The notes beneath the pieces were generated by a model that searched no databases, was not told the origin of the DNA, and was given only the letters and a program-made list of their open reading frames with translations. Made by a program: the position numbers and the translations under genes. A stretch of 64,000 nucleotides of DNA, taken from NCBI RefSeq assembly GCF_003003255.1, contig NZ_PVTD01000006.1, positions 62,001 through 126,000 of the forward strand, in the 5' to 3' direction. Positions 1 to 64,000 of the stretch are shown here, one piece after another. Positions within the stretch are counted from its first letter, which is position 1, and every line of letters begins with the position of its first letter. This stretch comes from Aliiruegeria haliotis (GTDB lineage: Bacteria > Pseudomonadota > Alphaproteobacteria > Rhodobacterales > Rhodobacteraceae).

Positions 1-523
1 TGACGATCACCGAGCAGATGAATGCGATCACCTGGTTGCGGGTCAGCGCGGAGATGCAGGCGGAGATGGCCAGAAAGGCGCCCGCCATCAGCAAGGCGCC
101 GAGATACCCTGCAAGGATGACGCCGTTGTCGGGCGTGCCGAGCCAGTTGACGGTGATCCAGAGCGGAAAGGTCATGGCGAGAGCCAGCGCGGTGAAGGCC
201 CACCCCGCAAGGAACTTGCCGGCAACGATCGCCCAGGGTTTGACCGGCATCGTCATCAGCAACTCGATCGTGCCGGAGCGGCGCTCCTCCGCCCACAGGC
301 GCATGCCGATGGCGGGAAGGAGTACCAGAAAGAGCCATGGCAACCAGGCAAAAAGTGCGGTCAGATCGGCGCTGTTGCGATCGAAGAAGCCGGACACGAA
401 GAAGGTCATCGTCCCGGCCAGGGCAAGGAACACGACCAGGAAGATCGCGGCAAGTGGGGTCGCGAAATAGGCACGGAACTCGCGGCCGAACACGACGCCC
501 ACGGAGGAAAGCGAAGAATTCAT
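1..523 (-). CDS. ABC-2 type transporter permease (3' end outside the window)
   Basis: The reading frame starts at an ATG complementary to 521-523 and stays open to the left edge, so only the first 174 or so residues are seen. The protein begins MNSSLSSVGVVFGREFRAYF and then has alternating long hydrophobic stretches typical of ABC-2 permeases, with the conserved cytoplasmic segment 'RLWAEERRSGTIELLMTMP' between membrane spans, as in GldF/NosY-type permeases. It starts 20 bases after the stop of the ATPase gene on the same strand, so the two form an export pair. The substrate cannot be told. A following gliding-motility-type auxiliary gene may lie outside the window. Confidence 0.85.
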   Translation of the reverse strand, partial: MNSSLSSVGVVFGREFRAYFATPLAAIFLVVFLALAGTMTFFVSGFFDRNSADLTALFAWLPWLFLVLLPAIGMRLWAEERRSGTIELLMTMPVKPWAIVAGKFLAGWAFTALALAMTFPLWITVNWLGTPDNGVILAGYLGALLMAGAFLAISACISALTRNQVIAFICSVIV

Positions 524-543
524 CGGAAGTCTCCCTCAGTGTT

Positions 544-1488
544 TCAGTGATAGGGGGTCGTCACGTCGCGGAACACGTCCTCAAGGCGTGGCCGCCAAAG
601 ACCGACCTCCTCTACGGGAAGTTCCGCGTCCCGGAGCCGTTTCGCCAACTCCGTCGCATCCGCCGGCGTGTCGCCGTAGCGCAGGAGCAGCCTGGTGGAG
701 CCGTTGCGGCGTTCCATCACCTCCAGATCGGCGCCGTCGCTGCAGGGTTTGACCTTCTCCACGACAGCCTTTTCCTCCGGCGAGCCTATTGTGACCCGGA
801 TGGCGCGGCCGTTGGCGGCGCGTTCCAGCAGGTCTTGCGGCGTGGAATCTGCAACGACCTGCCCCCGGGCAATGATGACCGCGCGGGAGCAGATCGCCTC
901 GACCTCCTCAAGAATATGGGTCGAAACGATGATGGATTTCTCCGGCGCGATGGTCCGGATCAGGGTGCGCATCTCGTGTTTCTGGTTCGGGTCGAGCCCG
1001 TCTGTCGGCTCGTCCAGGATGAGCACGTCGGGATCGTGGATCAGGGCCTGTGCGATTCCGACCCTGCGGCGGTACCCTTTCGACAGTGTCTCGATGGGCC
1101 GCGACCAGACCTCGGTCAGCCGAACCCTATCGGCCATCTCGGCCAGCCGGTTCCGCAGGCCGGCGCCCTTCAGCCCCCGCATCCTTCCGCAAAACCGCAG
1201 GAAATCGGCCACCGGCATGTCGCCGTAGGCCGGCGCGCCCTCAGGCAGGTATCCAAGCCGGGACTTGGCCTCTTCGGGGTGCGACCAGACGTCGACACCA
1301 CAGATCTCCGCCGCACCGCGATCGGGTTCGAGAAACCCGGAGATCATCTTCATCGTTGTGGATTTTCCAGCGCCATTCGGTCCGAGGAACCCGACAACTT
1401 CGCCCCGTGCAACATCGAGCGAAACGTTGTCGACTGCGATCATCTCGCCGAAGCGCTTCGAAAGCTTCTGAGCTGAGACAAGCGACAT
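544..1488 (-). CDS. ABC transporter ATP-binding protein (ABC-2 exporter)
   Basis: A 314-residue ATPase with Walker A 'GPNGAGKST', a signature region 'LSKGYRRRVGIAQAL', Walker B 'VLILDEPTDGLDP' and H-loop 'IVSTHILEEVE', all in the expected order. The 36 codons upstream of this ATG are open but low-quality; I chose the ATG at 1488 because GGAGG lies just upstream and the family begins with a strand like 'MSLVSAQKLSKRF'. The C-terminal 90 residues resemble the DUF4162-type tail of ABC-2 ATPases. It is followed by its permease on the same strand and probably powers export or membrane-protein assembly. Confidence 0.9.
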   Translation of the reverse strand: MSLVSAQKLSKRFGEMIAVDNVSLDVARGEVVGFLGPNGAGKSTTMKMISGFLEPDRGAAEICGVDVWSHPEEAKSRLGYLPEGAPAYGDMPVADFLRFCGRMRGLKGAGLRNRLAEMADRVRLTEVWSRPIETLSKGYRRRVGIAQALIHDPDVLILDEPTDGLDPNQKHEMRTLIRTIAPEKSIIVSTHILEEVEAICSRAVIIARGQVVADSTPQDLLERAANGRAIRVTIGSPEEKAVVEKVKPCSDGADLEVMERRNGSTRLLLRYGDTPADATELAKRLRDAELPVEEVGLWRPRLEDVFRDVTTPYH

Positions 1489-1709
1489 GGTCGTGTCTTT
1501 ACCTCCATTCGGGCCGACATGCCGTCCAGCGGGGGCACGCCGGCGATCTGTTCTGGGAACCGTCCGGGGCGGTGCTGTGGCAGGCACCGCAGCCACCGAC
1601 CGCGAACGGTTGGCGGGGGATCGGGTTCCGGGCGAAGGCCAGAAGCAGGCGTTGCCGAAGCGGAATGGAATTCGGCTGCGTACCGCTGGATCGCCCGGAA
1701 CGCGAATGC

Positions 1710-1734
1710 GGAAAGGGAGCGGTGCCCCCTTTCC
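1710..1734 (-). terminator. Stem-loop after groEL
   Basis: GGAAAGGG at 1710-1717 is complementary to CCCTTTCC at 1727-1734, giving an 8-bp stem with a 9-base loop 14 bases beyond the groEL stop. There is no clear run of U after it, so it may be a weak intrinsic terminator or a 3' stabilising hairpin. The rest of the groEL-to-ABC gap (1489-1748) shows no other feature. Confidence 0.45.
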
Positions 1735-1748
1735 ACCGGGCGTGTGCC

Positions 1749-3419
<1,671 letters not shown>

Positions 3420-3731
3420 TCAGGCGGCCTTGGCGACCTTTGCCTCGCCGAGAATGCCGAGGATGTCGCTTTCCTTCATGATCAGCAGTTCCTCGCCATC
3501 AATCTTGATCTCGGTGCCGGGCCATTTGCCGAACAGGATCCGGTCACCTTCCCTGATGTCCATCGGGATCCGCTTGCCATCGTCGTCACGGGCACCGGCG
3601 CCCACGGCAACAACCAGTCCCTCGGCGGGTTTTTCCTTGGCAGTATCGGGAATGATCAATCCGCCCGCGGTTTTCTCGTCGCTTTCAATACGGCGCACGA
3701 GAACCCTGTCGTGAAGAGGGGTGAATGCCAT
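3420..3731 (-). CDS. groS: Co-chaperonin GroES
   Basis: A 103-residue GroES, a few residues longer than the E. coli protein. The start '[14 protein letters not shown]' and the mobile loop '[17 protein letters not shown]', which contacts GroEL, are clear. GGAGGAACGTTCGAT before the ATG gives a strong ribosome binding site. It is the first gene of the groESL operon. The CIRCE dyad lies 33 bases upstream of the start and a RpoH-like promoter lies just beyond it, so both HrcA repression and heat-shock sigma activation are likely. Confidence 0.97.
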
Positions 3732-3763
3732 ATCGAACGTTCCTCCATTTGCGTTTCATGCAC

Positions 3764-3790
3764 TTGGCACTCTCGCTGACAGAGTGCCAA
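3764..3790. promoter_or_regulatory. CIRCE element (HrcA operator) of groESL
   Basis: TTGGCACTC-N9-GAGTGCCAA is a perfect 9-9-9 inverted repeat matching the CIRCE consensus TTAGCACTC-N9-GAGTGCTAA except for one symmetric change in each arm. It lies between the inferred transcription start and the groES ribosome binding site, the usual place for HrcA repression. hrcA itself is not in the window. Confidence 0.93.
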
Positions 3791-3799
3791 CGGCGAACT

Positions 3800-3828
3800 A
3801 ATTTGGAAAAGCCGCAGCGGATTTCAAG
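3800..3828 (-). promoter_or_regulatory. RpoH (sigma-32)-like promoter of groESL
   Basis: On the minus strand CTTGAAA (3822-3828) is followed after 15 bases by CCAAATT (3800-3806). This resembles the heat-shock promoter pattern CTTGAAA-N13-15-CCCCATNT. It would start transcription just before the CIRCE dyad. The same GTCTTGAAATC block with the same spacing recurs ahead of the hsp20 genes at 7003-7031, which supports both calls. Confidence 0.6.
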
Positions 3829-3965
3829 ACCCTTGGGTAACAAGTTCGTGATTGCTAAACGTGAGATTATATTCAACGAAAGCAGGTGGATACCGGACGG
3901 CAGCGCCGAATGCTCCGCCGACGGGTCCATCGACGGAGCATGGGTGCTGTGCCCTGTTGCGCGTG

Positions 3966-5333
3966 TCAGGATCGCAGGAGGATCAAGAGGCGTTCGCCCT
4001 CCCGCCACACCGAAAGAGCAAGGGCGCTGGGGGTCGCTCCGAGCACCCGGTCGACGTCACCTGTGTTGTCCACGGGAGTGTTGTTGATCGACAGAATGAC
4101 GTCGCCCGGACGAAGCCCGGCCCGCGCTGCACGGGTTCCCGGCTGGATATCGGTCACGACGACACCGGTGTCGATTCCCTCCCGGCGCTGAGCGGCCCCA
4201 AGCGGTGCCAACTGAACTCCGGCGAGCAAGTCCGGCGTTCCGGCCCGTGCGGTGCGGGCAGGGCTGCCATCGCCGAGCTTCGTTGTCAGGGCCAGCCGTT
4301 GTCCCTGTCGCAGGGCTTCTATCTCAACCTCCGTGTCCGGCCGGAGCATGCCGATGGCTTGCCGCAACTCGGAAGAGCCGGTCACAGGATCGCCATTTAC
4401 GGCAGTGATGACATCTCCGGGTTCGAGACCGGCGCGATCCGCCGCCGACTTGTCCTCGACGGAGGCAACGATTGCACCGGAGCGCGCATCGACACCGAGC
4501 GCCTCGGCCAGATCGGGTGTCAGGTCCTGTATCGTCACGCCAAGCCGTCCGCGCCGGACCTCGCCGAACCGGATCAGTTGGTCCATGACCGCGCGGGCCA
4601 TGTCGACCGGCACGGCAAAGCCGATTCCGACATTGCCACCACCGGGAGAGATGATGGCCGTGTTGATCCCGACCAGCCTGCCGTCGAACGTGATGAGGGC
4701 GCCGCCGGAATTTCCCGGGTTGATCGAAGCATCTGTCTGGATGAAGTCCTCGTATCCTTCGGGGTTGATGCCGGACCGGCCCAATGCGCTGATGATGCCG
4801 GAGGTCACCGTCTGGCCGAGCCCGAAGGGGTTTCCGATTGCGACCACGTAGTCGCCGACCATCAGCGTGTCGGGGTCGCCAAAGGGCACCGCCGTCAGAT
4901 CGTCCGCATCGATTTTCAGCAAGGCGATGTCGGTTGCGGGATCGGAGCCGACGACTTCTGCCTCGAAGGACCGCTGGTCGGTGAGCGTCACGCGGATTTC
5001 GGTGGCATTCTCGATCACGTGGTTGTTGGTCAGGACATAGCCGCGGTCGGCCTCCACGATCACGCCCGAGCCGGCACTCACTTGCCGTTGATTGGGCCGC
5101 GGATCCTGCGGAAACTGGAACGGGGCGAAGAACGGATCCCGGAACAGCGGTGTCAGTTGGGTCGGGGTTTCGGAGACGACCGAAATGTTGACGACCGCCT
5201 CCGACACTTTGGCAATGAGCGGTGCAATGGTGGGAAGACCCCGTTCCGGGTCGAAATCGGGCGCCTGGGCCCGGGATGGGACCGGCGCAATGGCAATCAA
5301 CACGAGGATTGCCACAAAGAGACGTTTCAGCAT
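3966..5333 (-). CDS. Periplasmic serine protease, DegP/DegQ (HtrA) family
   Basis: With the ATG at 5333 (preceded by GGAGACAGGGAG) the protein has 455 residues and starts with a clear signal peptide, 'MLKRLFVAILVLIAIA' cut near 'SRAQA'. The trypsin-like domain has His105 in 'LTNNHVI', Asp135 in 'TDIALLK' and Ser209 in 'NPGNSGGA'. Two PDZ domains follow, at about 240-330 and 370-455. It should degrade or refold misfolded envelope proteins. It sits between groESL and the hsp20 genes on the same strand, in a protein-quality-control block. An alternative start 20 codons upstream would spoil the signal peptide. Confidence 0.93.
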   Translation of the reverse strand: MLKRLFVAILVLIAIAPVPSRAQAPDFDPERGLPTIAPLIAKVSEAVVNISVVSETPTQLTPLFRDPFFAPFQFPQDPRPNQRQVSAGSGVIVEADRGYVLTNNHVIENATEIRVTLTDQRSFEAEVVGSDPATDIALLKIDADDLTAVPFGDPDTLMVGDYVVAIGNPFGLGQTVTSGIISALGRSGINPEGYEDFIQTDASINPGNSGGALITFDGRLVGINTAIISPGGGNVGIGFAVPVDMARAVMDQLIRFGEVRRGRLGVTIQDLTPDLAEALGVDARSGAIVASVEDKSAADRAGLEPGDVITAVNGDPVTGSSELRQAIGMLRPDTEVEIEALRQGQRLALTTKLGDGSPARTARAGTPDLLAGVQLAPLGAAQRREGIDTGVVVTDIQPGTRAARAGLRPGDVILSINNTPVDNTGDVDRVLGATPSALALSVWREGERLLILLRS

Positions 5334-5407
5334 CTCCCTGTCTCCGTCGATGTGTTGCGGTTGCTGTGGGTGATGGGCCGGGAAGGCGGGCACCTTCCCG
5401 GCCGGTG

Positions 5408-5905
5408 TCAGGCCGACTTCACCTCGATACGTTTCAGCCGGGCCTGCGCTTCTTCGGTCTTGGGAACCGTGACTGTCAGCACGCCATTCCGGAACGAGGC
5501 ATTCGCCTTGTCACTGTCGACCCCCGGCGGTAGCGGGACCGTGCGGTAGATCGAGCCATAGCTGCGCTCGGAGAGGTAATATCCCTTCTTCTTCTCCTTG
5601 CGCTCGACCTTTTTCTCGCCCTTCAGGGTCAGAAGGTCGTCACTGACGGTCAGGTCGATGTCCTTCATGTCCATGCCGGGAAGCTCGACCGACAATTCAA
5701 CGGCATCGTCGGTTTCGACCACGTCGCACCGGGCGCCTGTCCCGGCCAGGTCGAGCGGGCCGTTGGGGCGGTCGAACTGCCCCCAGAAGTCTTCGAACAC
5801 GCGGTTCATTTCCCGTTGCAGGGAGGCAACCGGGTTGTCGGTGCCGGCGGTGGCCTCCGTCTCCCTGTCCTTGTTGGCCCAGGGGATCAGATCCTTGATT
5901 TGCAT
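5408..5905 (-). CDS. Small heat-shock protein, Hsp20/alpha-crystallin family (third in tandem)
   Basis: A 165-residue Hsp20. The alpha-crystallin domain covers about residues 55-160, with 'DDAVELSVELPGMDMKDIDLTVSDDLLTLKGEKK' type strands (seen here in part), 'ERSYGSIYRTVPLPPGVD' and the closing 'FRNGVLTVTVPK'. The start at 5905 follows AAGGAGAGTGACG; a start six codons upstream is possible. It is an ATP-independent holdase that keeps unfolding proteins soluble. It is the last of three co-directional hsp20 genes and lies 25 bases after the second. Confidence 0.93.
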   Translation of the reverse strand: MQIKDLIPWANKDRETEATAGTDNPVASLQREMNRVFEDFWGQFDRPNGPLDLAGTGARCDVVETDDAVELSVELPGMDMKDIDLTVSDDLLTLKGEKKVERKEKKKGYYLSERSYGSIYRTVPLPPGVDSDKANASFRNGVLTVTVPKTEEAQARLKRIEVKSA

Positions 5906-5930
5906 CGTCACTCTCCTTTCCAAACAGGTT

Positions 5931-6329
5931 TCACGCTGCCTTGACGGCGATTTTCCTCGGCTGGGTTTCCTCCGCGCGGGGCAGGGTGATCGTCAGGACC
6001 CCATTGCGCATCTCGGCCTCGATCCGCTCGGGGTCGAAGTCCTCCGACAAGGTGAAGGCGCGCTCGAAGTCGCCTTCTCCGTATTCCGCATGCGCAAGCT
6101 CGGCGCCATCATGCCGGGTCGTGGGCACGTTGGCGCGGATCGACAGAATCCGCCGTTCCAGCGATATGTCGATCGCCTCCGGGGAGGCCCCGGGCATTTC
6201 GAGCATCAGGGACACGCCCTGTTCTGTCTCGATGATGTCGGTGAGCGGGCGATAGGTTCGCGTCATGCCCGTCCGTTCGGCGCCGGCGTCGCGCTTGCTG
6301 TTTCCGGTGCTGGTAACCTGGTTGCTCAT
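5931..6329 (-). CDS. Small heat-shock protein, Hsp20 family (second in tandem)
   Basis: A 132-residue Hsp20 beginning MSNQVTSTGN; AGGAGGAAAACC precedes the ATG. The alpha-crystallin domain shows 'GVSLMLEMPGASPEAIDISLERRILSI' (partly given) and 'RNGVLTITLPR'. The middle 'RTYRPLTDIIE' is like class B (HspH-type) rhizobial sHsps, so it is not a simple duplicate of its neighbours and mixed oligomers may form. Its stop lies 14 bases before the next hsp20 ribosome binding region. Confidence 0.92.
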   Translation of the reverse strand: MSNQVTSTGNSKRDAGAERTGMTRTYRPLTDIIETEQGVSLMLEMPGASPEAIDISLERRILSIRANVPTTRHDGAELAHAEYGEGDFERAFTLSEDFDPERIEAEMRNGVLTITLPRAEETQPRKIAVKAA

Positions 6330-6343
6330 TGGTTTTCCTCCTG

Positions 6344-6778
6344 TCACGCGGCCTTGATTTCGATCCGCCGCGGCTTGTCTTCCTCCGGACGGTGCAGGGC
6401 GACCTGCAGGATACCGTCGCTGAACCGTGCTTCGACCTTGTCGGGGTCAACCGGGTAAGGGAGCTGCAAGGCGCGGCTGAACTTGCCGTAGCTGCGTTCG
6501 CGCAAGTGCCAATGTGCACCTTCCGGTGCTTGTGGCGTCTTTCGTTCGCCTGAAAGCGTGAAAAGCGTGTCCTTGACGGTGATTTCGATATCGTCGGGTT
6601 CAACGCCGGGAAGTTCTGTCGTCAGGACAGTCATGTCCCCGTCGCGCCAGACATTCACAGCGGGAAATGTCCGGGTGCCCGTGGCGGCTTGCGGGATTGC
6701 GCGGCTCATACCGCGCGCCAAGCGACCCCATTCCGCAAACGGATCATGCCGGAAATACGATGATGCGGGTGTCAGCAT
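6344..6778 (-). CDS. Small heat-shock protein, Hsp20 family (first in tandem)
   Basis: A 144-residue Hsp20. The ATG at 6778 is preceded by GGAGGG at a spacing of four, and an ATG four codons upstream (6790) overlaps that Shine-Dalgarno sequence, so 6778 is preferred. The domain shows 'LTTELPGVEPDDIEITVKD', 'LRERSYGKFSRALQLPYPVD' and 'FSDGILQVALHRPEE'. It is the promoter-proximal gene of the trio. A RpoH-like promoter at 7003-7031 would give a leader of about 220 bases. Confidence 0.92.
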   Translation of the reverse strand: MLTPASSYFRHDPFAEWGRLARGMSRAIPQAATGTRTFPAVNVWRDGDMTVLTTELPGVEPDDIEITVKDTLFTLSGERKTPQAPEGAHWHLRERSYGKFSRALQLPYPVDPDKVEARFSDGILQVALHRPEEDKPRRIEIKAA

Positions 6779-6809
6779 GTTGCCCTCCATTCATTGACCA
6801 GATGACGGT

Positions 6810-6828
6810 GCGTGTTCCCAAAACACGC
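6810..6828 (-). promoter_or_regulatory. Stem-loop in the hsp20 leader
   Basis: GCGTGTT and AACACGC (7-bp arms, 5-base loop) form a hairpin 31 bases upstream of the hsp20 start. It could be part of a structured 5' leader. I see no clear ROSE-type U(U/C)GCU signature pairing with the Shine-Dalgarno sequence, so an RNA thermometer is only a possibility. Confidence 0.35.
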
Positions 6829-7002
6829 TCCGTGGAAGGCCCACGCGGAGGTTGCAATTCGATGTCCGACACGAGGCGACGACCCGCCGGGATCGTCGAC
6901 AATAACTGGTCAGGGCTCCCGGTTTCGGCAAGCCCGCGACAGTCCACCTACAGGTCGGAGCCGTCGTATGCAGTAGAACCCCAAATGGGCATTCCACTAG
7001 AA

Positions 7003-7031
7003 AGGTTGGGAGGGCTTAGTTCGATTTCAAG
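7003..7031 (-). promoter_or_regulatory. RpoH-like promoter of the hsp20 trio
   Basis: CTTGAAA (7025-7031) and CCAACCT (7003-7009) are separated by 15 bases on the minus strand. This repeats the arrangement ahead of groES (CTTGAAA-N15-CCAAATT). The position fits transcription of the three hsp20 genes. Confidence 0.5.
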
Positions 7032-7410
7032 ACCCGGGCCGGACTAACGAACCAGGCTTTTTTTCGAGGCCGCGACGGGCAACTGCCCCACAACCGGTCT
7101 CTGGTCTGCATGGCGGTGGCGACGTTATCTGGCGCAGGTCTTGCCGACATCGGATCGCGGATGTGCCCGGAGGAACGGGGCAGGCTCGGGCGATGCCATG
7201 GCAGGCTATCCGCGCGATGTCGTCGCCGTTCCGGCCCCCGAAGGTCATTCCGTGTGGTCGCGCCTGAATCGGCCCGCAACGGATCGGGAAGGGCAACGCC
7301 CCTGGCTCGTGACACCTGTCCCGGAAATTCCTGCGGCCGACGCCGCCCCGGGAAGCCCGGGACGGTGCCGATGATGGTGTCCGGGCAACCGGCCTGTCGA
7401 AAGGTGGAGC
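7032..7410. other. Intergenic, no gene recognised
   Basis: Between the hsp20 promoter and the end of the iron-dependent alcohol dehydrogenase gene I see only short frames without a ribosome binding site or a recognisable product. No strong terminator was found. Confidence 0.6.
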
Positions 7411-8556
7411 CTACAAAAGCTCTTCGAAAAGGGCCCGAGTGTTGTCATAGGTCATCTCCACCGGGTTACCGCCGGTGCTCGGGTCGTTCAGCGCCGATTT
7501 CGTCAACGCGTCCAGATCCGGATCGGTGACCCCGAGGTCGGTCAGTGTTTTTGGAATCCCCATGGAGGCATTCAGATTGTCCACGAATGCGCAGAACCCG
7601 TCGAAGCCGCCGTCGATGCCCAGATAGGCCGCAGCCTGCCCCAGAATGCCCTCGCACGGCGCCTTGTTGAATTGCAGGACAGCGGGCATGCAAACCGCGT
7701 TGGTGGTCCCGTGGTGGGTGTGATGCACCGCACCGATCGGATGGCTGAGCGCGTGAATGGCACCCAGTCCCTTCTGGAAGGCGGTGGCCCCCATCGCGGC
7801 GGCCGACATCATGTGTGCCCGCGCTTCGAGGTCAGTCCCGTCGGCATAGGCGCGCGGCAGGTAGTCCTTGACCAGGCGCATCCCTTCCAGCGCAATCCCC
7901 TGGCTCATCGGGTGGTAATGCGGAGAGCAGAAGGCCTCCACGCAATGCGCAAAGGCATCCAGCCCGGTGCCCGCAGTGATGAACTTCGGCATCCCGACGG
8001 TCAGTTCCGGGTCGCAGATGACGACCTCGGGGAGCATCTTCGGATGGAAGATGATCTTCTTTTCCTGGGTTTCCGAATTGGTGATGATCCCCGCCCGGCC
8101 AACTTCGGATCCGGTACCGGCCGTGGTCGGAACCGCCACGATGGGATGGATGCCGGCGGGGTCTGCGCGGGTCCACCAATCGCCGATATCCTCGAAATCC
8201 CACAGCGGGCGCGTCTGACCGGCCATGAAGGCCAGCGTCTTGGCCAGGTCGAGGCCCGAGCCGCCGCCAAAGGCCACGACCCCGTCGTAGCCGCCCGCGC
8301 GATAGACCTTCAGGCCCTCTTCGACATTCTTGTCGGAGGGATTCGGGTCAACATCCGCGAACATTGCCCTGCCAAGGCCCGCGGCCTCCAGAAGGTCGAG
8401 CGTCCGCGTGGTGATCTCCATCGTCGCAAGGCCCCGGTCCGTGACCAGCAGCGGTTTCGAGATCCCGGCGGTGGCACAGGCGTCGGCAATCTCGGCGATG
8501 CGACCGGCGCCGAACCGCACCGGCGTGGGGTAGTTCCAGTTTCCAACGAGGTTCAT
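7411..8556 (-). CDS. Iron-containing alcohol dehydrogenase
   Basis: A 381-residue group III (Fe-type) alcohol dehydrogenase. It has the nucleotide loop 'GGGSGLDLAKTLAF', the metal-binding Asp/His in 'GTGLDAFAHCVEAF', and the family signature 'AIHALSHPIGAVHHTHHG' with further metal-binding His residues. The start at 8556 lies 5 bases after the stop of the aldehyde dehydrogenase gene; earlier in-frame ATGs lie inside that gene. It is the last gene of the RpiR-facing TRAP operon and would interconvert an alcohol and an aldehyde made in that pathway. Confidence 0.92.
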   Translation of the reverse strand: MNLVGNWNYPTPVRFGAGRIAEIADACATAGISKPLLVTDRGLATMEITTRTLDLLEAAGLGRAMFADVDPNPSDKNVEEGLKVYRAGGYDGVVAFGGGSGLDLAKTLAFMAGQTRPLWDFEDIGDWWTRADPAGIHPIVAVPTTAGTGSEVGRAGIITNSETQEKKIIFHPKMLPEVVICDPELTVGMPKFITAGTGLDAFAHCVEAFCSPHYHPMSQGIALEGMRLVKDYLPRAYADGTDLEARAHMMSAAAMGATAFQKGLGAIHALSHPIGAVHHTHHGTTNAVCMPAVLQFNKAPCEGILGQAAAYLGIDGGFDGFCAFVDNLNASMGIPKTLTDLGVTDPDLDALTKSALNDPSTGGNPVEMTYDNTRALFEELL

Positions 8557-8561
8557 GATCG

Positions 8562-9938
8562 TCAGGCTTTCTTCAGATGGTAGGATTTCGGGCGGGTCAG
8601 CGCGTGGAAGCCGAGCACCGAGAGGCCTGCGCCACGGCCGGTGTCCTTGCATCCGGTCCAGCAGAGCGCGGGGTCGAGGTAGTCGCAGCGGTTCATGAAC
8701 ACGGTGCCGGTCTGCAAGCGCTTGCCGATGGCGTCGGCCGCATCGGGGTCACGCGTCCAGATCGAGCAGGTCAGGCCGAAGGCGCTGTCGTTCATCAGGG
8801 CGATGGCGTCCTCGTCGCCCGTCACCTTCATGATGCCGACGACCGGGCCGAAGCTCTCGTCGTGCATGACCCGCATGTCGTGGGTGACGTCAGTCAGGAT
8901 CTGCGGCGAAAGGTAGGTGCCGCCGTCGTCCTCGGCAAAGGTCTCGATATGGCCGACCGCGCCACCGTCCAGTGCTTCGGCGATCTGGGCGCGGACCTCT
9001 TTCGCAAAACGAATGTTCGCCATGGGGCCGATCGTTGTCTCCGTCTCAAGTGGATTGCCGAGCTTGTAGCCCTTCACGATGTCCACGCATCTGACAAGGA
9101 AGTCGTCATAGACGCTTTCGTGAACATAAATCCGCTCGATCCCGCAGCAGCACTGGCCGGAGTTGAACATTGCTCCGTCAATCAGGGTATCGGCTGCGGC
9201 CTGAAGGTCGGCATCGGCGCGGACATAGCCCGGGTCCTTGCCGCCAAGCTCGGTGGAGACCGCCGTGAAGGTTCCGGCTGCGGCCCGTTCCATGGCCTGT
9301 CCGCCGCCGACGGAGCCGGTGAAGTTCACGAAATCGAAGGCGCGGCCCGCGATAAGCGCCGAGGTCGTGTCGTGGCTGAGAAAGACGTTCTGAAACACGT
9401 CCGCGGGAATACCGGCGGCGTGGAAGGCTTCGGCCATGCGCTCGCCCACGAGGATCGTTTGCGCGGCATGTTTGAGAACGACCGTGTTGCCGGCGATCAG
9501 CGCAGGGGCAATCGTGTTGATCGCGGTCATGTAGGGATAGTTCCAGGGGGCGACGACGAAGACGACACCATGCGGCTCGCGTTCGATCTTGCGCAGGAAG
9601 GCATCGCTGTCTTCGATCACGATCGGCGCGAGCGCGTCAGCCGCGATGTCGGCCATGTAGCTCGCACGTTCCTCGAAACCGCCGAACTCGCCGCCATAGC
9701 GGACTGGGCGGCCCATCTGGTGGGCAAGTTCAACGGCCATGCGATCCGTTGTCTTGCCGACCTCGGCCACCGCAGCACGAACCAGCGCAACCCGTTCTTC
9801 CAACGGGCGGGCTGCCCAGCCAGGCTGCGCGGCGCGCGCGCGGGCCGCGGCGTCAAAGGCCGCCTGCTCTTCGAGGAGCGGACGTTCCGCATAGACCGAT
9901 CCGTCGATCGGCGAGATGCACTTCACTGTTTGTGTCAT
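8562..9938 (-). CDS. Aldehyde dehydrogenase family protein
   Basis: A 458-residue NAD(P)-dependent aldehyde dehydrogenase. The motifs 'VVAPWNYPYMTAINTI', 'FTGSVGGG', the glutamate segment 'STELGGKDPGYV' and the catalytic cysteine in 'FNSGQCCCGIERI' are in order. It is a short ALDH like those of the succinate-semialdehyde/gamma-aminobutyraldehyde branch. It overlaps the VOC gene by four bases (ATGA), so translation is coupled. With the adjacent alcohol dehydrogenase it can oxidise an alcohol to an acid in two steps. Confidence 0.93.
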   Translation of the reverse strand: MTQTVKCISPIDGSVYAERPLLEEQAAFDAAARARAAQPGWAARPLEERVALVRAAVAEVGKTTDRMAVELAHQMGRPVRYGGEFGGFEERASYMADIAADALAPIVIEDSDAFLRKIEREPHGVVFVVAPWNYPYMTAINTIAPALIAGNTVVLKHAAQTILVGERMAEAFHAAGIPADVFQNVFLSHDTTSALIAGRAFDFVNFTGSVGGGQAMERAAAGTFTAVSTELGGKDPGYVRADADLQAAADTLIDGAMFNSGQCCCGIERIYVHESVYDDFLVRCVDIVKGYKLGNPLETETTIGPMANIRFAKEVRAQIAEALDGGAVGHIETFAEDDGGTYLSPQILTDVTHDMRVMHDESFGPVVGIMKVTGDEDAIALMNDSAFGLTCSIWTRDPDAADAIGKRLQTGTVFMNRCDYLDPALCWTGCKDTGRGAGLSVLGFHALTRPKSYHLKKA

Positions 9939-10315
9939 GATATCGTCTTTGCGTAGCTGCTGACCTCGACGAGGTTGCCGTCGGGGTCATTGAAGTAAAC
10001 CGATGTTATGGGCCCGAGCGCGCCGGTCTTTTCAAACGGGCCTTCGAGGATTGCAACGCCTTCTGCCTCCAGCCGATCACGAACCTCCGCCGGGGAATGT
10101 CGGGTCAGCAGACAGATGTCGCCCGAGCCGATGCAGGCATGGTTGCGGTTTTCCTGCCCGATGACCTGCAGGTTGATCTTCTGGTCTCCGGCCATCAGGG
10201 CCTTGCGCGTCTTGGCGAATGTCTCGACCTGCATATTCAGAACACGGGCGTAGATTGCCGTTGCCCGGTCCAGATCCCGCACTGCCAGCACAACATGATC
10301 AATTCCTTCGATCAT
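9935..10315 (-). CDS. VOC (glyoxalase/dioxygenase fold) family protein
   Basis: A 126-residue single-domain VOC protein starting 'MIEGIDHVVLAVRDLDRATAIY'. The conserved His of the first strand, the Glu in 'GNLVEVSSY' and 'VYFNDPDGN' match metal-binding positions of the glyoxalase/bleomycin-resistance superfamily. The start at 10315 matches the family N-terminus; 17 upstream codons lack family features. Members include lyases, epimerases and dioxygenases, so the reaction cannot be fixed. Its place among GS-like, ALDH and ADH genes implies a step in that pathway. Confidence 0.85.
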   Translation of the reverse strand: MIEGIDHVVLAVRDLDRATAIYARVLNMQVETFAKTRKALMAGDQKINLQVIGQENRNHACIGSGDICLLTRHSPAEVRDRLEAEGVAILEGPFEKTGALGPITSVYFNDPDGNLVEVSSYAKTIS

Positions 10316-10376
10316 ACCGCGACCCCTCAGTTTCCATTTGCCCGCCGGCACCAGACGAGATGGCACCGCTGGGCGG

Positions 10377-11741
10377 TCAGGCCCGTTCGAACCCGCGCGC
10401 CACTTCCCAGTCGGTCACGATGCGGTCGAATTCTTCCTGCTCCACCTCAGCGCACCGGGTGTAGTGGTCGATCACGTCGTCGCCCATCGCGGCCCGCAGC
10501 ATGGCGGAGTTGCGGAACGTCTCGGTGGCGTCGCGGAGGGTTGCGGGGATCTCGCGGGCGGCCTCGTCCTCGTAGACATCGCCGCTGGTGGCCGGCGCCA
10601 GTTCGAGCTGCTCCTCGATCCCCTTGATGCCCGCCGCAAGGAAGGCGGCCTGCGCGAGATAGGGGTTGATGTCGGAGCCGCCGATCCGGCATTCCATACG
10701 CACGCCCTTGGTGCCCTCGCCGCAGAGCCGGAAACCGGCGGTGCGGTTGTCCACGGACCAGACGGCCTTTGTCGGCGCGAACGTGCCCTTCAGGAACCGC
10801 TTGTAGCTGTTGACATAGGGCGCGAGGAAGACCGTGTAGTCAGGCGCATAGGCGATCATTCCGGCGCAGAAATGGCGCATCAGCTCCGACATGCCATGCG
10901 GTGCATCACCGTCGAAAAAGGCCGGCGTGCTGCCTTGCCAGAGCGACATGTGCACGTGGCTGGCGCTGCCCACCTTGTCGTGGTGCCACTTGGGCAGGAA
11001 GCTTGCGGCGTGGCCATGGGCCCATGCGATCTCCTTGGTGGCGTGTTTGGCAATGGTGTGGTTGTCCGCACAGGAAAGCGCGTCCGCATAGCGGATGTTC
11101 AGCTCTTCCTGGCCGGTCTCTGCCTCGCCCTTGGTATTCTCCACCGGGATTCCGGCAGCAAAGAGATGGTTGCGCAGCGGGCGCATCACCGCCTCTTCCT
11201 TGGTGGTCTGGAGGATGTGGTAATCCTCGTTGTAGCCCGAGATCGGGGTCAGGTCGCGGAAGCCCCCCTTGCGGATCTCGTCGAAGCTTTTCTCGAACAG
11301 GAAGAACTCCAGTTCCGTAGCCATCATTGGCGTGAAGCCCAACGCTTCCAGCCGCGCGATCTGCGCCCTGAGCACCTGTCGCGGCGAATGGGGGACCGGT
11401 TCGTGGCTGTGGTGGTCGAGGATATCGCAGAGCACCATGGCCGTACCTTCGAGCCATGGCACGGGGCGCAGGGTGTCGAGATCCGGCTTCATCACGTAGT
11501 CACCGTAGCCCGAAGCCCAGGACGTCGAGCGGTATCCGTCCGGCGTTGCCATCTCCAGGTCGGTCGCAAGGAGGTAATTGCAGCAATGCGTCTCTTCCCA
11601 GCCGTGGTCGATGAAGTTTTGGACGTGGAAGCGCTTGCCCATGAGGCGGCCCTGCATGTCAACGAGACAGACGAGAACCGTGTCGATGGAGCCGTCGCTC
11701 GCGGCGGCTTTCAGAGCGTCGAAGGTGAGGGGGGCGGGCAT
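10377..11741 (-). CDS. Glutamine synthetase-like ligase (gamma-glutamyl-amine ligase type)
   Basis: A 454-residue member of the glutamine synthetase superfamily. The N-terminal beta-grasp region is 'TVLVCLVDMQGRLMGKRF', and the catalytic domain has 'MATELEFFLFE' (metal-binding Glu), 'GSASHVHMSLW' in place of the canonical NGSGMHxHxS, and 'GFRLCGEGTKGVRMECRIGGSDINPYL'. It lacks the adenylylation-tail context of GlnA and lies in a catabolic operon, so it more likely joins glutamate to an amine, as PuuA and IpuC do, than assimilates ammonia. The exact substrate is inferred only from context. Confidence 0.85.
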   Translation of the reverse strand: MPAPLTFDALKAAASDGSIDTVLVCLVDMQGRLMGKRFHVQNFIDHGWEETHCCNYLLATDLEMATPDGYRSTSWASGYGDYVMKPDLDTLRPVPWLEGTAMVLCDILDHHSHEPVPHSPRQVLRAQIARLEALGFTPMMATELEFFLFEKSFDEIRKGGFRDLTPISGYNEDYHILQTTKEEAVMRPLRNHLFAAGIPVENTKGEAETGQEELNIRYADALSCADNHTIAKHATKEIAWAHGHAASFLPKWHHDKVGSASHVHMSLWQGSTPAFFDGDAPHGMSELMRHFCAGMIAYAPDYTVFLAPYVNSYKRFLKGTFAPTKAVWSVDNRTAGFRLCGEGTKGVRMECRIGGSDINPYLAQAAFLAAGIKGIEEQLELAPATSGDVYEDEAAREIPATLRDATETFRNSAMLRAAMGDDVIDHYTRCAEVEQEEFDRIVTDWEVARGFERA

Positions 11742-11763
11742 GTCGATCCTCTTGTCAGGCGGC

Positions 11764-11785
11764 GACCGGCCCTGAGGGGCCGGTC
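11764..11785 (-). terminator. Intercistronic stem-loop between dctP and the GS-like gene
   Basis: GACCGGCCC and its complement GGGCCGGTC form a 9-bp G/C stem with a 4-base loop, lying between the solute-binding protein gene and the GS-like gene. It has no U tract. Such hairpins often protect the abundant upstream binding-protein mRNA and partly terminate transcription. A second GC-rich repeat follows at about 11801-11818. Confidence 0.45.
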
Positions 11786-11893
11786 AATTCCTTTGTGTCG
11801 GGCCGGCCCTCGCGGGCCGCTCCCTCCGGGTGTCGTCTGTCGATACCTCGGTCCGATCACGCACCGGGTGCAGTTAGAAACCGAAGCATCCGA

Positions 11894-12928
11894 TCAGCCG
11901 TAGCGGTACGGGCGACCGGCCTTTTGCATGTCGGCGTTGTACTTCTTGAAGATCTCCACGACCTTCGCCTTGGTCTCCGACTCCGCGGCGATCTCGTCCC
12001 AGAACTTGACCGCGGCCTCTTCGACGGTGGCCCATTCCTCGTCGGGGATGGAGGTAAGCTCCATCTTGGTGCCGTTGACGCGCAGGTTTGCTTCGCCGCC
12101 CCAGTACCACCACTGGCGGTAGTAATGCGACTGGTCGCAGCAGACGCGGAACAGGGTTTGCAGATCCTCGGGCAACTCGTTCCAGCGCTCCATGTTGGCA
12201 AAGAAGGACCCTGCCCAGGCGCCGGAGATGTTGTTGGTGAGGAAGTAGTTGGTCACATCGGCCCAGCCGACGGTGTAGTCCTCGGTGATACCGGACCATG
12301 CGATGCCGTCGAGCTCGCCGGTCTGAACCGCGACCTCGATGTCTTCCCACGGCAGGGTGACCGGCACGACACCGAACTGCGCGAGGAAGCGGCCGGCGGT
12401 CGGGAAGGTGAAGACGCGCTTGCCCTTGAGGTCCGCAAGGCTGCGGATCGGGTCCTTCGTCGCGAAGTGGCAGGGATCCCAGGCACCGGCGGAGACGTGC
12501 TTGACGCCGACCTTGGAATACTCGGCATCCCAGATCTCGTTGAGGCCGTACTGGTTGAAGAGCACCGGCACGTCGAGCGAATAGCGCGAGCCGAAGGGGA
12601 AGTAGCCGCCGAAGACAGTGACTTCCGTCGGCGAGGCCATGGAATCGTCATCCGACTGCACGGCGTCGATCGTGCCGCGCTGAAGCGCTTGAAACAGCTC
12701 GCCCGTGGGCACAAGCTGGTCGGCATAGAACAACTCGATCTGCATCTTGTCGCCAGCGATCTTGTTGAACATCTCGACAGCGGGATCGATCACGTGTTCC
12801 GCCAGTGCCGGTCCGGCATAGGTCTGCATCCGCCATTTGATGGTGGATTGTGCGATCGCCGGTGTGGCCAGCGCCGCAGCGGGGGCAAGGGCGGCGGAGC
12901 CCTTCAGAAATGTGCGTCGTGTCGTCAT
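11894..12928 (-). CDS. TRAP transporter solute-binding protein (DctP family)
   Basis: A 344-residue periplasmic binding protein. The N-terminus 'TTRRTFLKGSAALAPAAALATPAIAQ' (given in parts: RRTFLKG, then a hydrophobic stretch, then AIAQ) is a Tat-like signal, as in many TRAP SBPs. The body has DctP features, including 'LKGKRVFTFPTAGRFL' and 'DGIAWSGITEDY'. It captures an organic acid or similar ligand and delivers it to DctQM. The operon context points to the substrate metabolised by the GS-like, ALDH and ADH enzymes. The ligand-binding Arg pattern typical of C4-dicarboxylate proteins is not obvious to me. Confidence 0.92.
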   Translation of the reverse strand: MTTRRTFLKGSAALAPAAALATPAIAQSTIKWRMQTYAGPALAEHVIDPAVEMFNKIAGDKMQIELFYADQLVPTGELFQALQRGTIDAVQSDDDSMASPTEVTVFGGYFPFGSRYSLDVPVLFNQYGLNEIWDAEYSKVGVKHVSAGAWDPCHFATKDPIRSLADLKGKRVFTFPTAGRFLAQFGVVPVTLPWEDIEVAVQTGELDGIAWSGITEDYTVGWADVTNYFLTNNISGAWAGSFFANMERWNELPEDLQTLFRVCCDQSHYYRQWWYWGGEANLRVNGTKMELTSIPDEEWATVEEAAVKFWDEIAAESETKAKVVEIFKKYNADMQKAGRPYRYG

Positions 12929-12982
12929 GTCAAACCTCCTGTGGTTTCCTTTGTGTGATGCCCTGTTCGCAGGGTCTGGTGG

Positions 12983-14308
12983 TTATTTGTTGTACACGGT
13001 TTCCGGCAGCCAGAGCGCGATGTCAGGGAAGACCATCACAAGGCTCAGCGCGAGAACCATGACGAAAACGAACGGGATGATCGAAACATAGATATCCTTG
13101 AGGCCGATCTCAGGTGGAGCCATCGCCCGCATGAGGAAGAGATTGTAGCCGAAGGGCGGGGTCATGTAGGCGATCTGGGTGGTGATCGTGTAGAGCACGC
13201 CATACCAGATCAGGTCGAAGCCGAGCGCCTTGACCAGCGGCACGTAGAGCGGCGCGACGATGACCAGCATGGCGGTGTCATCGAGGAAGGTGCCCATCAG
13301 GATGAAGCTCAGCTGCATCAGGATCAGGATCATCCAGGGGGAGAGCCCGAGTTTCTCGGTGAAGACATCCTCGATGGCCTTCACCGCGCCCAGACCGTCG
13401 AAGACCGCGCCGAAGGCCAGCGCTGCGAGGATGATCCACATGAACATGCAGGAGATGCCGAGCGTCGAGCGGACCGAATGGTAGAACACATCCCGTGTCA
13501 TCCGGCCCTTGAGGACGGCGGCGAGGAAGGCGGCTATGGCGCCGATGGCCGAGCTTTCCACCAGCGACGTCCAGCCGTTGACGAAGGGGACCATCATCGC
13601 GGCAAAGATGAAGAGCGGAAGCAGGCCCGCACGCAGCAGCGCCAGTTTTTCGGACATCGGGATGTCGCGATCTTCCTTCGGGAGGACCGGGCCCAGAGAC
13701 GGTTGAAACCGGCATCGCACCGCGATGTAGATCACGAACATGGCGGCCATCATCAGTCCGGGGATGACCCCGGCGAGCCAGAGTTGCCCGACCGGTTGCC
13801 GTGCAATCATCGCGTAAAGCACCAGAACCACCGAGGGGGGGACGAGGATGCCCAGTGATGATCCGGCCTGGATCACGCCCGTGACCATCTGCTTGTCGTA
13901 GCCCCGCTTGAGCAACTCCGGCAGCGCGATCGTGGCGCCGATGGCCATGCCGGCAACGCTGAGGCCGTTCATCGCGGAGATCAGCACCATCAGGCCGATC
14001 GTGCCGATGGCCAGCCCGCCGCGCAGCCCGCCCATCCAGACGTGGAACATCTTGTAGAGGTCGTCCGCGATCCGGCTATTGGACAGGATGTAGCCCATGA
14101 AGATGAACATCGGCAGGGTCAGAAGCGGATACCATTTCATCAGCTTCATCGCTGCGGAGAAGCCCAGGTCGTAGCCGCCGCGGTCTCCCCAGAGGAAGTA
14201 GGCCGAGACGACGGCAACAAAGCCGATGGCGCCGAAGACCCGCTGCCCTGTCAGAAGCATCAGCATCATCGAGGAGAACATGAGGATGGCGATCGTGTCG
14301 TAGGACAT
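12983..14308 (-). CDS. TRAP transporter large permease (DctM family)
   Basis: A 441-residue, very hydrophobic protein with about 12 membrane segments and DctM motifs 'LGILVPPSVVLVLYAMIARQ' and 'GTFLDDTAMLVI'. The ATG at 14308 overlaps the dctQ stop (ATGA-type overlap), which sets the start; 92 open codons upstream are out-of-frame dctQ sequence. It is the sodium-coupled translocating subunit. dctQ and dctP flank it, so the transporter is complete. Confidence 0.94.
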   Translation of the reverse strand: MSYDTIAILMFSSMMLMLLTGQRVFGAIGFVAVVSAYFLWGDRGGYDLGFSAAMKLMKWYPLLTLPMFIFMGYILSNSRIADDLYKMFHVWMGGLRGGLAIGTIGLMVLISAMNGLSVAGMAIGATIALPELLKRGYDKQMVTGVIQAGSSLGILVPPSVVLVLYAMIARQPVGQLWLAGVIPGLMMAAMFVIYIAVRCRFQPSLGPVLPKEDRDIPMSEKLALLRAGLLPLFIFAAMMVPFVNGWTSLVESSAIGAIAAFLAAVLKGRMTRDVFYHSVRSTLGISCMFMWIILAALAFGAVFDGLGAVKAIEDVFTEKLGLSPWMILILMQLSFILMGTFLDDTAMLVIVAPLYVPLVKALGFDLIWYGVLYTITTQIAYMTPPFGYNLFLMRAMAPPEIGLKDIYVSIIPFVFVMVLALSLVMVFPDIALWLPETVYNK

Positions 14309-14832
14309 CAGTTGAGTTCCTCGCGGGGGTAGCGTTCGCCCTTGAGGCGCAGGATGTCCTTGAACATTTCCGAAATCGCCTGAAGCAGCATCAGGAAAAT
14401 TCCTGTGACCATGATCACCTTGATCGGCCAGAGGTAGGGGCGCCAGGCCGTCGGGCTGCGCTCGCCTCCGTACTTGAACGAGTAGAGCGTGCTGTCGATC
14501 CCGCCCCAGAGCAGGAAGCCAAGGTAGGTGATTAGGAAGAGGACCGTGATCGCGTCGATCTGGCTCTTCCGGCGGTCGGACCATTCGCCATAGAGCAGGT
14601 CCATCCTCACGTTGGAACCCATCTGGATCGAATAGGGTCCGCCGAGCATGTAGTAGGCCACCATCGCGAACTGGGCCATTTCCAACGTCCAGAGCGACGG
14701 CAGGAAGAATGTCTTGGAGATCGAGGACCAGAGCAGGATGCCCATCATCACGAAGATGCCATACATGACAATTCTGCCGATGACGCGGTTCATGCTGTCC
14801 ACGATACGTATGTAGCGCCTTGCGAATTCCAT
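14308..14832 (-). CDS. TRAP transporter small permease (DctQ family)
   Basis: A four-helix membrane protein of 174 residues from the ATG at 14832, beginning 'MEFARRYIRIVDSMNRVIGRI'; it could start 18 codons earlier at 14886. The first hydrophobic segment with 'GILLWSSISKTF' and the central 'VRMDLLYGEWSDRRKSQID' loop are typical of DctQ. The 14832 start lies 10 bases after the stop of the upstream hydrolase gene and avoids a 44-base overlap. It pairs with DctM to form the transporter core. Confidence 0.9.
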   Translation of the reverse strand: MEFARRYIRIVDSMNRVIGRIVMYGIFVMMGILLWSSISKTFFLPSLWTLEMAQFAMVAYYMLGGPYSIQMGSNVRMDLLYGEWSDRRKSQIDAITVLFLITYLGFLLWGGIDSTLYSFKYGGERSPTAWRPYLWPIKVIMVTGIFLMLLQAISEMFKDILRLKGERYPREELN

Positions 14833-14842
14833 TCCCGGTCCG

Positions 14843-15658
14843 TTACTCCGCCCTGTTCTGATCGCCTCGGGTTGGCTGTCCGCCAACGCCGGAAAGCCCG
14901 TCCATTGCCGCGTTCAACATCGCGACCAATTCGGTTGCCACCTGTTTCGCGCCCTCGGGCGAGTCGATGAGGTCGCTCCGGATCTCGATCATCACGTTGG
15001 GAAGGCCGGCCGGAACCGCGTGTGCGCGCAACGTATGGGTCACGCCATCGGCCGCCGCGTAGGGTGCATTCAGCTCGGTTCGCATCGACGTGTGCTCCCG
15101 CGCGATCCGCATCATCGCCTCGGCGACACGGCTGTCTGCATCGTGCAGCAGGCCCAGTTCGACGTCGCGCGGCTTGCCCATGTAGACGGGCGTGAAGCTG
15201 TGGATGGTGATGAGCGTCACCGGGCCGCTTCGCGCATCGAGCGTCCGCGCCAGAGCGTCGCGAAACGGAAGGTAGATCTCGCGGACACGGGCATCGCGGT
15301 CCGCATCGGTCAGGCCATGGTTCCCGGGGACTTCGAAACGCTCGCTTTTCTCGGTGATGGCGTCACCTGCCTCGGGAGGGCGGTTGCAATCGTACACAAG
15401 CCGGGAAACGCGCGACGCGACCAGCGGTGCGTCCAGCGACATCGCGACCTGCCGGGCCACGTCCAATGCGCCGATATCCCAGGCCGCATGAGATTGCGCC
15501 GCCTCGTCGTCCAGGCCGAGCCCGTTGAGCGCGGCGGGGATGAACCGCGAGGCGTGTTCGCAGACCACGACGTATTGCCCCCGCCCGTCGGGGTTTTCAA
15601 CTTGGACAGCCGGCCCTTCGGCCGCGGTCAGCACTGAGGGTGCGTCGGTATCGCTCAT
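14843..15658 (-). CDS. N-formylglutamate amidohydrolase family protein (HutG-like)
   Basis: A 271-residue protein with the family pattern 'YVVVCEHASRFIPAAL', 'VSRLVYDCNRPP', 'LITIHSFTPVYMG' and 'PNVMIEIRSDLI', which provides metal-binding His/Glu residues as in HutG. The start at 15658 (MSDTDAPS) is preferred; upstream codons run through the promoter region. No hut genes surround it. In this operon it heads TRAP and GS-like genes, so it may hydrolyse an N-acyl or gamma-glutamyl amide rather than N-formylglutamate. That role is inference. Confidence 0.85.
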   Translation of the reverse strand: MSDTDAPSVLTAAEGPAVQVENPDGRGQYVVVCEHASRFIPAALNGLGLDDEAAQSHAAWDIGALDVARQVAMSLDAPLVASRVSRLVYDCNRPPEAGDAITEKSERFEVPGNHGLTDADRDARVREIYLPFRDALARTLDARSGPVTLITIHSFTPVYMGKPRDVELGLLHDADSRVAEAMMRIAREHTSMRTELNAPYAAADGVTHTLRAHAVPAGLPNVMIEIRSDLIDSPEGAKQVATELVAMLNAAMDGLSGVGGQPTRGDQNRAE

Positions 15659-15702
15659 GGGGGTATTTGGCTCAACGGAGGGCGGGTCTGTCAACAGAAA
15701 TT

Positions 15703-15720
15703 CTGTAGACATCACTACAG
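15703..15720. promoter_or_regulatory. Inverted repeat in the TRAP operon/RpiR intergenic region
   Basis: CTGTAG-N6-CTACAG is a perfect dyad midway between the divergent hydrolase and RpiR starts. A partly related CAGAAATTCTG palindrome (15695-15705) overlaps its left arm and another TTCTGTA follows at 15731. RpiR regulators usually bind such repeats in their own promoter region, so this is a likely operator. Confidence 0.5.
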
Positions 15721-15762
15721 TTAGGAAATATTCTGTACAAACCGTTAGAAAAGTTGGCAAGT

Positions 15763-16641
15763 ATGCCCCCGATCGCCGGAAAAAAGACCGTCAAACAGAT
15801 CATCCAGGATAACCTGGGGGATTTGACACGCTCCGAACAGCAATTGGCGAATGTCCTGCTGCAGGACTACCCGATGGCCGGCCTGAAATCGGTGACAAAG
15901 TTCGCCTCTGCAGCCGGGGTCTCGACACCGACGGTGATCCGGATGGCGCGCAAGCTGGGTTTCGACGGGTTTCCGCACCTGCAGGACGCCCTGCGGGACG
16001 AAGTTGCGGCGCAGATCAAGAAGCCGATTTCAAAGCATGAGGATTGGCAGACCCAGACTGCGGACAGCCATCCGCTGAACCGCTTTGCCGCTACCGTGGC
16101 GGAGAACATTCACTACACGTTGGAGCGTCTGGACAGGGACCAGTTCGACGCCGTTGCCGGGCTGCTGGCGGATCCGGAGCGCCGGATCTACGTGGCCGGT
16201 GGGCGGATCACCCGGTCGAACGCGGATTACCTGTTCAATCACCTGCAGATCATTCGCCCGAACGTCACCCAGCTTGGCAGTTTCGTGAATGTCTGGCCGC
16301 AGTACCTGCTGGACATGGACGAGCGTTCGATCCTTATCCTGTTCGATATCCGACGCTACGAGAGCAGCATCCTCCGCCTTGCCACATTGGCCCGGGAGCG
16401 GGGGTGCAGGATCGTCCTTTTCACCGATCAATGGGGTTCGCCGGTCACCAAGGTGGCGCATTACGTGTTCCACGCCCTTGTGGAGGTCCCGTCGAGTTGG
16501 GATTCCACGATTGCGATCATGCTGGTGCTGGAGGCGCTGATTGCGGAAGTCCAGCGCTCGGGATGGGACGAGAGCCGCAAGCGGATCGAGGAGTTGGATT
16601 CAATGTTCTCGGCAACGCGCCTGTTTCGAACGTTCGAGTAG
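15763..16641 (+). CDS. RpiR/MurR family transcriptional regulator
   Basis: A 292-residue regulator with an N-terminal HTH_6 domain (about 8-85, 'LTRSEQQLANVLLQDYP', 'SAAGVSTPTVIRMARKLGF') and a C-terminal SIS domain (about 125-265) that normally senses a phosphorylated or acidic metabolite. The ATG at 15763 is taken; a TTG three codons upstream is less likely. It is divergent from the TRAP catabolic operon and shares a 104-base intergenic region with a dyad, so it probably controls that operon. Confidence 0.9.
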   Translation: MPPIAGKKTVKQIIQDNLGDLTRSEQQLANVLLQDYPMAGLKSVTKFASAAGVSTPTVIRMARKLGFDGFPHLQDALRDEVAAQIKKPISKHEDWQTQTADSHPLNRFAATVAENIHYTLERLDRDQFDAVAGLLADPERRIYVAGGRITRSNADYLFNHLQIIRPNVTQLGSFVNVWPQYLLDMDERSILILFDIRRYESSILRLATLARERGCRIVLFTDQWGSPVTKVAHYVFHALVEVPSSWDSTIAIMLVLEALIAEVQRSGWDESRKRIEELDSMFSATRLFRTFE

Positions 16642-16812
16642 GTCCACACCCGGCTCTGTCGCGGACCATCTGGTCGCACATGGCATGCCGGGCCCAGCCC
16701 ATGCGTGGTAGCCCATCGGCGAAGTCCACTCCAAGCCACGGGTCTGCCTTCAATGTGACAACGCTCGCAAACCATGGCGCGACCCTGAGCAGGTCACGCC
16801 ATGTGCACCTCG

Positions 16813-17448
16813 TCAAATGCGGAAGAGTGGTTGCAGCATCCGTGGCAGGAATGAACGGAACCGCAGCGGTGCATCGGTCGCCGCAAGGCAAATGCAGGGT
16901 AGACCGTCCCCGGCGATGGGCGTGTGTTCGACATCGTCATCGGCGACCTCGACATCCCCAGGCCCGAAGCTCCCAGCCTCGTCGCTGAAGCTGCCCTGCA
17001 GCACGAGTGTCAGTTCCAACCCGTTGTGGCCATGGTCCGGCACTGCCATGCCGGGCGGGATGTGCAGCAACCGCACCGACCCTGTTGGCTCGTGCGACAG
17101 GATGCTCTGCCGAACGCCGCCACCGAGCGCCTTCCATTTAGGTTGCGCTCCTTTGAGAGCTTCCATGATGGGGCCAGGGTAAATGCCGGACCGGCTGTAG
17201 ACAGGCGCAGCCTTCTCCGGCGCATCCAGAAGCGCCATGACATCGGATTTCAGCCCGTCGGAGATACCCATGTCCGGGATGCTTTCCAGAAGCTGCCCGC
17301 CGATTGCCTGATGGGCTTCCAGCGACGCGCGGCATTCCAGGCACATGGAAACATGCGCCGCCACGACGAGCGAAAACTCGAAAGGAAGATTGCCAGAGGC
17401 ATAGGCCGCAAGCACGTGTTCGGGGATATGATGCTGGATCTGTGACAT
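16813..17448 (-). CDS. chrR: ChrR-type zinc anti-sigma factor with cupin domain
   Basis: A 211-residue protein close in length to Rhodobacter ChrR. The N-terminal zinc anti-sigma domain has 'HIPEHVLAAYASG' and 'AAHVSMCLEC' (HxxxCxxC). The C-terminal cupin shows 'DHGHNGLELTLVLQG' and a later 'VEHTP', giving the expected His-His-Glu-His metal site. In Rhodobacter sphaeroides ChrR holds RpoE inactive until singlet oxygen or organic peroxide is present. The gene begins just before the rpoE stop codon, one base downstream of it, as in other rpoE-chrR pairs. Confidence 0.94.
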   Translation of the reverse strand: MSQIQHHIPEHVLAAYASGNLPFEFSLVVAAHVSMCLECRASLEAHQAIGGQLLESIPDMGISDGLKSDVMALLDAPEKAAPVYSRSGIYPGPIMEALKGAQPKWKALGGGVRQSILSHEPTGSVRLLHIPPGMAVPDHGHNGLELTLVLQGSFSDEAGSFGPGDVEVADDDVEHTPIAGDGLPCICLAATDAPLRFRSFLPRMLQPLFRI

Positions 17449-17449
17449 C

Positions 17450-18007
17450 TCAGCGAAGCTCCCGCAGTTCATGCCGCAGCCGCTCCAGACCGAGACGGAT
17501 CCGGGATTTCACGGTTCCCAGCGGCAGACCGGTCTGCTTCTGGATTTCCTGGTGGGACAGCTCCCCGAGATACGCCTTTTCGATCAGCGTCCGCTGGTCG
17601 TCGTTGAGGCGCGAGATAGCCAGTTTCAATTCCTGTGTTTCCTGTTCCAGGGCCAGTATCTGGCCCGCGTCCGGCTCCGCGTCCGGCTCTTCCTTGAGCG
17701 CCTCCGGGATCGGGCGCTTCTCCTTCCGCAGGATGTCGATGTGACGGTTTCGGGCGATCTGGTAGATCCAGGCCGAAACCTGTGCGCGGTGCGGGTCGAA
17801 ATACGACGCTTTGCGCCAGACCGTCAGCATCACATCCTGCACGATTTCTTCGGCGTGCTCGGCCGAGGTGCCGGATCGCATGACGAAGCCCTTGAGGCGC
17901 GGTGCGAAGTGGTCGAACAACGCACCAAAGGACTCTCGGCAACGATCGTCCCGCACGGCAATCATCCATGCAGTCTCGGCGGATATATCCACGGCCGGTT
18001 GGGTCAC
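17450..18007 (-). CDS. rpoE: RNA polymerase ECF sigma factor RpoE (ECF11 type)
   Basis: A 185-residue group IV sigma factor with sigma-2 'FDHFAPRLKGFVMRSG' and 'VSAWIYQIARNRHIDILRK', and sigma-4 'LGELSHQEIQKQTGLPLG' followed by 'VKSRIRLGLERLRHEL'. I chose the GTG at 18007: it gives a length like the Rhodobacter protein (about 181), has GGGAG upstream, and lies 73 or so bases after the inferred start of transcription. In-frame ATGs at 18103, 18100 and 18082 fall within or at the promoter and so should not be in the mRNA. It drives the singlet-oxygen response and is held by ChrR. Confidence 0.94.
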   Translation of the reverse strand: MTQPAVDISAETAWMIAVRDDRCRESFGALFDHFAPRLKGFVMRSGTSAEHAEEIVQDVMLTVWRKASYFDPHRAQVSAWIYQIARNRHIDILRKEKRPIPEALKEEPDAEPDAGQILALEQETQELKLAISRLNDDQRTLIEKAYLGELSHQEIQKQTGLPLGTVKSRIRLGLERLRHELRELR

Positions 18008-18087
18008 CCGTTCAACGCTCCCATTACTCCCTTCGGAGTTAAGAGCGGTTGCGTTTGCGAAATCAAGCGTCTGCGTGAACATGACTG

Positions 18088-18116
18088 CATTACGGTGCAT
18101 CATGCCGACCGGATCA
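18088..18116 (-). promoter_or_regulatory. RpoE-type promoter of rpoE-chrR
   Basis: TGATCC (18111-18116) and TAATG (18088-18092) on the minus strand are separated by 18 bases. The -35 matches the RpoE element known from Rhodobacter (TGATCC), and the same hexamer and spacing recur ahead of the FAD oxidoreductase operon and the glutathione peroxidase gene. It implies autoregulation of rpoE. Confidence 0.65.
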
Positions 18117-18241
18117 AAGATACCGCGAAAAAAAATCCGAACGGGTGACAGGGCCGTGTGCGGCAATAGCGGGCGTTGGTTCGACCCCGGAAAGGGGACG
18201 CCCGCCTGGAGAGGTATCGAAGCAAACATCGCGGTCGGCAA

Positions 18242-18766
18242 TCAGGGTTTTTCGAACATGATGATCGCCTCGCCAAGCTCGACCCCGAAGCGCGAGACAT
18301 AGGCGCGGTTCAACACGCGGCCATCCGCCATCAACCACATCCAGTCGTCGAAATCGACGCGCATGGTGCCTTTGCGGACAGGAAGATCGATCCGGTATAC
18401 CCAGTTGAAGCTGTCGCCACGTTCTACACCGGAAGCCTGTCCGATCACGCCAGGCGCCGACCCGACCCAGCTGTCCTCGCCGGTCTTGGTCAGGGTCCAG
18501 ATACGCTGCTCTGTCGCGCCATCATCATAAGTGAAATCTTCGACCAGCCGCAGGTTGCGGCCATCCCAGGTCCCGTCGATCTCCACCGTGAACCTGCGTT
18601 GCACGGTGCCGAAGCGGTCCTGAAACTGGCCATGGGCAATCGTCCGGCCCTCGAAGAACTCCTCCATGTTGAGGATCCGGTCCGAAAGCACCTCATCATC
18701 CGGCCCGGGCTTGCCGGAGCATGCCGCAACACCCAGAACCAGTAGTAGCGCGAGAAGAATACGCAT
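18242..18766 (-). CDS. DUF3833 family lipoprotein (copy 2)
   Basis: A 174-residue protein with a lipoprotein signal 'MRILLALLLVLGVAACSG' (lipobox VAAC). The body has the DUF3833 pattern 'EEFFEGRTIAHGQFQDRFG', 'LVEDFTYDDG' and 'DDWMWLMADGRVLNRAYVSRFG'. The fold is probably a lipocalin-like barrel facing the periplasm; the biochemical role is unknown. It follows a second DUF3833 gene by 24 bases in the RpoE-linked operon and aligns with it along the whole length. DUF3833 proteins often accompany CFA-synthase-like and DUF1365 genes. Confidence 0.85.
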   Translation of the reverse strand: MRILLALLLVLGVAACSGKPGPDDEVLSDRILNMEEFFEGRTIAHGQFQDRFGTVQRRFTVEIDGTWDGRNLRLVEDFTYDDGATEQRIWTLTKTGEDSWVGSAPGVIGQASGVERGDSFNWVYRIDLPVRKGTMRVDFDDWMWLMADGRVLNRAYVSRFGVELGEAIIMFEKP

Positions 18767-18790
18767 CTCTGTTTGCTCCTTCCATTCAGC

Positions 18791-19375
18791 CTATTGTGCA
18801 GCGATCGATTGCTGGGCTTCTGCCGGCTCGGGGCGCATCGTTGCGATCAGTTCCGCGACCTTGATGCCGAACTTGCGCATCTCGGAGCGGTTCATGATCG
18901 TGCCGTCTTCCATCAGGTAGAGCCAGTCGGTCACGTTCAGAACATGGCCGCCGGCGGCCTCCGGCAGCCGGATGCGGTACCGCATCATCACCGTTGCGCC
19001 AGAGATTACTCCGTAACCTTCGCCTTCGATGTCGTCGGCGGTGGCAGTGAACGTGTTGTCCGGCCCCATGGTAAGGAACCACTTCCGCTGCATGCTGTTG
19101 CCGTTGGAATAGGTAAAATCCTCGGACAGCGTGCCACTGTCGCCGCGCCACTCGCCATGCATGCGGGCGACGAAGCTGTTGGTCATCCGGCCGGACGGGC
19201 CGTAGATCAGGCCTTCCGAGATGATCGGGCCGGACAAGACCTGCCGGATGTCGAACTCCGGCGAGGTGGCTGCATAGTCCGCAGGCCGCTGGGCGCGGAA
19301 GCTGAGCAGCAGCGACCGTGCCGTCAGGACGGTGATTGCGAGAAGAAGAATGATCAGCAGGGCGGTCATCTTCAT
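18791..19375 (-). CDS. DUF3833 family protein (copy 1)
   Basis: A 194-residue protein with an N-terminal membrane anchor 'ALLIILLLAITVLTARSLLL' and the same motif order as the neighbouring DUF3833 lipoprotein: 'FDIRQVLSGPIISEGLIYG', 'LSEDFTYSNG', 'DWLYLMEDGTIMNRSEMRKFG'. Here there is no lipobox cysteine, so it is held by a signal anchor instead. It starts four bases inside the end of the MFS gene (ATGA overlap). The function is unknown; linkage suggests a part in handling modified lipids. Confidence 0.83.
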   Translation of the reverse strand: MKMTALLIILLLAITVLTARSLLLSFRAQRPADYAATSPEFDIRQVLSGPIISEGLIYGPSGRMTNSFVARMHGEWRGDSGTLSEDFTYSNGNSMQRKWFLTMGPDNTFTATADDIEGEGYGVISGATVMMRYRIRLPEAAGGHVLNVTDWLYLMEDGTIMNRSEMRKFGIKVAELIATMRPEPAEAQQSIAAQ

Positions 19376-20637
19376 TGGGTCGTATCCTCGGTTGGAAGCG
19401 CCAGGACGAAGCCCATGGCGAGGAGTTTCAGGATGCAGGGGACGAAGGCGTAGGCGATCGTCAGGGCCCCGATGGCGTCAGGTGTGTTGTCTTCTCCGGG
19501 CGCGAAGCCGCTCGCTTGAAGAGCGGGCAGCACAAGAAAGGCTGCAAGGGCAAGTCCGAGCTTTCCGGCGAAAGACCAGATGCCGAACGCGGCCGAGGCG
19601 TTCAGTCCCGCACGGGTCAGCGCGATCGAGAACATGGCTGGCAGAACAACCATGTCGGCACCGAGCGCGGCCCCGGAAATCACGCAGATGACGGCGAAGG
19701 CGACGCTGTTGCCGGGGCCGAGAAAACCCGCGCCGACAAATCCGAGTATCGCCAGTGGCATAGCGACAAGCAGAACGGTGCGGGCGCCGATTCGGTTGAC
19801 CAGCCAGGCCCATGCCGGCACGCTCAGTCCGGCGCAGACGAAGAAGAGCACGAGGAAGGGGCCGGCCAGGCCGGGCAGCATCAGGCGGTCTTCCACGAAG
19901 AACAGGAACAGGGTCGAGGTGATCGCGACCGGCAGGCTGTTGACCAGCGCCAGGGCAAGCAGCCGCATGGCGCCAGCTTTCCGGAGACCCGCCAGCGAGA
20001 GCGCCGCTCCAGGCAGAACCGGACGGCGCCACATCGGCAGTGTCAGGATGGCGACAAGGCAAGCCACGCTCCCCAGTAGAACACCGTAGGCGCCATAGCC
20101 GGAGGTCCCGTCGCCCTCGCTCGCGAGAAGGGCAGGGGCCATCGCAGCCAGAACCACGCCGCCCAGCATCCCGGCCTCGCGCCATGCGGCGAGCGTGACG
20201 AGGTCGCGCGGGTCGGAACTGCGCGCCAGAGTGGCGCTGCGCCCGTAAAGCAGAATCATTCCGAGGCTGTAGGCAGAGAAAAGCAGCACCAGAACGGCGA
20301 GCAATTGCCACAAGACCGCCCCGCCGGGCTCAAGCAGGAAGAGCAGCGGGAACCCCGCCGCGAGGCCGGCCGCCGCGATCATGGCAAACAGGGGTTGCGC
20401 CTGCGGCCATCGGTCGATGGCCCAGCCCAGGGCAGGATCCTGCACCAGGTCCACCAACCGAATGGCCAGAAGCAACGTGCCTATGGTGGCCAACCCGACT
20501 TCCAGGTGCACGGACGCGAACCGCGGCAGGTGGATGTACAGAGGTATGCCCGCTGAGGCGAGCATAAGCGCATAGAGGCTCACACGCGGATAGCGGTGTC
20601 CGGCTTGCGCTGTCTCTGCCTCGGCCGCGACGGTCAT
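19372..20637 (-). CDS. MFS transporter (GPH/MFS_2-like)
   Basis: A 421-residue protein with about 12 membrane segments. 'IRLVDLVQDPALGWAIDRW' near residue 65 is the signature of the glycoside-pentoside-hexuronide/MFS_2 type. It overlaps the genes on both sides by four bases, so it is translated as part of the CFA-synthase operon. Homologues of this carrier are found in RpoE-controlled clusters of Rhodobacter. Because MFS_2 carriers include lipid transporters such as LplT-like proteins, a lipid substrate is plausible but not shown. Confidence 0.85.
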   Translation of the reverse strand: MTVAAEAETAQAGHRYPRVSLYALMLASAGIPLYIHLPRFASVHLEVGLATIGTLLLAIRLVDLVQDPALGWAIDRWPQAQPLFAMIAAAGLAAGFPLLFLLEPGGAVLWQLLAVLVLLFSAYSLGMILLYGRSATLARSSDPRDLVTLAAWREAGMLGGVVLAAMAPALLASEGDGTSGYGAYGVLLGSVACLVAILTLPMWRRPVLPGAALSLAGLRKAGAMRLLALALVNSLPVAITSTLFLFFVEDRLMLPGLAGPFLVLFFVCAGLSVPAWAWLVNRIGARTVLLVAMPLAILGFVGAGFLGPGNSVAFAVICVISGAALGADMVVLPAMFSIALTRAGLNASAAFGIWSFAGKLGLALAAFLVLPALQASGFAPGEDNTPDAIGALTIAYAFVPCILKLLAMGFVLALPTEDTTQ

Positions 20638-21128
20638 TGCCCGCGCAGCTTTCGTGTGAACCGCTGCGAGCGGCTGTTGTCACCGAGGAAGATCGACATG
20701 AACCGGTAGGTGATCCCGGAATGCGAAAGCGTACAGGTCTGCCTGCCATTGAGCCGGAAGGAGATGCGATCCGGCCCGTTCGTCACCGCAAGGAACCGGT
20801 CGCCTTTGCGCACGTCGGTGAAGCATGTCTCAAGCTGGCCGCGCACGGGCAGCGCGCCACCGGTGCGATCGAGTTCGCGCATCGTGCTTTCAACGAGGTC
20901 GAAGGCGGTGAAGTTGCGCAGATAGCGAAGTTCCAACGCAAAGTCCTCGTTCCAGTCGAGCGGTGCGCCGCCCTTCGTGTAGAGCCGCGCCTCGTAGATC
21001 GGCAGCCCGAAATGGCGGTAGACGGCCGAACCGCGTTCGCTGGCACCGGAGATGGCAGCCAATGACGGGGATGGCGTCGCAAGAAGCGACGCTGCGAGCA
21101 GCAGTGCGGGAAGAATGCGCCTATGCAT
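20634..21128 (-). CDS. Chalcone isomerase-like exported protein
   Basis: A 164-residue protein with a signal peptide 'MHRRILPALLLAASLLATPS' and the pattern 'GSAVYRHFGLPIYEARLYTKG', 'LELRYLRNFTAFDLVESTMREL' and 'LNGRQTCTLSHSGITYRFMSIFLG', which I recognise as the chalcone-isomerase-like (Chalcone_3) family. Related folds bind fatty acids. The start at 21128 gives the signal peptide and overlaps the end of the CFA-synthase-like gene by 8 bases. It overlaps the MFS gene by four bases at its end. A periplasmic fatty-acid or lipid-binding role is inferred. Confidence 0.8.
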   Translation of the reverse strand: MHRRILPALLLAASLLATPSPSLAAISGASERGSAVYRHFGLPIYEARLYTKGGAPLDWNEDFALELRYLRNFTAFDLVESTMRELDRTGGALPVRGQLETCFTDVRKGDRFLAVTNGPDRISFRLNGRQTCTLSHSGITYRFMSIFLGDNSRSQRFTRKLRGQ

Positions 21129-22278
21129 GGGACAACTCGACCTGGACGACGTTGGTGTGACCGACCGCAAAGGAGGCGGCGCAGATTTCGAGGTAGTACT
21201 GCCAGTTGCGGAAAAATGGCTCGCCATGACCGAGGGATTCGATCCGACGTTTCTGCCGGGCCAGCCGTTCTGCCCAGATCCGGCAGGTTCGGGCATAGTC
21301 CTGCCCGAAAGCAAAGCTGTTCCGAACGGCGAGCCCAGCCGAGCGCGCCTGATCGGCAATGATCCGGTCGGACAACAACATGCCTCCCGGAAAGACGTAT
21401 TGCCGGATGAAATCGGACGAGTTGCGATAGGTCTCGAAGAAACTGTCCGGCACGGTGATGGCTTGGACCAATGCCCGCCCGCCCTCGGAGAGGCTCCGCT
21501 GGATGGTCCCGAAATAACTCGGCCAGTAACGCTCTCCGACGGCCTCGATCATCTCGATCGAGACGATGTTGTCGTAGCGGCCCTTGATGTCGCGGTAGTC
21601 GCGAAGCTGGATGTCCGCGCGACCGTCCAGGCGGGCCTCGGCATAGCACTGCTGGTTGCGGGAAATCGTGATGGCTGAGACATCGCGTCCGGACTCGGCC
21701 GCCTGCTCGGCAAACCCACCCCAGCCACAACCGATCTCAAGCACACGCTCGCCGTCCGTCAGACGCGACAGGGCGCGTTCGTTCTTGCGGACCTGCCCAT
21801 CGGCAAGGCTGCTCGCGCCGGTGTCGAACAGGGCCGAGGAATAGGTCATGCCCTCGTCGAGCCAGAGTTGGTAGAACTCGTTGCCGACGTCGTAGTGCGC
21901 GCGAATGTTGCGGCGTGCGCCACGTCGGGAATTCGCCCGCAGGATGCGATCGACCATGCGGAACTTGAACCTGTTCAGGGCGCCGGCGTGATCGTAGGCG
22001 CCAAGTTCCTCGCGGTTGCGCATGGCCAGCGTCACCAGACTCTCCACCGACGGCGTATCCCACAGACCCTGGACGTAGGTCTCGCCAAGGCCGACCTGCC
22101 CATGCGCGGCAATTGCCGACACGGCCGACCAGTCGCGGATTTCCATCTCGGCCTCGGCGCCGTGGCTGCCGAAGCGGTAGGTCTCGCCATCAGGTGTGCG
22201 GAGGGTCAGTTGACCGTCCCGCAGTCGCTCACAGCTGGACAGGAATTCTGTTTTCAGGGCTTTCGATGTCATGTTCAT
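21121..22278 (-). CDS. Cyclopropane-fatty-acid synthase-like methyltransferase
   Basis: A 385-residue SAM-dependent methyltransferase of the CFA synthase family. Motifs are 'NIRAHYDVGNEFYQLWLDEGMTYSSA', here seen in full order, 'VLEIGCGWGGFAEQAAESG' for SAM binding, and 'IVSIEMIEAVGERYW'. These enzymes methylate double bonds of membrane phospholipid acyl chains. The ATG at 22278 follows GGAGGGACCCCGCA and overlaps the upstream oxidoreductase by 50 bases. In R. sphaeroides the homologue next to rpoE is RpoE-dependent, and the cluster has been linked to furan fatty acid formation. Confidence 0.92.
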   Translation of the reverse strand: MNMTSKALKTEFLSSCERLRDGQLTLRTPDGETYRFGSHGAEAEMEIRDWSAVSAIAAHGQVGLGETYVQGLWDTPSVESLVTLAMRNREELGAYDHAGALNRFKFRMVDRILRANSRRGARRNIRAHYDVGNEFYQLWLDEGMTYSSALFDTGASSLADGQVRKNERALSRLTDGERVLEIGCGWGGFAEQAAESGRDVSAITISRNQQCYAEARLDGRADIQLRDYRDIKGRYDNIVSIEMIEAVGERYWPSYFGTIQRSLSEGGRALVQAITVPDSFFETYRNSSDFIRQYVFPGGMLLSDRIIADQARSAGLAVRNSFAFGQDYARTCRIWAERLARQKRRIESLGHGEPFFRNWQYYLEICAASFAVGHTNVVQVELSHA

Positions 22279-23557
22279 TGCGGGGTCCCTCCATCTGCGT
22301 CTGGTTGAGTTGGCGCACGATGCGCAAAGAGCTGGCGATGCCGTCTTCGTGGAAGCCGTGGCGGTTGTAGGCGCCGGCAAACCATGTCCGGTTTTCACCC
22401 TGGATGGCTTGAAGGCTACGTTGCGCCTGTAGCGCCGCGCCATCGAAAATCGGGTGGGCGAATTCCTTTCGATCATAGACCAGATCGTCGGGAATTTCCG
22501 CAGACGGGTTGAGCGTCACGAAGAGCGGGTCGTTCTCCGGGATCGCCTGCAGGCGGTTCATCCAGTAGGTCAGGCCGATCGCGCCATCCTGGGAGCGATA
22601 CGCCCAGCTTGACCAGCAAGCCCGCCGAAGCGGCATCTGGCCGGGGTCGCGGTGAAGAACCGCGGTGTTGGGCTGGTAGCGGATCGCGCCAAGGCTGGCA
22701 CGTTCCTGCGGCGTGGCAGAGCCGCCAAGGATCGCGAGAGCCTGATCGGAATGGCAGGCAAGTACGACCTCGTCAAAGGTCTCCTCATGGCCGCCACGAA
22801 CCTGCAACTTCGCGCCCTTCTCGTCGCGCGCGAGGCTCACGGCGGGGGCATTGAGGCGAATGGTGACCCCCCGTGCGAGCAATGAGGCCTGAAGGCGATT
22901 GATATACTCGACGCTGCCCCCCTTCACTGTCCACCACTGGTGCTTTCCCGATCCTGCAAGAAGGGCATGGTTGCGGAAAAAGCGAACCAGGGATCGCGCG
23001 GGGAAACGGTCCACGTCGTCGACCGGTGTGGACCAGATCGCTCCACACATCGGCATCAGGTAGTTGTTCCGGAACCAACCACCGAGTTCCAGTTCCTGCA
23101 CCAACTCGCCAATCGTCTTCGAATCGTCCTGGGCCGCAGCTTCGGCGTGTTTTCCAAACCGCAGGATGTCCGCGACCATGCCGTAGAATTGCGGGCGCAC
23201 CAGGTTTCGTTTCTGCGCCAGCAACCCGCTCAGGTTGCCCAGGCTGTATTCGATGCGACCGCCATCAATGCTGGCGCCGAAGCTCATATCGCTTCGGGTC
23301 ACGGGAACATCGAGATCGGAGAACAGCCGCGTCAGGTTGGGATAGGTCGCGTAGTTGAAGACGATGAACCCCGTATCGACGGGCTGGTCTCCGCGCAGGC
23401 CGGCCATGACAGTGCGCGCATGTCCACCCAGGCGCCCGCCGGCCTCGAACAGGGTCACGTCATGGGTCGGTGCGAGGTAATACGCCGCCGAAAGACCGGA
23501 GATCCCGGCGCCGACAATCGCGATCCTTTTGCGTGGGGCCGTTTGGCTATAGAACAT
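22229..23557 (-). CDS. FAD-dependent oxidoreductase (amine oxidase/NAD(P)-binding family)
   Basis: A 442-residue flavoprotein starting with the dinucleotide fold 'IAIVGAGISGLSAAYYLA' and the second motif 'GGRLGGHARTV'. Other marks are 'DTGFIVFNYATYPNLTRLF' and 'CGAIWSTPVDDVDRFPARSL', typical of the RSP1090-like family that always sits beside CFA-like and DUF1365 genes. The C-terminal FAD-binding segment is 'WFAGAYNRHGFHEDGIASSLR'. It is the first gene of the lipid operon and should oxidise or isomerise an acyl-chain intermediate. TGAGG lies six bases before the start. Confidence 0.9.
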   Translation of the reverse strand: MFYSQTAPRKRIAIVGAGISGLSAAYYLAPTHDVTLFEAGGRLGGHARTVMAGLRGDQPVDTGFIVFNYATYPNLTRLFSDLDVPVTRSDMSFGASIDGGRIEYSLGNLSGLLAQKRNLVRPQFYGMVADILRFGKHAEAAAQDDSKTIGELVQELELGGWFRNNYLMPMCGAIWSTPVDDVDRFPARSLVRFFRNHALLAGSGKHQWWTVKGGSVEYINRLQASLLARGVTIRLNAPAVSLARDEKGAKLQVRGGHEETFDEVVLACHSDQALAILGGSATPQERASLGAIRYQPNTAVLHRDPGQMPLRRACWSSWAYRSQDGAIGLTYWMNRLQAIPENDPLFVTLNPSAEIPDDLVYDRKEFAHPIFDGAALQAQRSLQAIQGENRTWFAGAYNRHGFHEDGIASSLRIVRQLNQTQMEGPRNEHDIESPENRIPVQL

Positions 23558-23583
23558 GTGAACCTCAGTGGAATGATTGCAAA

Positions 23584-23612
23584 CAATACGGCGGGCCGGA
23601 CGTGGCGGATCA
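23584..23612 (-). promoter_or_regulatory. RpoE-type promoter of the lipid-modification operon
   Basis: TGATCC (23607-23612), 18 bases, then TATTG (23584-23588) on the minus strand. Transcription would begin near 23577, giving a leader of about 20 bases before the oxidoreductase ATG. Confidence 0.65.
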
Positions 23613-23692
23613 GATAAAGTACTGCCGCACGCAGTTGACGATGCGGCATTTTCCGACGCTTGCGAGATTCGTGGCTTTTTCGGTGTCAGGAT

Positions 23693-23721
23693 CGATCCGG
23701 TCGTCGGGGTGTTACGTAGAA
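23693..23721 (+). promoter_or_regulatory. Weaker RpoE-type element before DUF1365
   Basis: CGATCC (23693-23698), 18 bases, then TAGAA (23717-23721) on the plus strand. It differs by one base from TGATCC. It would place the transcription start at the DUF1365 ATG, implying a leaderless message, so the call is less secure than the other three. Confidence 0.35.
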
Positions 23722-23726
23722 AGGCT

Positions 23727-24500
23727 ATGATCGATCACATCGCCGGACATACATTCCACGCTCGACGTGGACATCTGAAACACGCGTTTCGCTACGGCGT
23801 GGATTTCGTGCTCGTGGATTTGCCGCTTGAGAACGCTCCACGCCTGCTGTCGGGCAACCGCTTCAACCTCTGGCATCTGTCGGACCGCCATCATGGTGGG
23901 CCCCGCGGAGATGGACGTGGCGTTGCCTGGTTCCGTGAGATCCTTGCCGCCCGTGGGTTCCCGCTGGACGACGCACGGCTGGTGTTGCTCACCCAGCCGA
24001 GCTTCCTGTGGTTTGATTTCAACCCGGTCAGCTTCTGGATCGCTCTGCGCGACGGGGCGCCGTGCGCCTTCGTGGCCGAGGTCAACAGCACCTTCGGGCA
24101 GCGGCATTGCTATGTGTGCGCCCATGACGACTTCCGCCCTATCGAGCGCACGGACAGGCTCACCGCCCGCAAGCTGATGCATGTCTCACCGTTTCAGGAA
24201 GTGGCCGGATCATATCATTTCAACTTCGGACTCACCGAGACGAAGGTGGATATCCGCATCGCCTACGAGAACGGAGGCGAAGGCGTGATTGCTACTCTGA
24301 GCGGTGAACGCCGCCCGGCCACCAACGCAACCCTTGCACGTGCCGCTATCCGGCGCCCGCTTGGTGCCGCCCGCGTGCTGGCGTTGATCCATTGGCAAGC
24401 GCTTGTCCTCTACCTCAAGCGTGCGCCCTTCCTGAAACGGCAGGCTCCGCCGGAAGCCCTGGTGTCGGACGGTCACCCCACCGCAGAGGTTCGGTCATGA
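23727..24500 (+). CDS. DUF1365 family protein
   Basis: A 257-residue protein of a family nearly always linked to CFA-synthase-like and FAD-oxidoreductase genes. It has 'LKHAFRYGVDFVLVDL', 'LLTQPSFLWFDFNPVSFWIAL', 'AEVNSTFGQRHCY' and 'KLMHVSPFQEVAGSYHFNF', the last being the strongest DUF1365 mark. The ATG at 23727 matches the family N-terminus; the open frame upstream crosses the promoter. The biochemical function is unknown, but genetic linkage says lipid modification under oxidative stress. Its stop overlaps the SDR start. Confidence 0.88.
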   Translation: MIDHIAGHTFHARRGHLKHAFRYGVDFVLVDLPLENAPRLLSGNRFNLWHLSDRHHGGPRGDGRGVAWFREILAARGFPLDDARLVLLTQPSFLWFDFNPVSFWIALRDGAPCAFVAEVNSTFGQRHCYVCAHDDFRPIERTDRLTARKLMHVSPFQEVAGSYHFNFGLTETKVDIRIAYENGGEGVIATLSGERRPATNATLARAAIRRPLGAARVLALIHWQALVLYLKRAPFLKRQAPPEALVSDGHPTAEVRS

Positions 24501-25219
24501 ACCCGCAGGGCAAGACATACTGGCTGGTCGGCGCGAGCGAGGGGCTCGGTCGGGCGCTGGCGACAGAGTTGGCAGGACAGGGCGCGTCCCTCGTCCTCTC
24601 TGCCCGCAATGAAGCGCGACTGGAGGAACTCGCGGCGGAGATTTCCGGCGCCCGCGCGGTGGCGCTCGACGTGACAGATGCGCGCTCCGTTTCCGAAGCG
24701 GCCGCAACGATCGGGCCAATCGATGGCGTGATCTACAACGCAGGAGCCTATGAGCCGATGCGCGCAACCGAGTGGAACACCGAGGCCGCACTGGCGATGA
24801 CGGAGGTGAACTACCTCGGGGCGCTGCGTGTCCTGGGCGAGGTGCTGCCCGGCTTCCTCGACCGCAAGTCCGGGGATATCACGCTGGTCGGGTCGCTCGC
24901 AGGCTATCGCGGTCTTCCGGCGGCGGTGGGCTATGCTGCAAGCAAGGCGGCTCTTGTCAGCCTCGCGGAGACGATGCGCTATGACCTGAAGGGCAGCGGC
25001 GTCACGGTCCGGCTGGTCAACCCCGGCTTCATCAAGACCCGGCTGACGGACAAGAACGACTTCAAGATGCCGATGATGCAGACCCCGGAACAGGCTGCCG
25101 ACAAAGTGGCACGCGCGATGAGGTCATCGCGGTTTCGCACCGACTTTCCGGCGCCGTTCTCGTGGGTCATGCGGGGGTTGGACTATCTTCCGGATGCGCT
25201 CGCATTCCGTGTGGGATGA
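24497..25219 (+). CDS. Short-chain dehydrogenase/reductase
   Basis: A 240-residue classical SDR. It has an N-terminal cofactor motif 'LVGASEGLGRALATELA' (TGxxxGxG variant with GASEGLG), 'DGVIYNAGAYEP' (NAG), the catalytic Ser in 'LVGSLAGYRG' and the Tyr-Lys pair 'YAASKAALVSL'. It starts at the ATGA overlap with DUF1365, so translation is coupled. The same gene pair lies near rpoE in Rhodobacter (RSP1087 region). The substrate is unknown, perhaps a lipid carbonyl formed by oxidation. Confidence 0.9.
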   Translation: MNPQGKTYWLVGASEGLGRALATELAGQGASLVLSARNEARLEELAAEISGARAVALDVTDARSVSEAAATIGPIDGVIYNAGAYEPMRATEWNTEAALAMTEVNYLGALRVLGEVLPGFLDRKSGDITLVGSLAGYRGLPAAVGYAASKAALVSLAETMRYDLKGSGVTVRLVNPGFIKTRLTDKNDFKMPMMQTPEQAADKVARAMRSSRFRTDFPAPFSWVMRGLDYLPDALAFRVG

Positions 25220-25290
25220 ACGGGCGGAGCGATGCCCATTCCATTGCGTCTACAAGCAACGCGGAACCCGGTTTCGTCCTTGCATCATCA

Positions 25291-25812
25291 TCAGTTCAGG
25301 AGAGCTTCGATTTCCTGCGTGATTTCGCGGGATTGCGGGTTGGTCCGCGCTGGCCAGGTTTTCACCACCGTGCCATCCGGGCCGACAAGAACCTTGTTGA
25401 AGTTCCAGCGCGGCGCAAACCCGGTCGCCGCGCGAACATCTTTGTAGAAAGTATGTGCCCGCTTGCCCCGGACATGGGTGATATCCGTCATCGGCAGATC
25501 GAGGTCGAAGTTGACAGCGCAAAAATCCTTGACCTGCTCGGCGGTCGCGAGCTCCTGGCGGAAGTCGTTGGACGGCACCGCGAGTACGCGCAGCCCGCGC
25601 GCCTGGTATCGATCATGGAGCGCCTGCAGGTCGTCGTACTGTCTGGTGAACCCGCACCGGGACGCTGTGTTGACCACCAGAACCGGGCCACCACGCCAGT
25701 CTTCCAGCGAAATGACACCCCCGTCGATCGAGGTGAACTCGCCCGACACGGTTTCGGCGTTCACCTGGTGTCCGAGCACAATCAGGAACGTCAGCGTCAA
25801 GATACGAAGCAT
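25291..25812 (-). CDS. Periplasmic glutathione peroxidase family protein
   Basis: A 173-residue thiol peroxidase with a signal peptide 'MLRILTLTFLIVLGHQVNA'. The catalytic segment 'VLVVNTASRCGFTRQYDDLQ' has Cys instead of selenocysteine. 'VLAVPSNDFRQE' supplies the catalytic Gln-like region and 'FAPRWNFNKVLVGPDG' the Trp-Asn pair. It should reduce lipid or organic hydroperoxides outside the cytoplasm. The start at 25812 has AGGGAGAG upstream. A TGATCC-N18-TATAA element lies just upstream, so it is a likely RpoE target. Confidence 0.92.
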   Translation of the reverse strand: MLRILTLTFLIVLGHQVNAETVSGEFTSIDGGVISLEDWRGGPVLVVNTASRCGFTRQYDDLQALHDRYQARGLRVLAVPSNDFRQELATAEQVKDFCAVNFDLDLPMTDITHVRGKRAHTFYKDVRAATGFAPRWNFNKVLVGPDGTVVKTWPARTNPQSREITQEIEALLN

Positions 25813-25835
25813 TCTCTCTCTCCCTGCTTTTGGAA

Positions 25836-25864
25836 TTATACGCAGGGGACCGGCCGCTGGATCA
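25836..25864 (-). promoter_or_regulatory. RpoE-type promoter of the glutathione peroxidase gene
   Basis: TGATCC (25859-25864), 18 bases, then TATAA (25836-25840) on the minus strand. Transcription from about 25830 gives an 18-base leader containing the ribosome binding site. Confidence 0.65.
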
Positions 25865-26017
25865 CACGTAAGGCCCGTTGCGTCTGCGCTGCCAACCGCG
25901 CGCTGCACCCACCGAACCGGTTTTTTCCGGTCGTGGCACAACGCCGGCTTGCGTCGGCACCCGGCAAGGTGCTTATGACGGGACATCTCGATGGAAGGGG
26001 GCGCAAGGCGTTCGGAC

Positions 26018-27244
26018 ATGCAGAAAATCGACCTCCCCGAGCGACCCGGCTGGCGCGATCAGGCGAAGGAACTCGGCTTTACATTCGCGGACATGCACGG
26101 CGAGCCCTATTGGGACGAAACCAGCGCCTACCAGTTTTCCCTGCGTCAGATCGAGGATGACATCGAGGATCCGTCGACCGAGTTACACGCGTTGTGCCGC
26201 GAAGCGGCTGCGGCGATTGTCGCCAGCGAAGAGCTGATGGAGAAACTCGGCATTCCCGAACCGCACCGCGATCTGGTCGCCGAAAGCTGGCGGCGCGGCG
26301 ATCCGGAGATCTACGGGCGGTTCGACTTGGCCTATGACGGGGCAGGTCCGGCCAAGCTCTTGGAATATAACGCAGATACGCCCACGTCGCTCTACGAATC
26401 CGCGTCGTTTCAGTGGTCTTGGCTTGAGGGCCAGATCGCCGAACAGGTGCTTCCCCCCGACAGCGATCAGTTCAATGGAATCCACGAAGCCCTTGTGGAA
26501 CGGTTCCGATCGTTGTTCGAGGAAGGGACGGATCTGCATTTCACCGCGGTCGCGAATGCGCCCGAGGACTATGCCACCGTTGAATGTATTGGCTGGGCCG
26601 CCCGGGAAGCGGGTCTTGGGGCGCATTACTGCGACCTGGACAAGATCGGGATCAGCACCGACGGGCAATTCATCGACGACGAGGATCGTGTGATCGGCAC
26701 GCTTTTCAAGCTCTACCCTTGGGAGGATCTGCTGCGGGATGCCTATGCCGACCACCTGCGCGACGCAGGTTGCCAAATGCTGGAACCGGCGTGGAAAGCG
26801 CTGCTGTCGAACAAGGGTCTGCTGCCGGTACTATGGTCGATGTTCGAGGGGCACCCGAACCTGTTGCCTGCCTTTTTCGAGGCAGATATCTCCGATGCGC
26901 TGGCCGGGCGGGGGGGCGCCACAGGGGAGAATGCCGCCGCCTTCGACCGCGCGGCGGAATCGCTCGGCGCGGGCCATGTGATCAAGCCCCTGTTTTCCCG
27001 CGAAGGCGCATCGCTTGCAATCGTGGAGGCGGGGCGCGAAACTGAAGCCTCGACGAACACCGAATATGCTGCGCATCCCCGGATCGTGCAGGCCTACGTC
27101 CCGCTTCCGGTCTTTGGCGGGTTCCGGCCGGTGATTGGTGCCTGGATCGTCGGGCAGGAATGTGTGGGAATGGGACTGCGCGAGGATCGTTCGCGGATCA
27201 CCCAGGACCTGTCGCGGTTCAAGCCGCATTTCATCGAGAACTGA
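26018..27244 (+). CDS. Glutathionylspermidine synthase-like ATP-grasp protein (YgiC/YjfC type)
   Basis: A 408-residue protein lacking the amidase domain of bifunctional GspSA, so it corresponds to the YgiC-like stand-alone synthase domain. Family marks are 'LGFTFADMHGEPYWDE', 'GRFDLAYDGAGPAKLLEYNADTPTSLYE' (in parts), 'LFKLYPWEDLL', 'WKALLSNKGLLPVLW' and 'PLPVFGGFRPVIGAWIVG'. The ATG at 26018 is preferred because AAGG precedes it; an ATG 9 codons upstream lacks a site. It is followed 17 bases later by a DUF1190 gene, the same pair as ygiC-ygiB of E. coli. Substrates are not established for this branch. Confidence 0.85.
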   Translation: MQKIDLPERPGWRDQAKELGFTFADMHGEPYWDETSAYQFSLRQIEDDIEDPSTELHALCREAAAAIVASEELMEKLGIPEPHRDLVAESWRRGDPEIYGRFDLAYDGAGPAKLLEYNADTPTSLYESASFQWSWLEGQIAEQVLPPDSDQFNGIHEALVERFRSLFEEGTDLHFTAVANAPEDYATVECIGWAAREAGLGAHYCDLDKIGISTDGQFIDDEDRVIGTLFKLYPWEDLLRDAYADHLRDAGCQMLEPAWKALLSNKGLLPVLWSMFEGHPNLLPAFFEADISDALAGRGGATGENAAAFDRAAESLGAGHVIKPLFSREGASLAIVEAGRETEASTNTEYAAHPRIVQAYVPLPVFGGFRPVIGAWIVGQECVGMGLREDRSRITQDLSRFKPHFIEN

Positions 27245-27261
27245 GCAGGAGAAGGCACGCC

Positions 27262-27846
27262 ATGAGAAAGCGTTCGAGAACCGTGGCCCTCAGCATTGTT
27301 GGCGCGACGGCCTTTGCGCTGTCGGGCTGTCGGGAGGAACAGGTCGATGCCCAGGCCTATCCCGATCTTCAAAGCTGCAAGGAAGCGGCGGCTGCCGGGA
27401 ATGGGATCCTGACGGCGGACGATTGCGAAGCCGCGATCTCCGAGGCGCAGCAACTGCATGTCGAATCCGCCCCGAGGTACGACAGCCTGGCCGTTTGCGA
27501 GGAGCAGCACGGCCAAGGGGCCTGCGGGTCAGAGGCGCAGGCCGCAAGCGGTGGGTCCGGCAGTATCTTCATGCCGCTGCTCACCGGGTACCTGATCGGC
27601 AACATGCTCAGTGGGCGCGGTGGCTATGCAAGGTCTCAACCGCTATATCGCACGGCCGACGGAAAGTTCACGAATGCATCCGGTTCCAGTGTCTATTCCG
27701 GCAATTCCGGCAAAGCGAAGCTGGGCTCCAATCAATTCACCAAGCCGGCCGCGACGGTTGGCAAGCCCCCCATGACAAAGGCTACGGCCGCATCGCGCGG
27801 CGGCTTCGGCAAGACCGGCGGGGTGCGTGGGGGCTACGGAGGCTAG
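27262..27846 (+). CDS. DUF1190 (YgiB-like) lipoprotein
   Basis: A 194-residue exported protein with a lipobox-like 'TAFALSGCREEQ' after a short basic N-terminus. 'YPDLQSCKEA', 'LTADDCEAAISEAQ', 'RYDSLAVCEEQHGQGACGSEA' provide four conserved cysteines, and 'FMPLLTGYLIGNMLSGR' is the YgiB signature. The C-terminus is rich in Gly, Ser and Lys. GAGCAGGAGAAGGCACGCC precedes the ATG. With the upstream ATP-grasp gene it makes the ygiBC-like pair; the function in the envelope is unknown. Confidence 0.82.
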   Translation: MRKRSRTVALSIVGATAFALSGCREEQVDAQAYPDLQSCKEAAAAGNGILTADDCEAAISEAQQLHVESAPRYDSLAVCEEQHGQGACGSEAQAASGGSGSIFMPLLTGYLIGNMLSGRGGYARSQPLYRTADGKFTNASGSSVYSGNSGKAKLGSNQFTKPAATVGKPPMTKATAASRGGFGKTGGVRGGYGG

Positions 27847-28133
27847 CGGGCGTTGCCGTTGATTTCGTTTGACCCGGTGGCATCGACCGGAACCCGCGTT
27901 GGGTTGCAGGGAACTGCGCCACGCAGGGTGCGCCACTGTCGCGGCCATGGATGTGACGGTGGCGGCAGCGACGCCTTCGCTTGATCCGAGGTTCACTGCC
28001 TCGAAGCTCGGTGCTGCCTTTCTGGCCCATAGGCCGGTCATTGTACTTCAAGGTCGGCGTACGTACCCAACTCGCCGCATTGGTGAGATCTGATCGGGCA
28101 ACACCGCAATGTGCCTTCGGTGTGTGGCTCTCT
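27847..28133. other. Intergenic, no gene recognised
   Basis: The gap between the convergent DUF1190 and cytochrome-like genes has short open frames on both strands but no ribosome binding sites or known product. It ends in a very strong hairpin at 28134-28171. Confidence 0.55.
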
Positions 28134-28171
28134 GCGGGTGGCCGCAAGCCCATCGGCTTGCGGCCACCCGC
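28134..28171. terminator. Perfect 17-bp stem-loop between convergent genes
   Basis: GCGGGTGGCCGCAAGCC (28134-28150) is perfectly complementary to GGCTTGCGGCCACCCGC (28155-28171) with a CATC loop. It lies 12 bases from the end of the cytochrome-like gene. There is no U tract on either side, but the stem is strong enough to act as a bidirectional terminator or a transcript-end barrier. Confidence 0.7.
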
Positions 28172-28183
28172 ACCGGCTCGGTA

Positions 28184-29752
28184 TCAGTCTGCGCCGAAGG
28201 TCAACACGATCCCGTCGTAGCTCTTGCACAACTCGCCGGTGTCATCGGCGGGGGCGCTGCACTTGGCATTGAGAATCCCCCAGACAAAATCGACGGGAAA
28301 GGCGTCATAGACCGCGCCGCCGTGCGAGTAGAACCACGCCTCGTCCGGAGCGCCTGACGCGCTTTGTTGGTACCCGAATATGTTCAGCCGCGAGATCGAA
28401 CCGACACCGGCGACGCCCGGGTTGCCGGCCGCGTTGACACTGGCCTGTGAGTGGCACGTCATGCAGGAGGCGGAGTTCACGAAACCACCCTCCGTCACCG
28501 ACGCTCCCATGAGTGTCGTTACGCCGTCGTTGGTGGTGAAACTCGTTTGCGTCCCCTTCAGCCGATAGTTGCGCCACGCGGGGTCTGCCGGATCCAGCAC
28601 CGCAGGGTCGGCATCCGTCGCAGCCGTTCCGATGCCAAGGCCATCGTAGAGCCCCGCCAGGGCATCCGTCAGCGTTTCCCCCGTGAGATCCGCCGAATAT
28701 ACCTTGCCGTAGCCCGACGGGATATCCGTGGCGGCGCCGTTCTCCGGTTCTGACAGCGGAAACGGCGGCACGTAGTTCGTCCCATGGAGCGCGCCATCGA
28801 CCTCGATCCCCCTTGCCGCATAGCCGAAGCTGTCATTGCAGCCGATGAAATCGCATCGGCCTGCGTTGGCAACGTGTTCGATCGCGTACCAGTGCCACCC
28901 CGGCAGAACCTTGGACGCGTTGGTCATTGCGACGAGGTAATACAAGCCGCTGTCGACCGGGTCTGCCCCTTCCATTTCCACCGTGATGTAGGGCGTGTCC
29001 GGGTTCTGGGGCGGGTCGAGATCCGGATCGATGAGCTTGGCATCGATCATGAAGCGCTGGTGCACCCAGTCGACCTTGACCATGACCGCGTCTTCGGGGA
29101 ACCGGACGCTGAGATCGGTCCGGTGGAAAGGCACATCCTTGCTAAGTGCCTCATTCATCGCGACGAAACGAGCCCCCAGACCTTCCTTCGTATAAAGGTT
29201 GTGCTCGAAGATGTAGCGGAGCATCGGCGCATTGCGATAGACCTGCTCTCCTTCCTCGTCGCGAAGCGCGCGGCCCGGGTCGAGCTCGTCGACGAAGGCG
29301 GGCGCATGCCGGTTGGTGGGGGTGATCTTCAGCGTCGGGGGATCCGTCCAGTCGCCGGGCGCATAGGGGCATCCGGCAGGTGGGGCTCCGGCTATCGGCG
29401 TGGACTGATCGAGAACACTCGGATCGCAGCAATCGGAATCGCCGGGCGTTGCACAGAGCGGCAGCGGAGAGGCCGGCCAAACCGTTTCGTCGCGTGCGTC
29501 GTTCCAGAACTCGTTCCGGATCGACGTCAGAAGGCTCACCCAGGCGAATGCGTCCGGGCAGGTCGCTGCCGGTGTGGCGATCCCGTTCCAGTCCACCACG
29601 CCTGCGGCTGCGGTCGGCAGACAGGCCGGGTCATCCTGCACGTAGGCTCGAAAATACATCATCTGTTCCTGCGTGGTCGGGCTTGCCGGTGCCGTCTGGG
29701 GCAACACGAGGAAACTGGCCGCGGCAATCGCGACCCCTGTGGTGAAACGCAT
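28184..29752 (-). CDS. Large periplasmic c-type cytochrome-like protein
   Basis: A 522-residue protein starting with a signal peptide 'MRFTTGVAIAAASFLVLP' that ends near 'TAPAS'. A single haem-binding motif CMTCH occurs late, near residue 435, after 'VTEGGFVNSAS'. Pairs of Cys (for example 'GDSDCCDPS' and 'AGRCDFIGCNDSFGY') may form disulphides. Central segments such as 'VMVKVDWVHQRFMID' and 'LPGWHWYAIEHV' suggest a globular domain before the haem. The start at 29752 is set by the signal peptide. I do not know its reaction; it may carry electrons or act as a haem sensor. Confidence 0.7.
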   Translation of the reverse strand: MRFTTGVAIAAASFLVLPQTAPASPTTQEQMMYFRAYVQDDPACLPTAAAGVVDWNGIATPAATCPDAFAWVSLLTSIRNEFWNDARDETVWPASPLPLCATPGDSDCCDPSVLDQSTPIAGAPPAGCPYAPGDWTDPPTLKITPTNRHAPAFVDELDPGRALRDEEGEQVYRNAPMLRYIFEHNLYTKEGLGARFVAMNEALSKDVPFHRTDLSVRFPEDAVMVKVDWVHQRFMIDAKLIDPDLDPPQNPDTPYITVEMEGADPVDSGLYYLVAMTNASKVLPGWHWYAIEHVANAGRCDFIGCNDSFGYAARGIEVDGALHGTNYVPPFPLSEPENGAATDIPSGYGKVYSADLTGETLTDALAGLYDGLGIGTAATDADPAVLDPADPAWRNYRLKGTQTSFTTNDGVTTLMGASVTEGGFVNSASCMTCHSQASVNAAGNPGVAGVGSISRLNIFGYQQSASGAPDEAWFYSHGGAVYDAFPVDFVWGILNAKCSAPADDTGELCKSYDGIVLTFGAD

Positions 29753-30092
29753 GCTGAAATCTCCATCCAAAAAACGTTGTGGACAATCGTACCACGAAGC
29801 TACGGGCGCCTGTGTTAACGGATCCCGTTCATTTTGAGTCGAAGCCGTTTGGTCCCATCGCCCGCCGCTGGTCTCCGCGAGGGTGGGCAAGACCGGTCCT
29901 TGATCCGGCGCGGACGGTTGCGCGGTGATTCGCCTTTGGCGCGGGAGGGGGCTGTGGCGCAGCTGGGGATGTGACTTTCGTGCAATAGCAGGACGCGTCG
30001 GAAACACGAAAACGACAGGAGTTATCCTCTTTGCGACGCCACTGAATCGGGTTGTCCGTCGCGTTCACGATTTCATGGAATTTTCCTTGATA
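29753..30092. other. Upstream region of the cytochrome-like gene
   Basis: About 340 bases without a convincing gene. The stretch TGCAATAGCAGGACGCG at 29981-29997 also occurs at the 3' end of the TPR gene near 53015-53031, and in both it encodes ASCYC on the minus strand, so it may be a relic of a TPR gene tail. The match is short enough to be chance. Confidence 0.4.
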
Positions 30093-30126
30093 GGCTCAAT
30101 CTGAAAGCCTACGTGGGAATTGAGCC
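30093..30126. promoter_or_regulatory. Inverted repeat upstream of the 40-residue membrane protein
   Basis: GGCTCAAT (30093-30100) and ATTGAGCC (30119-30126) form an 8-bp perfect inverted repeat 41 bases before the small gene. TTGATA at 30088-30093 could be a -35 hexamer with TACGTG 17 bases later. It may be an operator or a leader hairpin. Confidence 0.35.
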
Positions 30127-30166
30127 CGGTGAGAGGCGGGGTTCTTCCCTATTGTTGGAGGTTGCG

Positions 30167-30289
30167 ATGCTGACACGCGACGACATGATCCGCGAATACC
30201 GTTCGCGCGCCGGGACATTTCCCGCGCTGCTGCTGGTCTATGGTGTTCTTGTCAGCACGCTGGCGCTGTCGGCAAACGCCATTCTGTAG
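30167..30289 (+). CDS. Small single-pass membrane protein, 40 residues
   Basis: A short frame, MLTRDDMIREYRSRAGTF followed by the hydrophobic 'PALLLVYGVLVSTLALSANA' and ending in Ile-Leu, so an N-terminal charged segment and one membrane helix. TTGGAGG six bases before the ATG is an excellent ribosome binding site, and a stem-loop with GTGTTTT follows 45 bases after the stop, so it looks like a complete monocistronic unit. I do not recognise the family. It is isolated between the cytochrome-like gene and the ABC cluster. Confidence 0.6.
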   Translation: MLTRDDMIREYRSRAGTFPALLLVYGVLVSTLALSANAIL

Positions 30290-30334
30290 GCAGGCGACAG
30301 GCGCAGAACACTCAATCAGAGCCGTGGCTTTGCC

Positions 30335-30364
30335 GGACGCACCCCGAGGGTGCGCCCGTGTTTT
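30335..30364 (+). terminator. Intrinsic terminator after the small membrane protein gene
   Basis: GGACGCACCC and GGGTGCGCCC pair with one mismatch around a CGA loop, followed by GTGTTTT. It fits rho-independent termination on the plus strand. Confidence 0.7.
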
Positions 30365-30456
30365 GGCGTTTCATCATCTTCACCAGACACCGGGCGCTTC
30401 GCCGCTGGGCGGCAGGATGTGCCGGCAGCGACGAGCCGTTCGGGTCGGGGTGACAA

Positions 30457-32118
30457 TCACGGGTCTGCAGCCTCGCCGATATTGTCGACACCGCGTTCTT
30501 CGAGCACCGTGGAAAGCCACTCCGGGTCCATTTCCGGCACGGAGGACAGCAGCAGATCGGTGTAGGGATGGTGCGGCGGGGTGAACATCTCGTCCTTGGG
30601 GCCCTGTTCGACCACCTTGCCGTGTTGCATCACGACCACCTCGTCGGCAATGGAACGCACCGTCGCCAGATCGTGGGTGATGAACATGTAAGCAAGGCCA
30701 AGCTCGTCCTGAAGCCTGTCCAGCAGCTTCAGGATACCCTCCGCCACGAGCTGGTCGAGCGCGCTGGTGACTTCGTCGCAGATGATGAACTCCGGCTCGG
30801 CGGCCAAGGCGCGTGCGATCCCGATCCGTTGCTTCTGTCCACCTGAAAGCTCTGGCGGATAGCGGCTGTAGAACTTGGCCGGGTCGAGTTCGATCAGGTC
30901 CAGAAGCTCGTCGACACGCTGCTTCAGCGCCGAGCCATGCAGCCCGCCGTAAAACTGCGCCGGCCGGCCGATGATGTCGCTGATCCGGACCTTCGGGTTC
31001 AGCGCCGTGTCCGCCATCTGGTAGATCATCTGCGCCTGTCGCAACTGGTCGCGGGTGCGGTCCTTGTAGCGCGGTGGCAGCGGCTCGCCCTTGCACATGA
31101 TCTGGCCGCTCATCGGCGGCAGCAGACCGGTGATGCAGCGCGCCGTCGTTGACTTGCCGGAACCGGATTCGCCCACGACGGCCACTGTCATGCCCGGGTA
31201 GATGTCGAAGGAGACGTCATCCAGAACCTTGACGCCACCTGTGTAGGCCGCATCCACGTTCTGGACCGAGATCAGGGGCTGCGAGCCGTCTGTCGGGCGG
31301 TGGCGTTGCGGCGAGTTGAAGCTTCGGACCGCCCAGAGGCTCTTGGTATAATCCTCCTGCGGACTGTCGAGCATCACCTGCGTGGGGGCCTGTTCGACCT
31401 CCTCGCCCTTGAGCAGAACCTTGATCGTGTCGGCCATCTGCGCCACCACGGCCAGGTCGTGGGTGATGTAGATCGCGGCCGTGTCGAACTGGTCCACGAT
31501 GTCGCGGATCGCGGCGAGAACCTCGATCTGGGTGGTCACGTCGAGCGCCGTGGTCGGCTCGTCGAAGATGATCAGATCCGGCCGGCACGACATGGCCATG
31601 GCCGTCATTGCCCGCTGCAACTGCCCGCCAGACACCTGGTGGGGGTAGCGGAAACCGATCTCTCCGGGGTTGGGAAGGCGCAGGCGCTCATAAAGCTCCA
31701 TCGCATCTTCCTGTGCTTCCAGCCGTTTCTTGATCCGGTAGTGAACCGGCGCCTCCGTGTGCTGGTCGATGATCTTGTGGGACGGGTTGAACGAGGCCGC
31801 CGCCGATTGCGCGACATAGGCGATGCGCGAGCCGCGCAGGGCACGCCGCTCGGCTTCCGAGGCTGTCGTCAGTTCCATCCCGTCGAACTCGATCGAGCCA
31901 TCGGAGATACGCGTGCCGTCGCGGGCATAGCCCATTGCGGCGGCACCGATGGTGGACTTGCCCGCACCACTTTCGCCGATGAGGCCCATGACCTCGCCGC
32001 GGTGCAGGGTGAGATCCACGCCCTTGATGATCGGCACCCAGGTCTCGTCGGAATAGCCCTCGATCTTGAGATCCTTGATCTCGAGCAGGACGTCCGCATC
32101 CTTGAACTTGTCGTGCAT
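30457..32118 (-). CDS. ABC importer ATPase with two nucleotide-binding domains (oligopeptide/opine type)
   Basis: A 553-residue fusion of two OppD/OppF-like ATPases. Walker A sequences are 'GESGAGKST' near residue 50 and 'GESGSGKST' near 325; signatures are 'VSGGQLQRAMTAMAM' and 'LSGGQKQRIGIARALA'; Walker B sequences are 'LIIFDEPTTALD' and 'FIICDEVTSALD'. The fused form is like GsiA/DdpDF-type importers. It starts one base after the DppC-like gene stop. With the two permeases and family 5 binding proteins it makes a complete importer. Confidence 0.95.
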   Translation of the reverse strand: MHDKFKDADVLLEIKDLKIEGYSDETWVPIIKGVDLTLHRGEVMGLIGESGAGKSTIGAAAMGYARDGTRISDGSIEFDGMELTTASEAERRALRGSRIAYVAQSAAASFNPSHKIIDQHTEAPVHYRIKKRLEAQEDAMELYERLRLPNPGEIGFRYPHQVSGGQLQRAMTAMAMSCRPDLIIFDEPTTALDVTTQIEVLAAIRDIVDQFDTAAIYITHDLAVVAQMADTIKVLLKGEEVEQAPTQVMLDSPQEDYTKSLWAVRSFNSPQRHRPTDGSQPLISVQNVDAAYTGGVKVLDDVSFDIYPGMTVAVVGESGSGKSTTARCITGLLPPMSGQIMCKGEPLPPRYKDRTRDQLRQAQMIYQMADTALNPKVRISDIIGRPAQFYGGLHGSALKQRVDELLDLIELDPAKFYSRYPPELSGGQKQRIGIARALAAEPEFIICDEVTSALDQLVAEGILKLLDRLQDELGLAYMFITHDLATVRSIADEVVVMQHGKVVEQGPKDEMFTPPHHPYTDLLLSSVPEMDPEWLSTVLEERGVDNIGEAADP

Positions 32119-32119
32119 G

Positions 32120-33184
32120 TTATTGCTCCTTCAGGCCGGAAGTCCGGAACAGCATCCAGTCGACGACGAAATTGACCGCCACGGTCAGCAGCGCGATGGC
32201 CGCTGCCGGGATCAGCGGGGTGATGTCTCCGAAAGAGATGAGTGTCGCGTTTTCACGCACCATCGATCCCCAGTCGGCCGTGGGCGGCTGGATGCCAAGG
32301 CCAAGGAAGCTGAGCCCCGCGATCAGCAGGAACACGAAGCAGAACTCCAGGCCAAACTCGGCGATCAGCGGTGCCGTGGCATTGGGCAGGATCTCCCGAC
32401 GGATCAGGTACCAGTCCTTCTCCCCGCGCAGTTTCGCCGCTTCGATGTAGTCCATGACGACGATATTTCCAGCCACCGCGCGGGTCAGACGGAATACCCG
32501 TGGCGAGTAGATGATGGCCACAACGACCACGATCACATGCAGGCCGGTTCCAAAGATCGACAGCATCAGCAGCGCGAAGATCAGCGAGGGAATGGACATG
32601 ATCACGTCCGCCACGCGTCCCATGAGCTGGTCGAACCACCCCCCTTTCACAGCGGCCAGAAGCCCCGCGAGGGCGCCCATGAAGAAGGCGAGGAGCGTTG
32701 CGACAAGCGCCAGTCCGACCGAGTTGCGCGCGCCGTAGATGATCCGGCTGAACATGTCACGGCCAAGCTGGTCGGCCCCCAGCAACATGTTCTCGTCCGG
32801 TGGAGCGAATGCCTGGCCGATGATCTCGGCCTCGCCGTGTGGTGCGATCCAGGGCGCGAAGATACCGGCGATGGCATAGGTGAAGATCACGAACATGCCG
32901 AAGGCGGCCGTGAGCGGCGCCGTGCGCAGCTCTTTTGCGAGCCCGGGCTTCGAGATCAGGATCAGGAACTCCCGGAAGGCATAGGATGTGCCTGCCGCCA
33001 GCGCGAGAATGAAGGACGCGGTGGCGACGAAGCGCAGGGCGCCGGCCCCGCCGATGATCCCCAGCACGAAGGAGACCAGCGTCAGTGAAAACAGCAGCAT
33101 GAAGACATTGCGCTGCTTGTAATAGGCCGCAAGGCAGGAGGCTGCGATCAGGGCCGTGTAATAGATGATGACGAAACTGCTCAT
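32120..33184 (-). CDS. ABC importer permease, DppC/OppC-like
   Basis: A 354-residue permease. It differs from typical DppC in having extra N-terminal membrane helices ('MSSFVIIYYTALIAASCLAAYY'), then the classic segment 'PHGEAEIIGQAFAPPDENMLLGADQLGRDMFSR' (shown only in part) and the EAA loop 'DYIEAAKLRGEKDWYLIRREILPN'. It forms a dimer with the DppB-like subunit. The gene lies 10 bases after the DppB-like gene and one base before the ATPase. Confidence 0.93.
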   Translation of the reverse strand: MSSFVIIYYTALIAASCLAAYYKQRNVFMLLFSLTLVSFVLGIIGGAGALRFVATASFILALAAGTSYAFREFLILISKPGLAKELRTAPLTAAFGMFVIFTYAIAGIFAPWIAPHGEAEIIGQAFAPPDENMLLGADQLGRDMFSRIIYGARNSVGLALVATLLAFFMGALAGLLAAVKGGWFDQLMGRVADVIMSIPSLIFALLMLSIFGTGLHVIVVVVAIIYSPRVFRLTRAVAGNIVVMDYIEAAKLRGEKDWYLIRREILPNATAPLIAEFGLEFCFVFLLIAGLSFLGLGIQPPTADWGSMVRENATLISFGDITPLIPAAAIALLTVAVNFVVDWMLFRTSGLKEQ

Positions 33185-33194
33185 GATTCCGCCC

Positions 33195-34151
33195 TCACTT
33201 CGGATGCCGCAGGCGCGGGTTGGTCAGGATTGCCCCGACGTCGGCCGCGAGATTGAGAAGGATGAAGGTCGCTGCGAAGATCAGGCAGCAGGCCTGCACC
33301 ACCGGGAAGTCGCGCTTGGCGACCGCGTCGACCAGCAACTGGCCGATGCCCGGATAGACGAAAACGACCTCGACGAGCACCACGCCGGTGATGAGATAGG
33401 CGAGGTTCAGCGCCACCACGTTGATGATCGGCGCCCATGCATTGGGCAGGGCGTGCTTCACGATCACCTTCCAGGGCGGGGTGCCCTTGAGCCGTGCCAT
33501 TTCGATATAGGGAGAGGCCAGGAGGTTGATGATCGCGGCGCGCGTCATCCGCATCATGTGCGCGGTCACCACGAGCACCAGCGTCAGCATTGGCAGGAAG
33601 GCCCTGTGGAGGAGCTCCAACAGGCCCATGTCACCGCTGAGGCTTGAAATGGCCGGGAACATTGTTGCCCGGACAGCGAGGAAGAGGATGAGGACGTAGC
33701 CGAGGAAGAACTCCGGTGAGGAGATCGTCGTCAGCGTCATGACGTTGGCGACCCGATCGAAGATCGTGTTGCGGTAGAGCGCGGTGAAGACACCCAGCAG
33801 GATGGAAATCGGCACGGCAATCACCGCGGCGTAGGAGGCGAGGAACAGCGTGTTGACGAAACGATCCGAGATAGCGTCGCTCACCCGTTCGCCGGACACC
33901 AGCGACACACCGAAATCGCCCGTCACCGCGCCGCCGAGCCACTCGAAGTAGCGAACGAACGCAGGCCGGTCGAGGCCCAGTTGCTCCCGCATTGCCGTCA
34001 CGGTTTCCTCGGTTGCGCCCTGTCCGAGCACCGCTTCCGCGATATCGCCCGGCAGGAGCTCCACCGCGAAGAAGATCAGTACCGATACCACGAGAATGGT
34101 GCCGAGACCGAGACCCAGTCGTTTGAAGACCAGCCTGGTGAGGTCGCCCAT
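33195..34151 (-). CDS. ABC importer permease, DppB/OppB-like
   Basis: A 318-residue permease with six or so helices and the DppB signatures 'FFAVELLPGDIAEAVLGQGATEE' (partly given), 'MTRAAIINLLASPYIEMARLKG' as the EAA loop, and the C-terminal 'VEVVFVYPGIGQLLVDAVAKRD'. It follows the binding-protein gene after a 185-base gap with a strong stem-loop, which may lower its expression relative to the binding protein. Confidence 0.94.
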   Translation of the reverse strand: MGDLTRLVFKRLGLGLGTILVVSVLIFFAVELLPGDIAEAVLGQGATEETVTAMREQLGLDRPAFVRYFEWLGGAVTGDFGVSLVSGERVSDAISDRFVNTLFLASYAAVIAVPISILLGVFTALYRNTIFDRVANVMTLTTISSPEFFLGYVLILFLAVRATMFPAISSLSGDMGLLELLHRAFLPMLTLVLVVTAHMMRMTRAAIINLLASPYIEMARLKGTPPWKVIVKHALPNAWAPIINVVALNLAYLITGVVLVEVVFVYPGIGQLLVDAVAKRDFPVVQACCLIFAATFILLNLAADVGAILTNPRLRHPK

Positions 34152-34296
34152 TTGTCCCTCCGAAGCTCCGCCCGGCGACCAGCCGCCCGAGGCGTGTTTC
34201 TTGTTGTGAAAACGGCGCCGCCCCTGCGTCGCGTGTGGGGAGCGCCTTCCGTGGCCTGGCCGTCAGCTCGGTCGCACAGTGCCATCGGAGCAGAAA

Positions 34297-34322
34297 GCCC
34301 CGGCGCTAGACAGCGCCGGGGC
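34297..34322 (-). terminator. Stem-loop between the binding-protein and permease genes
   Basis: GCCCCGGCGCT (34297-34307) and AGCGCCGGGGC (34312-34322) form a perfect 11-bp stem with an AGAC loop 14 bases past the binding-protein stop. This is the usual place for a hairpin that stabilises binding-protein mRNA and limits read-through into the permeases. Confidence 0.6.
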
Positions 34323-34336
34323 AGTGAGTGATCGGA

Positions 34337-35944
34337 TCAGCCTGTGAACCACCAACGGCTCGCCGCACGGGCGCCGTCGCATTCCCAACTCGCCGCCAAC
34401 GCGTCTGGGGTGCCGACATTCGAGCGGTTGGCATAGACGAAGTTGTTGAAGAACGGGATGATGGTGCCGCCGTCGTCGCGGGCCAGCATCGCCATCTCGC
34501 GGTAGATCTCGCCGCGCTTAGCATCGTCGAGTTCGGCCTTGCCCATCAACAGCAGTTCGTTGAACCGGTCATTGACCCAGTAGCTCTCGTTCCAGGCCGC
34601 GTCGGCCTTGTAGGCCAGCGTGTACATGACGTCCGGTGTCGGGCGCGCACCCCAGGACACGAGGGTGAAGGGCTTCACCAGCCATACGTCGGAGTAATAC
34701 CCGTCATTGGGTTCACGCACGACGTTGACGTTGATCCCGGCGGCCTTGGCCTGCTCGGCATAGAGAACCGCCATGTCGACCGCGCCGGCATAGACACTGT
34801 CGGCCGTGCTGAGGCTCACCGTGAGCCCTTCGGCACCGGCTTTCTTCAGCAGTGACTTCGCCTGATCGGGATCATACTCGCGCTGCGGGATGTCCTCGGG
34901 CCAGTACGGTTGGGCCGGCGAGTGGTGGAAGTCGTTGCCCTTGGTGGCGGCGCCGAAGGCGATCTTCTCGATGATCTCGTCGCGGTTCATCGCCAGCTTC
35001 ATCGCGTTGCGCACATCCGGATTGTCGAAGGGCGCCTTGTTGCAATGCATCGGCATGGTGATCGCACCGGCCGAGGGGATATTGTGGATGGTGATGTTCG
35101 GATCCCGCTGCAAGAGCGCCATCGTCTTCAGCTCGATCAGCGAGACCGCATCCACGTCGCCGGTGACCAGCGCGGTCTGGCGCGCGTTGGGATCGTTCAG
35201 AACGAGGATCTCGACCTTGTCGAAATACGCGCCTTCGCGGTGCCAGCCGTCATGGCGCGACAGCTGCCAGTTCACACCGAACTCGCCGCCGTCGATCTTG
35301 TAGGGGCCCGTGCCGTCGCCGGATTTCCACTCGATGGTGCCGTCGTCATTGGCCGGGCAGATGGCGAAGTGGTAGTCGGTCATCAGCCACGGCAGGTCGG
35401 CATTGCCGCCGGTCAGGGTGATCTTGACGGTGTAGTCGCCATCCTTGGTGATCTCGACAACGTCGCTCAGGAGTGCCTTGGCGGCAGAGGTCGTGTCGTC
35501 GCCGCGGTGGTGGTTCAGCGACGCAATCACGTCATCGGCGGTGCATTTCTTGCCGCTGTGGAAGGATGCGTTCTCGTTGATCTTGAACGTCCACTCGGAG
35601 GCGTCTGCGGAGGCTTCCCAACTATCGGCAAGGTCCGGGCCAAGCGACCCGTCGCCGTTGATCATCGTCAGGTAGGACCGATGGGTATGGGCCAGATAGA
35701 TCATCTGCCGGGTCACGTAGGAGCCCGGATCGTGTGTATCCGAGGTGTTGCCGTCGTGCAGACCCCAGCGGAACGTGCCGCCGGACTTGGGCTGCGCCGC
35801 GGCCTTCGTCGTCCACAGCCCGGTGGCCGTGGTCGCCGTCAGGCCGGCGGCGATGGACGTGTTGATGAAGTCGCGACGAGAAATGCGACCGGTACGCGCC
35901 GCATCCGCAATTCGATTGATCAGGACTTGGTCTTTCTTCGACAT
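34337..35944 (-). CDS. ABC importer substrate-binding protein, family 5 (first copy)
   Basis: A 535-residue periplasmic binding protein. 'SRRDFINTSIAAGLTATTAT' is a Tat-like signal, cut near 'AAAQP'. Family 5 marks include 'PDLADSWEASADASEWTFKINENASFHSGK' (shown in part), 'AVSLIELKTMALLQR' and 'NPDVRNAMKLAMNRDEII'. It is 45-50% like the second binding protein at 39260 by eye. The ligand is unknown; family 5 members bind peptides, opines, nickel or betaine-like compounds. The divergent MttB-family gene shares its 271-base promoter region. Confidence 0.93.
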   Translation of the reverse strand: MSKKDQVLINRIADAARTGRISRRDFINTSIAAGLTATTATGLWTTKAAAQPKSGGTFRWGLHDGNTSDTHDPGSYVTRQMIYLAHTHRSYLTMINGDGSLGPDLADSWEASADASEWTFKINENASFHSGKKCTADDVIASLNHHRGDDTTSAAKALLSDVVEITKDGDYTVKITLTGGNADLPWLMTDYHFAICPANDDGTIEWKSGDGTGPYKIDGGEFGVNWQLSRHDGWHREGAYFDKVEILVLNDPNARQTALVTGDVDAVSLIELKTMALLQRDPNITIHNIPSAGAITMPMHCNKAPFDNPDVRNAMKLAMNRDEIIEKIAFGAATKGNDFHHSPAQPYWPEDIPQREYDPDQAKSLLKKAGAEGLTVSLSTADSVYAGAVDMAVLYAEQAKAAGINVNVVREPNDGYYSDVWLVKPFTLVSWGARPTPDVMYTLAYKADAAWNESYWVNDRFNELLLMGKAELDDAKRGEIYREMAMLARDDGGTIIPFFNNFVYANRSNVGTPDALAASWECDGARAASRWWFTG

Positions 35945-36215
35945 TCTGGTCTCCCGTTGGATTTCGTGTCAGTCGGCGTCGTTGCTGCGCCGTTGGTATT
36001 CGAGCGTTTCCTGCGCAGGCGGGGAGGGATTGCTCAAATACGACATGCTCTTAACCAAACACGAACAGGACGCGAGTTCTACCCCGACAGGCGAGAAACT
36101 CGATTTAACCCGTGGGCAGAGGAAGTCGGAATCGGTTGGATCGGTTCGTTTTTTGCAACGTGCCGGTTGCATCGCCTCCGGCATGCTGTGCGAAAGCAGC
36201 TTCGAGTGACCCGAC

Positions 36216-37772
36216 ATGACCACAGAAACGATCCCCTCCGGGAGCCGTGCCGGCGGCCCCGCAGCCCGGCGCGCCCGGCGCGCCAGACCCGACCTGCGGA
36301 TGCTTCCGGGCTTGCACAACCGCCTTCCGCGCTGCGAGCCGATGACCCCCGACGAGGTCGCCCGGATCGACGCGGCATCCATGGACATCCTCGAAGACGT
36401 CGGTGTCGTCTTTCGTGACGAGATCGCGCTTGGGGATTGGCGGAACGCCGGGGCGGATGTGCGCGGCGAGCGTGTACATCTGGATCGCGGGCTGGTCCGG
36501 AACTTGATCGCGACAATACCGTCGGATTTCACCTACACCGCCCGGAACCCGGCGAACAGCTTGCGGCTCGGTGGGCGCGATTCGATCTTCGTCCCGATGA
36601 CGGGCGCGCCCTTCCTGCGCGATCTCGACGACCGGCGGCGGAGTCCGACCCTTGATGACCTCGCCATGTTCCACAAGCTGGCCCAGATGTCGCCGGCGCT
36701 GCATTCGAGCGCGCATCACATCGTGGAACCCTGCGACCTGCCCGTGAGCCACAGGCACCTGCATATTACCTATTCCTCGATGAAACACTCGGACAAGACC
36801 TTCATGGGCATGACGACCAGCCCGAAGAACGCCGAGGACGTCATGGAGATGTGTGCGATTCTCTTTGGTGCCGAGTTCATGGAGAGCCATCCGGTCACTA
36901 CCGGGAACTGCAACGGCAACTCACCCCTCGTCTGGGACGAGACGATGTTGGGAGCCATGCGCGCCTTCTGCCGCCGCAACCAGCCGGTGCTTTGCTCGCC
37001 CTTCGTGCTGGGCGGCGCCAACACGCCCGCCTCAGTCGCACCGACGGTGGCGCAGCTCAACGCCGAGGCGCTTTCGGCGCTGGCCTATACTCAGGTCATC
37101 CGGCGCGGATGCCCGGCAATCTATGGCCACTATCTCTCGACAGTTTCCATGAAGTCCGGCGCGCCGATGGCCGGCACACCGGAAATCAGCCTGATGAACT
37201 TCATGATCGGCCAGATGGCACGGCACTACGATGTGCCCTGGCGGACGTCCAACACGCTGGGTGGCGCCAAGACCTTCGATGCGCAGGCAGGTTATGAGAG
37301 CGCCACGACACTCTCGGCGGTCATCCATGCCGGTGCCAACTACATCTGGCATTCGGCGGGCTGGAACGAGGCGGGCATGCATTGCTCCGTGGCCAAGTTC
37401 ATCGTTGATGCGGAGCAATGCGCCATGGCCTATCGCATGGCCGAGGGAATCCGGTGGGACGATTTCGATGCCGGGCTGGAGGCTGTGCGGGACATCGGGC
37501 CAGGCGGGCACTACCTTGGCCACCCGCATACGCAGGACAATTTCCAGCGGGCGTTCTTTCTGCCGGAGTTGTTCGACAACAACTCCATCGAGCAATGGCA
37601 GGCCGAAGGGGCGGTCGAGATCACGGGACGCGCTCTGCGTCAGGCGCGCAAGTTGCTTGATGTCTATATCGAGCCGGCCCTCGACGAGGCGAAGGACGAA
37701 GAACTGCGGGACTACATCGTGCGCCGCGAGGCCGAGATCCCAGCGGTGGAGGCACTCAACCAGGAGTTCTGA
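36216..37772 (+). CDS. MttB-family (trimethylamine methyltransferase-like) protein
   Basis: A 518-residue member of the MttB superfamily without the in-frame UAG (pyrrolysine) of true MttB, so it belongs to the non-Pyl group that includes glycine betaine and carnitine-type corrinoid methyltransferases. Marks are 'ASMDILEDVGVVFRDE', 'TGNCNGNSPLVWDETMLGAM', 'YGHYLSTVSMKSGAPMAGTPE' and 'HSAGWNEAGMHCSVAKFIVD'. No corrinoid protein or MtbA-like gene is present nearby, so the methyl acceptor is unknown. It precedes the M24 gene by 93 bases. Demethylation of a quaternary or tertiary amine is inferred. Confidence 0.88.
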   Translation: MTTETIPSGSRAGGPAARRARRARPDLRMLPGLHNRLPRCEPMTPDEVARIDAASMDILEDVGVVFRDEIALGDWRNAGADVRGERVHLDRGLVRNLIATIPSDFTYTARNPANSLRLGGRDSIFVPMTGAPFLRDLDDRRRSPTLDDLAMFHKLAQMSPALHSSAHHIVEPCDLPVSHRHLHITYSSMKHSDKTFMGMTTSPKNAEDVMEMCAILFGAEFMESHPVTTGNCNGNSPLVWDETMLGAMRAFCRRNQPVLCSPFVLGGANTPASVAPTVAQLNAEALSALAYTQVIRRGCPAIYGHYLSTVSMKSGAPMAGTPEISLMNFMIGQMARHYDVPWRTSNTLGGAKTFDAQAGYESATTLSAVIHAGANYIWHSAGWNEAGMHCSVAKFIVDAEQCAMAYRMAEGIRWDDFDAGLEAVRDIGPGGHYLGHPHTQDNFQRAFFLPELFDNNSIEQWQAEGAVEITGRALRQARKLLDVYIEPALDEAKDEELRDYIVRREAEIPAVEALNQEF

Positions 37773-37865
37773 CAACCGCGTGGACGCCACAGGGCGTCGC
37801 AAACGGGCCATCCTTCGCCTGGGTAAGTCGGCAGATTGAATGTGCGACAACGCCCGGAGGCACCG

Positions 37866-39125
37866 ATGACGACACTGGACTGGCACGCGGATAGATCCGA
37901 CCTGCACGATCTCGCACTGCTCGACCGGGCGCCAGAGAGCGAGGGAATCGACCTTCCCGCGGTGCGGCTCTACCGGCAGGGGCGTGTGCGCGCAGAGATG
38001 ACCTCACGCGGCATCGACGCGCTCATCCTCTCCGACGCAATCAACATCCGCTATGCCACCGGAACGCGGAACATGCAGGTCTTCACCGCGCGAAACGCGC
38101 CATCGCGCTATCTGGTGCTGACCGCGAACCGCTCCATCCTTTTCGAGTTCACCGGCGCCCTTCATCTTGCCGAAGGCTACGAAACAGTGGACGAGGTGCG
38201 CGCCGCCCGGACCGCGAGCTTTGTCGCCGCCGGTCCCCAAATCGCCGAACGCGAGCGTGGCTGGGCGCGGGAAATGGCGGACCTGCTGGCGGAGTTGCTG
38301 GGACAGGGCGCGGCCACGGTCGGGCTGGAGCGGATGAACGCAGGCGTCGCGCTCGCGCTTGCCGATTGCGGGCTGAGGATCGTCGACGCGCAAGAACCGG
38401 TCGAGATGGCGCGCGCCGTCAAATCCGACGAGGAAATGAAATGCGTGCGCGCCTCGCTACGGGCGACCGAGCGTGGGGTCGCCGCCTTGCGCGCCGCCAT
38501 CCGGCCGGGCCTGACCGAGGCGCAGCTCTGGTCGGTGCTGCACCGTTCGATCATCGCCCAGAACGGCGACTATATCGAGACCCGCCTGCTCAACGCAGGC
38601 CAGCGCACAAACCCCTGGTTTCAGGAGACCGGACCGAACGTGATCGGAGAGAATGAACTCATCGCGCTGGACACGGATGTGGTCGGCTGCCACGGCTACT
38701 ACTCGGACTTCTCCCGCACCTTCCATGCCGGTCCCGGCGCACCATCCGTCACCCAGAGGGAACTCTACCAGACAGCGTTCGAACAGGTGAGCCACAACAT
38801 GTCGATCCTGCGCCCAGGCATGTCTTTCCGCGACTATGCCAACGCGGCCTGGGATATCCCGGAGAAGTACTATGCCAACCGCTACTACCTCTCCGCCCAT
38901 GGATGCGGGATGAGCGGCGAATACCCGTATCTCTATCATCACGGCGATTTCCCGGATGCCGGTTACGATGGCGAAATCCTTCCGGGGATGACGATCTGCG
39001 TGGAAAGCTTCATTGGCGAAGAAAGGGGCGACGAAGGGGTGAAGCTGGAGCAGCAGGTGCTGATCACAGAGACCGGCACCGAGTTGCTATCGCAATTTCC
39101 CTTCGAGGAGGCCTTGCTGAGTTGA
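37866..39125 (+). CDS. DddP-like M24 family metalloenzyme lacking the catalytic Asp
   Basis: A 419-residue creatinase-fold protein with GGAGG five bases before the ATG. The metal set is intact: Asp269 and Asp271 (ALDTD), Asp281 (YSDFSRTF), His345 (AHGCGMSG), Glu380 (CVESFIGE) and Glu395 (VKLEQQVLI). These align at a constant offset of 26 with the known DMSP lyase DddP residues 295, 297, 307, 371, 406 and 421. The catalytic Asp377 of DddP aligns with Gly351, so DMSP cleavage by the known route is unlikely. 'LLNAGQRTNPWFQETGP' is also shared with DddP. A hydrolytic step in the MttB/ABC pathway is more likely. Confidence 0.85.
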   Translation: MTTLDWHADRSDLHDLALLDRAPESEGIDLPAVRLYRQGRVRAEMTSRGIDALILSDAINIRYATGTRNMQVFTARNAPSRYLVLTANRSILFEFTGALHLAEGYETVDEVRAARTASFVAAGPQIAERERGWAREMADLLAELLGQGAATVGLERMNAGVALALADCGLRIVDAQEPVEMARAVKSDEEMKCVRASLRATERGVAALRAAIRPGLTEAQLWSVLHRSIIAQNGDYIETRLLNAGQRTNPWFQETGPNVIGENELIALDTDVVGCHGYYSDFSRTFHAGPGAPSVTQRELYQTAFEQVSHNMSILRPGMSFRDYANAAWDIPEKYYANRYYLSAHGCGMSGEYPYLYHHGDFPDAGYDGEILPGMTICVESFIGEERGDEGVKLEQQVLITETGTELLSQFPFEEALLS

Positions 39126-39259
39126 TCGCCGCAATGTGAGGGAGCGATAGGCTTTCCATTCCGACCTCGAGGGGACTATGCTCCAAACCGACATCTGATG
39201 TCGGAAATTGACAATGATCGGGGCACCACACGCCCCGGCTAAACGAAAGACAGGGAAGC

Positions 39260-40840
39260 ATGAGCCACAACAGGAAAAATTCGACATTCGCGCGCCCGAC
39301 GCGTCGGGCCTTTCTCGGCACCACGGCTGCTGCTGCCGGACTCGCGTCGGCGGGAACGCTTCTGGGGACTCGCGCGGCATTCGCGCAGCCCAAACGCGGT
39401 GGCACGATCCGGGTCGCCAAGGGCCACGGCAACACCGGCGACACGCTCGATCCTGCAACCTGGACCAACGGCTTCACCGTGGCCCTGACCTACGGGATGA
39501 ACGGTTTCCTGACCAAGGTCGGCGTTGACGGGTCTCTGGAGCCGGACGTCGCCGAAAGCTGGGAGGCGACCCCGGATGCAAAGACATGGCGGTTCAAGAT
39601 CCGCTCCGGCATGACCTTCCACTCCGGCAAGCCCGTGACGCTCGACGACGTCATCGCTTCGGTCAACTACCACCGCGGCGAGGATTCGACATCGGTTGCC
39701 AAGCCGCTGGTCGCGCCGATCGTCAACATTGCCAAGGAAGGCGAGGACACGGTTGTCTTCGAACTGGAAACCGGCAGCGCCGACTTCCCCTTTGTCTTCA
39801 CCGACTATCACATGGCGATCTGTCCGGCCGATGGCGACAGCATCGACTGGCGTTCCGGCGACGGCTGCGGCCCCTACAAGCTCGTGGAGTTCGACCCCGG
39901 CGTGGTCGCCCGTTTCGAGCGTTTCGAAGACGACTGGAACCAGGATCGCGGCTACATCGACAAGGTTGAGATGCTGTCCATCGTGGACCTGAACGCGCGG
40001 ACCACGGCGCTGGTCTCCGGTGATGTCGATGCCATCGACAAGCTGGACCTGAAGACAGTGGCCCTGCTCGGACGCAACCCCGGGATCTCGATCCATTCCA
40101 TTGCCGGGCCTCAATACTACAGCTTTGCCGCGCGGGCAGACACGTCGCCGCTGGACAATGCGAATGTCCGTCTTGCGTTGAAGCACGCGATTGACAGGCA
40201 GGAACTGGTCGACAAGATCCTCTTCGGGCACGGAACCGTCGGAAAGGACCAGCCGATCGGCCCCAGCTATCGCTTCCACGACCCCGATCTGGCCCAGACG
40301 CCCTACGATCCCGACAAGGCGAAGTTCTACCTCAAGGAAGCCGGGCTCGACGGTCTGAACGTGCAGCTTTCGGCGGCCGACGCGGCCTTCCCCGGCGCCG
40401 TGGATGCCGCCGTGCTCTACCAGAACTCGGCTGCCGCGGCGGGCATCACAATCGACGTCAAGCGGGTGCCGAACGATGGCTACTGGTCCGATGTCTGGCT
40501 GAAGGCACCGTTCTGCGCGGTGTATTGGGGCGGTCGTCCGACCGAAGACCAGATCTTCACCACCGCCTATGCCGGCGGGGCCGCATGGAACGACAGCTAC
40601 TGGGCCAATGGTCGTTTCGATGAACTGCTGGTCATGGCCCGGGCGGAGCTGGACGAGGACAAGCGGCGCGCGATGTACGCGGAAATGCAGCAACTCGTCT
40701 CGACCGATGGCGGCACGGTGTTGCCGATGTTCGCCAACTTCGTCTTTGCCACCGGCAAGCGTGTCGTTCACGGCGACATGGCGTCGAATTTCGACCAGGA
40801 CGGCGAGCGCTGGATGGAGCGTTGGTCGCTGGCCGACTGA
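39260..40840 (+). CDS. ABC importer substrate-binding protein, family 5 (second copy)
   Basis: A 526-residue binding protein with a Tat signal 'PTRRAFLGTTAAAAGLASAG' ending near 'AAFAQP'. The sequence 'EPDVAESWEATPDAKTWRFKI' and 'YWANGRFDELLVMARAELDEDK' closely match the first copy, so the two arose by duplication and probably bind related ligands. No second set of permeases is present, so both may feed the same DppBC-ATPase. It is co-directional with MttB and M24, 134 bases downstream. Confidence 0.93.
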   Translation: MSHNRKNSTFARPTRRAFLGTTAAAAGLASAGTLLGTRAAFAQPKRGGTIRVAKGHGNTGDTLDPATWTNGFTVALTYGMNGFLTKVGVDGSLEPDVAESWEATPDAKTWRFKIRSGMTFHSGKPVTLDDVIASVNYHRGEDSTSVAKPLVAPIVNIAKEGEDTVVFELETGSADFPFVFTDYHMAICPADGDSIDWRSGDGCGPYKLVEFDPGVVARFERFEDDWNQDRGYIDKVEMLSIVDLNARTTALVSGDVDAIDKLDLKTVALLGRNPGISIHSIAGPQYYSFAARADTSPLDNANVRLALKHAIDRQELVDKILFGHGTVGKDQPIGPSYRFHDPDLAQTPYDPDKAKFYLKEAGLDGLNVQLSAADAAFPGAVDAAVLYQNSAAAAGITIDVKRVPNDGYWSDVWLKAPFCAVYWGGRPTEDQIFTTAYAGGAAWNDSYWANGRFDELLVMARAELDEDKRRAMYAEMQQLVSTDGGTVLPMFANFVFATGKRVVHGDMASNFDQDGERWMERWSLAD

Positions 40841-40859
40841 CGGCTCAACTGGCGCGCCG

Positions 40860-42188
40860 TCACTCGCGGCCGGCGCGCCATTCCTTCCACCGAAGCGTGG
40901 CGTTGGCGCCAATGGTGGCAAGGGGTTCGGGTGGCAGGCGCTTCGGCGCCTCCATCGCGGCGAATGCGCGGGTGATCTCGCTCACTTCTCCCAAGGCCAT
41001 TTCAGCGGCGGACATGCCCGCCAGCGTCCCTTTCGACGTGCCGAGCCCGTTCTGGCAGATGGCGGAAAAAACGCCGGTCGCCACCTCGCCATGTGCCGGC
41101 ACCCCGTTCCAGCTCAGACAGAGATGCCCGGCCCAGCGGTACTGTATGCCCGTTTCGGCAAGCATTGGAAACCGTTCGATGAACTTGCGGTCATGCAGGC
41201 GTCCCGCCGCAGCGATGGCGCTGTTGGAGACCTCCATCGAGGGATCGCAGGTGAAACGGCTCCGTATGACAATGCGTCCGCCTCCCTCGCCATCAATACG
41301 CCGCACGGTGGTTCCCATCGGATCAGCCGGTGTCGCGCCCCAGCGTCGCGCGCCACCCAAAGCGCCGTCGGGGAGCGGTTCGGTCATCGAGGCATACGTA
41401 AAAAAATGCAGCAATCGCCGGGCAAAGAAGCCGAAGCTTTCAGCGTGGCCGTTGTTGGCTAGGATGACCTTTTGCGCGCGTAGACTGGCGCGCGAGGTCT
41501 CCAGCCGCCAGCCCTCGCCGTCTCGCAGGATCCCGGTTACCGGGCTGTCCTCGTGGAGCGCGATCGCCGGGGTCAACCCGGCAGCGAGACCGCGGATATA
41601 GGCCGCCGGTTGCAACATCACGGTGCCGGGCGTGAAGAGCCCGGAACTGTAGTATTCGGTGCCTGTCAGGGCCGCCATTTCTGCGGCATCCAGCAGCCGG
41701 TGATCCTCTCCCATCTTTGCAAGGTGCGCAGCGTAGTCCCGGTTGTGCCCGTCACCGGCGGGCGTGGCAGCGGCGTTGATCTTGCCACAGGGGTCGAATG
41801 CATCGCGCCCCAGCCCATAGTCGTCCGCCGCCGCCGCCGCGAAGGCAATGGCGGCCCGGGTGAGCCGGGTCTGCTCGGCGTCCCTGTCTTCGGTGCCGGC
41901 GTAGCTCTCGGAGGCCAGATCGTGTGGCAGGTCGATCATGAAGCCGGAGTTGCGTCCCGCCGGGCCGTCCCCGACCCGGCCTGCCTCGAGAACCGCTACC
42001 TTCAGCCCGGGATCGATCTGGATCAGGCGCCGGGCGGCGGACAGGCCGGCAAAGCCCGCTCCGATGATTGCTATGTCCGCAGTTGCGTCCCCGTCCAGAA
42101 TCCGCGCGGGCGGGGGCGGTGGCAGCAACCGGTTCCACCCCGCTGACCCGGGCTGTTTCGGCAGCCTGCGCGCGGTGTAGCGTGTCAT
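40860..42188 (-). CDS. FAD-dependent amino-acid/amine oxidoreductase (OrdL/PuuB type)
   Basis: A 442-residue DAO-family flavoprotein. The dinucleotide fold 'ADIAIIGAGFAGLSAARRL' begins near residue 38, followed by 'GPAGRNSGFMIDLPHDLAS', the 'GRNSGF' of OrdL/PuuB oxidases. The C-terminus has 'GLGTSKGTLAGMSAAEMALG'. It overlaps the aldehyde dehydrogenase by four bases (ATGA) and so ends a GntR-DapA-ALDH-oxidase operon. It should oxidise an amine or N-substituted amino acid to an imine or aldehyde with release of the amine. Confidence 0.9.
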   Translation of the reverse strand: MTRYTARRLPKQPGSAGWNRLLPPPPPARILDGDATADIAIIGAGFAGLSAARRLIQIDPGLKVAVLEAGRVGDGPAGRNSGFMIDLPHDLASESYAGTEDRDAEQTRLTRAAIAFAAAAADDYGLGRDAFDPCGKINAAATPAGDGHNRDYAAHLAKMGEDHRLLDAAEMAALTGTEYYSSGLFTPGTVMLQPAAYIRGLAAGLTPAIALHEDSPVTGILRDGEGWRLETSRASLRAQKVILANNGHAESFGFFARRLLHFFTYASMTEPLPDGALGGARRWGATPADPMGTTVRRIDGEGGGRIVIRSRFTCDPSMEVSNSAIAAAGRLHDRKFIERFPMLAETGIQYRWAGHLCLSWNGVPAHGEVATGVFSAICQNGLGTSKGTLAGMSAAEMALGEVSEITRAFAAMEAPKRLPPEPLATIGANATLRWKEWRAGRE

Positions 42189-43684
42189 CCCACCGCCTCG
42201 TCGTCATCGTCGGCCAGGTCCACCCAGATCGTCTTGAACTGGGTGTACTGATCATGAGCGTGCAGGCCATTGTCGCGGCCGCCGAAACCCGAGGTCTTGT
42301 AGCCGCCAAAGGGAGTGGAAATATCCCCCTCGCCAAAGCTGTTCACAGTGACCGTGCCCGCCCGCAATGCCCGCGCCCCGCGCAGGGCCCGCTTAATATC
42401 GGTGGTGAAGATGGACGCCGCGAGGCCGTACTCCGTCTCGTTTGCCAGAGCGATGGCCTCGTCCAGGCCCTGCACTGTCTGGACCGCAAGCACGGGGCCG
42501 AAAATCTCCTCCCGCGCGGCAGCCGACAGGGGTTCGACGTCCATGATCGTCGGATGGACCCAGGCGCCACCTTCTGTCGCGCCACCAAGATGGGTCCGTG
42601 TCCCGGCATCGAGATAGGCGGCGACCTTTTCGAAATGCGCCCGTGACACCAGCGCACCTACGCGTGTGCCCGGGTCCAGCGGGTCGCCCACGGACCATTC
42701 GCGGGCATGGGCAAGGATGCGGGCAAGCAGTGCGTCCTTCACGTCGGCATGCACGATCAGCCGCGAGGTGGCGGAACAGTTTTCACCCATGTTCCAGAAA
42801 GCGCCGTTGACCACGTGAGCCGCAACGCGGTCAAGGTTTCCGGCATCCTCCAGCACGATGCAGGGATTTTTGCCGCCCATCTCCAGAACCACTTCCTTGA
42901 TGTTGCTGTCCGCGGCATAGCGCAGGAACCGGCGCCCGGTTTCGGTGGAGCCGGTGAAAGACACCATGTCCACGTCCATGTGTCGTCCCAGAGGCTCGCC
43001 GACCTCTGGGCCGGTCCCGGGCACCACGTTGAAAACGCCCTTCGGGAGGCCCGCCTCGACGGCCAGTTCGGCCACGCGCAGCGCGGTCATCGAGGTTTCC
43101 TCCGCCGGCTTCACAACCACGGAACAGCCGGCTGCCAGCGCCGGGCCGATCTTCCAGGCGAGCATCAGCAGCGGGAAGTTCCACGGCAACACCAGCCCGA
43201 CCACGCCCACCGGCTCCCGCACGATCATCGCAATATGGTTGTCGGAGGGGGGCGAGACCTGGTCGTAGATCTTGTCGATGGCCTCCGCGTGCCATTTCAG
43301 GCAATGGATGGTCTCGGGGAGGTCGACCGTCTCGCAATCAAGGATCGTCTTGCCGGACTCCAGGCTCTCCAGCACCGCCAGTTCCCGCGCGTTGCGGTTG
43401 ATCAGCTTCGCCAGCCGGATCAACACGTCCTTGCGCTCGGGTGGCGCGCGTTTCGACCAGCGACCATCCTCGAACGCCTCCCGCGCCTTTCCCACGGCGA
43501 AGTCAACATCTTCGGCGCCGCAGGCGGCAATCTCGGCAAGTACCTCTCCGGTGGCGGGGTTGATCGTCTCGAAGGTCGCCCCGGACGCGGCCGGACGGTA
43601 GACGCCATCGACAAAGGCCGTGGTCGGCAGGAGCAACCCGCGCGCGATGGACTTGTATTCCTCGTGGGTCAGCAGGTTCTCCAT
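42185..43684 (-). CDS. Aldehyde dehydrogenase family protein
   Basis: A 499-residue NAD-dependent aldehyde dehydrogenase of the PuuC/BetB/AldA type, beginning 'MENLLTHEEYKSIARGLLLP'. Motifs are 'GLVLPWNFPLLMLAWKIGPAL', 'FTGSTETGRRFL', the glutamate 'LEMGGKNPCIVL' and the catalytic Cys in 'FWNMGENCSATSRL'. The ATG at 43684 lies two bases after the dapA-like stop; the longer open frame upstream is out-of-frame DapA sequence. It likely oxidises the aldehyde made by the flavin oxidase or the lyase. Confidence 0.94.
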   Translation of the reverse strand: MENLLTHEEYKSIARGLLLPTTAFVDGVYRPAASGATFETINPATGEVLAEIAACGAEDVDFAVGKAREAFEDGRWSKRAPPERKDVLIRLAKLINRNARELAVLESLESGKTILDCETVDLPETIHCLKWHAEAIDKIYDQVSPPSDNHIAMIVREPVGVVGLVLPWNFPLLMLAWKIGPALAAGCSVVVKPAEETSMTALRVAELAVEAGLPKGVFNVVPGTGPEVGEPLGRHMDVDMVSFTGSTETGRRFLRYAADSNIKEVVLEMGGKNPCIVLEDAGNLDRVAAHVVNGAFWNMGENCSATSRLIVHADVKDALLARILAHAREWSVGDPLDPGTRVGALVSRAHFEKVAAYLDAGTRTHLGGATEGGAWVHPTIMDVEPLSAAAREEIFGPVLAVQTVQGLDEAIALANETEYGLAASIFTTDIKRALRGARALRAGTVTVNSFGEGDISTPFGGYKTSGFGGRDNGLHAHDQYTQFKTIWVDLADDDDEAVG

Positions 43685-43686
43685 GG

Positions 43687-44604
43687 TCAGCCCTCCGCCT
43701 CGATGTCCGCGATGGTCCGCTTGAGGACCCGCACAACCTGTTCCAGTTGCCGCTTGTCGTCCTTGTTGAGCGCCTTGAGCGGCGGGCGGGGCGGGCCGGC
43801 CATGAACCCGGCCATCTCCACCCCGTGCTTCACGCATTGAATGAACTTGCCACCCTGTTCCAGAACGCGCATCAGCGGCATCATCGCCGACATGATCCTC
43901 CGGCCCTTGGCGAAGTCGCCTTGCACTGCGCAGGCTCGCCATAGCGCGATGTGTTCGCCTGGCAGGAAGTTCGATCCGGCGCAGACCCAACCCGGCGCAC
44001 CCCAGGCAAAGAACTCCAACGCCTGGTCGTCCATGCCGCAGAGCATCTGGATATGCGGGTAGTCGCGCGCCAGCGTGTGCACCCGATTGATATCTCCGGA
44101 GCTTTCCTTGATCGCGCAGATATTGTGCGAGCGGCCCACCCGGTCGAGGAAAACGTCGCCCATGAACGTGCCGGTGCGGCCGGGGTAGTTGTAGAGCATG
44201 ATCGGCAGATCCGCGGCGCGATCGATGGCCAGCACGTTGAGCGCGTTTTCCTGCTCCGTCGGGACGGCATAGGGGGGCGAGGCGACGAGGATCGCATCGG
44301 CCCCCATCTCCCGCGCCGCTTCGGCAAGCGCAATGCTGTCAGCGGTGCGCATGGCACCTGTTCCCACAATCAGTGGTAACCTTCCGTCGAGCCGGTCCCG
44401 TGTGAAACGTGCGAGACTCACACGCTCGTCGACGGTCTGGGCATAGTTCTCCCCGGTGGAGCCGCCGGAGATCACCCCGTGGACGCCCGAAGCCACGAGA
44501 TGCTCGATCACCGTTTCCAGCGCGTCGAGCCGAACGGTGCCATCGGCATCGTAGGGCGTCACAATGGGAGTGTAGATCCCGGAAAAGGTCATCCTGGGTG
44601 TCAT
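43687..44604 (-). CDS. DapA-family aldolase/lyase (DHDPS/NAL superfamily)
   Basis: A 305-residue class I Schiff-base lyase. The pocket 'GVISGGSTGENYA', the Tyr in 'IMLYNYPGRTG' and the catalytic Lys in 'ICAIKESSGDINR' are intact. Being in a GntR-controlled operon with an aldehyde dehydrogenase and an FAD oxidase, it is more likely a catabolic keto-acid lyase or deaminase (like HypD or KDG aldolase) than a lysine-synthesis enzyme. The start could be at residue 1 or at Met5. Confidence 0.9.
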   Translation of the reverse strand: MTPRMTFSGIYTPIVTPYDADGTVRLDALETVIEHLVASGVHGVISGGSTGENYAQTVDERVSLARFTRDRLDGRLPLIVGTGAMRTADSIALAEAAREMGADAILVASPPYAVPTEQENALNVLAIDRAADLPIMLYNYPGRTGTFMGDVFLDRVGRSHNICAIKESSGDINRVHTLARDYPHIQMLCGMDDQALEFFAWGAPGWVCAGSNFLPGEHIALWRACAVQGDFAKGRRIMSAMMPLMRVLEQGGKFIQCVKHGVEMAGFMAGPPRPPLKALNKDDKRQLEQVVRVLKRTIADIEAEG

Positions 44605-44611
44605 CGCGTGC

Positions 44612-45322
44612 TCACTGGGCAGCGGTTCGGGGCACGGTGCCGAGCGGCGCGTCGAGTCCTTGTGGCATCACGAAACGTTCGATCTCGTCGCGCGACAACG
44701 CCCAATGCGCCTGCGCCAGCGTGGCGGCCGCCGTCGGGTCGCGGGTCTCGATTGCCGCGATCATCGCGTCATGCTGGCGTGCGGCTTCCGACAATGTCTC
44801 GGCGCGTGTCTCCGAATGGGCGCGGAAGAAAGTCATGCCGATCCGTGCGTGATCGATCAAAAGGCGGTGGAAACTGGGCAGAAGGTAAAGGTTATCGGCC
44901 ATCTCTCCCGTCACCCGGTGAAACCGGTCATTGGCCAGTGTGCGATCTGCAACATCCTCCGCGGCAAGCGCAGCACGGAAGTCCCGCTGCGCCGCCTTGA
45001 GATCGCGGAGCTGTTGAGGGGTCGCGTTTGTTGCGGCCAGTTGCAGCACCGCGCCGTAGATCATCGGGGCGGCAAGGAAGAAATCGCGCAGTGTCTTGTG
45101 GGACATATCGGACACCTGCGCGCCGCGGTTCTGGCGCTGGGCGATGTAGCCCTCGCCCGCGAGTTGCTGCATCACCTCGCGCAGGGGCGTCCGGGACATA
45201 CCGTAGCGCGTACAGAGCCCGGCTTCGTCCAGCGGTGTACCGGGCGCGATCTCCAGCAGGAGGATGGCGCGGCGCAGATCCGCGCAGGCGATGGCTTTCG
45301 GTGTGGGGGCAGGTTCGGTCAT
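44612..45322 (-). CDS. GntR family transcriptional regulator (FadR/FCD type)
   Basis: A 236-residue regulator with an N-terminal winged helix ('ADLRRAILLLEIAPGTPLDEAGLC', then 'YGMSRTPLREVMQQLAGEGYI') and a C-terminal FCD domain of helices with 'NDRFHRVTGEMADNLYLLP' supplying metal/ligand His residues. The ATG at 45322 is chosen; upstream codons enter the promoter. It is the first gene of the DapA-ALDH-FAD oxidase operon, 7 bases from the DapA gene. A TGTATACA palindrome lies 28 bases upstream, so it probably represses itself and the operon. Confidence 0.92.
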   Translation of the reverse strand: MTEPAPTPKAIACADLRRAILLLEIAPGTPLDEAGLCTRYGMSRTPLREVMQQLAGEGYIAQRQNRGAQVSDMSHKTLRDFFLAAPMIYGAVLQLAATNATPQQLRDLKAAQRDFRAALAAEDVADRTLANDRFHRVTGEMADNLYLLPSFHRLLIDHARIGMTFFRAHSETRAETLSEAARQHDAMIAAIETRDPTAAATLAQAHWALSRDEIERFVMPQGLDAPLGTVPRTAAQ

Positions 45323-45350
45323 GAATTCCGGTTCTGATCGGCATATATTC

Positions 45351-45358
45351 TGTATACA
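45351..45358. promoter_or_regulatory. Likely GntR operator
   Basis: TGTATACA, a perfect palindrome set in ATTCTGTATACAATTTGTATT between the divergent GntR and AraC-type genes. FCD-type GntR proteins often bind TNGTNNNACNA-like dyads of this kind. Confidence 0.5.
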
Positions 45359-45417
45359 ATTTGTATTTGCACTTACCCAATGTAGAACAGAAGAAACGCG
45401 AACAGCACACGGCACAA

Positions 45418-46398
45418 ATGGACGGGTCAGCGGCAGAAACCGACATCCAGGGCTTTACCATCCTTCTTGTCGAGGATTTCACACATCTTGCCTTCTCCTG
45501 TGCGATCGAGCCGCTTCGCATTGCAAACCTGATCAATGGCAGCCCGCTCTATAGCTGGCGGCTGGTGTCGGAGACCGGGACCGAGGCCACCTGTTCGAAC
45601 GGAACGCGGACGATTGTCGATTGCGGTCTTGAGCCTGTGCCGGCGGGGGACATCCTGCTGATCCTCTCCGGGATCAACGTGGAGCGGCAGATCACCCCGA
45701 AGCTGCTTGCCTACATCCGACGCGAGAGGGCGCGCGGCACGAGAATCGGAGCGCTCTGCTCCGGGGCATACGTGCTGGCGAAGGCGGGGCTGCTGGATGG
45801 ACGCCGCGCCACGATCCACTGGCAGTTTCATGACAGCTTCGAGGAACTGTTCCCGGAAGTCCGCCTGATCCGAAGCGTCTATGTGCCCGATGCCAAGTAC
45901 CCGACGGCGTCCGGCGGTACGGCCACGGCGGATCTGATGCTGCACCTCATCGGTCGCGCGCATGGCGAAGAGCTTGCCATCGCCGTGGCCGACCAGATGC
46001 TCTACAACGCCGCCCGCAACGCCGATGCCGCTCAGCGGTACTCCCTGCAATCGCGCTACGGGTTGCGAAACACCCATATCGCCGACGCGGTTCGCCTGAT
46101 GACCGACCGGATGGAGGACCCGATGTCGCCCTCCGAGATCGCGGCGGAGCTGGGGATCTCGGCACGGCAACTGGAGCGACTGTTCGGCCGCTACATGAAA
46201 TGCAGTCCAAAGAAATTCGCCACCGACTTGCGACTGGACCGGGCCCGAAACCTGCTCCTGCAAACCGAATTGTCAGTCACCGAGATCGCCCATGCCTGCG
46301 GATTCGGGTCGACGGGGCATTTCTCCCGTGTCTACCGGTCCCGGTTCGAGGTCACGCCGACCCGACAGCGCGCATCGCACCGGCTGGACCGTCACTGA
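45418..46398 (+). CDS. GlxA-family AraC-type transcriptional regulator
   Basis: A 326-residue regulator with an N-terminal DJ-1/PfpI-like domain (about 10-185, 'IGALCSGAYVLAKAGLLDGRRATIHWQ' in part, with the family 'CSGA') and a C-terminal AraC HTH pair ('SPSEIAAELGISARQLERLFGRY', 'LSVTEIAHACGFGSTGHFSRVYR'). These resemble GbdR and CdhR, which respond to glycine betaine, dimethylglycine or carnitine. The ATG at 45418 lacks a good ribosome site. It may activate the nearby MttB/ABC genes, which would fit a betaine-like substrate. Confidence 0.9.
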   Translation: MDGSAAETDIQGFTILLVEDFTHLAFSCAIEPLRIANLINGSPLYSWRLVSETGTEATCSNGTRTIVDCGLEPVPAGDILLILSGINVERQITPKLLAYIRRERARGTRIGALCSGAYVLAKAGLLDGRRATIHWQFHDSFEELFPEVRLIRSVYVPDAKYPTASGGTATADLMLHLIGRAHGEELAIAVADQMLYNAARNADAAQRYSLQSRYGLRNTHIADAVRLMTDRMEDPMSPSEIAAELGISARQLERLFGRYMKCSPKKFATDLRLDRARNLLLQTELSVTEIAHACGFGSTGHFSRVYRSRFEVTPTRQRASHRLDRH

Positions 46399-47135
46399 AA
46401 CTTCGCTGTCGGTCCGGTGGGTTCCGCGACCAGGGCAAGCGCGTCTTCCAAGGCGACGCTCCGGTTGAACAGCGCACGCCCGATGATTGCCCCCGAGATA
46501 TGCGGCACGTATTTCAACCGTGCAAGGTCGTCGATGGAGCGGGAAAGCCCGCTTGCGATGACCGGCGCCCGGGCGATCTCGGCCATGCGTGTGATCAACG
46601 CCAGCGAGTCCTCCGCTTCGTCGAGATCGGCGTCGATGTCGGTCACGATGATCGCCGCGAGCGGATCACTCTCGTACACCCTCAGAAGGTCTTCCGGCTC
46701 AAAGCTGCTGGTCTCCCGCCAACCGTTGCTGACGACCTTGCCCTTGTAGACATCGATGGCCAGCACGATCTGGTCCGGAAAAAGCTTGGCGGCCTCTTTT
46801 ACGATATCGGGGGCGAGCACGGCCAGCGTGCCGACGACAATTCGCCCGGCGCCGGCCTCGATCCAGTCCGCGATGGATTGAAGCGAGCGGAAGCCGCCGC
46901 CGAGTTGGACGGATGTGCCGCACTGACCAATGATCTCGCGGAGCAATTCGGTGTTCCGGTCGCTGCCGCCGACACCATCGAAATCGGTGATGTGAATCCA
47001 TTCGGCGCCCGCCTGTGCAAAGCTGATCGCACGTTCCAGTGGGTCGACATGCCAGATCTGGGGCTCGTCGATATTGCCTCTGAAAAGGCTCACGCAGCGG
47101 CCATCGAGCAGTTCGATCGTCGGGTAGAGAATCAT
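46392..47135 (-). CDS. HisA-like isomerase paralogue with altered catalytic residue
   Basis: A 247-residue (beta-alpha)8 protein of the HisA/HisF family. 'MILYPTIELLDGRCVSLFRG' aligns with HisA 'PAIDLKDGKCVRL', so the first catalytic Asp8 is Glu here, while Asp128 in 'LAIDVYKGKV' matches the second catalytic Asp. Phosphate sites 'LGGGFRS' and 'ASGLSRSIDDL' are kept. It is outside a his operon, overlaps the end of the GlxA-type regulator by 7 bases, and lies beside amine-catabolism genes. It is probably a paralogue with a different or slower reaction; I cannot name the substrate. Confidence 0.85.
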   Translation of the reverse strand: MILYPTIELLDGRCVSLFRGNIDEPQIWHVDPLERAISFAQAGAEWIHITDFDGVGGSDRNTELLREIIGQCGTSVQLGGGFRSLQSIADWIEAGAGRIVVGTLAVLAPDIVKEAAKLFPDQIVLAIDVYKGKVVSNGWRETSSFEPEDLLRVYESDPLAAIIVTDIDADLDEAEDSLALITRMAEIARAPVIASGLSRSIDDLARLKYVPHISGAIIGRALFNRSVALEDALALVAEPTGPTAKFQ

Positions 47136-47372
47136 CCGTGCCTCCTGTCCAGTCTCGCTTCAGGGTCGGGGCATTGGCGTGGTGCCATTCGTCCGGAAGC
47201 GACGCGTTGCAAAGCGCCGCCGCCGTCGGTTCCCGGTTTTCGCTCGGGGAGCAAGGCGGCGCCTCTCAATCGCGAGTATACATGATCTCCCTGCGCCGCC
47301 GCTTGATGGTCGGCGCGGTCGCTTCGGAGGCGGGGTCGGGTGGGATCGGTGCGTGGCCTGTCGGCAATTGGG

Positions 47373-48365
47373 TCACACGCCGATGGTGGCTCCGAGGCCG
47401 AGCCGCATCGCGGCGTCGCGCGCGAGCGTCGCTATGGCCGTATCCTGCACGCCGGTTCCGGTCAGGTCGCATATCGTCCTGTCGGAGTCGCTCTGTCGCC
47501 CGTGTGCTGTCCCGTACAAAAGCGATCCCAGTTCGACCGGTGAGACCTGCGCCTGAAGGCTGGCAGCGCATGCGGAGGACAATTCCCCCATGGTTTCGCA
47601 TTGGCTGATGCGATCGCAGACATAGAGGTCGGCGGCGGCGAGGATCGCGGGGGCGATCTCGTTCTTGCCGGCCTGATCGGACCCCATCGCGGTGATGTGC
47701 ATACCCGCGCGCAAGGCGCCGGTTTGCAGCAAGGGCGCGCGTGCCGGTGTGGTCGTGATCACAAGCTGGGCCTGCGCGGCAAGCGCCGCCGGGCTTTCGG
47801 AAATTGCGGCCTCGATCCCCAGCAACGAGGCGATGTCCCGCGCGCAGGCCTCCGCCTTGTTGCGGTCGCGCCCCCAGACCAACGCCCGGCGAAAGGGGCG
47901 CACCAAATGCGCCGCCTGCATCTGCAACCGCGCCTGCACGCCGGTGCCAAGTACGCCGGCGGTCTCTACCTCGCTCGGCGCGAGGTGGCGGGCGGCGACG
48001 GCGCCAGCAGCGGCGGTGCGGATGTCGGTCAGATAGCCATTGTCCAACAGCAGTGCCTCGACCAACCCGGTGCGGGCGGAGAACAGGATCATCAGCCCGT
48101 TGAGGCTGGGCAGGCCGATCAGAGGGTTGTCGAAGAAACCGGGACTGACCTTGATGGCGAAGCTGTCAAAACCGGGGATATAGGCCGTCTTGACGTCCAC
48201 CTCCCCGTTTGCCGCGGGCAGTTCCATGGACAGCACGGGCGGCATGACGACCTTACCGCCGCCCAATTCGCGGAATGCGCGTTCGATGCAATCCACCGCT
48301 GCAAGGTCAAGTGGTACGGCCTTGCGAAGGTCGGCTTCGGTCAGGATGGTCACGTCACGGGTCAT
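47373..48365 (-). CDS. eutC: Ornithine cyclodeaminase/mu-crystallin family protein (EutC-like)
   Basis: A 330-residue NAD-dependent protein. 'TDIRTAAAGAVAARHLAPSE' and 'AGVLGTGVQARLQMQA' are the Rossmann and binding motifs of the OCD/mu-crystallin family; 'MGSDQAGKNEIAP' is near the substrate site. The 330-residue size and its position directly after an EutB-like dehydratase match EutC of ectoine/hydroxyectoine utilisation operons. Its start overlaps the end of eutB by 11 bases. The symbol is a best guess from pair and motifs. Confidence 0.75.
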   Translation of the reverse strand: MTRDVTILTEADLRKAVPLDLAAVDCIERAFRELGGGKVVMPPVLSMELPAANGEVDVKTAYIPGFDSFAIKVSPGFFDNPLIGLPSLNGLMILFSARTGLVEALLLDNGYLTDIRTAAAGAVAARHLAPSEVETAGVLGTGVQARLQMQAAHLVRPFRRALVWGRDRNKAEACARDIASLLGIEAAISESPAALAAQAQLVITTTPARAPLLQTGALRAGMHITAMGSDQAGKNEIAPAILAAADLYVCDRISQCETMGELSSACAASLQAQVSPVELGSLLYGTAHGRQSDSDRTICDLTGTGVQDTAIATLARDAAMRLGLGATIGV

Positions 48366-49362
48366 GGCGGTGTCCTTCGATTCTCCGGTCTCCAAGAACG
48401 ACAGCCTCTCCGTTGATGATCTTCGTGAACAGGTCCATGTCGAGGTTGCGTCCGGTGAGTATCGTGGCGACCGGGCCAGCGGGTGCCGGCAGTTTGCCCG
48501 CCATCGCCGCAGCGATTCCCACGACGCTGCCACCCTCGGCCACGATCCGATCTTCGAAATAGAGCGCCTGCATGGCGCGGTAGATGTCTTCTTCGGTGAC
48601 CAGAACGGATCCGTCGAGCAGGTCGCGACACATCCCGAGAGTGAACCGGTTGGACGCGCCGATCCCACCGCCGAGGCTGTCGGCGAGGCTCGGGACCTCG
48701 TCCACCTCGACCGGGTGGCCGGCCTGAAGGGACAGGTGCATCGCCGCACCACGATCCATGGTGATCCCGATGACACGAAGGCGCGGGCTCAGCGTCTTGG
48801 CGGCGAGGGCCACGCCGGCGGCCAGCCCGCCACCCGAGAGTGGCACCAGCAGCATCTCGAGGTCCGGCCGTGCTTCCAGGATCTCCAGCCCGATCGTGCC
48901 CTGTCCGGCGATGACCTTGGGGTCGTCGAAGGGCGGGATTTCGGCCAACCCCTCGGTCTGGCAGAGCCGCGTGCAGGCCCGCTGCGCGTCATCCTGGCTT
49001 TGCCCCTCGATCCGCACCTCCGCCCCGAGCGCGCGAATGCCCGCGACCTTTGCGTCGGGCACCAGCGTGGACATGCAGATGACCGCCCTCAACCCGTGTT
49101 CCCGAGCCGCATAGGCCACGCCACGCCCGTGATTTCCGGTGGAACAGCAGGTCACCCCGGCGACGTCATCCGGCAGGGCCATGATCGCGTTCATGGCACC
49201 CCGCAGCTTGAAGGCGCCGATGGGCTGCGCGATCTCAAGCTTCAGAAAGGCTTCCGTCCCCAACAGACCGGAGAGCAGGGGAGATGGCACCATGGGGGTC
49301 GCGTCCGCCCTGCCGCGCAAAACGGCACGCGCGGCAAGGATATCCGACATTTCCGGCCGCAT
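48355..49362 (-). CDS. eutB: PLP-dependent threonine dehydratase-like enzyme (EutB-like)
   Basis: A 335-residue fold-type II PLP enzyme. The Schiff-base Lys52 lies in 'GAFKLRGAMNAI' and the PLP-phosphate loop in 'SGGGLAAG'. 'CCSTGNHGRGVAYAAREHG' has the STGNHGR of EutB rather than the SAGNHAQG of biosynthetic threonine deaminase, and no ACT regulatory domain follows. In hydroxyectoine utilisation EutB is thought to dehydrate a hydroxy-diaminobutyrate-type intermediate. Genes eutA, eutD/doeA and eutE/doeB are not nearby, so the pathway may differ here. Confidence 0.78.
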   Translation of the reverse strand: MRPEMSDILAARAVLRGRADATPMVPSPLLSGLLGTEAFLKLEIAQPIGAFKLRGAMNAIMALPDDVAGVTCCSTGNHGRGVAYAAREHGLRAVICMSTLVPDAKVAGIRALGAEVRIEGQSQDDAQRACTRLCQTEGLAEIPPFDDPKVIAGQGTIGLEILEARPDLEMLLVPLSGGGLAAGVALAAKTLSPRLRVIGITMDRGAAMHLSLQAGHPVEVDEVPSLADSLGGGIGASNRFTLGMCRDLLDGSVLVTEEDIYRAMQALYFEDRIVAEGGSVVGIAAAMAGKLPAPAGPVATILTGRNLDMDLFTKIINGEAVVLGDRRIEGHRHDP

Positions 49363-49546
49363 GGCGCCCCCGTGGCTGGCTTGGACTTGACACCGGGAGC
49401 GCGCCTCCCGCTATGGTGTTCACCAGATCACGCCACACGTTCGCCTGTCAACGCGACCGGGTGGGGCGGTTCTCCGCAACAGATTGAAAAGGCTCCGCTC
49501 CGGGGCCGGACCCCCGCGCCAGTCGGCATCGCATGGAGGAGCACGC

Positions 49547-49726
49547 ATGACCGCAAAGACGAATTTCCTCTGGGGCGGGCCCCTGATCGGCCGTGCGCCG
49601 TGCAGGGCATGCCAAGCCGGGCAGGGGCCATGGATGGCGGCGTCGGCCCATGAGGGTTTGGAGAGGATCGGGACCCTCCCGGGGCCTTGTGCGCGCAGGC
49701 CCGCAAGCGGCCTTGTGAAGGCATGA
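49547..49726 (+). CDS. Possible small protein coupled to the M20 deacylase gene, 59 residues
   Basis: An open frame beginning MTAKTNFLWGGPLIGRAP with GGAGGA six bases before the ATG, a better ribosome site than most genes here. Its stop TGA overlaps the ATG of the M20 gene (ATGA), so it could drive coupled translation. The protein is rich in Ala, Gly, Pro and Arg with CRAC and PGPC motifs. I do not recognise it; it may be a leader peptide or a decayed gene head. Confidence 0.4.
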   Translation: MTAKTNFLWGGPLIGRAPCRACQAGQGPWMAASAHEGLERIGTLPGPCARRPASGLVKA

Positions 49727-50883
49727 GCATGGACCGGCTTTCCCACGCCATCGCGATTCTCGACGACCTGATCGCCTACCCGACCGTCTCTTCGGAGACG
49801 AACCTCGAGATGATCGTCCACCTTGCCACGCTTCTGTCGGAAGCCGGCGCTCATGTGGACCTGTTCCACGACCGCTCCGGCCTCAAGGCCAATCTCTTTG
49901 CCACGCTTGGCCCGGAGGGGCCGGGCGGGATCGTGCTGTCGGGTCATACCGATGTCGTCCCCGCTGAAGGGCATGGCTGGAGTGCAGACCCGTTCCGCAT
50001 GTGCAATCAGGATGGGCGTCTCTATGGTCGCGGCAGTTGCGACATGAAGGGGTTCATCGCGGCCACCCTGGCCTGCCTGCCGGACTTCGCCGCGGCGGAC
50101 CTGCGCCGACCGCTGCATTTCGCCTTCACCTACGATGAGGAGGTCGGCTGCCTCGGGGCGCGGCAGCTTGTGGATGAGTTGCGGCACCGGAAGATCGCGC
50201 CAGCCATGGCCATCATCGGTGAGCCGACCGAGATGCGCATCATCGAGGGGCACAAGGGCTGCAACGAATACACGACCCGTTTCATCGGTACGGAAGGGCA
50301 TGGCTCGGCGCCGGAGAGCGGGGTGAACGCAGCGGAATTCGCGGCGCGCTTCGTGCAGCACCTGCTGACCACGCGGGAGGATTTGCGCGAACGGGCTCCA
50401 GCGGACAGTCGGTTCGAGCCGCCCTGGAGCACGTTGAATGTGGGGCAGATCCATGGTGGTACGGCGCGCAACGTTCTTGCCGGGGAGGCGGAAGTCGAGT
50501 GGGAGACCCGGCCCGTGGCGGCGGCGGATGCCGCGTTTGTCAGCGAGGCCATGGAGGATTTCTGCACCAACGTCCTGCTGCCGGAAATGCGCCGGATCGC
50601 GCCGGACGCCCGGATCGAGACCGAGGTCATCGGCGAGATTGCCGGTCTCGTGCCAATGGCGGAGAACGCGGCGCGCGACCTCGTGGCGCGGCTGACGGGT
50701 GAGAACGCGGCCGATCTCGTTGCGTTCGGCACGGAGGCTGGGCTGTTTCAGGCGTTGGACATGTCGGTTGTCGTCTGCGGCCCGGGATCGATCACCCAGG
50801 CACACCAACCCGATGAGTTCCTGGAGATTGCGCAGCTCGACCGCTGTATCGACATGCTTGTCGGGCTGGTCCGACAGCCCTGA
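49723..50883 (+). CDS. M20 family deacylase (acetylornithine deacetylase type)
   Basis: A 386-residue zinc hydrolase of the ArgE/DapE family. The metal motifs are 'VLSGHTDVVPAEG' and 'GRGSCDMKGFIAATLA', the catalytic Glu is in 'TYDEEVGCLGARQLV', and the dimerisation domain has 'GTEGHGSAPESGVNA'. The ATG at 49723 overlaps the upstream small frame. A linear arginine-synthesis role is possible, but it faces EutB/EutC-like genes, so removal of an acyl group from an N-acyl-diamino acid is as likely. Confidence 0.9.
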   Translation: MSMDRLSHAIAILDDLIAYPTVSSETNLEMIVHLATLLSEAGAHVDLFHDRSGLKANLFATLGPEGPGGIVLSGHTDVVPAEGHGWSADPFRMCNQDGRLYGRGSCDMKGFIAATLACLPDFAAADLRRPLHFAFTYDEEVGCLGARQLVDELRHRKIAPAMAIIGEPTEMRIIEGHKGCNEYTTRFIGTEGHGSAPESGVNAAEFAARFVQHLLTTREDLRERAPADSRFEPPWSTLNVGQIHGGTARNVLAGEAEVEWETRPVAAADAAFVSEAMEDFCTNVLLPEMRRIAPDARIETEVIGEIAGLVPMAENAARDLVARLTGENAADLVAFGTEAGLFQALDMSVVVCGPGSITQAHQPDEFLEIAQLDRCIDMLVGLVRQP

Positions 50884-51265
50884 TTGGGTCTGGTCTGGCT
50901 GATGGCCACCTTGCGCCCGCTACGCGACACCTGCGGTTCACGCTGCGGCTCCCTTGTGGCCGATACCAAGCGGTGGAGGGGCGCCCTTCGCAGATCCCAT
51001 GACGGTGCCGCAACGGCCCCGAGTAGCCCGGGCGACGGGCAAAAGGCCGGGCTTGGAAAGGGAGGTATTGCGAACCACGGCGGTCGGAGTTGCGAGCGCT
51101 CCACTGATGGCAGCAAGGCCGGGATAATGGGCTTCAAGGGAAGGAGACGCGGCGCTACGGTGCCGCCCCGGCGCCTGTGTTGCGGCGCGGCATTTGGCAG
51201 TGCGGCGTGAGGCCCGGGGTCTTTCGTGGTACACTTGCCCCTTCGCTGACATAGGGAGAAGATCC
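50884..51265. other. Intergenic, no gene recognised
   Basis: About 380 bases between the M20 gene and the DUF1326 gene. Short frames exist on both strands without ribosome sites. A plus-strand promoter for the DUF1326-DUF2182 pair should lie here but I cannot pick a convincing one. Confidence 0.5.
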
Positions 51266-51904
51266 ATGACCCCTTGGGAAATCCACGGACAGGAGTTGGC
51301 CAATTGCAATTGTGATGGCGGGTGCCCCTGCCAGTTCATGTCGTTGCCGACGCAGGGCAATTGCCAGGCGGCCGCAGCTTTCAGGTTCGACTCCGGGCGC
51401 CATGGAGATGTCGACCTGGGCGGCACGAAGGCCGCGATGGTGCTCAGTTGGCCCGGCCCTATCCATGAAGGAGACGGCACCATGCAGATCATCATTGACG
51501 AGAGTGCGAGCGAGGCGCAGCGCGACGCGCTCTACAGGATCATGACCGGCGAGGACACGAACGACATGGCGACCATGTGGTGGGTATTCGCGGCCATGTC
51601 CCCGAACAAGCTCAAGACGTTGTACCGGCCGATCGACCTGCAGATCGACATGGAAGGCCGCACCGGAAAGTGCGTTGTTCCTGGTGTTTTCGAAACTGAG
51701 GCCGAACCGCTCCGTAACCCGGTGACAGGCGACCCGCACCGGGCACGCATCAACCTTCCGCACGGCTTCGAATACCGCGTGGCCGAAATCGCAAAGGGGT
51801 CCACCAGGACCAGCGGCGCAATCAGCCTTTCGCAGGTCCGTGACAGCCATGTCCACATCGTTGACATCCACCTGTCCAATGCAGGTGTTCTCGAAGCGGC
51901 CTGA
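51266..51904 (+). CDS. DUF1326 domain protein
   Basis: A 212-residue soluble protein beginning 'MTPWEIHGQELANCNCDGGC', then PCQF, which is the DUF1326 signature 'CNCxxGCPCQF' with four closely spaced cysteines suited to metal or redox chemistry. The Trp-rich centre 'MATMWWVFAAMSPNKLKTL' is also family-typical. GGGAGAAG precedes the ATG. It is followed 18 bases later by a DUF2182 membrane protein; the two families are a frequent pair. The function is unknown; metal handling or thiol chemistry is a guess. Confidence 0.88.
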   Translation: MTPWEIHGQELANCNCDGGCPCQFMSLPTQGNCQAAAAFRFDSGRHGDVDLGGTKAAMVLSWPGPIHEGDGTMQIIIDESASEAQRDALYRIMTGEDTNDMATMWWVFAAMSPNKLKTLYRPIDLQIDMEGRTGKCVVPGVFETEAEPLRNPVTGDPHRARINLPHGFEYRVAEIAKGSTRTSGAISLSQVRDSHVHIVDIHLSNAGVLEAA

Positions 51905-51922
51905 TCACAGCGGGATCGGGAC

Positions 51923-52744
51923 ATGCAACAGGTCAGCGTGGTCGAACGCTTCCTGAAGCGCGACAGGATGCTGCTTGGTCTTCTGATCGGCCTCCTGTTC
52001 GTGCTTGCGGGGATATACACGATCGTCGGAGTCGGCATGAACATGTCGGCTCTGGAGATGACGGCGATGCGCGGTATGCGGGACATGGCGGGTCCGCGAA
52101 CTCCGGGCGATTGGAGCTTGGCCTATGCCGGGCTCGTCTTCCTGATGTGGTGGGTCATGATGATTGCGATGATGCTGCCAAGCATCGCGCCAATGGTCCT
52201 TCTGCATTCCGCATTGGCGCGCCGTTGCGGTCGCGGGCAGTCAACGGCCGCAACGTCTTTGATGTTCCTGTGCGGGTATCTCGCGGGCTGGGGCGGCTTC
52301 GCGCTGGCGGCGACCATCGCACAATGGGCGATGGAGTGGGGCGGGATGGTATCGCCATCCATGATGACACTGATCGAGAGCGTCCCGGGGGGCGTGGTCC
52401 TGATCGCGGCGGGGATCTTCCAGTTCACATCGCTCAAGGAGACCTGCCTTGAGCATTGCCGATCCCCTGTCAGGTTCCTGACCGAGCGGGGGCGTGCGGG
52501 CGCGGGCGGTGCGTTCCGGATGGGCGTGGAACACGGCAGCTTTTGCGTAACCTGTTGCTGGGGTCTTATGGCGCTGCTTTTCGTCGGTGGCATCATGAAC
52601 CTGTTCTGGATCGTCGGCCTTGCAGCCTTCGTGGCACTGGAGAGGCTGAGCCCGGTCGGGCCCCGCCTGTCCCGCTACGCTGGTGCCGTGCTCGTTATCT
52701 GGGGCTGCCTTGTCATTGCCGCGTCGCTCTGGCCCCATACATGA
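51923..52744 (+). CDS. DUF2182 integral membrane protein
   Basis: A 273-residue protein with about seven membrane helices. The DUF2182 mark 'MWWVMMIAMMLPSIAPMVLL' (Met-rich) is followed by 'FLCGYLAGWGGFAL', 'FTSLKETCLEHCRSP' and 'EHGSFCVTCCWGLMALLFVGG'. The paired cysteines and methionine-rich helices suggest metal binding in the membrane. It lies 18 bases after DUF1326. The role is unknown. Confidence 0.88.
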   Translation: MQQVSVVERFLKRDRMLLGLLIGLLFVLAGIYTIVGVGMNMSALEMTAMRGMRDMAGPRTPGDWSLAYAGLVFLMWWVMMIAMMLPSIAPMVLLHSALARRCGRGQSTAATSLMFLCGYLAGWGGFALAATIAQWAMEWGGMVSPSMMTLIESVPGGVVLIAAGIFQFTSLKETCLEHCRSPVRFLTERGRAGAGGAFRMGVEHGSFCVTCCWGLMALLFVGGIMNLFWIVGLAAFVALERLSPVGPRLSRYAGAVLVIWGCLVIAASLWPHT

Positions 52745-52925
52745 TCCCATCGACGGGCGCCGAACTACCGGGTGCGAGTTGCCTGCCCCGATCACCGGTG
52801 CGGCAGCGTTTGGATCCGGTCCGGCAACGGTGGTCTGCGTTCGGTGATCCTGACAGGCGTCGTATCCAGTTGCTCTGCTGATATGCACCAAGCCGCCCCG
52901 CTCGGCAGAGTCCGGAAAGCTTGGA

Positions 52926-52963
52926 GGATCTGCCGGTGTGCATTCTACGGATCCGGCAGATCC
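52926..52963. terminator. Inverted repeat between DUF2182 and TPR genes
   Basis: GGATCTGCCGG (52926-52936) and CCGGCAGATCC (52953-52963) form a perfect 11-bp inverted repeat with a 16-base loop in the gap between two convergent genes. It may be a bidirectional terminator. There is no clear U tract. Confidence 0.45.
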
Positions 52964-52993
52964 ATTTGGTGAAGCCGCCGCCGGCGCTGGTCG

Positions 52994-54634
52994 TCAGGCC
53001 GCAGCCGCCTTTCTGCAATAGCAGGACGCGCGGATCGGAACCGTTGCGCGCGCGGCCGCCTGATCGAGTTGCTGTCGGACATGGGCGGCCTCGACCCGCT
53101 CGCCCCGGCGCACGAGGCACTCATGCAGTCCATGGAGACTCCAGACATTGCGCGGATGCTGGCAGGCGCGTGGCAACGTGGCGTCGAGGCCGAGATCGGC
53201 TCGGTACACGGCCTCGGCCTCCTCGTGGTGCCCGGCGTCCATCAGCAAGGCGCCGAGCGCATGGCGGGTTGGTTGCATCCAGCCCCACGGCTCGTCGTAG
53301 ATCAGGCTGTCGTCCAACTCCACCGATCGGCGAAGATGCGCGAGCCCTTCGTCGGTCCGGCCGGCCTTGTAGGCCACCTCGCCATCCATCATCGCCTCGC
53401 CGATCAGCAACACATCGTCGGCAGTGTTGTTGAACACGTACCAGTCTTCCGGCACGGACTTCCGGGCGGCGACCGCGGCTTCACGGTCCCGGGCAGCATC
53501 ATCATGCCGGCCCAGGTTGGCACAGGCGATCGCGCGCGCCTGGTGCATGGCGGCGGTGGTGTAGCAATAGAGCGTCCTGTCCTCCGGGAAAGGCTCATCG
53601 AGGATCGCCTGCCATTGGCCGAAGCGGATCATGACGTGGATTTTCTTGCCGTAGAAACTCTCGAATAGTTCCGGCATGAACCGGACGACCTCGTCGGGCA
53701 GCATGCGCATCAGCTCTTCCGACGCGGCGAGTGCGACCTCGGGCTGTCCGAGGAACATCGCGCCGTAGGCTTCGAAATGAACGTTGTGAACCCGGTAGAC
53801 GGTATAGAAATTCTGCGCGCCGGCATGAGCCAGGTAGCTGCGGTCGACTTTCGCGGCCCGGCGGTTCCTGTCGACCACGTTCTGATAGTCGCCGCAAAGC
53901 ACATCGATATGGGTTGCCATGTGAACCAGATGGCCGCTGTCCGGCACAAGATCGACGAGCCGGTCGCCGTGGCGCAACGCAGCCTCCGGGGTCGGGGACA
54001 TTTCCATCAGGTGGATATACATGTGCAACAGGCCAGGATGGTCCCACGCCGCGGCAGTGTCGCCGAAGGCCTTTTCCAGTGCCGCCTGCGCGCGCACCGT
54101 CGTCGCGCCTTCCGCGGGGGTCCCGGTCGCGAGATCCCAGAGCAGCCACGGGGTCCGGTTCATGTGGGCCTCGGCATAGATGGTGACGACGTCGAGATCG
54201 TCGGGAAAGGCGCTGTACACGCTCTCCATCGCTTCCGAGAAATCGTCGTTCCACGGGCCGTAGTCCTCTATCTCCGGATCGGTCGGGAAACGCTCCGCGA
54301 GCGCGTCGATCAGTGCAATTTCAACTGGCGAGAGCGTGTCGCGGAGGGATCTGGCATCAGCAATCGCCTTGTGGGCACGCTCCAGCGTGGCGACCCGCTC
54401 CGCGGCGTCAAAGAACTCCCAGGGCTTGTTGTAGTTGGGGCCGATGGCATAGGCGACGCCCCAATGGGCCATTCCGCAACCGGGATCCGCCTCCAGCGCG
54501 CTTTCGAAACACGCTGCGGCTTCCTCGTGATTGTAGCCATAGAGCCAGACCAGCCCGCGGTTGAAAGCTGCCTGAGCGTCGGGCGAGGACGTCGTGACTG
54601 CACGGGAATACGTGCCCAGATCGAAATGCGTCAT
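52994..54634 (-). CDS. Tetratricopeptide-repeat protein
   Basis: A 546-residue soluble protein with several TPR-like helical pairs: 'AFNRGLVWLYGYNHEEAAACFESALEADPG' (given only in part), and later 'GEVAYKAGRTDEGLAHLRRSVELDD' and 'LGALLMDAGHHEEAEAVYRADLG'. The centre has a family segment 'PGLLHMYIHLMEMSPTPEAA' and 'SGHLVHMATHIDVLCGDY' with several His residues, which might bind a metal. The C-terminus has ASCYCRK. No signal peptide. The function is unknown; it lies in the metal-related part of the window. Confidence 0.8.
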   Translation of the reverse strand: MTHFDLGTYSRAVTTSSPDAQAAFNRGLVWLYGYNHEEAAACFESALEADPGCGMAHWGVAYAIGPNYNKPWEFFDAAERVATLERAHKAIADARSLRDTLSPVEIALIDALAERFPTDPEIEDYGPWNDDFSEAMESVYSAFPDDLDVVTIYAEAHMNRTPWLLWDLATGTPAEGATTVRAQAALEKAFGDTAAAWDHPGLLHMYIHLMEMSPTPEAALRHGDRLVDLVPDSGHLVHMATHIDVLCGDYQNVVDRNRRAAKVDRSYLAHAGAQNFYTVYRVHNVHFEAYGAMFLGQPEVALAASEELMRMLPDEVVRFMPELFESFYGKKIHVMIRFGQWQAILDEPFPEDRTLYCYTTAAMHQARAIACANLGRHDDAARDREAAVAARKSVPEDWYVFNNTADDVLLIGEAMMDGEVAYKAGRTDEGLAHLRRSVELDDSLIYDEPWGWMQPTRHALGALLMDAGHHEEAEAVYRADLGLDATLPRACQHPRNVWSLHGLHECLVRRGERVEAAHVRQQLDQAAARATVPIRASCYCRKAAAA

Positions 54635-55119
54635 GTTACCTCCAGCGGTTCGGGAGCAGAAATGTGGGCACCAATACCGGTGCCGCGATGAACCAAATGC
54701 GCGGGTGACAGGGTATCACACCGGGGCGTTCTCGTCAGCGGCCGGGGCAGCGGGTGTCTGCAGCGCGGCTCGGACTGATCGAGTGCGCCGAACCGCTCCA
54801 AATGTGGCGGAGGCCTTCTGGCGTTGTCTTGGCACGGGCGGCGGGGTCGCGGCGTGCGGGGCAGGGCTGTCCGGCGCGGACACGGGCGCCGCGCTGTCGG
54901 TTGTCGCCCGGCAAGCACGTTCTCGTACGCAGCCCGCTTCCGCTCATGCGGGAAACCCGACAGGGTGCCGTCTGCACGCCGGTTCTGCCGCTAGAGCGTC
55001 GAGGGGCGGTAACAGCGTAGGGCGGCGAGGCATGCCGCCGATGTTCGTGGATTGCGGCCGTCCGAACCCGGGGTGATCGCGTGTCGACAATTCCACTGCG
55101 GGCGACAATACTAGCGCCG
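54635..55119. other. Intergenic between divergent TPR and Cys-rich protein genes
   Basis: About 485 bases with no convincing gene. GTGACAGGGTATCAC at 54704-54718 has GTGA/TCAC ends and could be a weak dyad for the TPR promoter. Short frames here lack ribosome sites. Confidence 0.45.
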
Positions 55120-55458
55120 ATGACGTTCCCGGCCAGATTCCTCTCCGTTTGCCTGCTTGCCGCCTTCCTTCTGGGGACGGTGTACCAGGTTGCGGCTGCC
55201 GGGATGATGGTGACCATGGATATGCCGGGCGCAGCACATGCGCAGATGGAGACCATGTCCTGCGCCGATTGCGATCACGACACCCGGGATGGGGCCTCGG
55301 AGTGTGGTGGGGCCTGCGTTTCCGTGCAGATGGCCTCCCTGCCGGTGGATCTGTGCGTCCCCTCGATCAGAAGAACCGGCAAGGTTGCCTTGCCGGAGGC
55401 GCGGTTTCGAACCCGGGTCGACCTCCCAGCCGAAACGCCACCTCGATCCCTGTCCTGA
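55120..55458 (+). CDS. Small exported Cys-rich protein (copper-region, DUF2946-like)
   Basis: A 112-residue protein with a signal peptide 'MTFPARFLSVCLLAAFLLGTV' ending near 'AAAG'. The mature part is Met/His/Cys-rich ('MDMPGAAHAQMETMSCADCD', 'SECGGACVSVQ'), with CxxC and CxxxC pairs suited to copper or a similar soft metal. It lies 5' of DUF411 and the multicopper oxidase, so a periplasmic copper role is likely. I base the family on composition and neighbours, not on a clear domain match. Confidence 0.55.
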   Translation: MTFPARFLSVCLLAAFLLGTVYQVAAAGMMVTMDMPGAAHAQMETMSCADCDHDTRDGASECGGACVSVQMASLPVDLCVPSIRRTGKVALPEARFRTRVDLPAETPPRSLS

Positions 55459-55956
55459 TGTGATTCACCGCGCCGGGCTGCGGCGCACGTGACGAGGTTC
55501 GAGGCGAGGCCAAAAGGGATGCGCCGGAACCTCACCCCCATTGGACAATGGAACATGACAGAAATGACAGAACGACGGCTCGACCAGCCCAGCATCCCAT
55601 GTGGTGCATCCGGCGGCTGTTACCATGCAACACCCGGGCGCCCGCCCGCCACAGGATCGTCGGACAAGTGGTCCGCCAGACCCGGCAGCCGTGCCTCCAC
55701 CGTAGACGGTGCCAGCCTAGCAAGGTGCAGTGGAGATGGTGAGCGAGACGCTTTGGGGGTGGATGACCTGATCGCCGCCGCTGTAGCGCCCAACCGCATG
55801 ACACTCGGTCAACCGCCGGTACCGGTGACCCTTGCGGAAATGCCGGGGTATTGGCCTGCGTTGTCCGACCCTGACTTCCGCCCGATTCCGACGACACCGC
55901 TGCATTGCAACCACGCACACCGTGCCGCTGTCGCGATCTTCTGAAGGAAACACCTG
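55459..55956. other. Intergenic region before the DUF411 gene
   Basis: About 500 bases with frames on both strands that have no ribosome site or known product. A degenerate MerR-type dyad at 55706-55726 is followed by a short frame MVSETLWGWMT with GTGGAG ahead of it, which looks like the start of a lost gene. Confidence 0.4.
55706..55726. promoter_or_regulatory. Possible CueR/HmrR-like dyad
   Basis: ACGGTGC-N7-GCAAGGT resembles the CueR operator pattern ACCTTGC-N7-GCAAGGT with two mismatches in the left arm. The position between two copper-related genes is suggestive. No merR-family gene is in the window. Confidence 0.3.
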
Positions 55957-56376
55957 ATGCAAAAACTAACACTTGCGGTTCTCGCGCTGGTCGCCACGCC
56001 CGCATTCGCCGCCGAACCGGTCACGATCTATCGCGATCCGAGTTGCGGCTGTTGTGGCGAATGGGCGGACTACATGAAAGACCACGGCTATGACGTTACG
56101 GTCATTGACGACACGAATGTCGCGGAGCGTGCGATGGCCGCCGGCGTGCCTGAGCGTGGCCTCTCCTGCCACCATTCCGAGATCGGCGGCTACGAGGTTC
56201 ATGGCCACGTTCCGGAGAAGGTGATCGCCCGGCTGCTCGCGGAGCGGCCAGCCATAACCGGCGTGATCCTTCCGGGTATGCCGGAGAACTCACCCGGTAT
56301 GGCGAGCGAGGAATACGGAACGCTCAAGGTCTTTTCCTACGGGCCGGACGGAATCGCCGTCTACTCCAATGAGTAG
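55957..56376 (+). CDS. DUF411 metal-binding protein
   Basis: A 139-residue exported protein. A signal peptide 'MQKLTLAVLALVATPAFA' precedes 'VTIYRDPSCGCCGEWADYM', whose CGCC is the DUF411 hallmark; 'GLSCHHSEIGGYEVHGHVP' adds Cys and His residues. The thioredoxin-like fold binds copper or similar metals in relatives. GAAGGAAACACCTG precedes the ATG. It sits upstream of a truncated cytochrome c and a multicopper oxidase, an arrangement known from copper-tolerance islands. Confidence 0.92.
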   Translation: MQKLTLAVLALVATPAFAAEPVTIYRDPSCGCCGEWADYMKDHGYDVTVIDDTNVAERAMAAGVPERGLSCHHSEIGGYEVHGHVPEKVIARLLAERPAITGVILPGMPENSPGMASEEYGTLKVFSYGPDGIAVYSNE

Positions 56377-56727
56377 GCGCCGCCCCGACTGCGCGTCCTG
56401 GGTGCCAGCAATCCCGGGCGATGGCGTTGCGCCGGGCAGAGCCTCGGAGTGAACGCCGGTTTGCCGAGTGTGGGTGCTGCGGTGCCCGCATTCGGCAGCT
56501 ACGGGACAGGCGCGCACCAATTGCGCCGCACAATCCGCTTCGTCAATTCGGAGCTCCTCACCGGCGGATGCGGAACAGGCAGCACAAGCGCCAAGACACC
56601 GGGCGGATGGGGCCGGATGGGTGGCTCAACCGCCTAACCCCCCTCGGGCAACATTCTGGAGGGCGGCCGGGTGCAACGGCCGGCCAAGGGAAGCAGCGAA
56701 GACAGGACATGGAGCAGGACACGGGAC
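56377..56727. other. Intergenic region holding decayed sequence
   Basis: About 350 bases after DUF411. Just before the cytochrome c remnant a frame reads GGR followed by a disordered stretch, suggesting that the missing 5' part of the cytochrome gene has been deleted or frameshifted here. No intact gene is seen. Confidence 0.4.
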
Positions 56728-56877
56728 ATGAACCTCGTCTTCGCGCTGCGCACTGGCGTGATGCCCGATTGCGATGCCTTCGGGGGCGCGATGGGCGAGG
56801 TTATTCAGGGCGGGACCGGGTTTCTCGAACAGCGAGACCTGATCGCGATGGCGACCTATCTTCTTGATGCGGACTGA
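56728..56877 (+). pseudogene. C-terminal remnant of a c-type cytochrome
   Basis: The frame reads MNLVFALRTGVMPDCDAFGG, then AMGEVI, FLEQRDLIAMATYLLDAD, which matches the C-terminal third of the cytochrome c proteins with 'ALRTGVxPDGDxFGGxMGEV...IAxYL'. No CxxCH haem site precedes it and the usual Gly in PDGD is Cys. The N-terminal two thirds are missing, so it is a truncated gene. Such cytochromes accompany DUF411 and multicopper oxidases in complete islands. Confidence 0.65.
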
Positions 56878-56929
56878 TACATCCTGCGGATCGAAGCCGG
56901 ACCGCGGAGTGCAAGGAGGACACAGGACA

Positions 56930-58321
56930 ATGATTTCACGCAGATCCATGCTGAGCGGCACTGCGGCGCTCCTGACCGCCCCGCTGGTGTCGCACCGCGC
57001 CATGTCGAGCGATGCGCCGGTGGAGGCGCTCGTAGCCGCCCCGGCCAGGGTCCAGATCGCCCCGGAGGGCTATCCGCAAACGGAGGTCTGGAGCTACGGC
57101 GGCACGGTGCCCGGTGCAGAGATCCGGGCGCGGCAGGGGGATCGCCTGCGTCGTCGGCTGGTCAACTCACTGTCTGAACCGACCTCGGTGCATTGGCATG
57201 GTATCCGCATCGACAATGCGATGGATGGCGTGCCGGGCGTGACGCAGAAAGCCGTGCCACCGGGTGGCACGTTCCTCTGCGACTTCGACCTGCCCGACGC
57301 CGGCACCTATTGGTACCATTCGCACAACCAGTCCTACGAACAGGTTGCGCGCGGTCTTCAGGGCCCTCTGATCATCGAAGAGGCCGATGGGCCGGATGTC
57401 GACCGTGAGGAGGTTCTGGTGCTCGACGACTTCCGGCTCGACCCGGAGACGGGTGGAATCGTAGGCTTCGCCAACATGCATGACTTCAGCCATGGCGGTC
57501 GCATCGGCAATATCGCGGTGACCAACGGAGTCTTCAACAAGACGCTTGCCGTGAAGCAGAACGAACGCCTGCGGTTGCGCCTGATCAATTCGGCGAATGC
57601 GCGGATTTTCGATCTGCGGTTGCAGGGGCTGACCGGCTGGATTGTCGCGCTGGACGGGATGCCGCTGGAAAGGCCACAGCCGGTTCCGGACAGGCTGCTT
57701 CTGGCACCTGCCCAGCGTGCCGATCTGATTGTCGATGTGACCGCCGAAGACGGGGGGGAGGCGCATCTTGTCCGCTTCGACCGGGAGGAGGCCTTCAGCC
57801 AGGTCCTGTTCGACGTGAAGGGCAGGGCATCAACGGCCACACGACCCGCGCCCGCCGCCTTGCCGCCCAACCCCGACATGGCCATCACCGGACTGCACGA
57901 TGCGCTCCAGAGCACGCTCCGCATGGAAGGCGGGGCGATGCGAGGGTTCCAATCGGCCCGCATGGACGGTCGGGAGGTGGGCTTCCGCGAGGCCGCGCAG
58001 GCCATGAACTTCTGGGCGCTGAACGGTGTTGTCGGCATGCCCGATGCGCCCTTGCTGACGGCCGACCGTGGACAAACCGTTCGGGTCGCGATGCAAAACG
58101 ACACGGCCTTCCCGCACGGGATGCACCTGCACGGGCACCACTTCCGCGAGGTGCTCGCCGATGGCAGCCTGGGGCCGATGCGGGACACGCTGTTGATGTT
58201 TGCCGACGAGCGCCGGGAGATCGCCTTTGTTGCGCATAATCCCGGTGACTGGGTGTTCCACTGCCACATGCTGAGCCATGCAGCTTCCGGAATGATGACC
58301 CGGATCAAGGTGCTGGCCTGA
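56930..58321 (+). CDS. Tat-exported multicopper oxidase
   Basis: A 463-residue three-domain cupredoxin. The N-terminus 'MISRRSMLSGTAALLTAPLV' is a Tat signal with RR. Copper ligands are HWH at about residues 88-90, HSH at about 130-132 ('YWYHSHNQ'), 'HGMHLHGHHF' and 'HCHMLSHAASGMM' near the C-terminus, which gives both the T1 and the T2/T3 sites. AAGGAGGA lies nine bases before the ATG. It is probably a periplasmic cuprous or metal oxidase in copper defence, like CopA/CueO. It lacks the Met-rich insert of E. coli CueO. Confidence 0.92.
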   Translation: MISRRSMLSGTAALLTAPLVSHRAMSSDAPVEALVAAPARVQIAPEGYPQTEVWSYGGTVPGAEIRARQGDRLRRRLVNSLSEPTSVHWHGIRIDNAMDGVPGVTQKAVPPGGTFLCDFDLPDAGTYWYHSHNQSYEQVARGLQGPLIIEEADGPDVDREEVLVLDDFRLDPETGGIVGFANMHDFSHGGRIGNIAVTNGVFNKTLAVKQNERLRLRLINSANARIFDLRLQGLTGWIVALDGMPLERPQPVPDRLLLAPAQRADLIVDVTAEDGGEAHLVRFDREEAFSQVLFDVKGRASTATRPAPAALPPNPDMAITGLHDALQSTLRMEGGAMRGFQSARMDGREVGFREAAQAMNFWALNGVVGMPDAPLLTADRGQTVRVAMQNDTAFPHGMHLHGHHFREVLADGSLGPMRDTLLMFADERREIAFVAHNPGDWVFHCHMLSHAASGMMTRIKVLA

Positions 58322-58657
58322 CCGTTCGCGCAAGACAGGACGATGCAGCCGGGCATACGGGATGCGTGCATGCGCGAGGTGATCGCCGCTGACCGGATGG
58401 CCGGTCGGGACAAATGATCCGCGCCGCGCTTTTCGCGGGCCTCGGGGTGTCGGCACCACCCTGTGCCAACCGTAGAAAACCGCCTCGGGTTGATCGTCGT
58501 CTTCAGGGGGGCGACACTGCTTGGTCCCGATGCCGGCAGTCACCCGCAATGTGTCCCGCCGACCCGAGGCATGGTCGCCCAACCGCCCCGGAGACCTGTT
58601 TGGCGGCCTTTCGCAGGGACAGCCATTGCCGCGCCGACAGACAAGGCGACGCAATTT
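58322..58657. other. Upstream part of the feo promoter region
   Basis: About 340 bases between the multicopper oxidase and the feo operator cluster. No gene recognised. The control elements lie at the right end, described separately. Confidence 0.5.
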
Positions 58658-58672
58658 GCATGTGCGACATGC
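58658..58672. promoter_or_regulatory. Palindrome upstream of feoA
   Basis: GCATGT-GCG-ACATGC is a perfect 6-3-6 dyad 123 bases before the feoA start. It does not match Fur or Irr consensus sequences that I know. It may be an operator for a further regulator. Confidence 0.45.
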
Positions 58673-58676
58673 GAAT

Positions 58677-58690
58677 TTGACCGAGGTCAA
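58677..58690. promoter_or_regulatory. FNR/CRP-type box upstream of feoA
   Basis: TTGAC-CGAG-GTCAA is a perfect dyad matching the FNR-family half-site pattern TTGAN(4+)TCAA (canonical TTGAT-N4-ATCAA). An FnrL- or Dnr-type regulator here would induce ferrous iron uptake when oxygen is low, as in other feo operons. Confidence 0.65.
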
Positions 58691-58693
58691 GGA

Positions 58694-58737
58694 AGTGTTT
58701 TTGTCGGATAGATACAGAAGCGCAGTGTTTTTGTCGG
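58694..58737 (+). repeat. 14-bp direct repeats 30 bp apart in the feo leader
   Basis: AGTGTTTTTGTCGG occurs at 58694-58707 and again at 58724-58737, exactly 30 bases or about three helical turns apart, between the FNR-like box and the feoA start. The repeats suit two protein molecules on one face of the DNA. I do not know a regulator with this site. Confidence 0.75.
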
Positions 58738-58794
58738 GAAGCAAATGTGCCGACGGCGAATGCGCTGTGAAACAACGACTTTCGGAGTCCGGGA

Positions 58795-59112
58795 ATGAGC
58801 CTGTACGGAATGCCGCTTGCGCTGACCTCCCTCGGCGACCTGCTCGAAGTGACCGCGGTCGCCGGTGGACGGGCGATGCAGAGGCGGCTTGGCGATCTCG
58901 GCGTGGCCGTCGGGCAGACCCTGGAAGTTGTTCAGAAAGGCAGCGGCGGCCAGATGGTTGTTGCCGTGGGCGATGCAAGGTTCGCCCTGGGACAGGGGAT
59001 GGCCCAGAAAATTCTGGTGACGCCGTCAAGGAAACAAGGATACGCGCGAAATGGATGTGAAGCTAAAGGACCTTGCCGTCGGAGATCGTGCCGTCGTGGC
59101 TGGTTTCGTTGA
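58795..59112 (+). CDS. feoA: FeoA family protein (first copy)
   Basis: A 105-residue SH3-like FeoA. The sequence 'MPLALTSLGDLLEVTAVAGG' and 'RRLGDLGVAVGQTLEVVQKGSGGQMVVAVG' (in part) fit the family. The frame runs 62 bases into the second feoA, so its C-terminal 20 residues are Arg/Cys-rich and overlap; the functional domain ends near residue 80. GGAGTCCGGGA precedes the ATG. It probably regulates FeoB assembly or activity. Confidence 0.85.
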   Translation: MSLYGMPLALTSLGDLLEVTAVAGGRAMQRRLGDLGVAVGQTLEVVQKGSGGQMVVAVGDARFALGQGMAQKILVTPSRKQGYARNGCEAKGPCRRRSCRRGWFR

Positions 59113-59287
59113 AGGACGAAAGGCGTATCGACAGAAGCTACAGTCGATGGGGCTCATCCCGGGCGCGGAGTTCGACGTCGTTCGCGTTGCGCCGCTTGGC
59201 GATCCGGTCGAGATCACGGTGCGGGGGTTCGCGCTGAGCCTGAGGAAGGGCGAGGCGGACGCGTTCGACGTTCGGAAGGTCTCCTGA
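59051..59287 (+). CDS. feoA: FeoA family protein (second copy)
   Basis: A 78-residue FeoA, 'MDVKLKDLAVGDRAVVAGFV', 'KLQSMGLIPGAEFDVVRVAPLGDPVEI' (partly given) and 'RGFALSLRKGEAD'. It overlaps the first feoA and its stop overlaps the feoB start by one base. Two feoA genes before feoB is common in Alphaproteobacteria. It is a cytoplasmic SH3-like partner of FeoB. Confidence 0.93.
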   Translation: MDVKLKDLAVGDRAVVAGFVEGRKAYRQKLQSMGLIPGAEFDVVRVAPLGDPVEITVRGFALSLRKGEADAFDVRKVS

Positions 59288-61614
59288 TGACCGAATTCAC
59301 CATGGCAATTGCCGGCAATCCGAATTGCGGCAAGACGACACTTTTCAACGCGCTGACCGGCGCGAACCAGTATGTCGGCAACTGGCCGGGGGTCACGGTC
59401 GAAAAGAAAGTGGGCGCGTTTTCTCACAAGGGTGTCTCCATCGACCTCGTGGATTTGCCTGGTGTCTATTCGCTCAGCGTGGCCGGCGGGGCGACATCGC
59501 TCGATGAACGGCTGGCGCGGGACTACCTGGTTTCGGAGAAACCGGACCTCGTGATCAACGTGCTCGACGCGTCGAACCTTGAACGCAACCTTTACCTGAC
59601 GGCGCAATTGCTCGAAATGGGCGCGCCCATGATCGTGGCGCTCAACATGATGGACGTGGCGCGCGGGCGGTCCATCGAAGTCGATGCCGATCAACTGGCG
59701 GCGCATCTCGGATGTCCCGTGATCCCGGTCGTGGCCTCCACCGGGATCGGCATCGAGGCATTGCAGGACACTGCGCTCGCCACGGCCAGAGGGAGACGCG
59801 ACGTGCGAGGGGACGTGGCGTTCGGCGAGATCCTCGAAGCGAGTATCGACCGGCTGTCGAAAGAGATCGGCGCGTCCATCGAAAATGCCGATCCGCGCTG
59901 GCTCGCGATCAAGCATCTGGAAGGCGACGAGCTTTGCCCTGGCATGACTGACCCGGCACTTCACGGCGCTGTGCAGGCGGAACGCGAGGCGCTTGAGGCG
60001 ACGCTTGGAATGGAGGCGGACACCGCGATCGCCTGTGGCCGCTACGATTTTGTCACCCGCATTGCCCGCGACAGCATGCGCCGTACGACAGAGTTGAACC
60101 GGACGATTTCCGACCGGGTGGACCGGGTCGTGCTCTATCGGCCGCTGGGGATCCCGCTCTTCCTGCTCGTCATGTACCTGATGTTCATGTTCACCATCAA
60201 CATCGGCGGTGCCTTCATTGATTTCTTTGATATTCTGGCCGGAACGCTCTTCGTGGACGCGCCCGCGGCCCTGTTCTCCGCTATCGGGGTTCCGGACTGG
60301 CTGAACACGCTTCTGACCACGGGGATCGGCGGCGGTATCCAGACAGTGGCCACGTTCATTCCGATTGTCGGCTTCCTGTTTCTGTTCCTCTCGGCGCTGG
60401 AGGATTCCGGCTACATGGCGCGGGCGGCTTTCGTGATGGACCGGTTCATGCGGTTCCTCGGGCTTCCGGGCAAGAGCTTCGTGCCACTGATCGTCGGCTT
60501 CGGCTGCAACGTCCCTGCCATCATGGCGACACGGACGCTGGAGAACCAGCGAGACCGGACGATGACAATCATGATGGCGCCGTTCATGTCCTGTGGGGCG
60601 CGGCTTCCGGTCTATGCCCTGTTTGCGGCGGCATTCTTTCCCACCGGCGGTCAGAACCTGGTGTTCGCGCTCTACCTGATCGGTCTGGCCGCCGCCGTCG
60701 GCACGGGGCTGGTGCTCAAGAAAACCTTGCTTCAGGGGGAGGCCGCTCCGTTCGTGATGGAACTGCCGCCCTACCACCTGCCGACGTTGAAGGGACTCAT
60801 GCTGCGGACCTGGGATCGGCTCAGAACGTTCATCGTCGACGCCGGACAAGTCATCGTCGCCATGGTGCTGGTGCTGGCCTTCCTCAACTCCTGGGGCACC
60901 GATGGCAGTTTCGGCAACGAGGATACCGACGCCTCGGTCTTGTCGGAAATTGGCCGGACGCTGACGCCCGTCTTCAGCCCGATGGGGATCTCCGAGGACA
61001 ACTGGCCGGCCACCGTTGGCGTCTTCACGGGCATCCTGGCCAAGGAAGCCGTGGTCGGAACGCTCAACACGCTCTACGAGGGGCTGTCCGAGGATGGACA
61101 AGGCGAAGAAGAGGCCTTCTCCTTCACAGGTGGTGTCGCAGAGGCCTTCGGCACGATCGGCCCCAATCTGCGCGATGCCTTCGGAATGGCGTCGGACCCG
61201 CTGGGTCTGGACGTGGGGACCGTGGATGACCAATCCGTTGCCGCCGAGGAACAGGACGTCGCCGTGGGAACCTTCGGCACTATGGCCGCGCTGTTTGACG
61301 GCAAGGTCGGGGCCTTCGCCTACCTGTTGATGGTGCTGCTCTACATGCCTTGCGCGGCAACCATCGGCGCCGTCTGGCGGGAAACGACCGCAGGCTGGAC
61401 CCTGTTCGCGAGCGGCTGGACGATGGGACTGGGCTATGGGTCCGCCGTCCTGTTCTATCAGGTGGCGACATTCGGTGCCCATCCGGCAACCTCGTCGCTG
61501 TGGATCGGCGGTGTGTTGGCGGTCTTCGGCCTGTTCGTGCTCGCGCTGCGGGAAATCGGACGGCGCGACCGGGCCAGCGTGTCGCTCGCCCCGGTTGCCG
61601 ACCCGGGGTCGTGA
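59287..61614 (+). CDS. feoB: Ferrous iron transporter FeoB
   Basis: A 775-residue membrane GTPase. The N-terminal G domain has G1 'GNPNCGKTTLFNALTG', G3 'DLPGVYSLS' and G4 'LNMMD'. A helical insert is followed by two Gate domains, 'GFGCNVPAIMATRTLEN' in the first and 'AATIGAVWRETTAGWTLF' near the end; the Cys in 'GFGCNVPA' is the conserved Fe-binding Cys. It imports Fe2+ across the inner membrane. It starts one base before the end of feoA and is followed by feoC. Confidence 0.98.
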   Translation: MTEFTMAIAGNPNCGKTTLFNALTGANQYVGNWPGVTVEKKVGAFSHKGVSIDLVDLPGVYSLSVAGGATSLDERLARDYLVSEKPDLVINVLDASNLERNLYLTAQLLEMGAPMIVALNMMDVARGRSIEVDADQLAAHLGCPVIPVVASTGIGIEALQDTALATARGRRDVRGDVAFGEILEASIDRLSKEIGASIENADPRWLAIKHLEGDELCPGMTDPALHGAVQAEREALEATLGMEADTAIACGRYDFVTRIARDSMRRTTELNRTISDRVDRVVLYRPLGIPLFLLVMYLMFMFTINIGGAFIDFFDILAGTLFVDAPAALFSAIGVPDWLNTLLTTGIGGGIQTVATFIPIVGFLFLFLSALEDSGYMARAAFVMDRFMRFLGLPGKSFVPLIVGFGCNVPAIMATRTLENQRDRTMTIMMAPFMSCGARLPVYALFAAAFFPTGGQNLVFALYLIGLAAAVGTGLVLKKTLLQGEAAPFVMELPPYHLPTLKGLMLRTWDRLRTFIVDAGQVIVAMVLVLAFLNSWGTDGSFGNEDTDASVLSEIGRTLTPVFSPMGISEDNWPATVGVFTGILAKEAVVGTLNTLYEGLSEDGQGEEEAFSFTGGVAEAFGTIGPNLRDAFGMASDPLGLDVGTVDDQSVAAEEQDVAVGTFGTMAALFDGKVGAFAYLLMVLLYMPCAATIGAVWRETTAGWTLFASGWTMGLGYGSAVLFYQVATFGAHPATSSLWIGGVLAVFGLFVLALREIGRRDRASVSLAPVADPGS

Positions 61615-61615
61615 C

Positions 61616-61861
61616 ATGCTGATGGACATCAGGGCATATCTTGAGCGGCATGGATCGGCCAACATCGTCGACCTCTCCAACCACTTCCGCGTCGCGCCGG
61701 ACGCGATGCGCGGGATGCTGGAGCACTGGATCCGCAAGGGCTCCGTGACGCGGCAGGACTTCGCGCCGTCCTGTTCGGGGTGCGGGACCGGCAGTTGCGG
61801 TGGCTGCGGGGTGGCTGCGAGTTTCGAGATCTATCAGGCACGCAAGGCGACGGCGCCGTAG
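61616..61861 (+). CDS. feoC: FeoC-like transcriptional regulator with Cys cluster
   Basis: An 81-residue winged-helix protein, 'MLMDIRAYLERHGSANIVDL', with a C-terminal cysteine set C-x2-C-x4-C-x2-C in 'CSGCGTGSCGGCG' that can hold an Fe-S cluster. The ATG is one base after the feoB stop, so it ends the operon. In enterobacteria FeoC binds an Fe-S cluster and stabilises FeoB; here the four cysteines are complete. Confidence 0.9.
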   Translation: MLMDIRAYLERHGSANIVDLSNHFRVAPDAMRGMLEHWIRKGSVTRQDFAPSCSGCGTGSCGGCGVAASFEIYQARKATAP

Positions 61862-62125
61862 TCGGCGCCCCGGCCAGCTTAGAGGTAGGACATCAGAGGC
61901 GGTTCTCGCCTGTCGGCACCCAGTCGGTTCCGGCCCCTGAAAGGCCTGCGGCGAATACTCCGGCGTCCTTCCCGACGATGAGGAACCGCCCAGTGGCGCT
62001 CCCTGGCCGAACCGTTGGCAGGCACATCTCCACGTCTCCCACGCGTCGTTCAGTTGTCGACGCTTGCGCGCGCAGCAGACCTGCGGGCGAGGTTTTCTCG
62101 CGTCGCGCGACGGAATCCTTTCTCT
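61862..62125. other. Intergenic, no gene recognised
   Basis: Gap between feoC and the EF-hand gene. AGGCG-N5-CGCCT at 61895-61909 is a weak hairpin after feoC. No ribosome site or known product in the open frames. Confidence 0.45.
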
Positions 62126-62149
62126 ATTGCGTATTCAGAATATAGCAAT
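62126..62149. promoter_or_regulatory. Nested dyad upstream of the EF-hand gene
   Basis: ATTGC at 62126-62130 and GCAAT at 62145-62149 flank TATTC-A-GAATA (62132-62142), a nested imperfect palindrome 23 bases before the start. It is AT-rich in a GC-rich setting and may be an operator or the -10 region. Confidence 0.4.
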
Positions 62150-62171
62150 CAGATGAGAAGGGCCGTCTCCC

Positions 62172-63131
62172 ATGAAACCGATTTTCCTCGCCGCGATCAC
62201 GGCTTCGGCGCTGGCTGCCAACCCAGTTCTTGCGCAGGACGATGCATCCGCCGCGCCGGGGGTGAATTTCCTGACCAACTGGGACGCCGACGGCGATGGA
62301 ACCATTGCCCTCGACGAGCTGATCACGCGCCGCGCCGATATCTTCTCCGCCTTTGACGAAAACGAGGACGGCGCGTTGAGCGCCGAGGAGTTCGGGGTCT
62401 ACGACCGGACACGCCGGGACTCCATGCAGCGTCCCGAGGACCGTGGAAATGGTCCGGGCCGGGCGGAGCAGGTGCTCGGTCTGTCTGCGTCGGACACCGA
62501 CGGGAATGGCAGCGTGTCGCTGGAGGAGTTCCTGGCCGCATCCGCCGTCTGGATCGGTGTCATGGACCGGAATGGCGATGACGTTCTGACCGTGGACGAC
62601 TTTGGTGCCGGCGGCCGTCAGGGTGTCGGCTCTGGACGGGGTCAGGGACATGAGCGTGGGGCCGGTCAAGGTCAAGGCCAAGGCAAAGGCAAAGGCAAAG
62701 GCAAAGGTCAGGGTCAAGGCCAAGGTCAGGGGATGGGACGCCATGCGCAGATGCCGGACACCCCATATGCTCAGAAAGGGCGGGACGCAGCGTCCGGGAA
62801 CGGGCGCACGCAAGGCGGAAACCGGCATCAAGGCATGGCCCCGGATCAACGACAGCGCATGGAGCGTGGGCAGGGTGGCGCCCAGGGCCACGGCCAACAG
62901 GGCGGTCAGGGCAAGGGACGCTCGCAGCAGGCTGTGGCCTTTCAGGCATTCGCGACCGCCGATGGGGCGCTCTGGATTGTCGATGAACGGACTGGCGACG
63001 TTTTGATGTGCAAGGCCATTCCAGACACGAATACCGCCGCCGGGCTGCGCCCTGTCTGCATTGAAGCCGCGATCCAGCCCCCAGCTAGTGGCACGACTGC
63101 ACAGCCGCCAACCCGCGGCCGCGACCTTTGA
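62172..63131 (+). CDS. Exported EF-hand protein with a Gly/Gln/Lys-rich linker
   Basis: A 319-residue protein with a signal peptide 'MKPIFLAAITASALAANPVLA'. Four EF-hand-type loops are seen at residues 38-49 (DADGDGTIALDE), 62-73 (DENEDGALSAEE), 108-119 (DTDGNGSVSLEE) and 132-143 (DRNGDDVLTVDD), each with a calcium-ligand pattern. A low-complexity linker (about 155-275) of GQ and GK repeats then leads to a C-terminal segment with Cys residues, 'VLMCKAIPDTNT'. It probably binds Ca2+ in the periplasm; the linker may tether it to polymers or membranes. It precedes a P-type ATPase. Confidence 0.8.
   Translation: MKPIFLAAITASALAANPVLAQDDASAAPGVNFLTNWDADGDGTIALDELITRRADIFSAFDENEDGALSAEEFGVYDRTRRDSMQRPEDRGNGPGRAEQVLGLSASDTDGNGSVSLEEFLAASAVWIGVMDRNGDDVLTVDDFGAGGRQGVGSGRGQGHERGAGQGQGQGKGKGKGKGQGQGQGQGMGRHAQMPDTPYAQKGRDAASGNGRTQGGNRHQGMAPDQRQRMERGQGGAQGHGQQGGQGKGRSQQAVAFQAFATADGALWIVDERTGDVLMCKAIPDTNTAAGLRPVCIEAAIQPPASGTTAQPPTRGRDL
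62664..62732 (+). repeat. Hexanucleotide tandem repeat coding for (GQ)n(GK)n
   Basis: Repeated units of the type GGTCAA, GGCCAA and GGCAAA encode GQGQGQGKGKGKGKGQGQGQ and a few more residues. Slipped-strand changes in unit number would alter linker length by two residues without a frameshift. Confidence 0.8.
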
Positions 63132-63219
63132 TCTGCCGCGAACGTGCCGGTAGACTGGGAGTGCGCCCCGAGGGCCGAGACGTGGCGACGGGACGACAGC
63201 GAAGTCGATGGAGTCGATC

Positions 63220-64000
63220 ATGTCGAGCGTCGCACGGACCTTCGGATCGCCCCAACCGGATCGGCTGCCGGCGTGGTCCCGGGACGGTGCGGAGGTGGCT
63301 TCCGACTTTTCGGTCACGCCATCGACGGGGCTGGACCCCTCCGAAGCTGCCCGGCGGCGCGCGGAGACCGGTCCCAACCGCCTTGCGGAGGCAAAACCCC
63401 TGCCGTCCTGGGTTATGTTCCTGAGGCAGTTTGCCAGTCCGCTGCTGATCATCCTGATCGCCGGATCGATGGTCTCGGCCTTGACCGGGCACCGGGTCGA
63501 TGCCGTCGCGATCCTGGCCATCGCGATCTTCAACGCTTTCGTCACCCACTGGCAGGAACACAAGGCCGCGCAATCTCTTGCGGCCCTTCGCAGGATGTCG
63601 GCCCCGTGGGCCTGCGTTCGCCGAGGCGGGCGACCGGTCGAGATTCCTGCCGCAGATATCGTTCCGGGCGATATCCTGATCGTGAAGGCCGGCGATATTC
63701 TCGCGGCGGACATCCGTTTCCTGGTGGCCAGTCGCGTGCAGGTAAACGAATCCACGCTGACCGGAGAATCCGAGCCTGTGGACAAGCAGGCCGATCCGAT
63801 CCCCGGCGAAGACGTTGCATTGGCGGACCGGTCGAACATGGGCCTCATGAGCACGCAGGTCACCGGCGGCAGTGGCGAGGGGATCGTGGTCGGCACGGGG
63901 ATGGACACCGAGGTCGGCCGCATCGCCGATCTGATGACCGCGGCCAAAGAGCCCAAGACCCCTTTGCAGCTCAAGATCGGCGTCCTTTCGAGGGTGTTGG
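63220..64000 (+). CDS. Cation-transporting P-type ATPase (3' end outside the window)
   Basis: The first 260 residues of a P2-type ATPase. The N-terminal cation-ATPase domain (about 25-60, 'SEAARRRAETGPNRLAE') is followed by two membrane helices (about 70-110) and the actuator domain with 'VNESTLTGESEPVDKQ', where TGES sits at 181-184. The phosphorylation DKTGT site lies beyond the edge. GGAG precedes the ATG at 63220; an ATG four codons upstream is possible. The type (Ca2+, Mn2+, Na+/K+) cannot be decided from this part. It follows the EF-hand gene by 88 bases. Confidence 0.9.
   Translation, partial: MSSVARTFGSPQPDRLPAWSRDGAEVASDFSVTPSTGLDPSEAARRRAETGPNRLAEAKPLPSWVMFLRQFASPLLIILIAGSMVSALTGHRVDAVAILAIAIFNAFVTHWQEHKAAQSLAALRRMSAPWACVRRGGRPVEIPAADIVPGDILIVKAGDILAADIRFLVASRVQVNESTLTGESEPVDKQADPIPGEDVALADRSNMGLMSTQVTGGSGEGIVVGTGMDTEVGRIADLMTAAKEPKTPLQLKIGVLSRVL

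Follow-up and report, generated by a model that had tools for sequence, protein, structure and literature searches.

DddP and the first look at P0001

In the mechanism described for the DMSP lyase DddP, a moveable Fe holds the DMSP carboxylate, a tryptophan and a tyrosine hold the sulfur, and an aspartate takes the alpha proton (PMC5395565). According to the same account, two histidines conserved in M24 peptidases are an aspartate and a phenylalanine in DddP, and RlDddP gave no measurable activity on valine-proline (PMC5395565). Asp377 is described as invariant among DddP lyases (PMC4108388). Hehemann et al. preferred this residue as the base in RdDddP, with Tyr366 as the alternative, and in their description the metal does not keep this tyrosine deprotonated (PMC4108388).

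The window analysed here, a stretch of 64,000 nucleotides from Aliiruegeria haliotis, encodes a protein, P0001, that retains much of this apparatus. The gene and its relevant codons are as follows.

37866..39125, plus strand: P0001, DddP-like M24 protein of 419 residues with Gly351
38670..38708, plus strand: metal-ligand codons D269 (38670-38672), D271 (38676-38678) and D281 (38706-38708)
38883..38885, plus strand: Y340 codon, equivalent to Tyr366 of RlDddP
38898..38900, plus strand: metal-ligand codon H345
38916..38918, plus strand: Gly351 codon, at the place of the catalytic Asp377 of DddP
39003..39050, plus strand: metal-ligand codons E380 (39003-39005) and E395 (39048-39050)

An in-frame TTG lies 30 nt 5' of the ATG, and about 75 matched loci align from residue 1 at this ATG. 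The protein consists of Creatinase-N and M24 domains, the Peptidase_M24 domain scoring 105.4 bits (gathering score 23). When compared with the PDB by phmmer, it matches the DddP DMSP lyases first (4b28, 4s01, 4rzy and 4s00; E 7e-67 to 2e-65) and, far more weakly, other M24 enzymes (4ege, 6e-14).

The first-pass annotation had pointed to the six DddP ligands at a constant offset of 26, to a retained RTNPWFQE segment, and to a glycine in place of the catalytic aspartate. All three observations hold. In the multiple alignment, D295, D297, D307, Y366, H371, E406 and E421 of RlDddP fall on D269, D271, D281, Y340, H345, E380 and E395 of P0001, each at the offset of 26, so that the three Asp, two Glu and one His that bind metal in DddP are all present, together with the equivalent of Tyr366; RTNPWFQE is found as in DddP; and D377 falls on G351. 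The same annotation had asked whether another Asp might align with the catalytic position. The stretch H345-E352 is aligned to DddP without a gap, and G346, G348, E352 and P354 are kept in both the close Gly group and the DddP group; therefore, no alternative Asp can be placed there. With the metal-site residues and the tyrosine kept and the base absent, the proposed DddP reaction cannot run unchanged in P0001.

P0001 compared with DddP and other M24 enzymes

The structural enzymes of reference (RlDddP, 4RZY/4S00/4S01, and RdDddP, 4B28) share with P0001 the fold, the six ligands, the tyrosine and the RTNPWFQE stretch, at about 33% identity to RlDddP. They differ in having Asp377 rather than Gly351, in belonging to a separate clade and in their genome context. 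The annotation had also warned that a member of this family might automatically be called a DMSP lyase. This does not happen with the NCBIfam DddP model NF043017, which excludes P0001 at 301.5 bits, half its cut-off of 600. Plasmid relatives about 39-48% identical are annotated as 'Xaa-Pro peptidase family protein' or 'aminopeptidase P family protein', and two records named DddP, about 34% identical, are true-DddP-like.

One could still imagine that P0001 cleaves DMSP or DMSOP, perhaps weakly, with Tyr340 as the base, as the DddP fold and the metal-site residues are shared. Betaine importers can also transport DMSP, so that a betaine-type gene context would be compatible with such an activity. 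Several observations make this improbable. The position of Asp377 is Asp in 32/32 DddP rows and Gly in 84/84 rows of the P0001 group, P0001 counted; several other positions conserved in DddP are altered in the group (W95 to F73, T90 to R68 and H98 to R76); and the genome already carries a true DddP elsewhere (G000:C1:411773-413086), which scores 828.7 bits where the model requires 600. The gene context, given below, also differs. We conclude that P0001 is very probably not a normal DMSP lyase. The fixed glycine, the placement in a clade apart from DddP, the presence of a true DddP in this genome and the distinct gene context thus give good support to the suggestion of a reaction other than that of DddP.

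The AF2 model of P0001 (pLDDT 80.8, pTM 0.82) falls below 50 at residues 1-24, 69-79, 239-244 and 248-253, and the poorly predicted segments 69-79 and 248-253 contain conserved stretches common to DddP. Aligned with VIA-align, the model gives Z 41 with DddP, up to about 32 with prolidases, and about 30-31 with ectoine hydrolase and creatinase. Such predicted fold likeness alone indicates no function. Prolidase and aminopeptidase P of the M24B group have the same Creatinase-N and M24 domains, whereas P0001 has, like DddP, the extra ligand D271. Creatinase and the ectoine hydrolase DoeA/EutD, also of the M24 fold, both hydrolyse small nitrogen compounds; creatinase uses no metal, in which it differs from P0001, and P0001 scores only 44 bits with the EutD/DoeA model TIGR02993 (cut-off 613).

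Genes around P0001 in the window

The following genes surround P0001.

30457..32118, minus strand: ABC importer ATPase, two ABC domains
32120..33184, minus strand: ABC importer permease (BPD_transp_1)
33195..34151, minus strand: ABC importer permease (BPD_transp_1)
34337..35944, minus strand: SBP1, second SBP_bac_5 substrate-binding protein
36216..37772, plus strand: MttB-family methyltransferase, 93 nt upstream of P0001
39260..40840, plus strand: SBP2, ABC importer substrate-binding protein (SBP_bac_5), 134 nt downstream of P0001
40860..42188, minus strand: FAD oxidoreductase (DAO), 52% identical to the DAO of an R. leguminosarum cluster
42185..43684, minus strand: aldehyde dehydrogenase (ALDH), 66% identical to the ALDH of the R. 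leguminosarum cluster
43687..44604, minus strand: DapA-family protein
45361..46398, plus strand: GlxA/GbdR-type AraC regulator, 314 bits to GbdR, below the cut-off of 480
47373-48365, minus strand: EutC-like cyclodeaminase, scoring 473 bits with PRK08291 (above the cut-off of 408) and 450 with TIGR02992 (below the cut-off of 472)
48355-49362, minus strand: EutB-like hydroxyectoine dehydratase, scoring 446 bits with PRK07476 (above the cut-off of 413)
49687-50883: ArgE-like M20 gene, after the eutC/eutB-like genes

This region looks like an osmolyte-catabolism island. The MttB-family frame has no in-frame stop, so there is no pyrrolysine amber codon; the closest solved relatives of its product are 4yyc, followed by 2qne and by 9yce, an entry that bears the name glycine betaine methyltransferase. 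Genome-wide, MttB has five matches, OpuAC two and B12-binding_2 one. The importer in the window is of the SBP_bac_5 type (peptide, opine, nickel) and not OpuAC, which counts against a betaine-type substrate. Amid the catabolic genes lies a HisA-like protein (46392-47135, minus strand; 185 bits, below the HisA cut-off of 229), possibly a HisA paralogue with a different role.

Could P0001 be the ectoine hydrolase for the nearby eutB/eutC-like genes? This is unlikely, given its 44 bits with the EutD/DoeA model and the EutD-like M24 protein encoded elsewhere in the genome, which reaches 563 bits and is itself below the cut-off of 613. In the R. leguminosarum cluster, an epimerase over the 4-hydroxyproline epimerase cut-off is found with a GbcA-like Rieske protein (412 bits, below the cut-off of 670), a glycine-betaine-type importer and a DddP-like protein of the Asp type. 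This cluster makes hydroxyproline betaine attractive as the sole substrate of P0001, but the idea was set aside, since DAO-ALDH-DapA genes lie near only 5/84 close loci (a count that includes the repeats L128 and L138 and a misplaced anchor in L061) and the DddP-like protein in R. leguminosarum is an Asp-type member.

The same genes raise the question of whether P0001 cleaves X-Pro or X-hydroxyproline dipeptides, brought in by the family-5 importer of the peptide type, and so feeds the hydroxyproline-type genes. The M24 fold, the SBP_bac_5 importer and the five loci with DAO-ALDH-DapA genes agree with this. Against it, M24 peptidases carry a catalytic histidine ahead of a Glu (HE motif), and in the HGCGMSGE segment of P0001 it is Gly351 that precedes E352, so that this histidine is missing. 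Moreover, the OpuAC and BCCT contexts of some relatives are unsuited to dipeptides. Both peptidase histidines are replaced in DddP itself, and RlDddP is described as inactive on valine-proline (PMC5395565). We hold a dipeptidase to be quite unlikely.

Glycine 351 in the relatives

Close relatives were taken as the best 80 of 224 from a contig scan, at 71-86% identity to P0001. Their hosts include roseobacters, Stappiaceae, rhizobia, Pseudomonas, Zobellella, Caballeronia, Streptomyces, Nocardiopsis and Pseudonocardia, and the clade of Gly members as a whole spans Alpha-, Beta- and Gammaproteobacteria and Actinomycetota. The 84 close rows comprise these 80, P0001 and three further sequences, with L128 and L138 duplicating L026 and L065. 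The six metal ligands are invariant in them and Y340 is kept in all 84. Nine additional close rows, three of them repeats, all have Gly, as do L151, L153, L154 and L131 and, at greater distance, L148 and L149. The 22 rows of other DddP-like proteins have Asp at position 351 in 18 cases, Asn in two, Gly in one and Ser in one, the Ser belonging to L129, which is apparently broken. Caballeronia, S. meliloti, Shinella and other Alphaproteobacteria carry Gly members at 43-50% identity; Asp members likewise occur at similar identity. No residue clearly substitutes for Asp377 in the P0001 family; H358 is invariant in the close clade and not throughout the Gly members. Two members look broken, L133 (7489-9234), which has an internal stop, and L129 (6532-7776), in which the match stops early, and both were excluded from the trees and the context counts.

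P0001 lies outside the DddP clade in both trees that were built. In the 63-row tree, unrooted, with the residue-351 column omitted and the intermediate Gly rows included, one branch separates all 22/22 Gly rows (SH-aLRT 99.8), and the D, G and N states require three changes in total. One change would account for a single Gly clade, provided that the root is placed outside it. Hence, judging from these sequences, Gly most likely arose once and was then retained; the tree, being unrooted, gives no order for the Asp and Gly states. In the first tree, which had a very distant M24 outgroup and no intermediate Gly rows, L131 (Gly) stood off the close clade, beside the outgroup, and a program warning flagged the joining of long branches.

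The dN/dS of P0001 (Nei-Gojobori) is about 0.12 against L004 and about 0.09 against L005. The Gly clade is under constraint and separate from true DddP. Its occurrence is patchy: of 385 genomes sampled from the class, 13 gave matches at E <= 1e-120, three of the 13 being at 49-53% identity and one of these three being of the Asp type (L150), and so did 6 of 146 relatives, including two of the nine own-genus genomes listed. The P0001 family is apparently an uncharacterised M24 family sister to DddP, which we name the DddP-Gly clade; no description of it was found in the literature searched by title and opening of abstract.

As the DddP aspartate and the peptidase histidine are both missing, P0001 might have been a non-catalytic metal-binding protein, a sensor or a chaperone. 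The invariance of the six ligands and the 65-86% identity reached by relatives across classes and two phyla are more enzyme-like, and we consider this idea very improbable.

Gene context of the relatives

Homologues of OpuAC, BCCT, MttB, DMGDH-GcvT or Rieske (GbcA-like) proteins were counted within 7.5 kb at 139 loci. The repeats L128, L138, L139, L140, L142 and L158 were left out, L061 counts as both close and other, L122 as both other and true DddP, and close loci were retained even where the sequence on one side was shorter than 7.5 kb. With families picked after some loci had been seen, queries taken from some of the counted loci, and loci that are related, betaine-type genes were found at 22/88 close Gly loci versus 0/22 true DddP loci, all the latter from one family of Alphaproteobacteria (Fisher p 0.006), and at 18/31 other DddP-like loci (Gly, Asp, Asn) in the same comparison (Fisher p 4e-6). 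The absence of the five families at all true DddP loci is the difference in context that speaks against DMSP or DMSOP lyase activity. In turn, all five families are absent within 7.5 kb at 66/88 close loci, which counts against a betaine-type substrate. Enrichment within loci is moderate, 17/318 near genes being betaine-type versus 7/598 far genes (Fisher p 0.0003), as counted on codon-scored genes with L136 absent and the L061 anchor misplaced.

Counted in the same way, a codirectional gene lies within 300 bp downstream in 30/81 close loci: OpuAC in six, SBP_bac_5 in three, DMGDH in three, BCCT in one and other genes in 17. These 17 include an ABC permease followed by an ATPase and an OpuAC gene in L072, with an ATPase and OpuAC similarly placed in L069 (both Nocardiopsis), and L061, where the real downstream gene is DMGDH-like. 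Pfam confirmed OpuAC in L005, L066, L020, L041 and L083 (directly downstream in L041, L066 and L083), BCCT in L067 and DAO-GcvT domains in L059. The commonest neighbour is a divergent GcvA-like LysR gene, adjacent in 29/84 close loci, the repeats L128 and L138 and the misplaced L061 anchor included.

In S. meliloti and Shinella, a Gly member is flanked by MttB-GlxA on one side and by the four genes of a glycine-betaine ABC importer on the other; its gene shares one base with an isochorismatase-family gene, which favours hydrolytic chemistry. This M24 protein has Gly at 351 and belongs to the same Gly clade, but is only 43% identical to P0001, and the cluster differs by its OpuAC-type importer and by having isochorismatase, MR/MLE and Ldh genes in addition. 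The literature searched gave no description of this MttB-GlxA-M24-isochorismatase-OpuABC cluster. Hydantoinase/oxoprolinase-type genes lie near Asn- and Asp-type DddP-like proteins (L126 8467-10470, L159 4835-6883); together with the S. meliloti isochorismatase-family gene, they hint at chemistry on amides or ureides.

Asp-type and Gly-type DddP-like proteins stand side by side in L149 (6012-7256, 7324-8532) and are found in one locus in L061 (4897-6162, 11819-13171), which suggests that one pathway uses them for two steps or on two substrates. L122 (3112-12752), from a genome of the same family, packs three DddP-like genes into less than 10 kb: two score above the DddP cut-off, at 643 and 744 bits, and the third, at 372 bits, belongs to another branch. 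Genes resembling 2OG oxygenases lie between them. HalD-like 2OG-Fe(II) oxygenase genes (Pfam PF23169) lie directly beside DddP-like genes of both the Asp and the Gly types (L149 5153-5998, L154 8987-9931, L131 6912-7865, L122 10675-11484).

Proposed function

With MttB directly upstream, SBP_bac_5 downstream, and OpuAC, an OpuB-type importer, BCCT and DMGDH in part of the relatives, the compound handled by P0001 would be imported and betaine-type; for the substrate taken by itself, we lean towards this class. Given the betaine-type transport and demethylation genes around some members of the family, our best guess is that P0001 hydrolyses a betaine-type compound. The first-pass annotation had proposed a hydrolase acting on an imported N-methylated or amide compound; context strengthens the imported, betaine-type part, and the hydrolase part stays at the level of the plausible. 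We infer both substrate and reaction, and give a probability of about 0.45 to the reading that P0001 is a binuclear-metal M24 enzyme, probably hydrolytic, that acts on an imported betaine-type onium compound without the DddP base.

P0001 would bind a betaine-type zwitterion (a quaternary ammonium compound or close analogue) through a metal-carboxylate contact, the retained tyrosine and an aromatic pocket, its remaining residues being able, presumably, to bind the zwitterion and to activate water. The beta-elimination of DddP would not occur, because the residue taking the alpha proton is missing, and a metal-bound hydroxide, as in M24 hydrolases, could cleave a C-N or acyl bond. The products would pass to N-demethylation by the MttB or DMGDH-type enzymes beside several Gly members; in the Asp-type relatives, the adjacent Rieske enzymes might perform this step. 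In A. haliotis, P0001 would work with the adjacent MttB enzyme and the family-5 ABC importer within the osmolyte-catabolism island.

Another possibility is a lyase that expels the ammonium group of a betaine, as DddP expels a sulfonium, with Tyr340 or another residue as the base. The betaine-type gene context would suit such an enzyme equally, and Y340, kept throughout the close rows, corresponds to the alternative base discussed for RdDddP (PMC4108388). This reading is unlikely: the residue favoured as the base is fixed as Gly, and Tyr366 of RdDddP is described as not being held deprotonated by the metal (PMC4108388).

We propose, tentatively, that DddP may be the sulfonium branch of a wider M24 family. 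Its other members, Asp and Gly types alike, would act alongside MttB, Rieske or DMGDH demethylases in processing ammonium betaines. The Gly clade might then be a new enzyme class that kept the metal site, dropped the lyase base and carries out another reaction.

DddP is regarded as an abundant source of marine DMS, and gene surveys rely on homology. The Gly clade is a constrained M24 clade beside DddP, defined by the lost catalytic Asp, and its fixed Gly-for-Asp marks a boundary beyond which homology to DddP no longer means DMSP lyase. Together with its betaine-type context, the clade provides a testable hypothesis on the origin of DddP and is a candidate enzyme class for the breakdown of nitrogen osmolytes.
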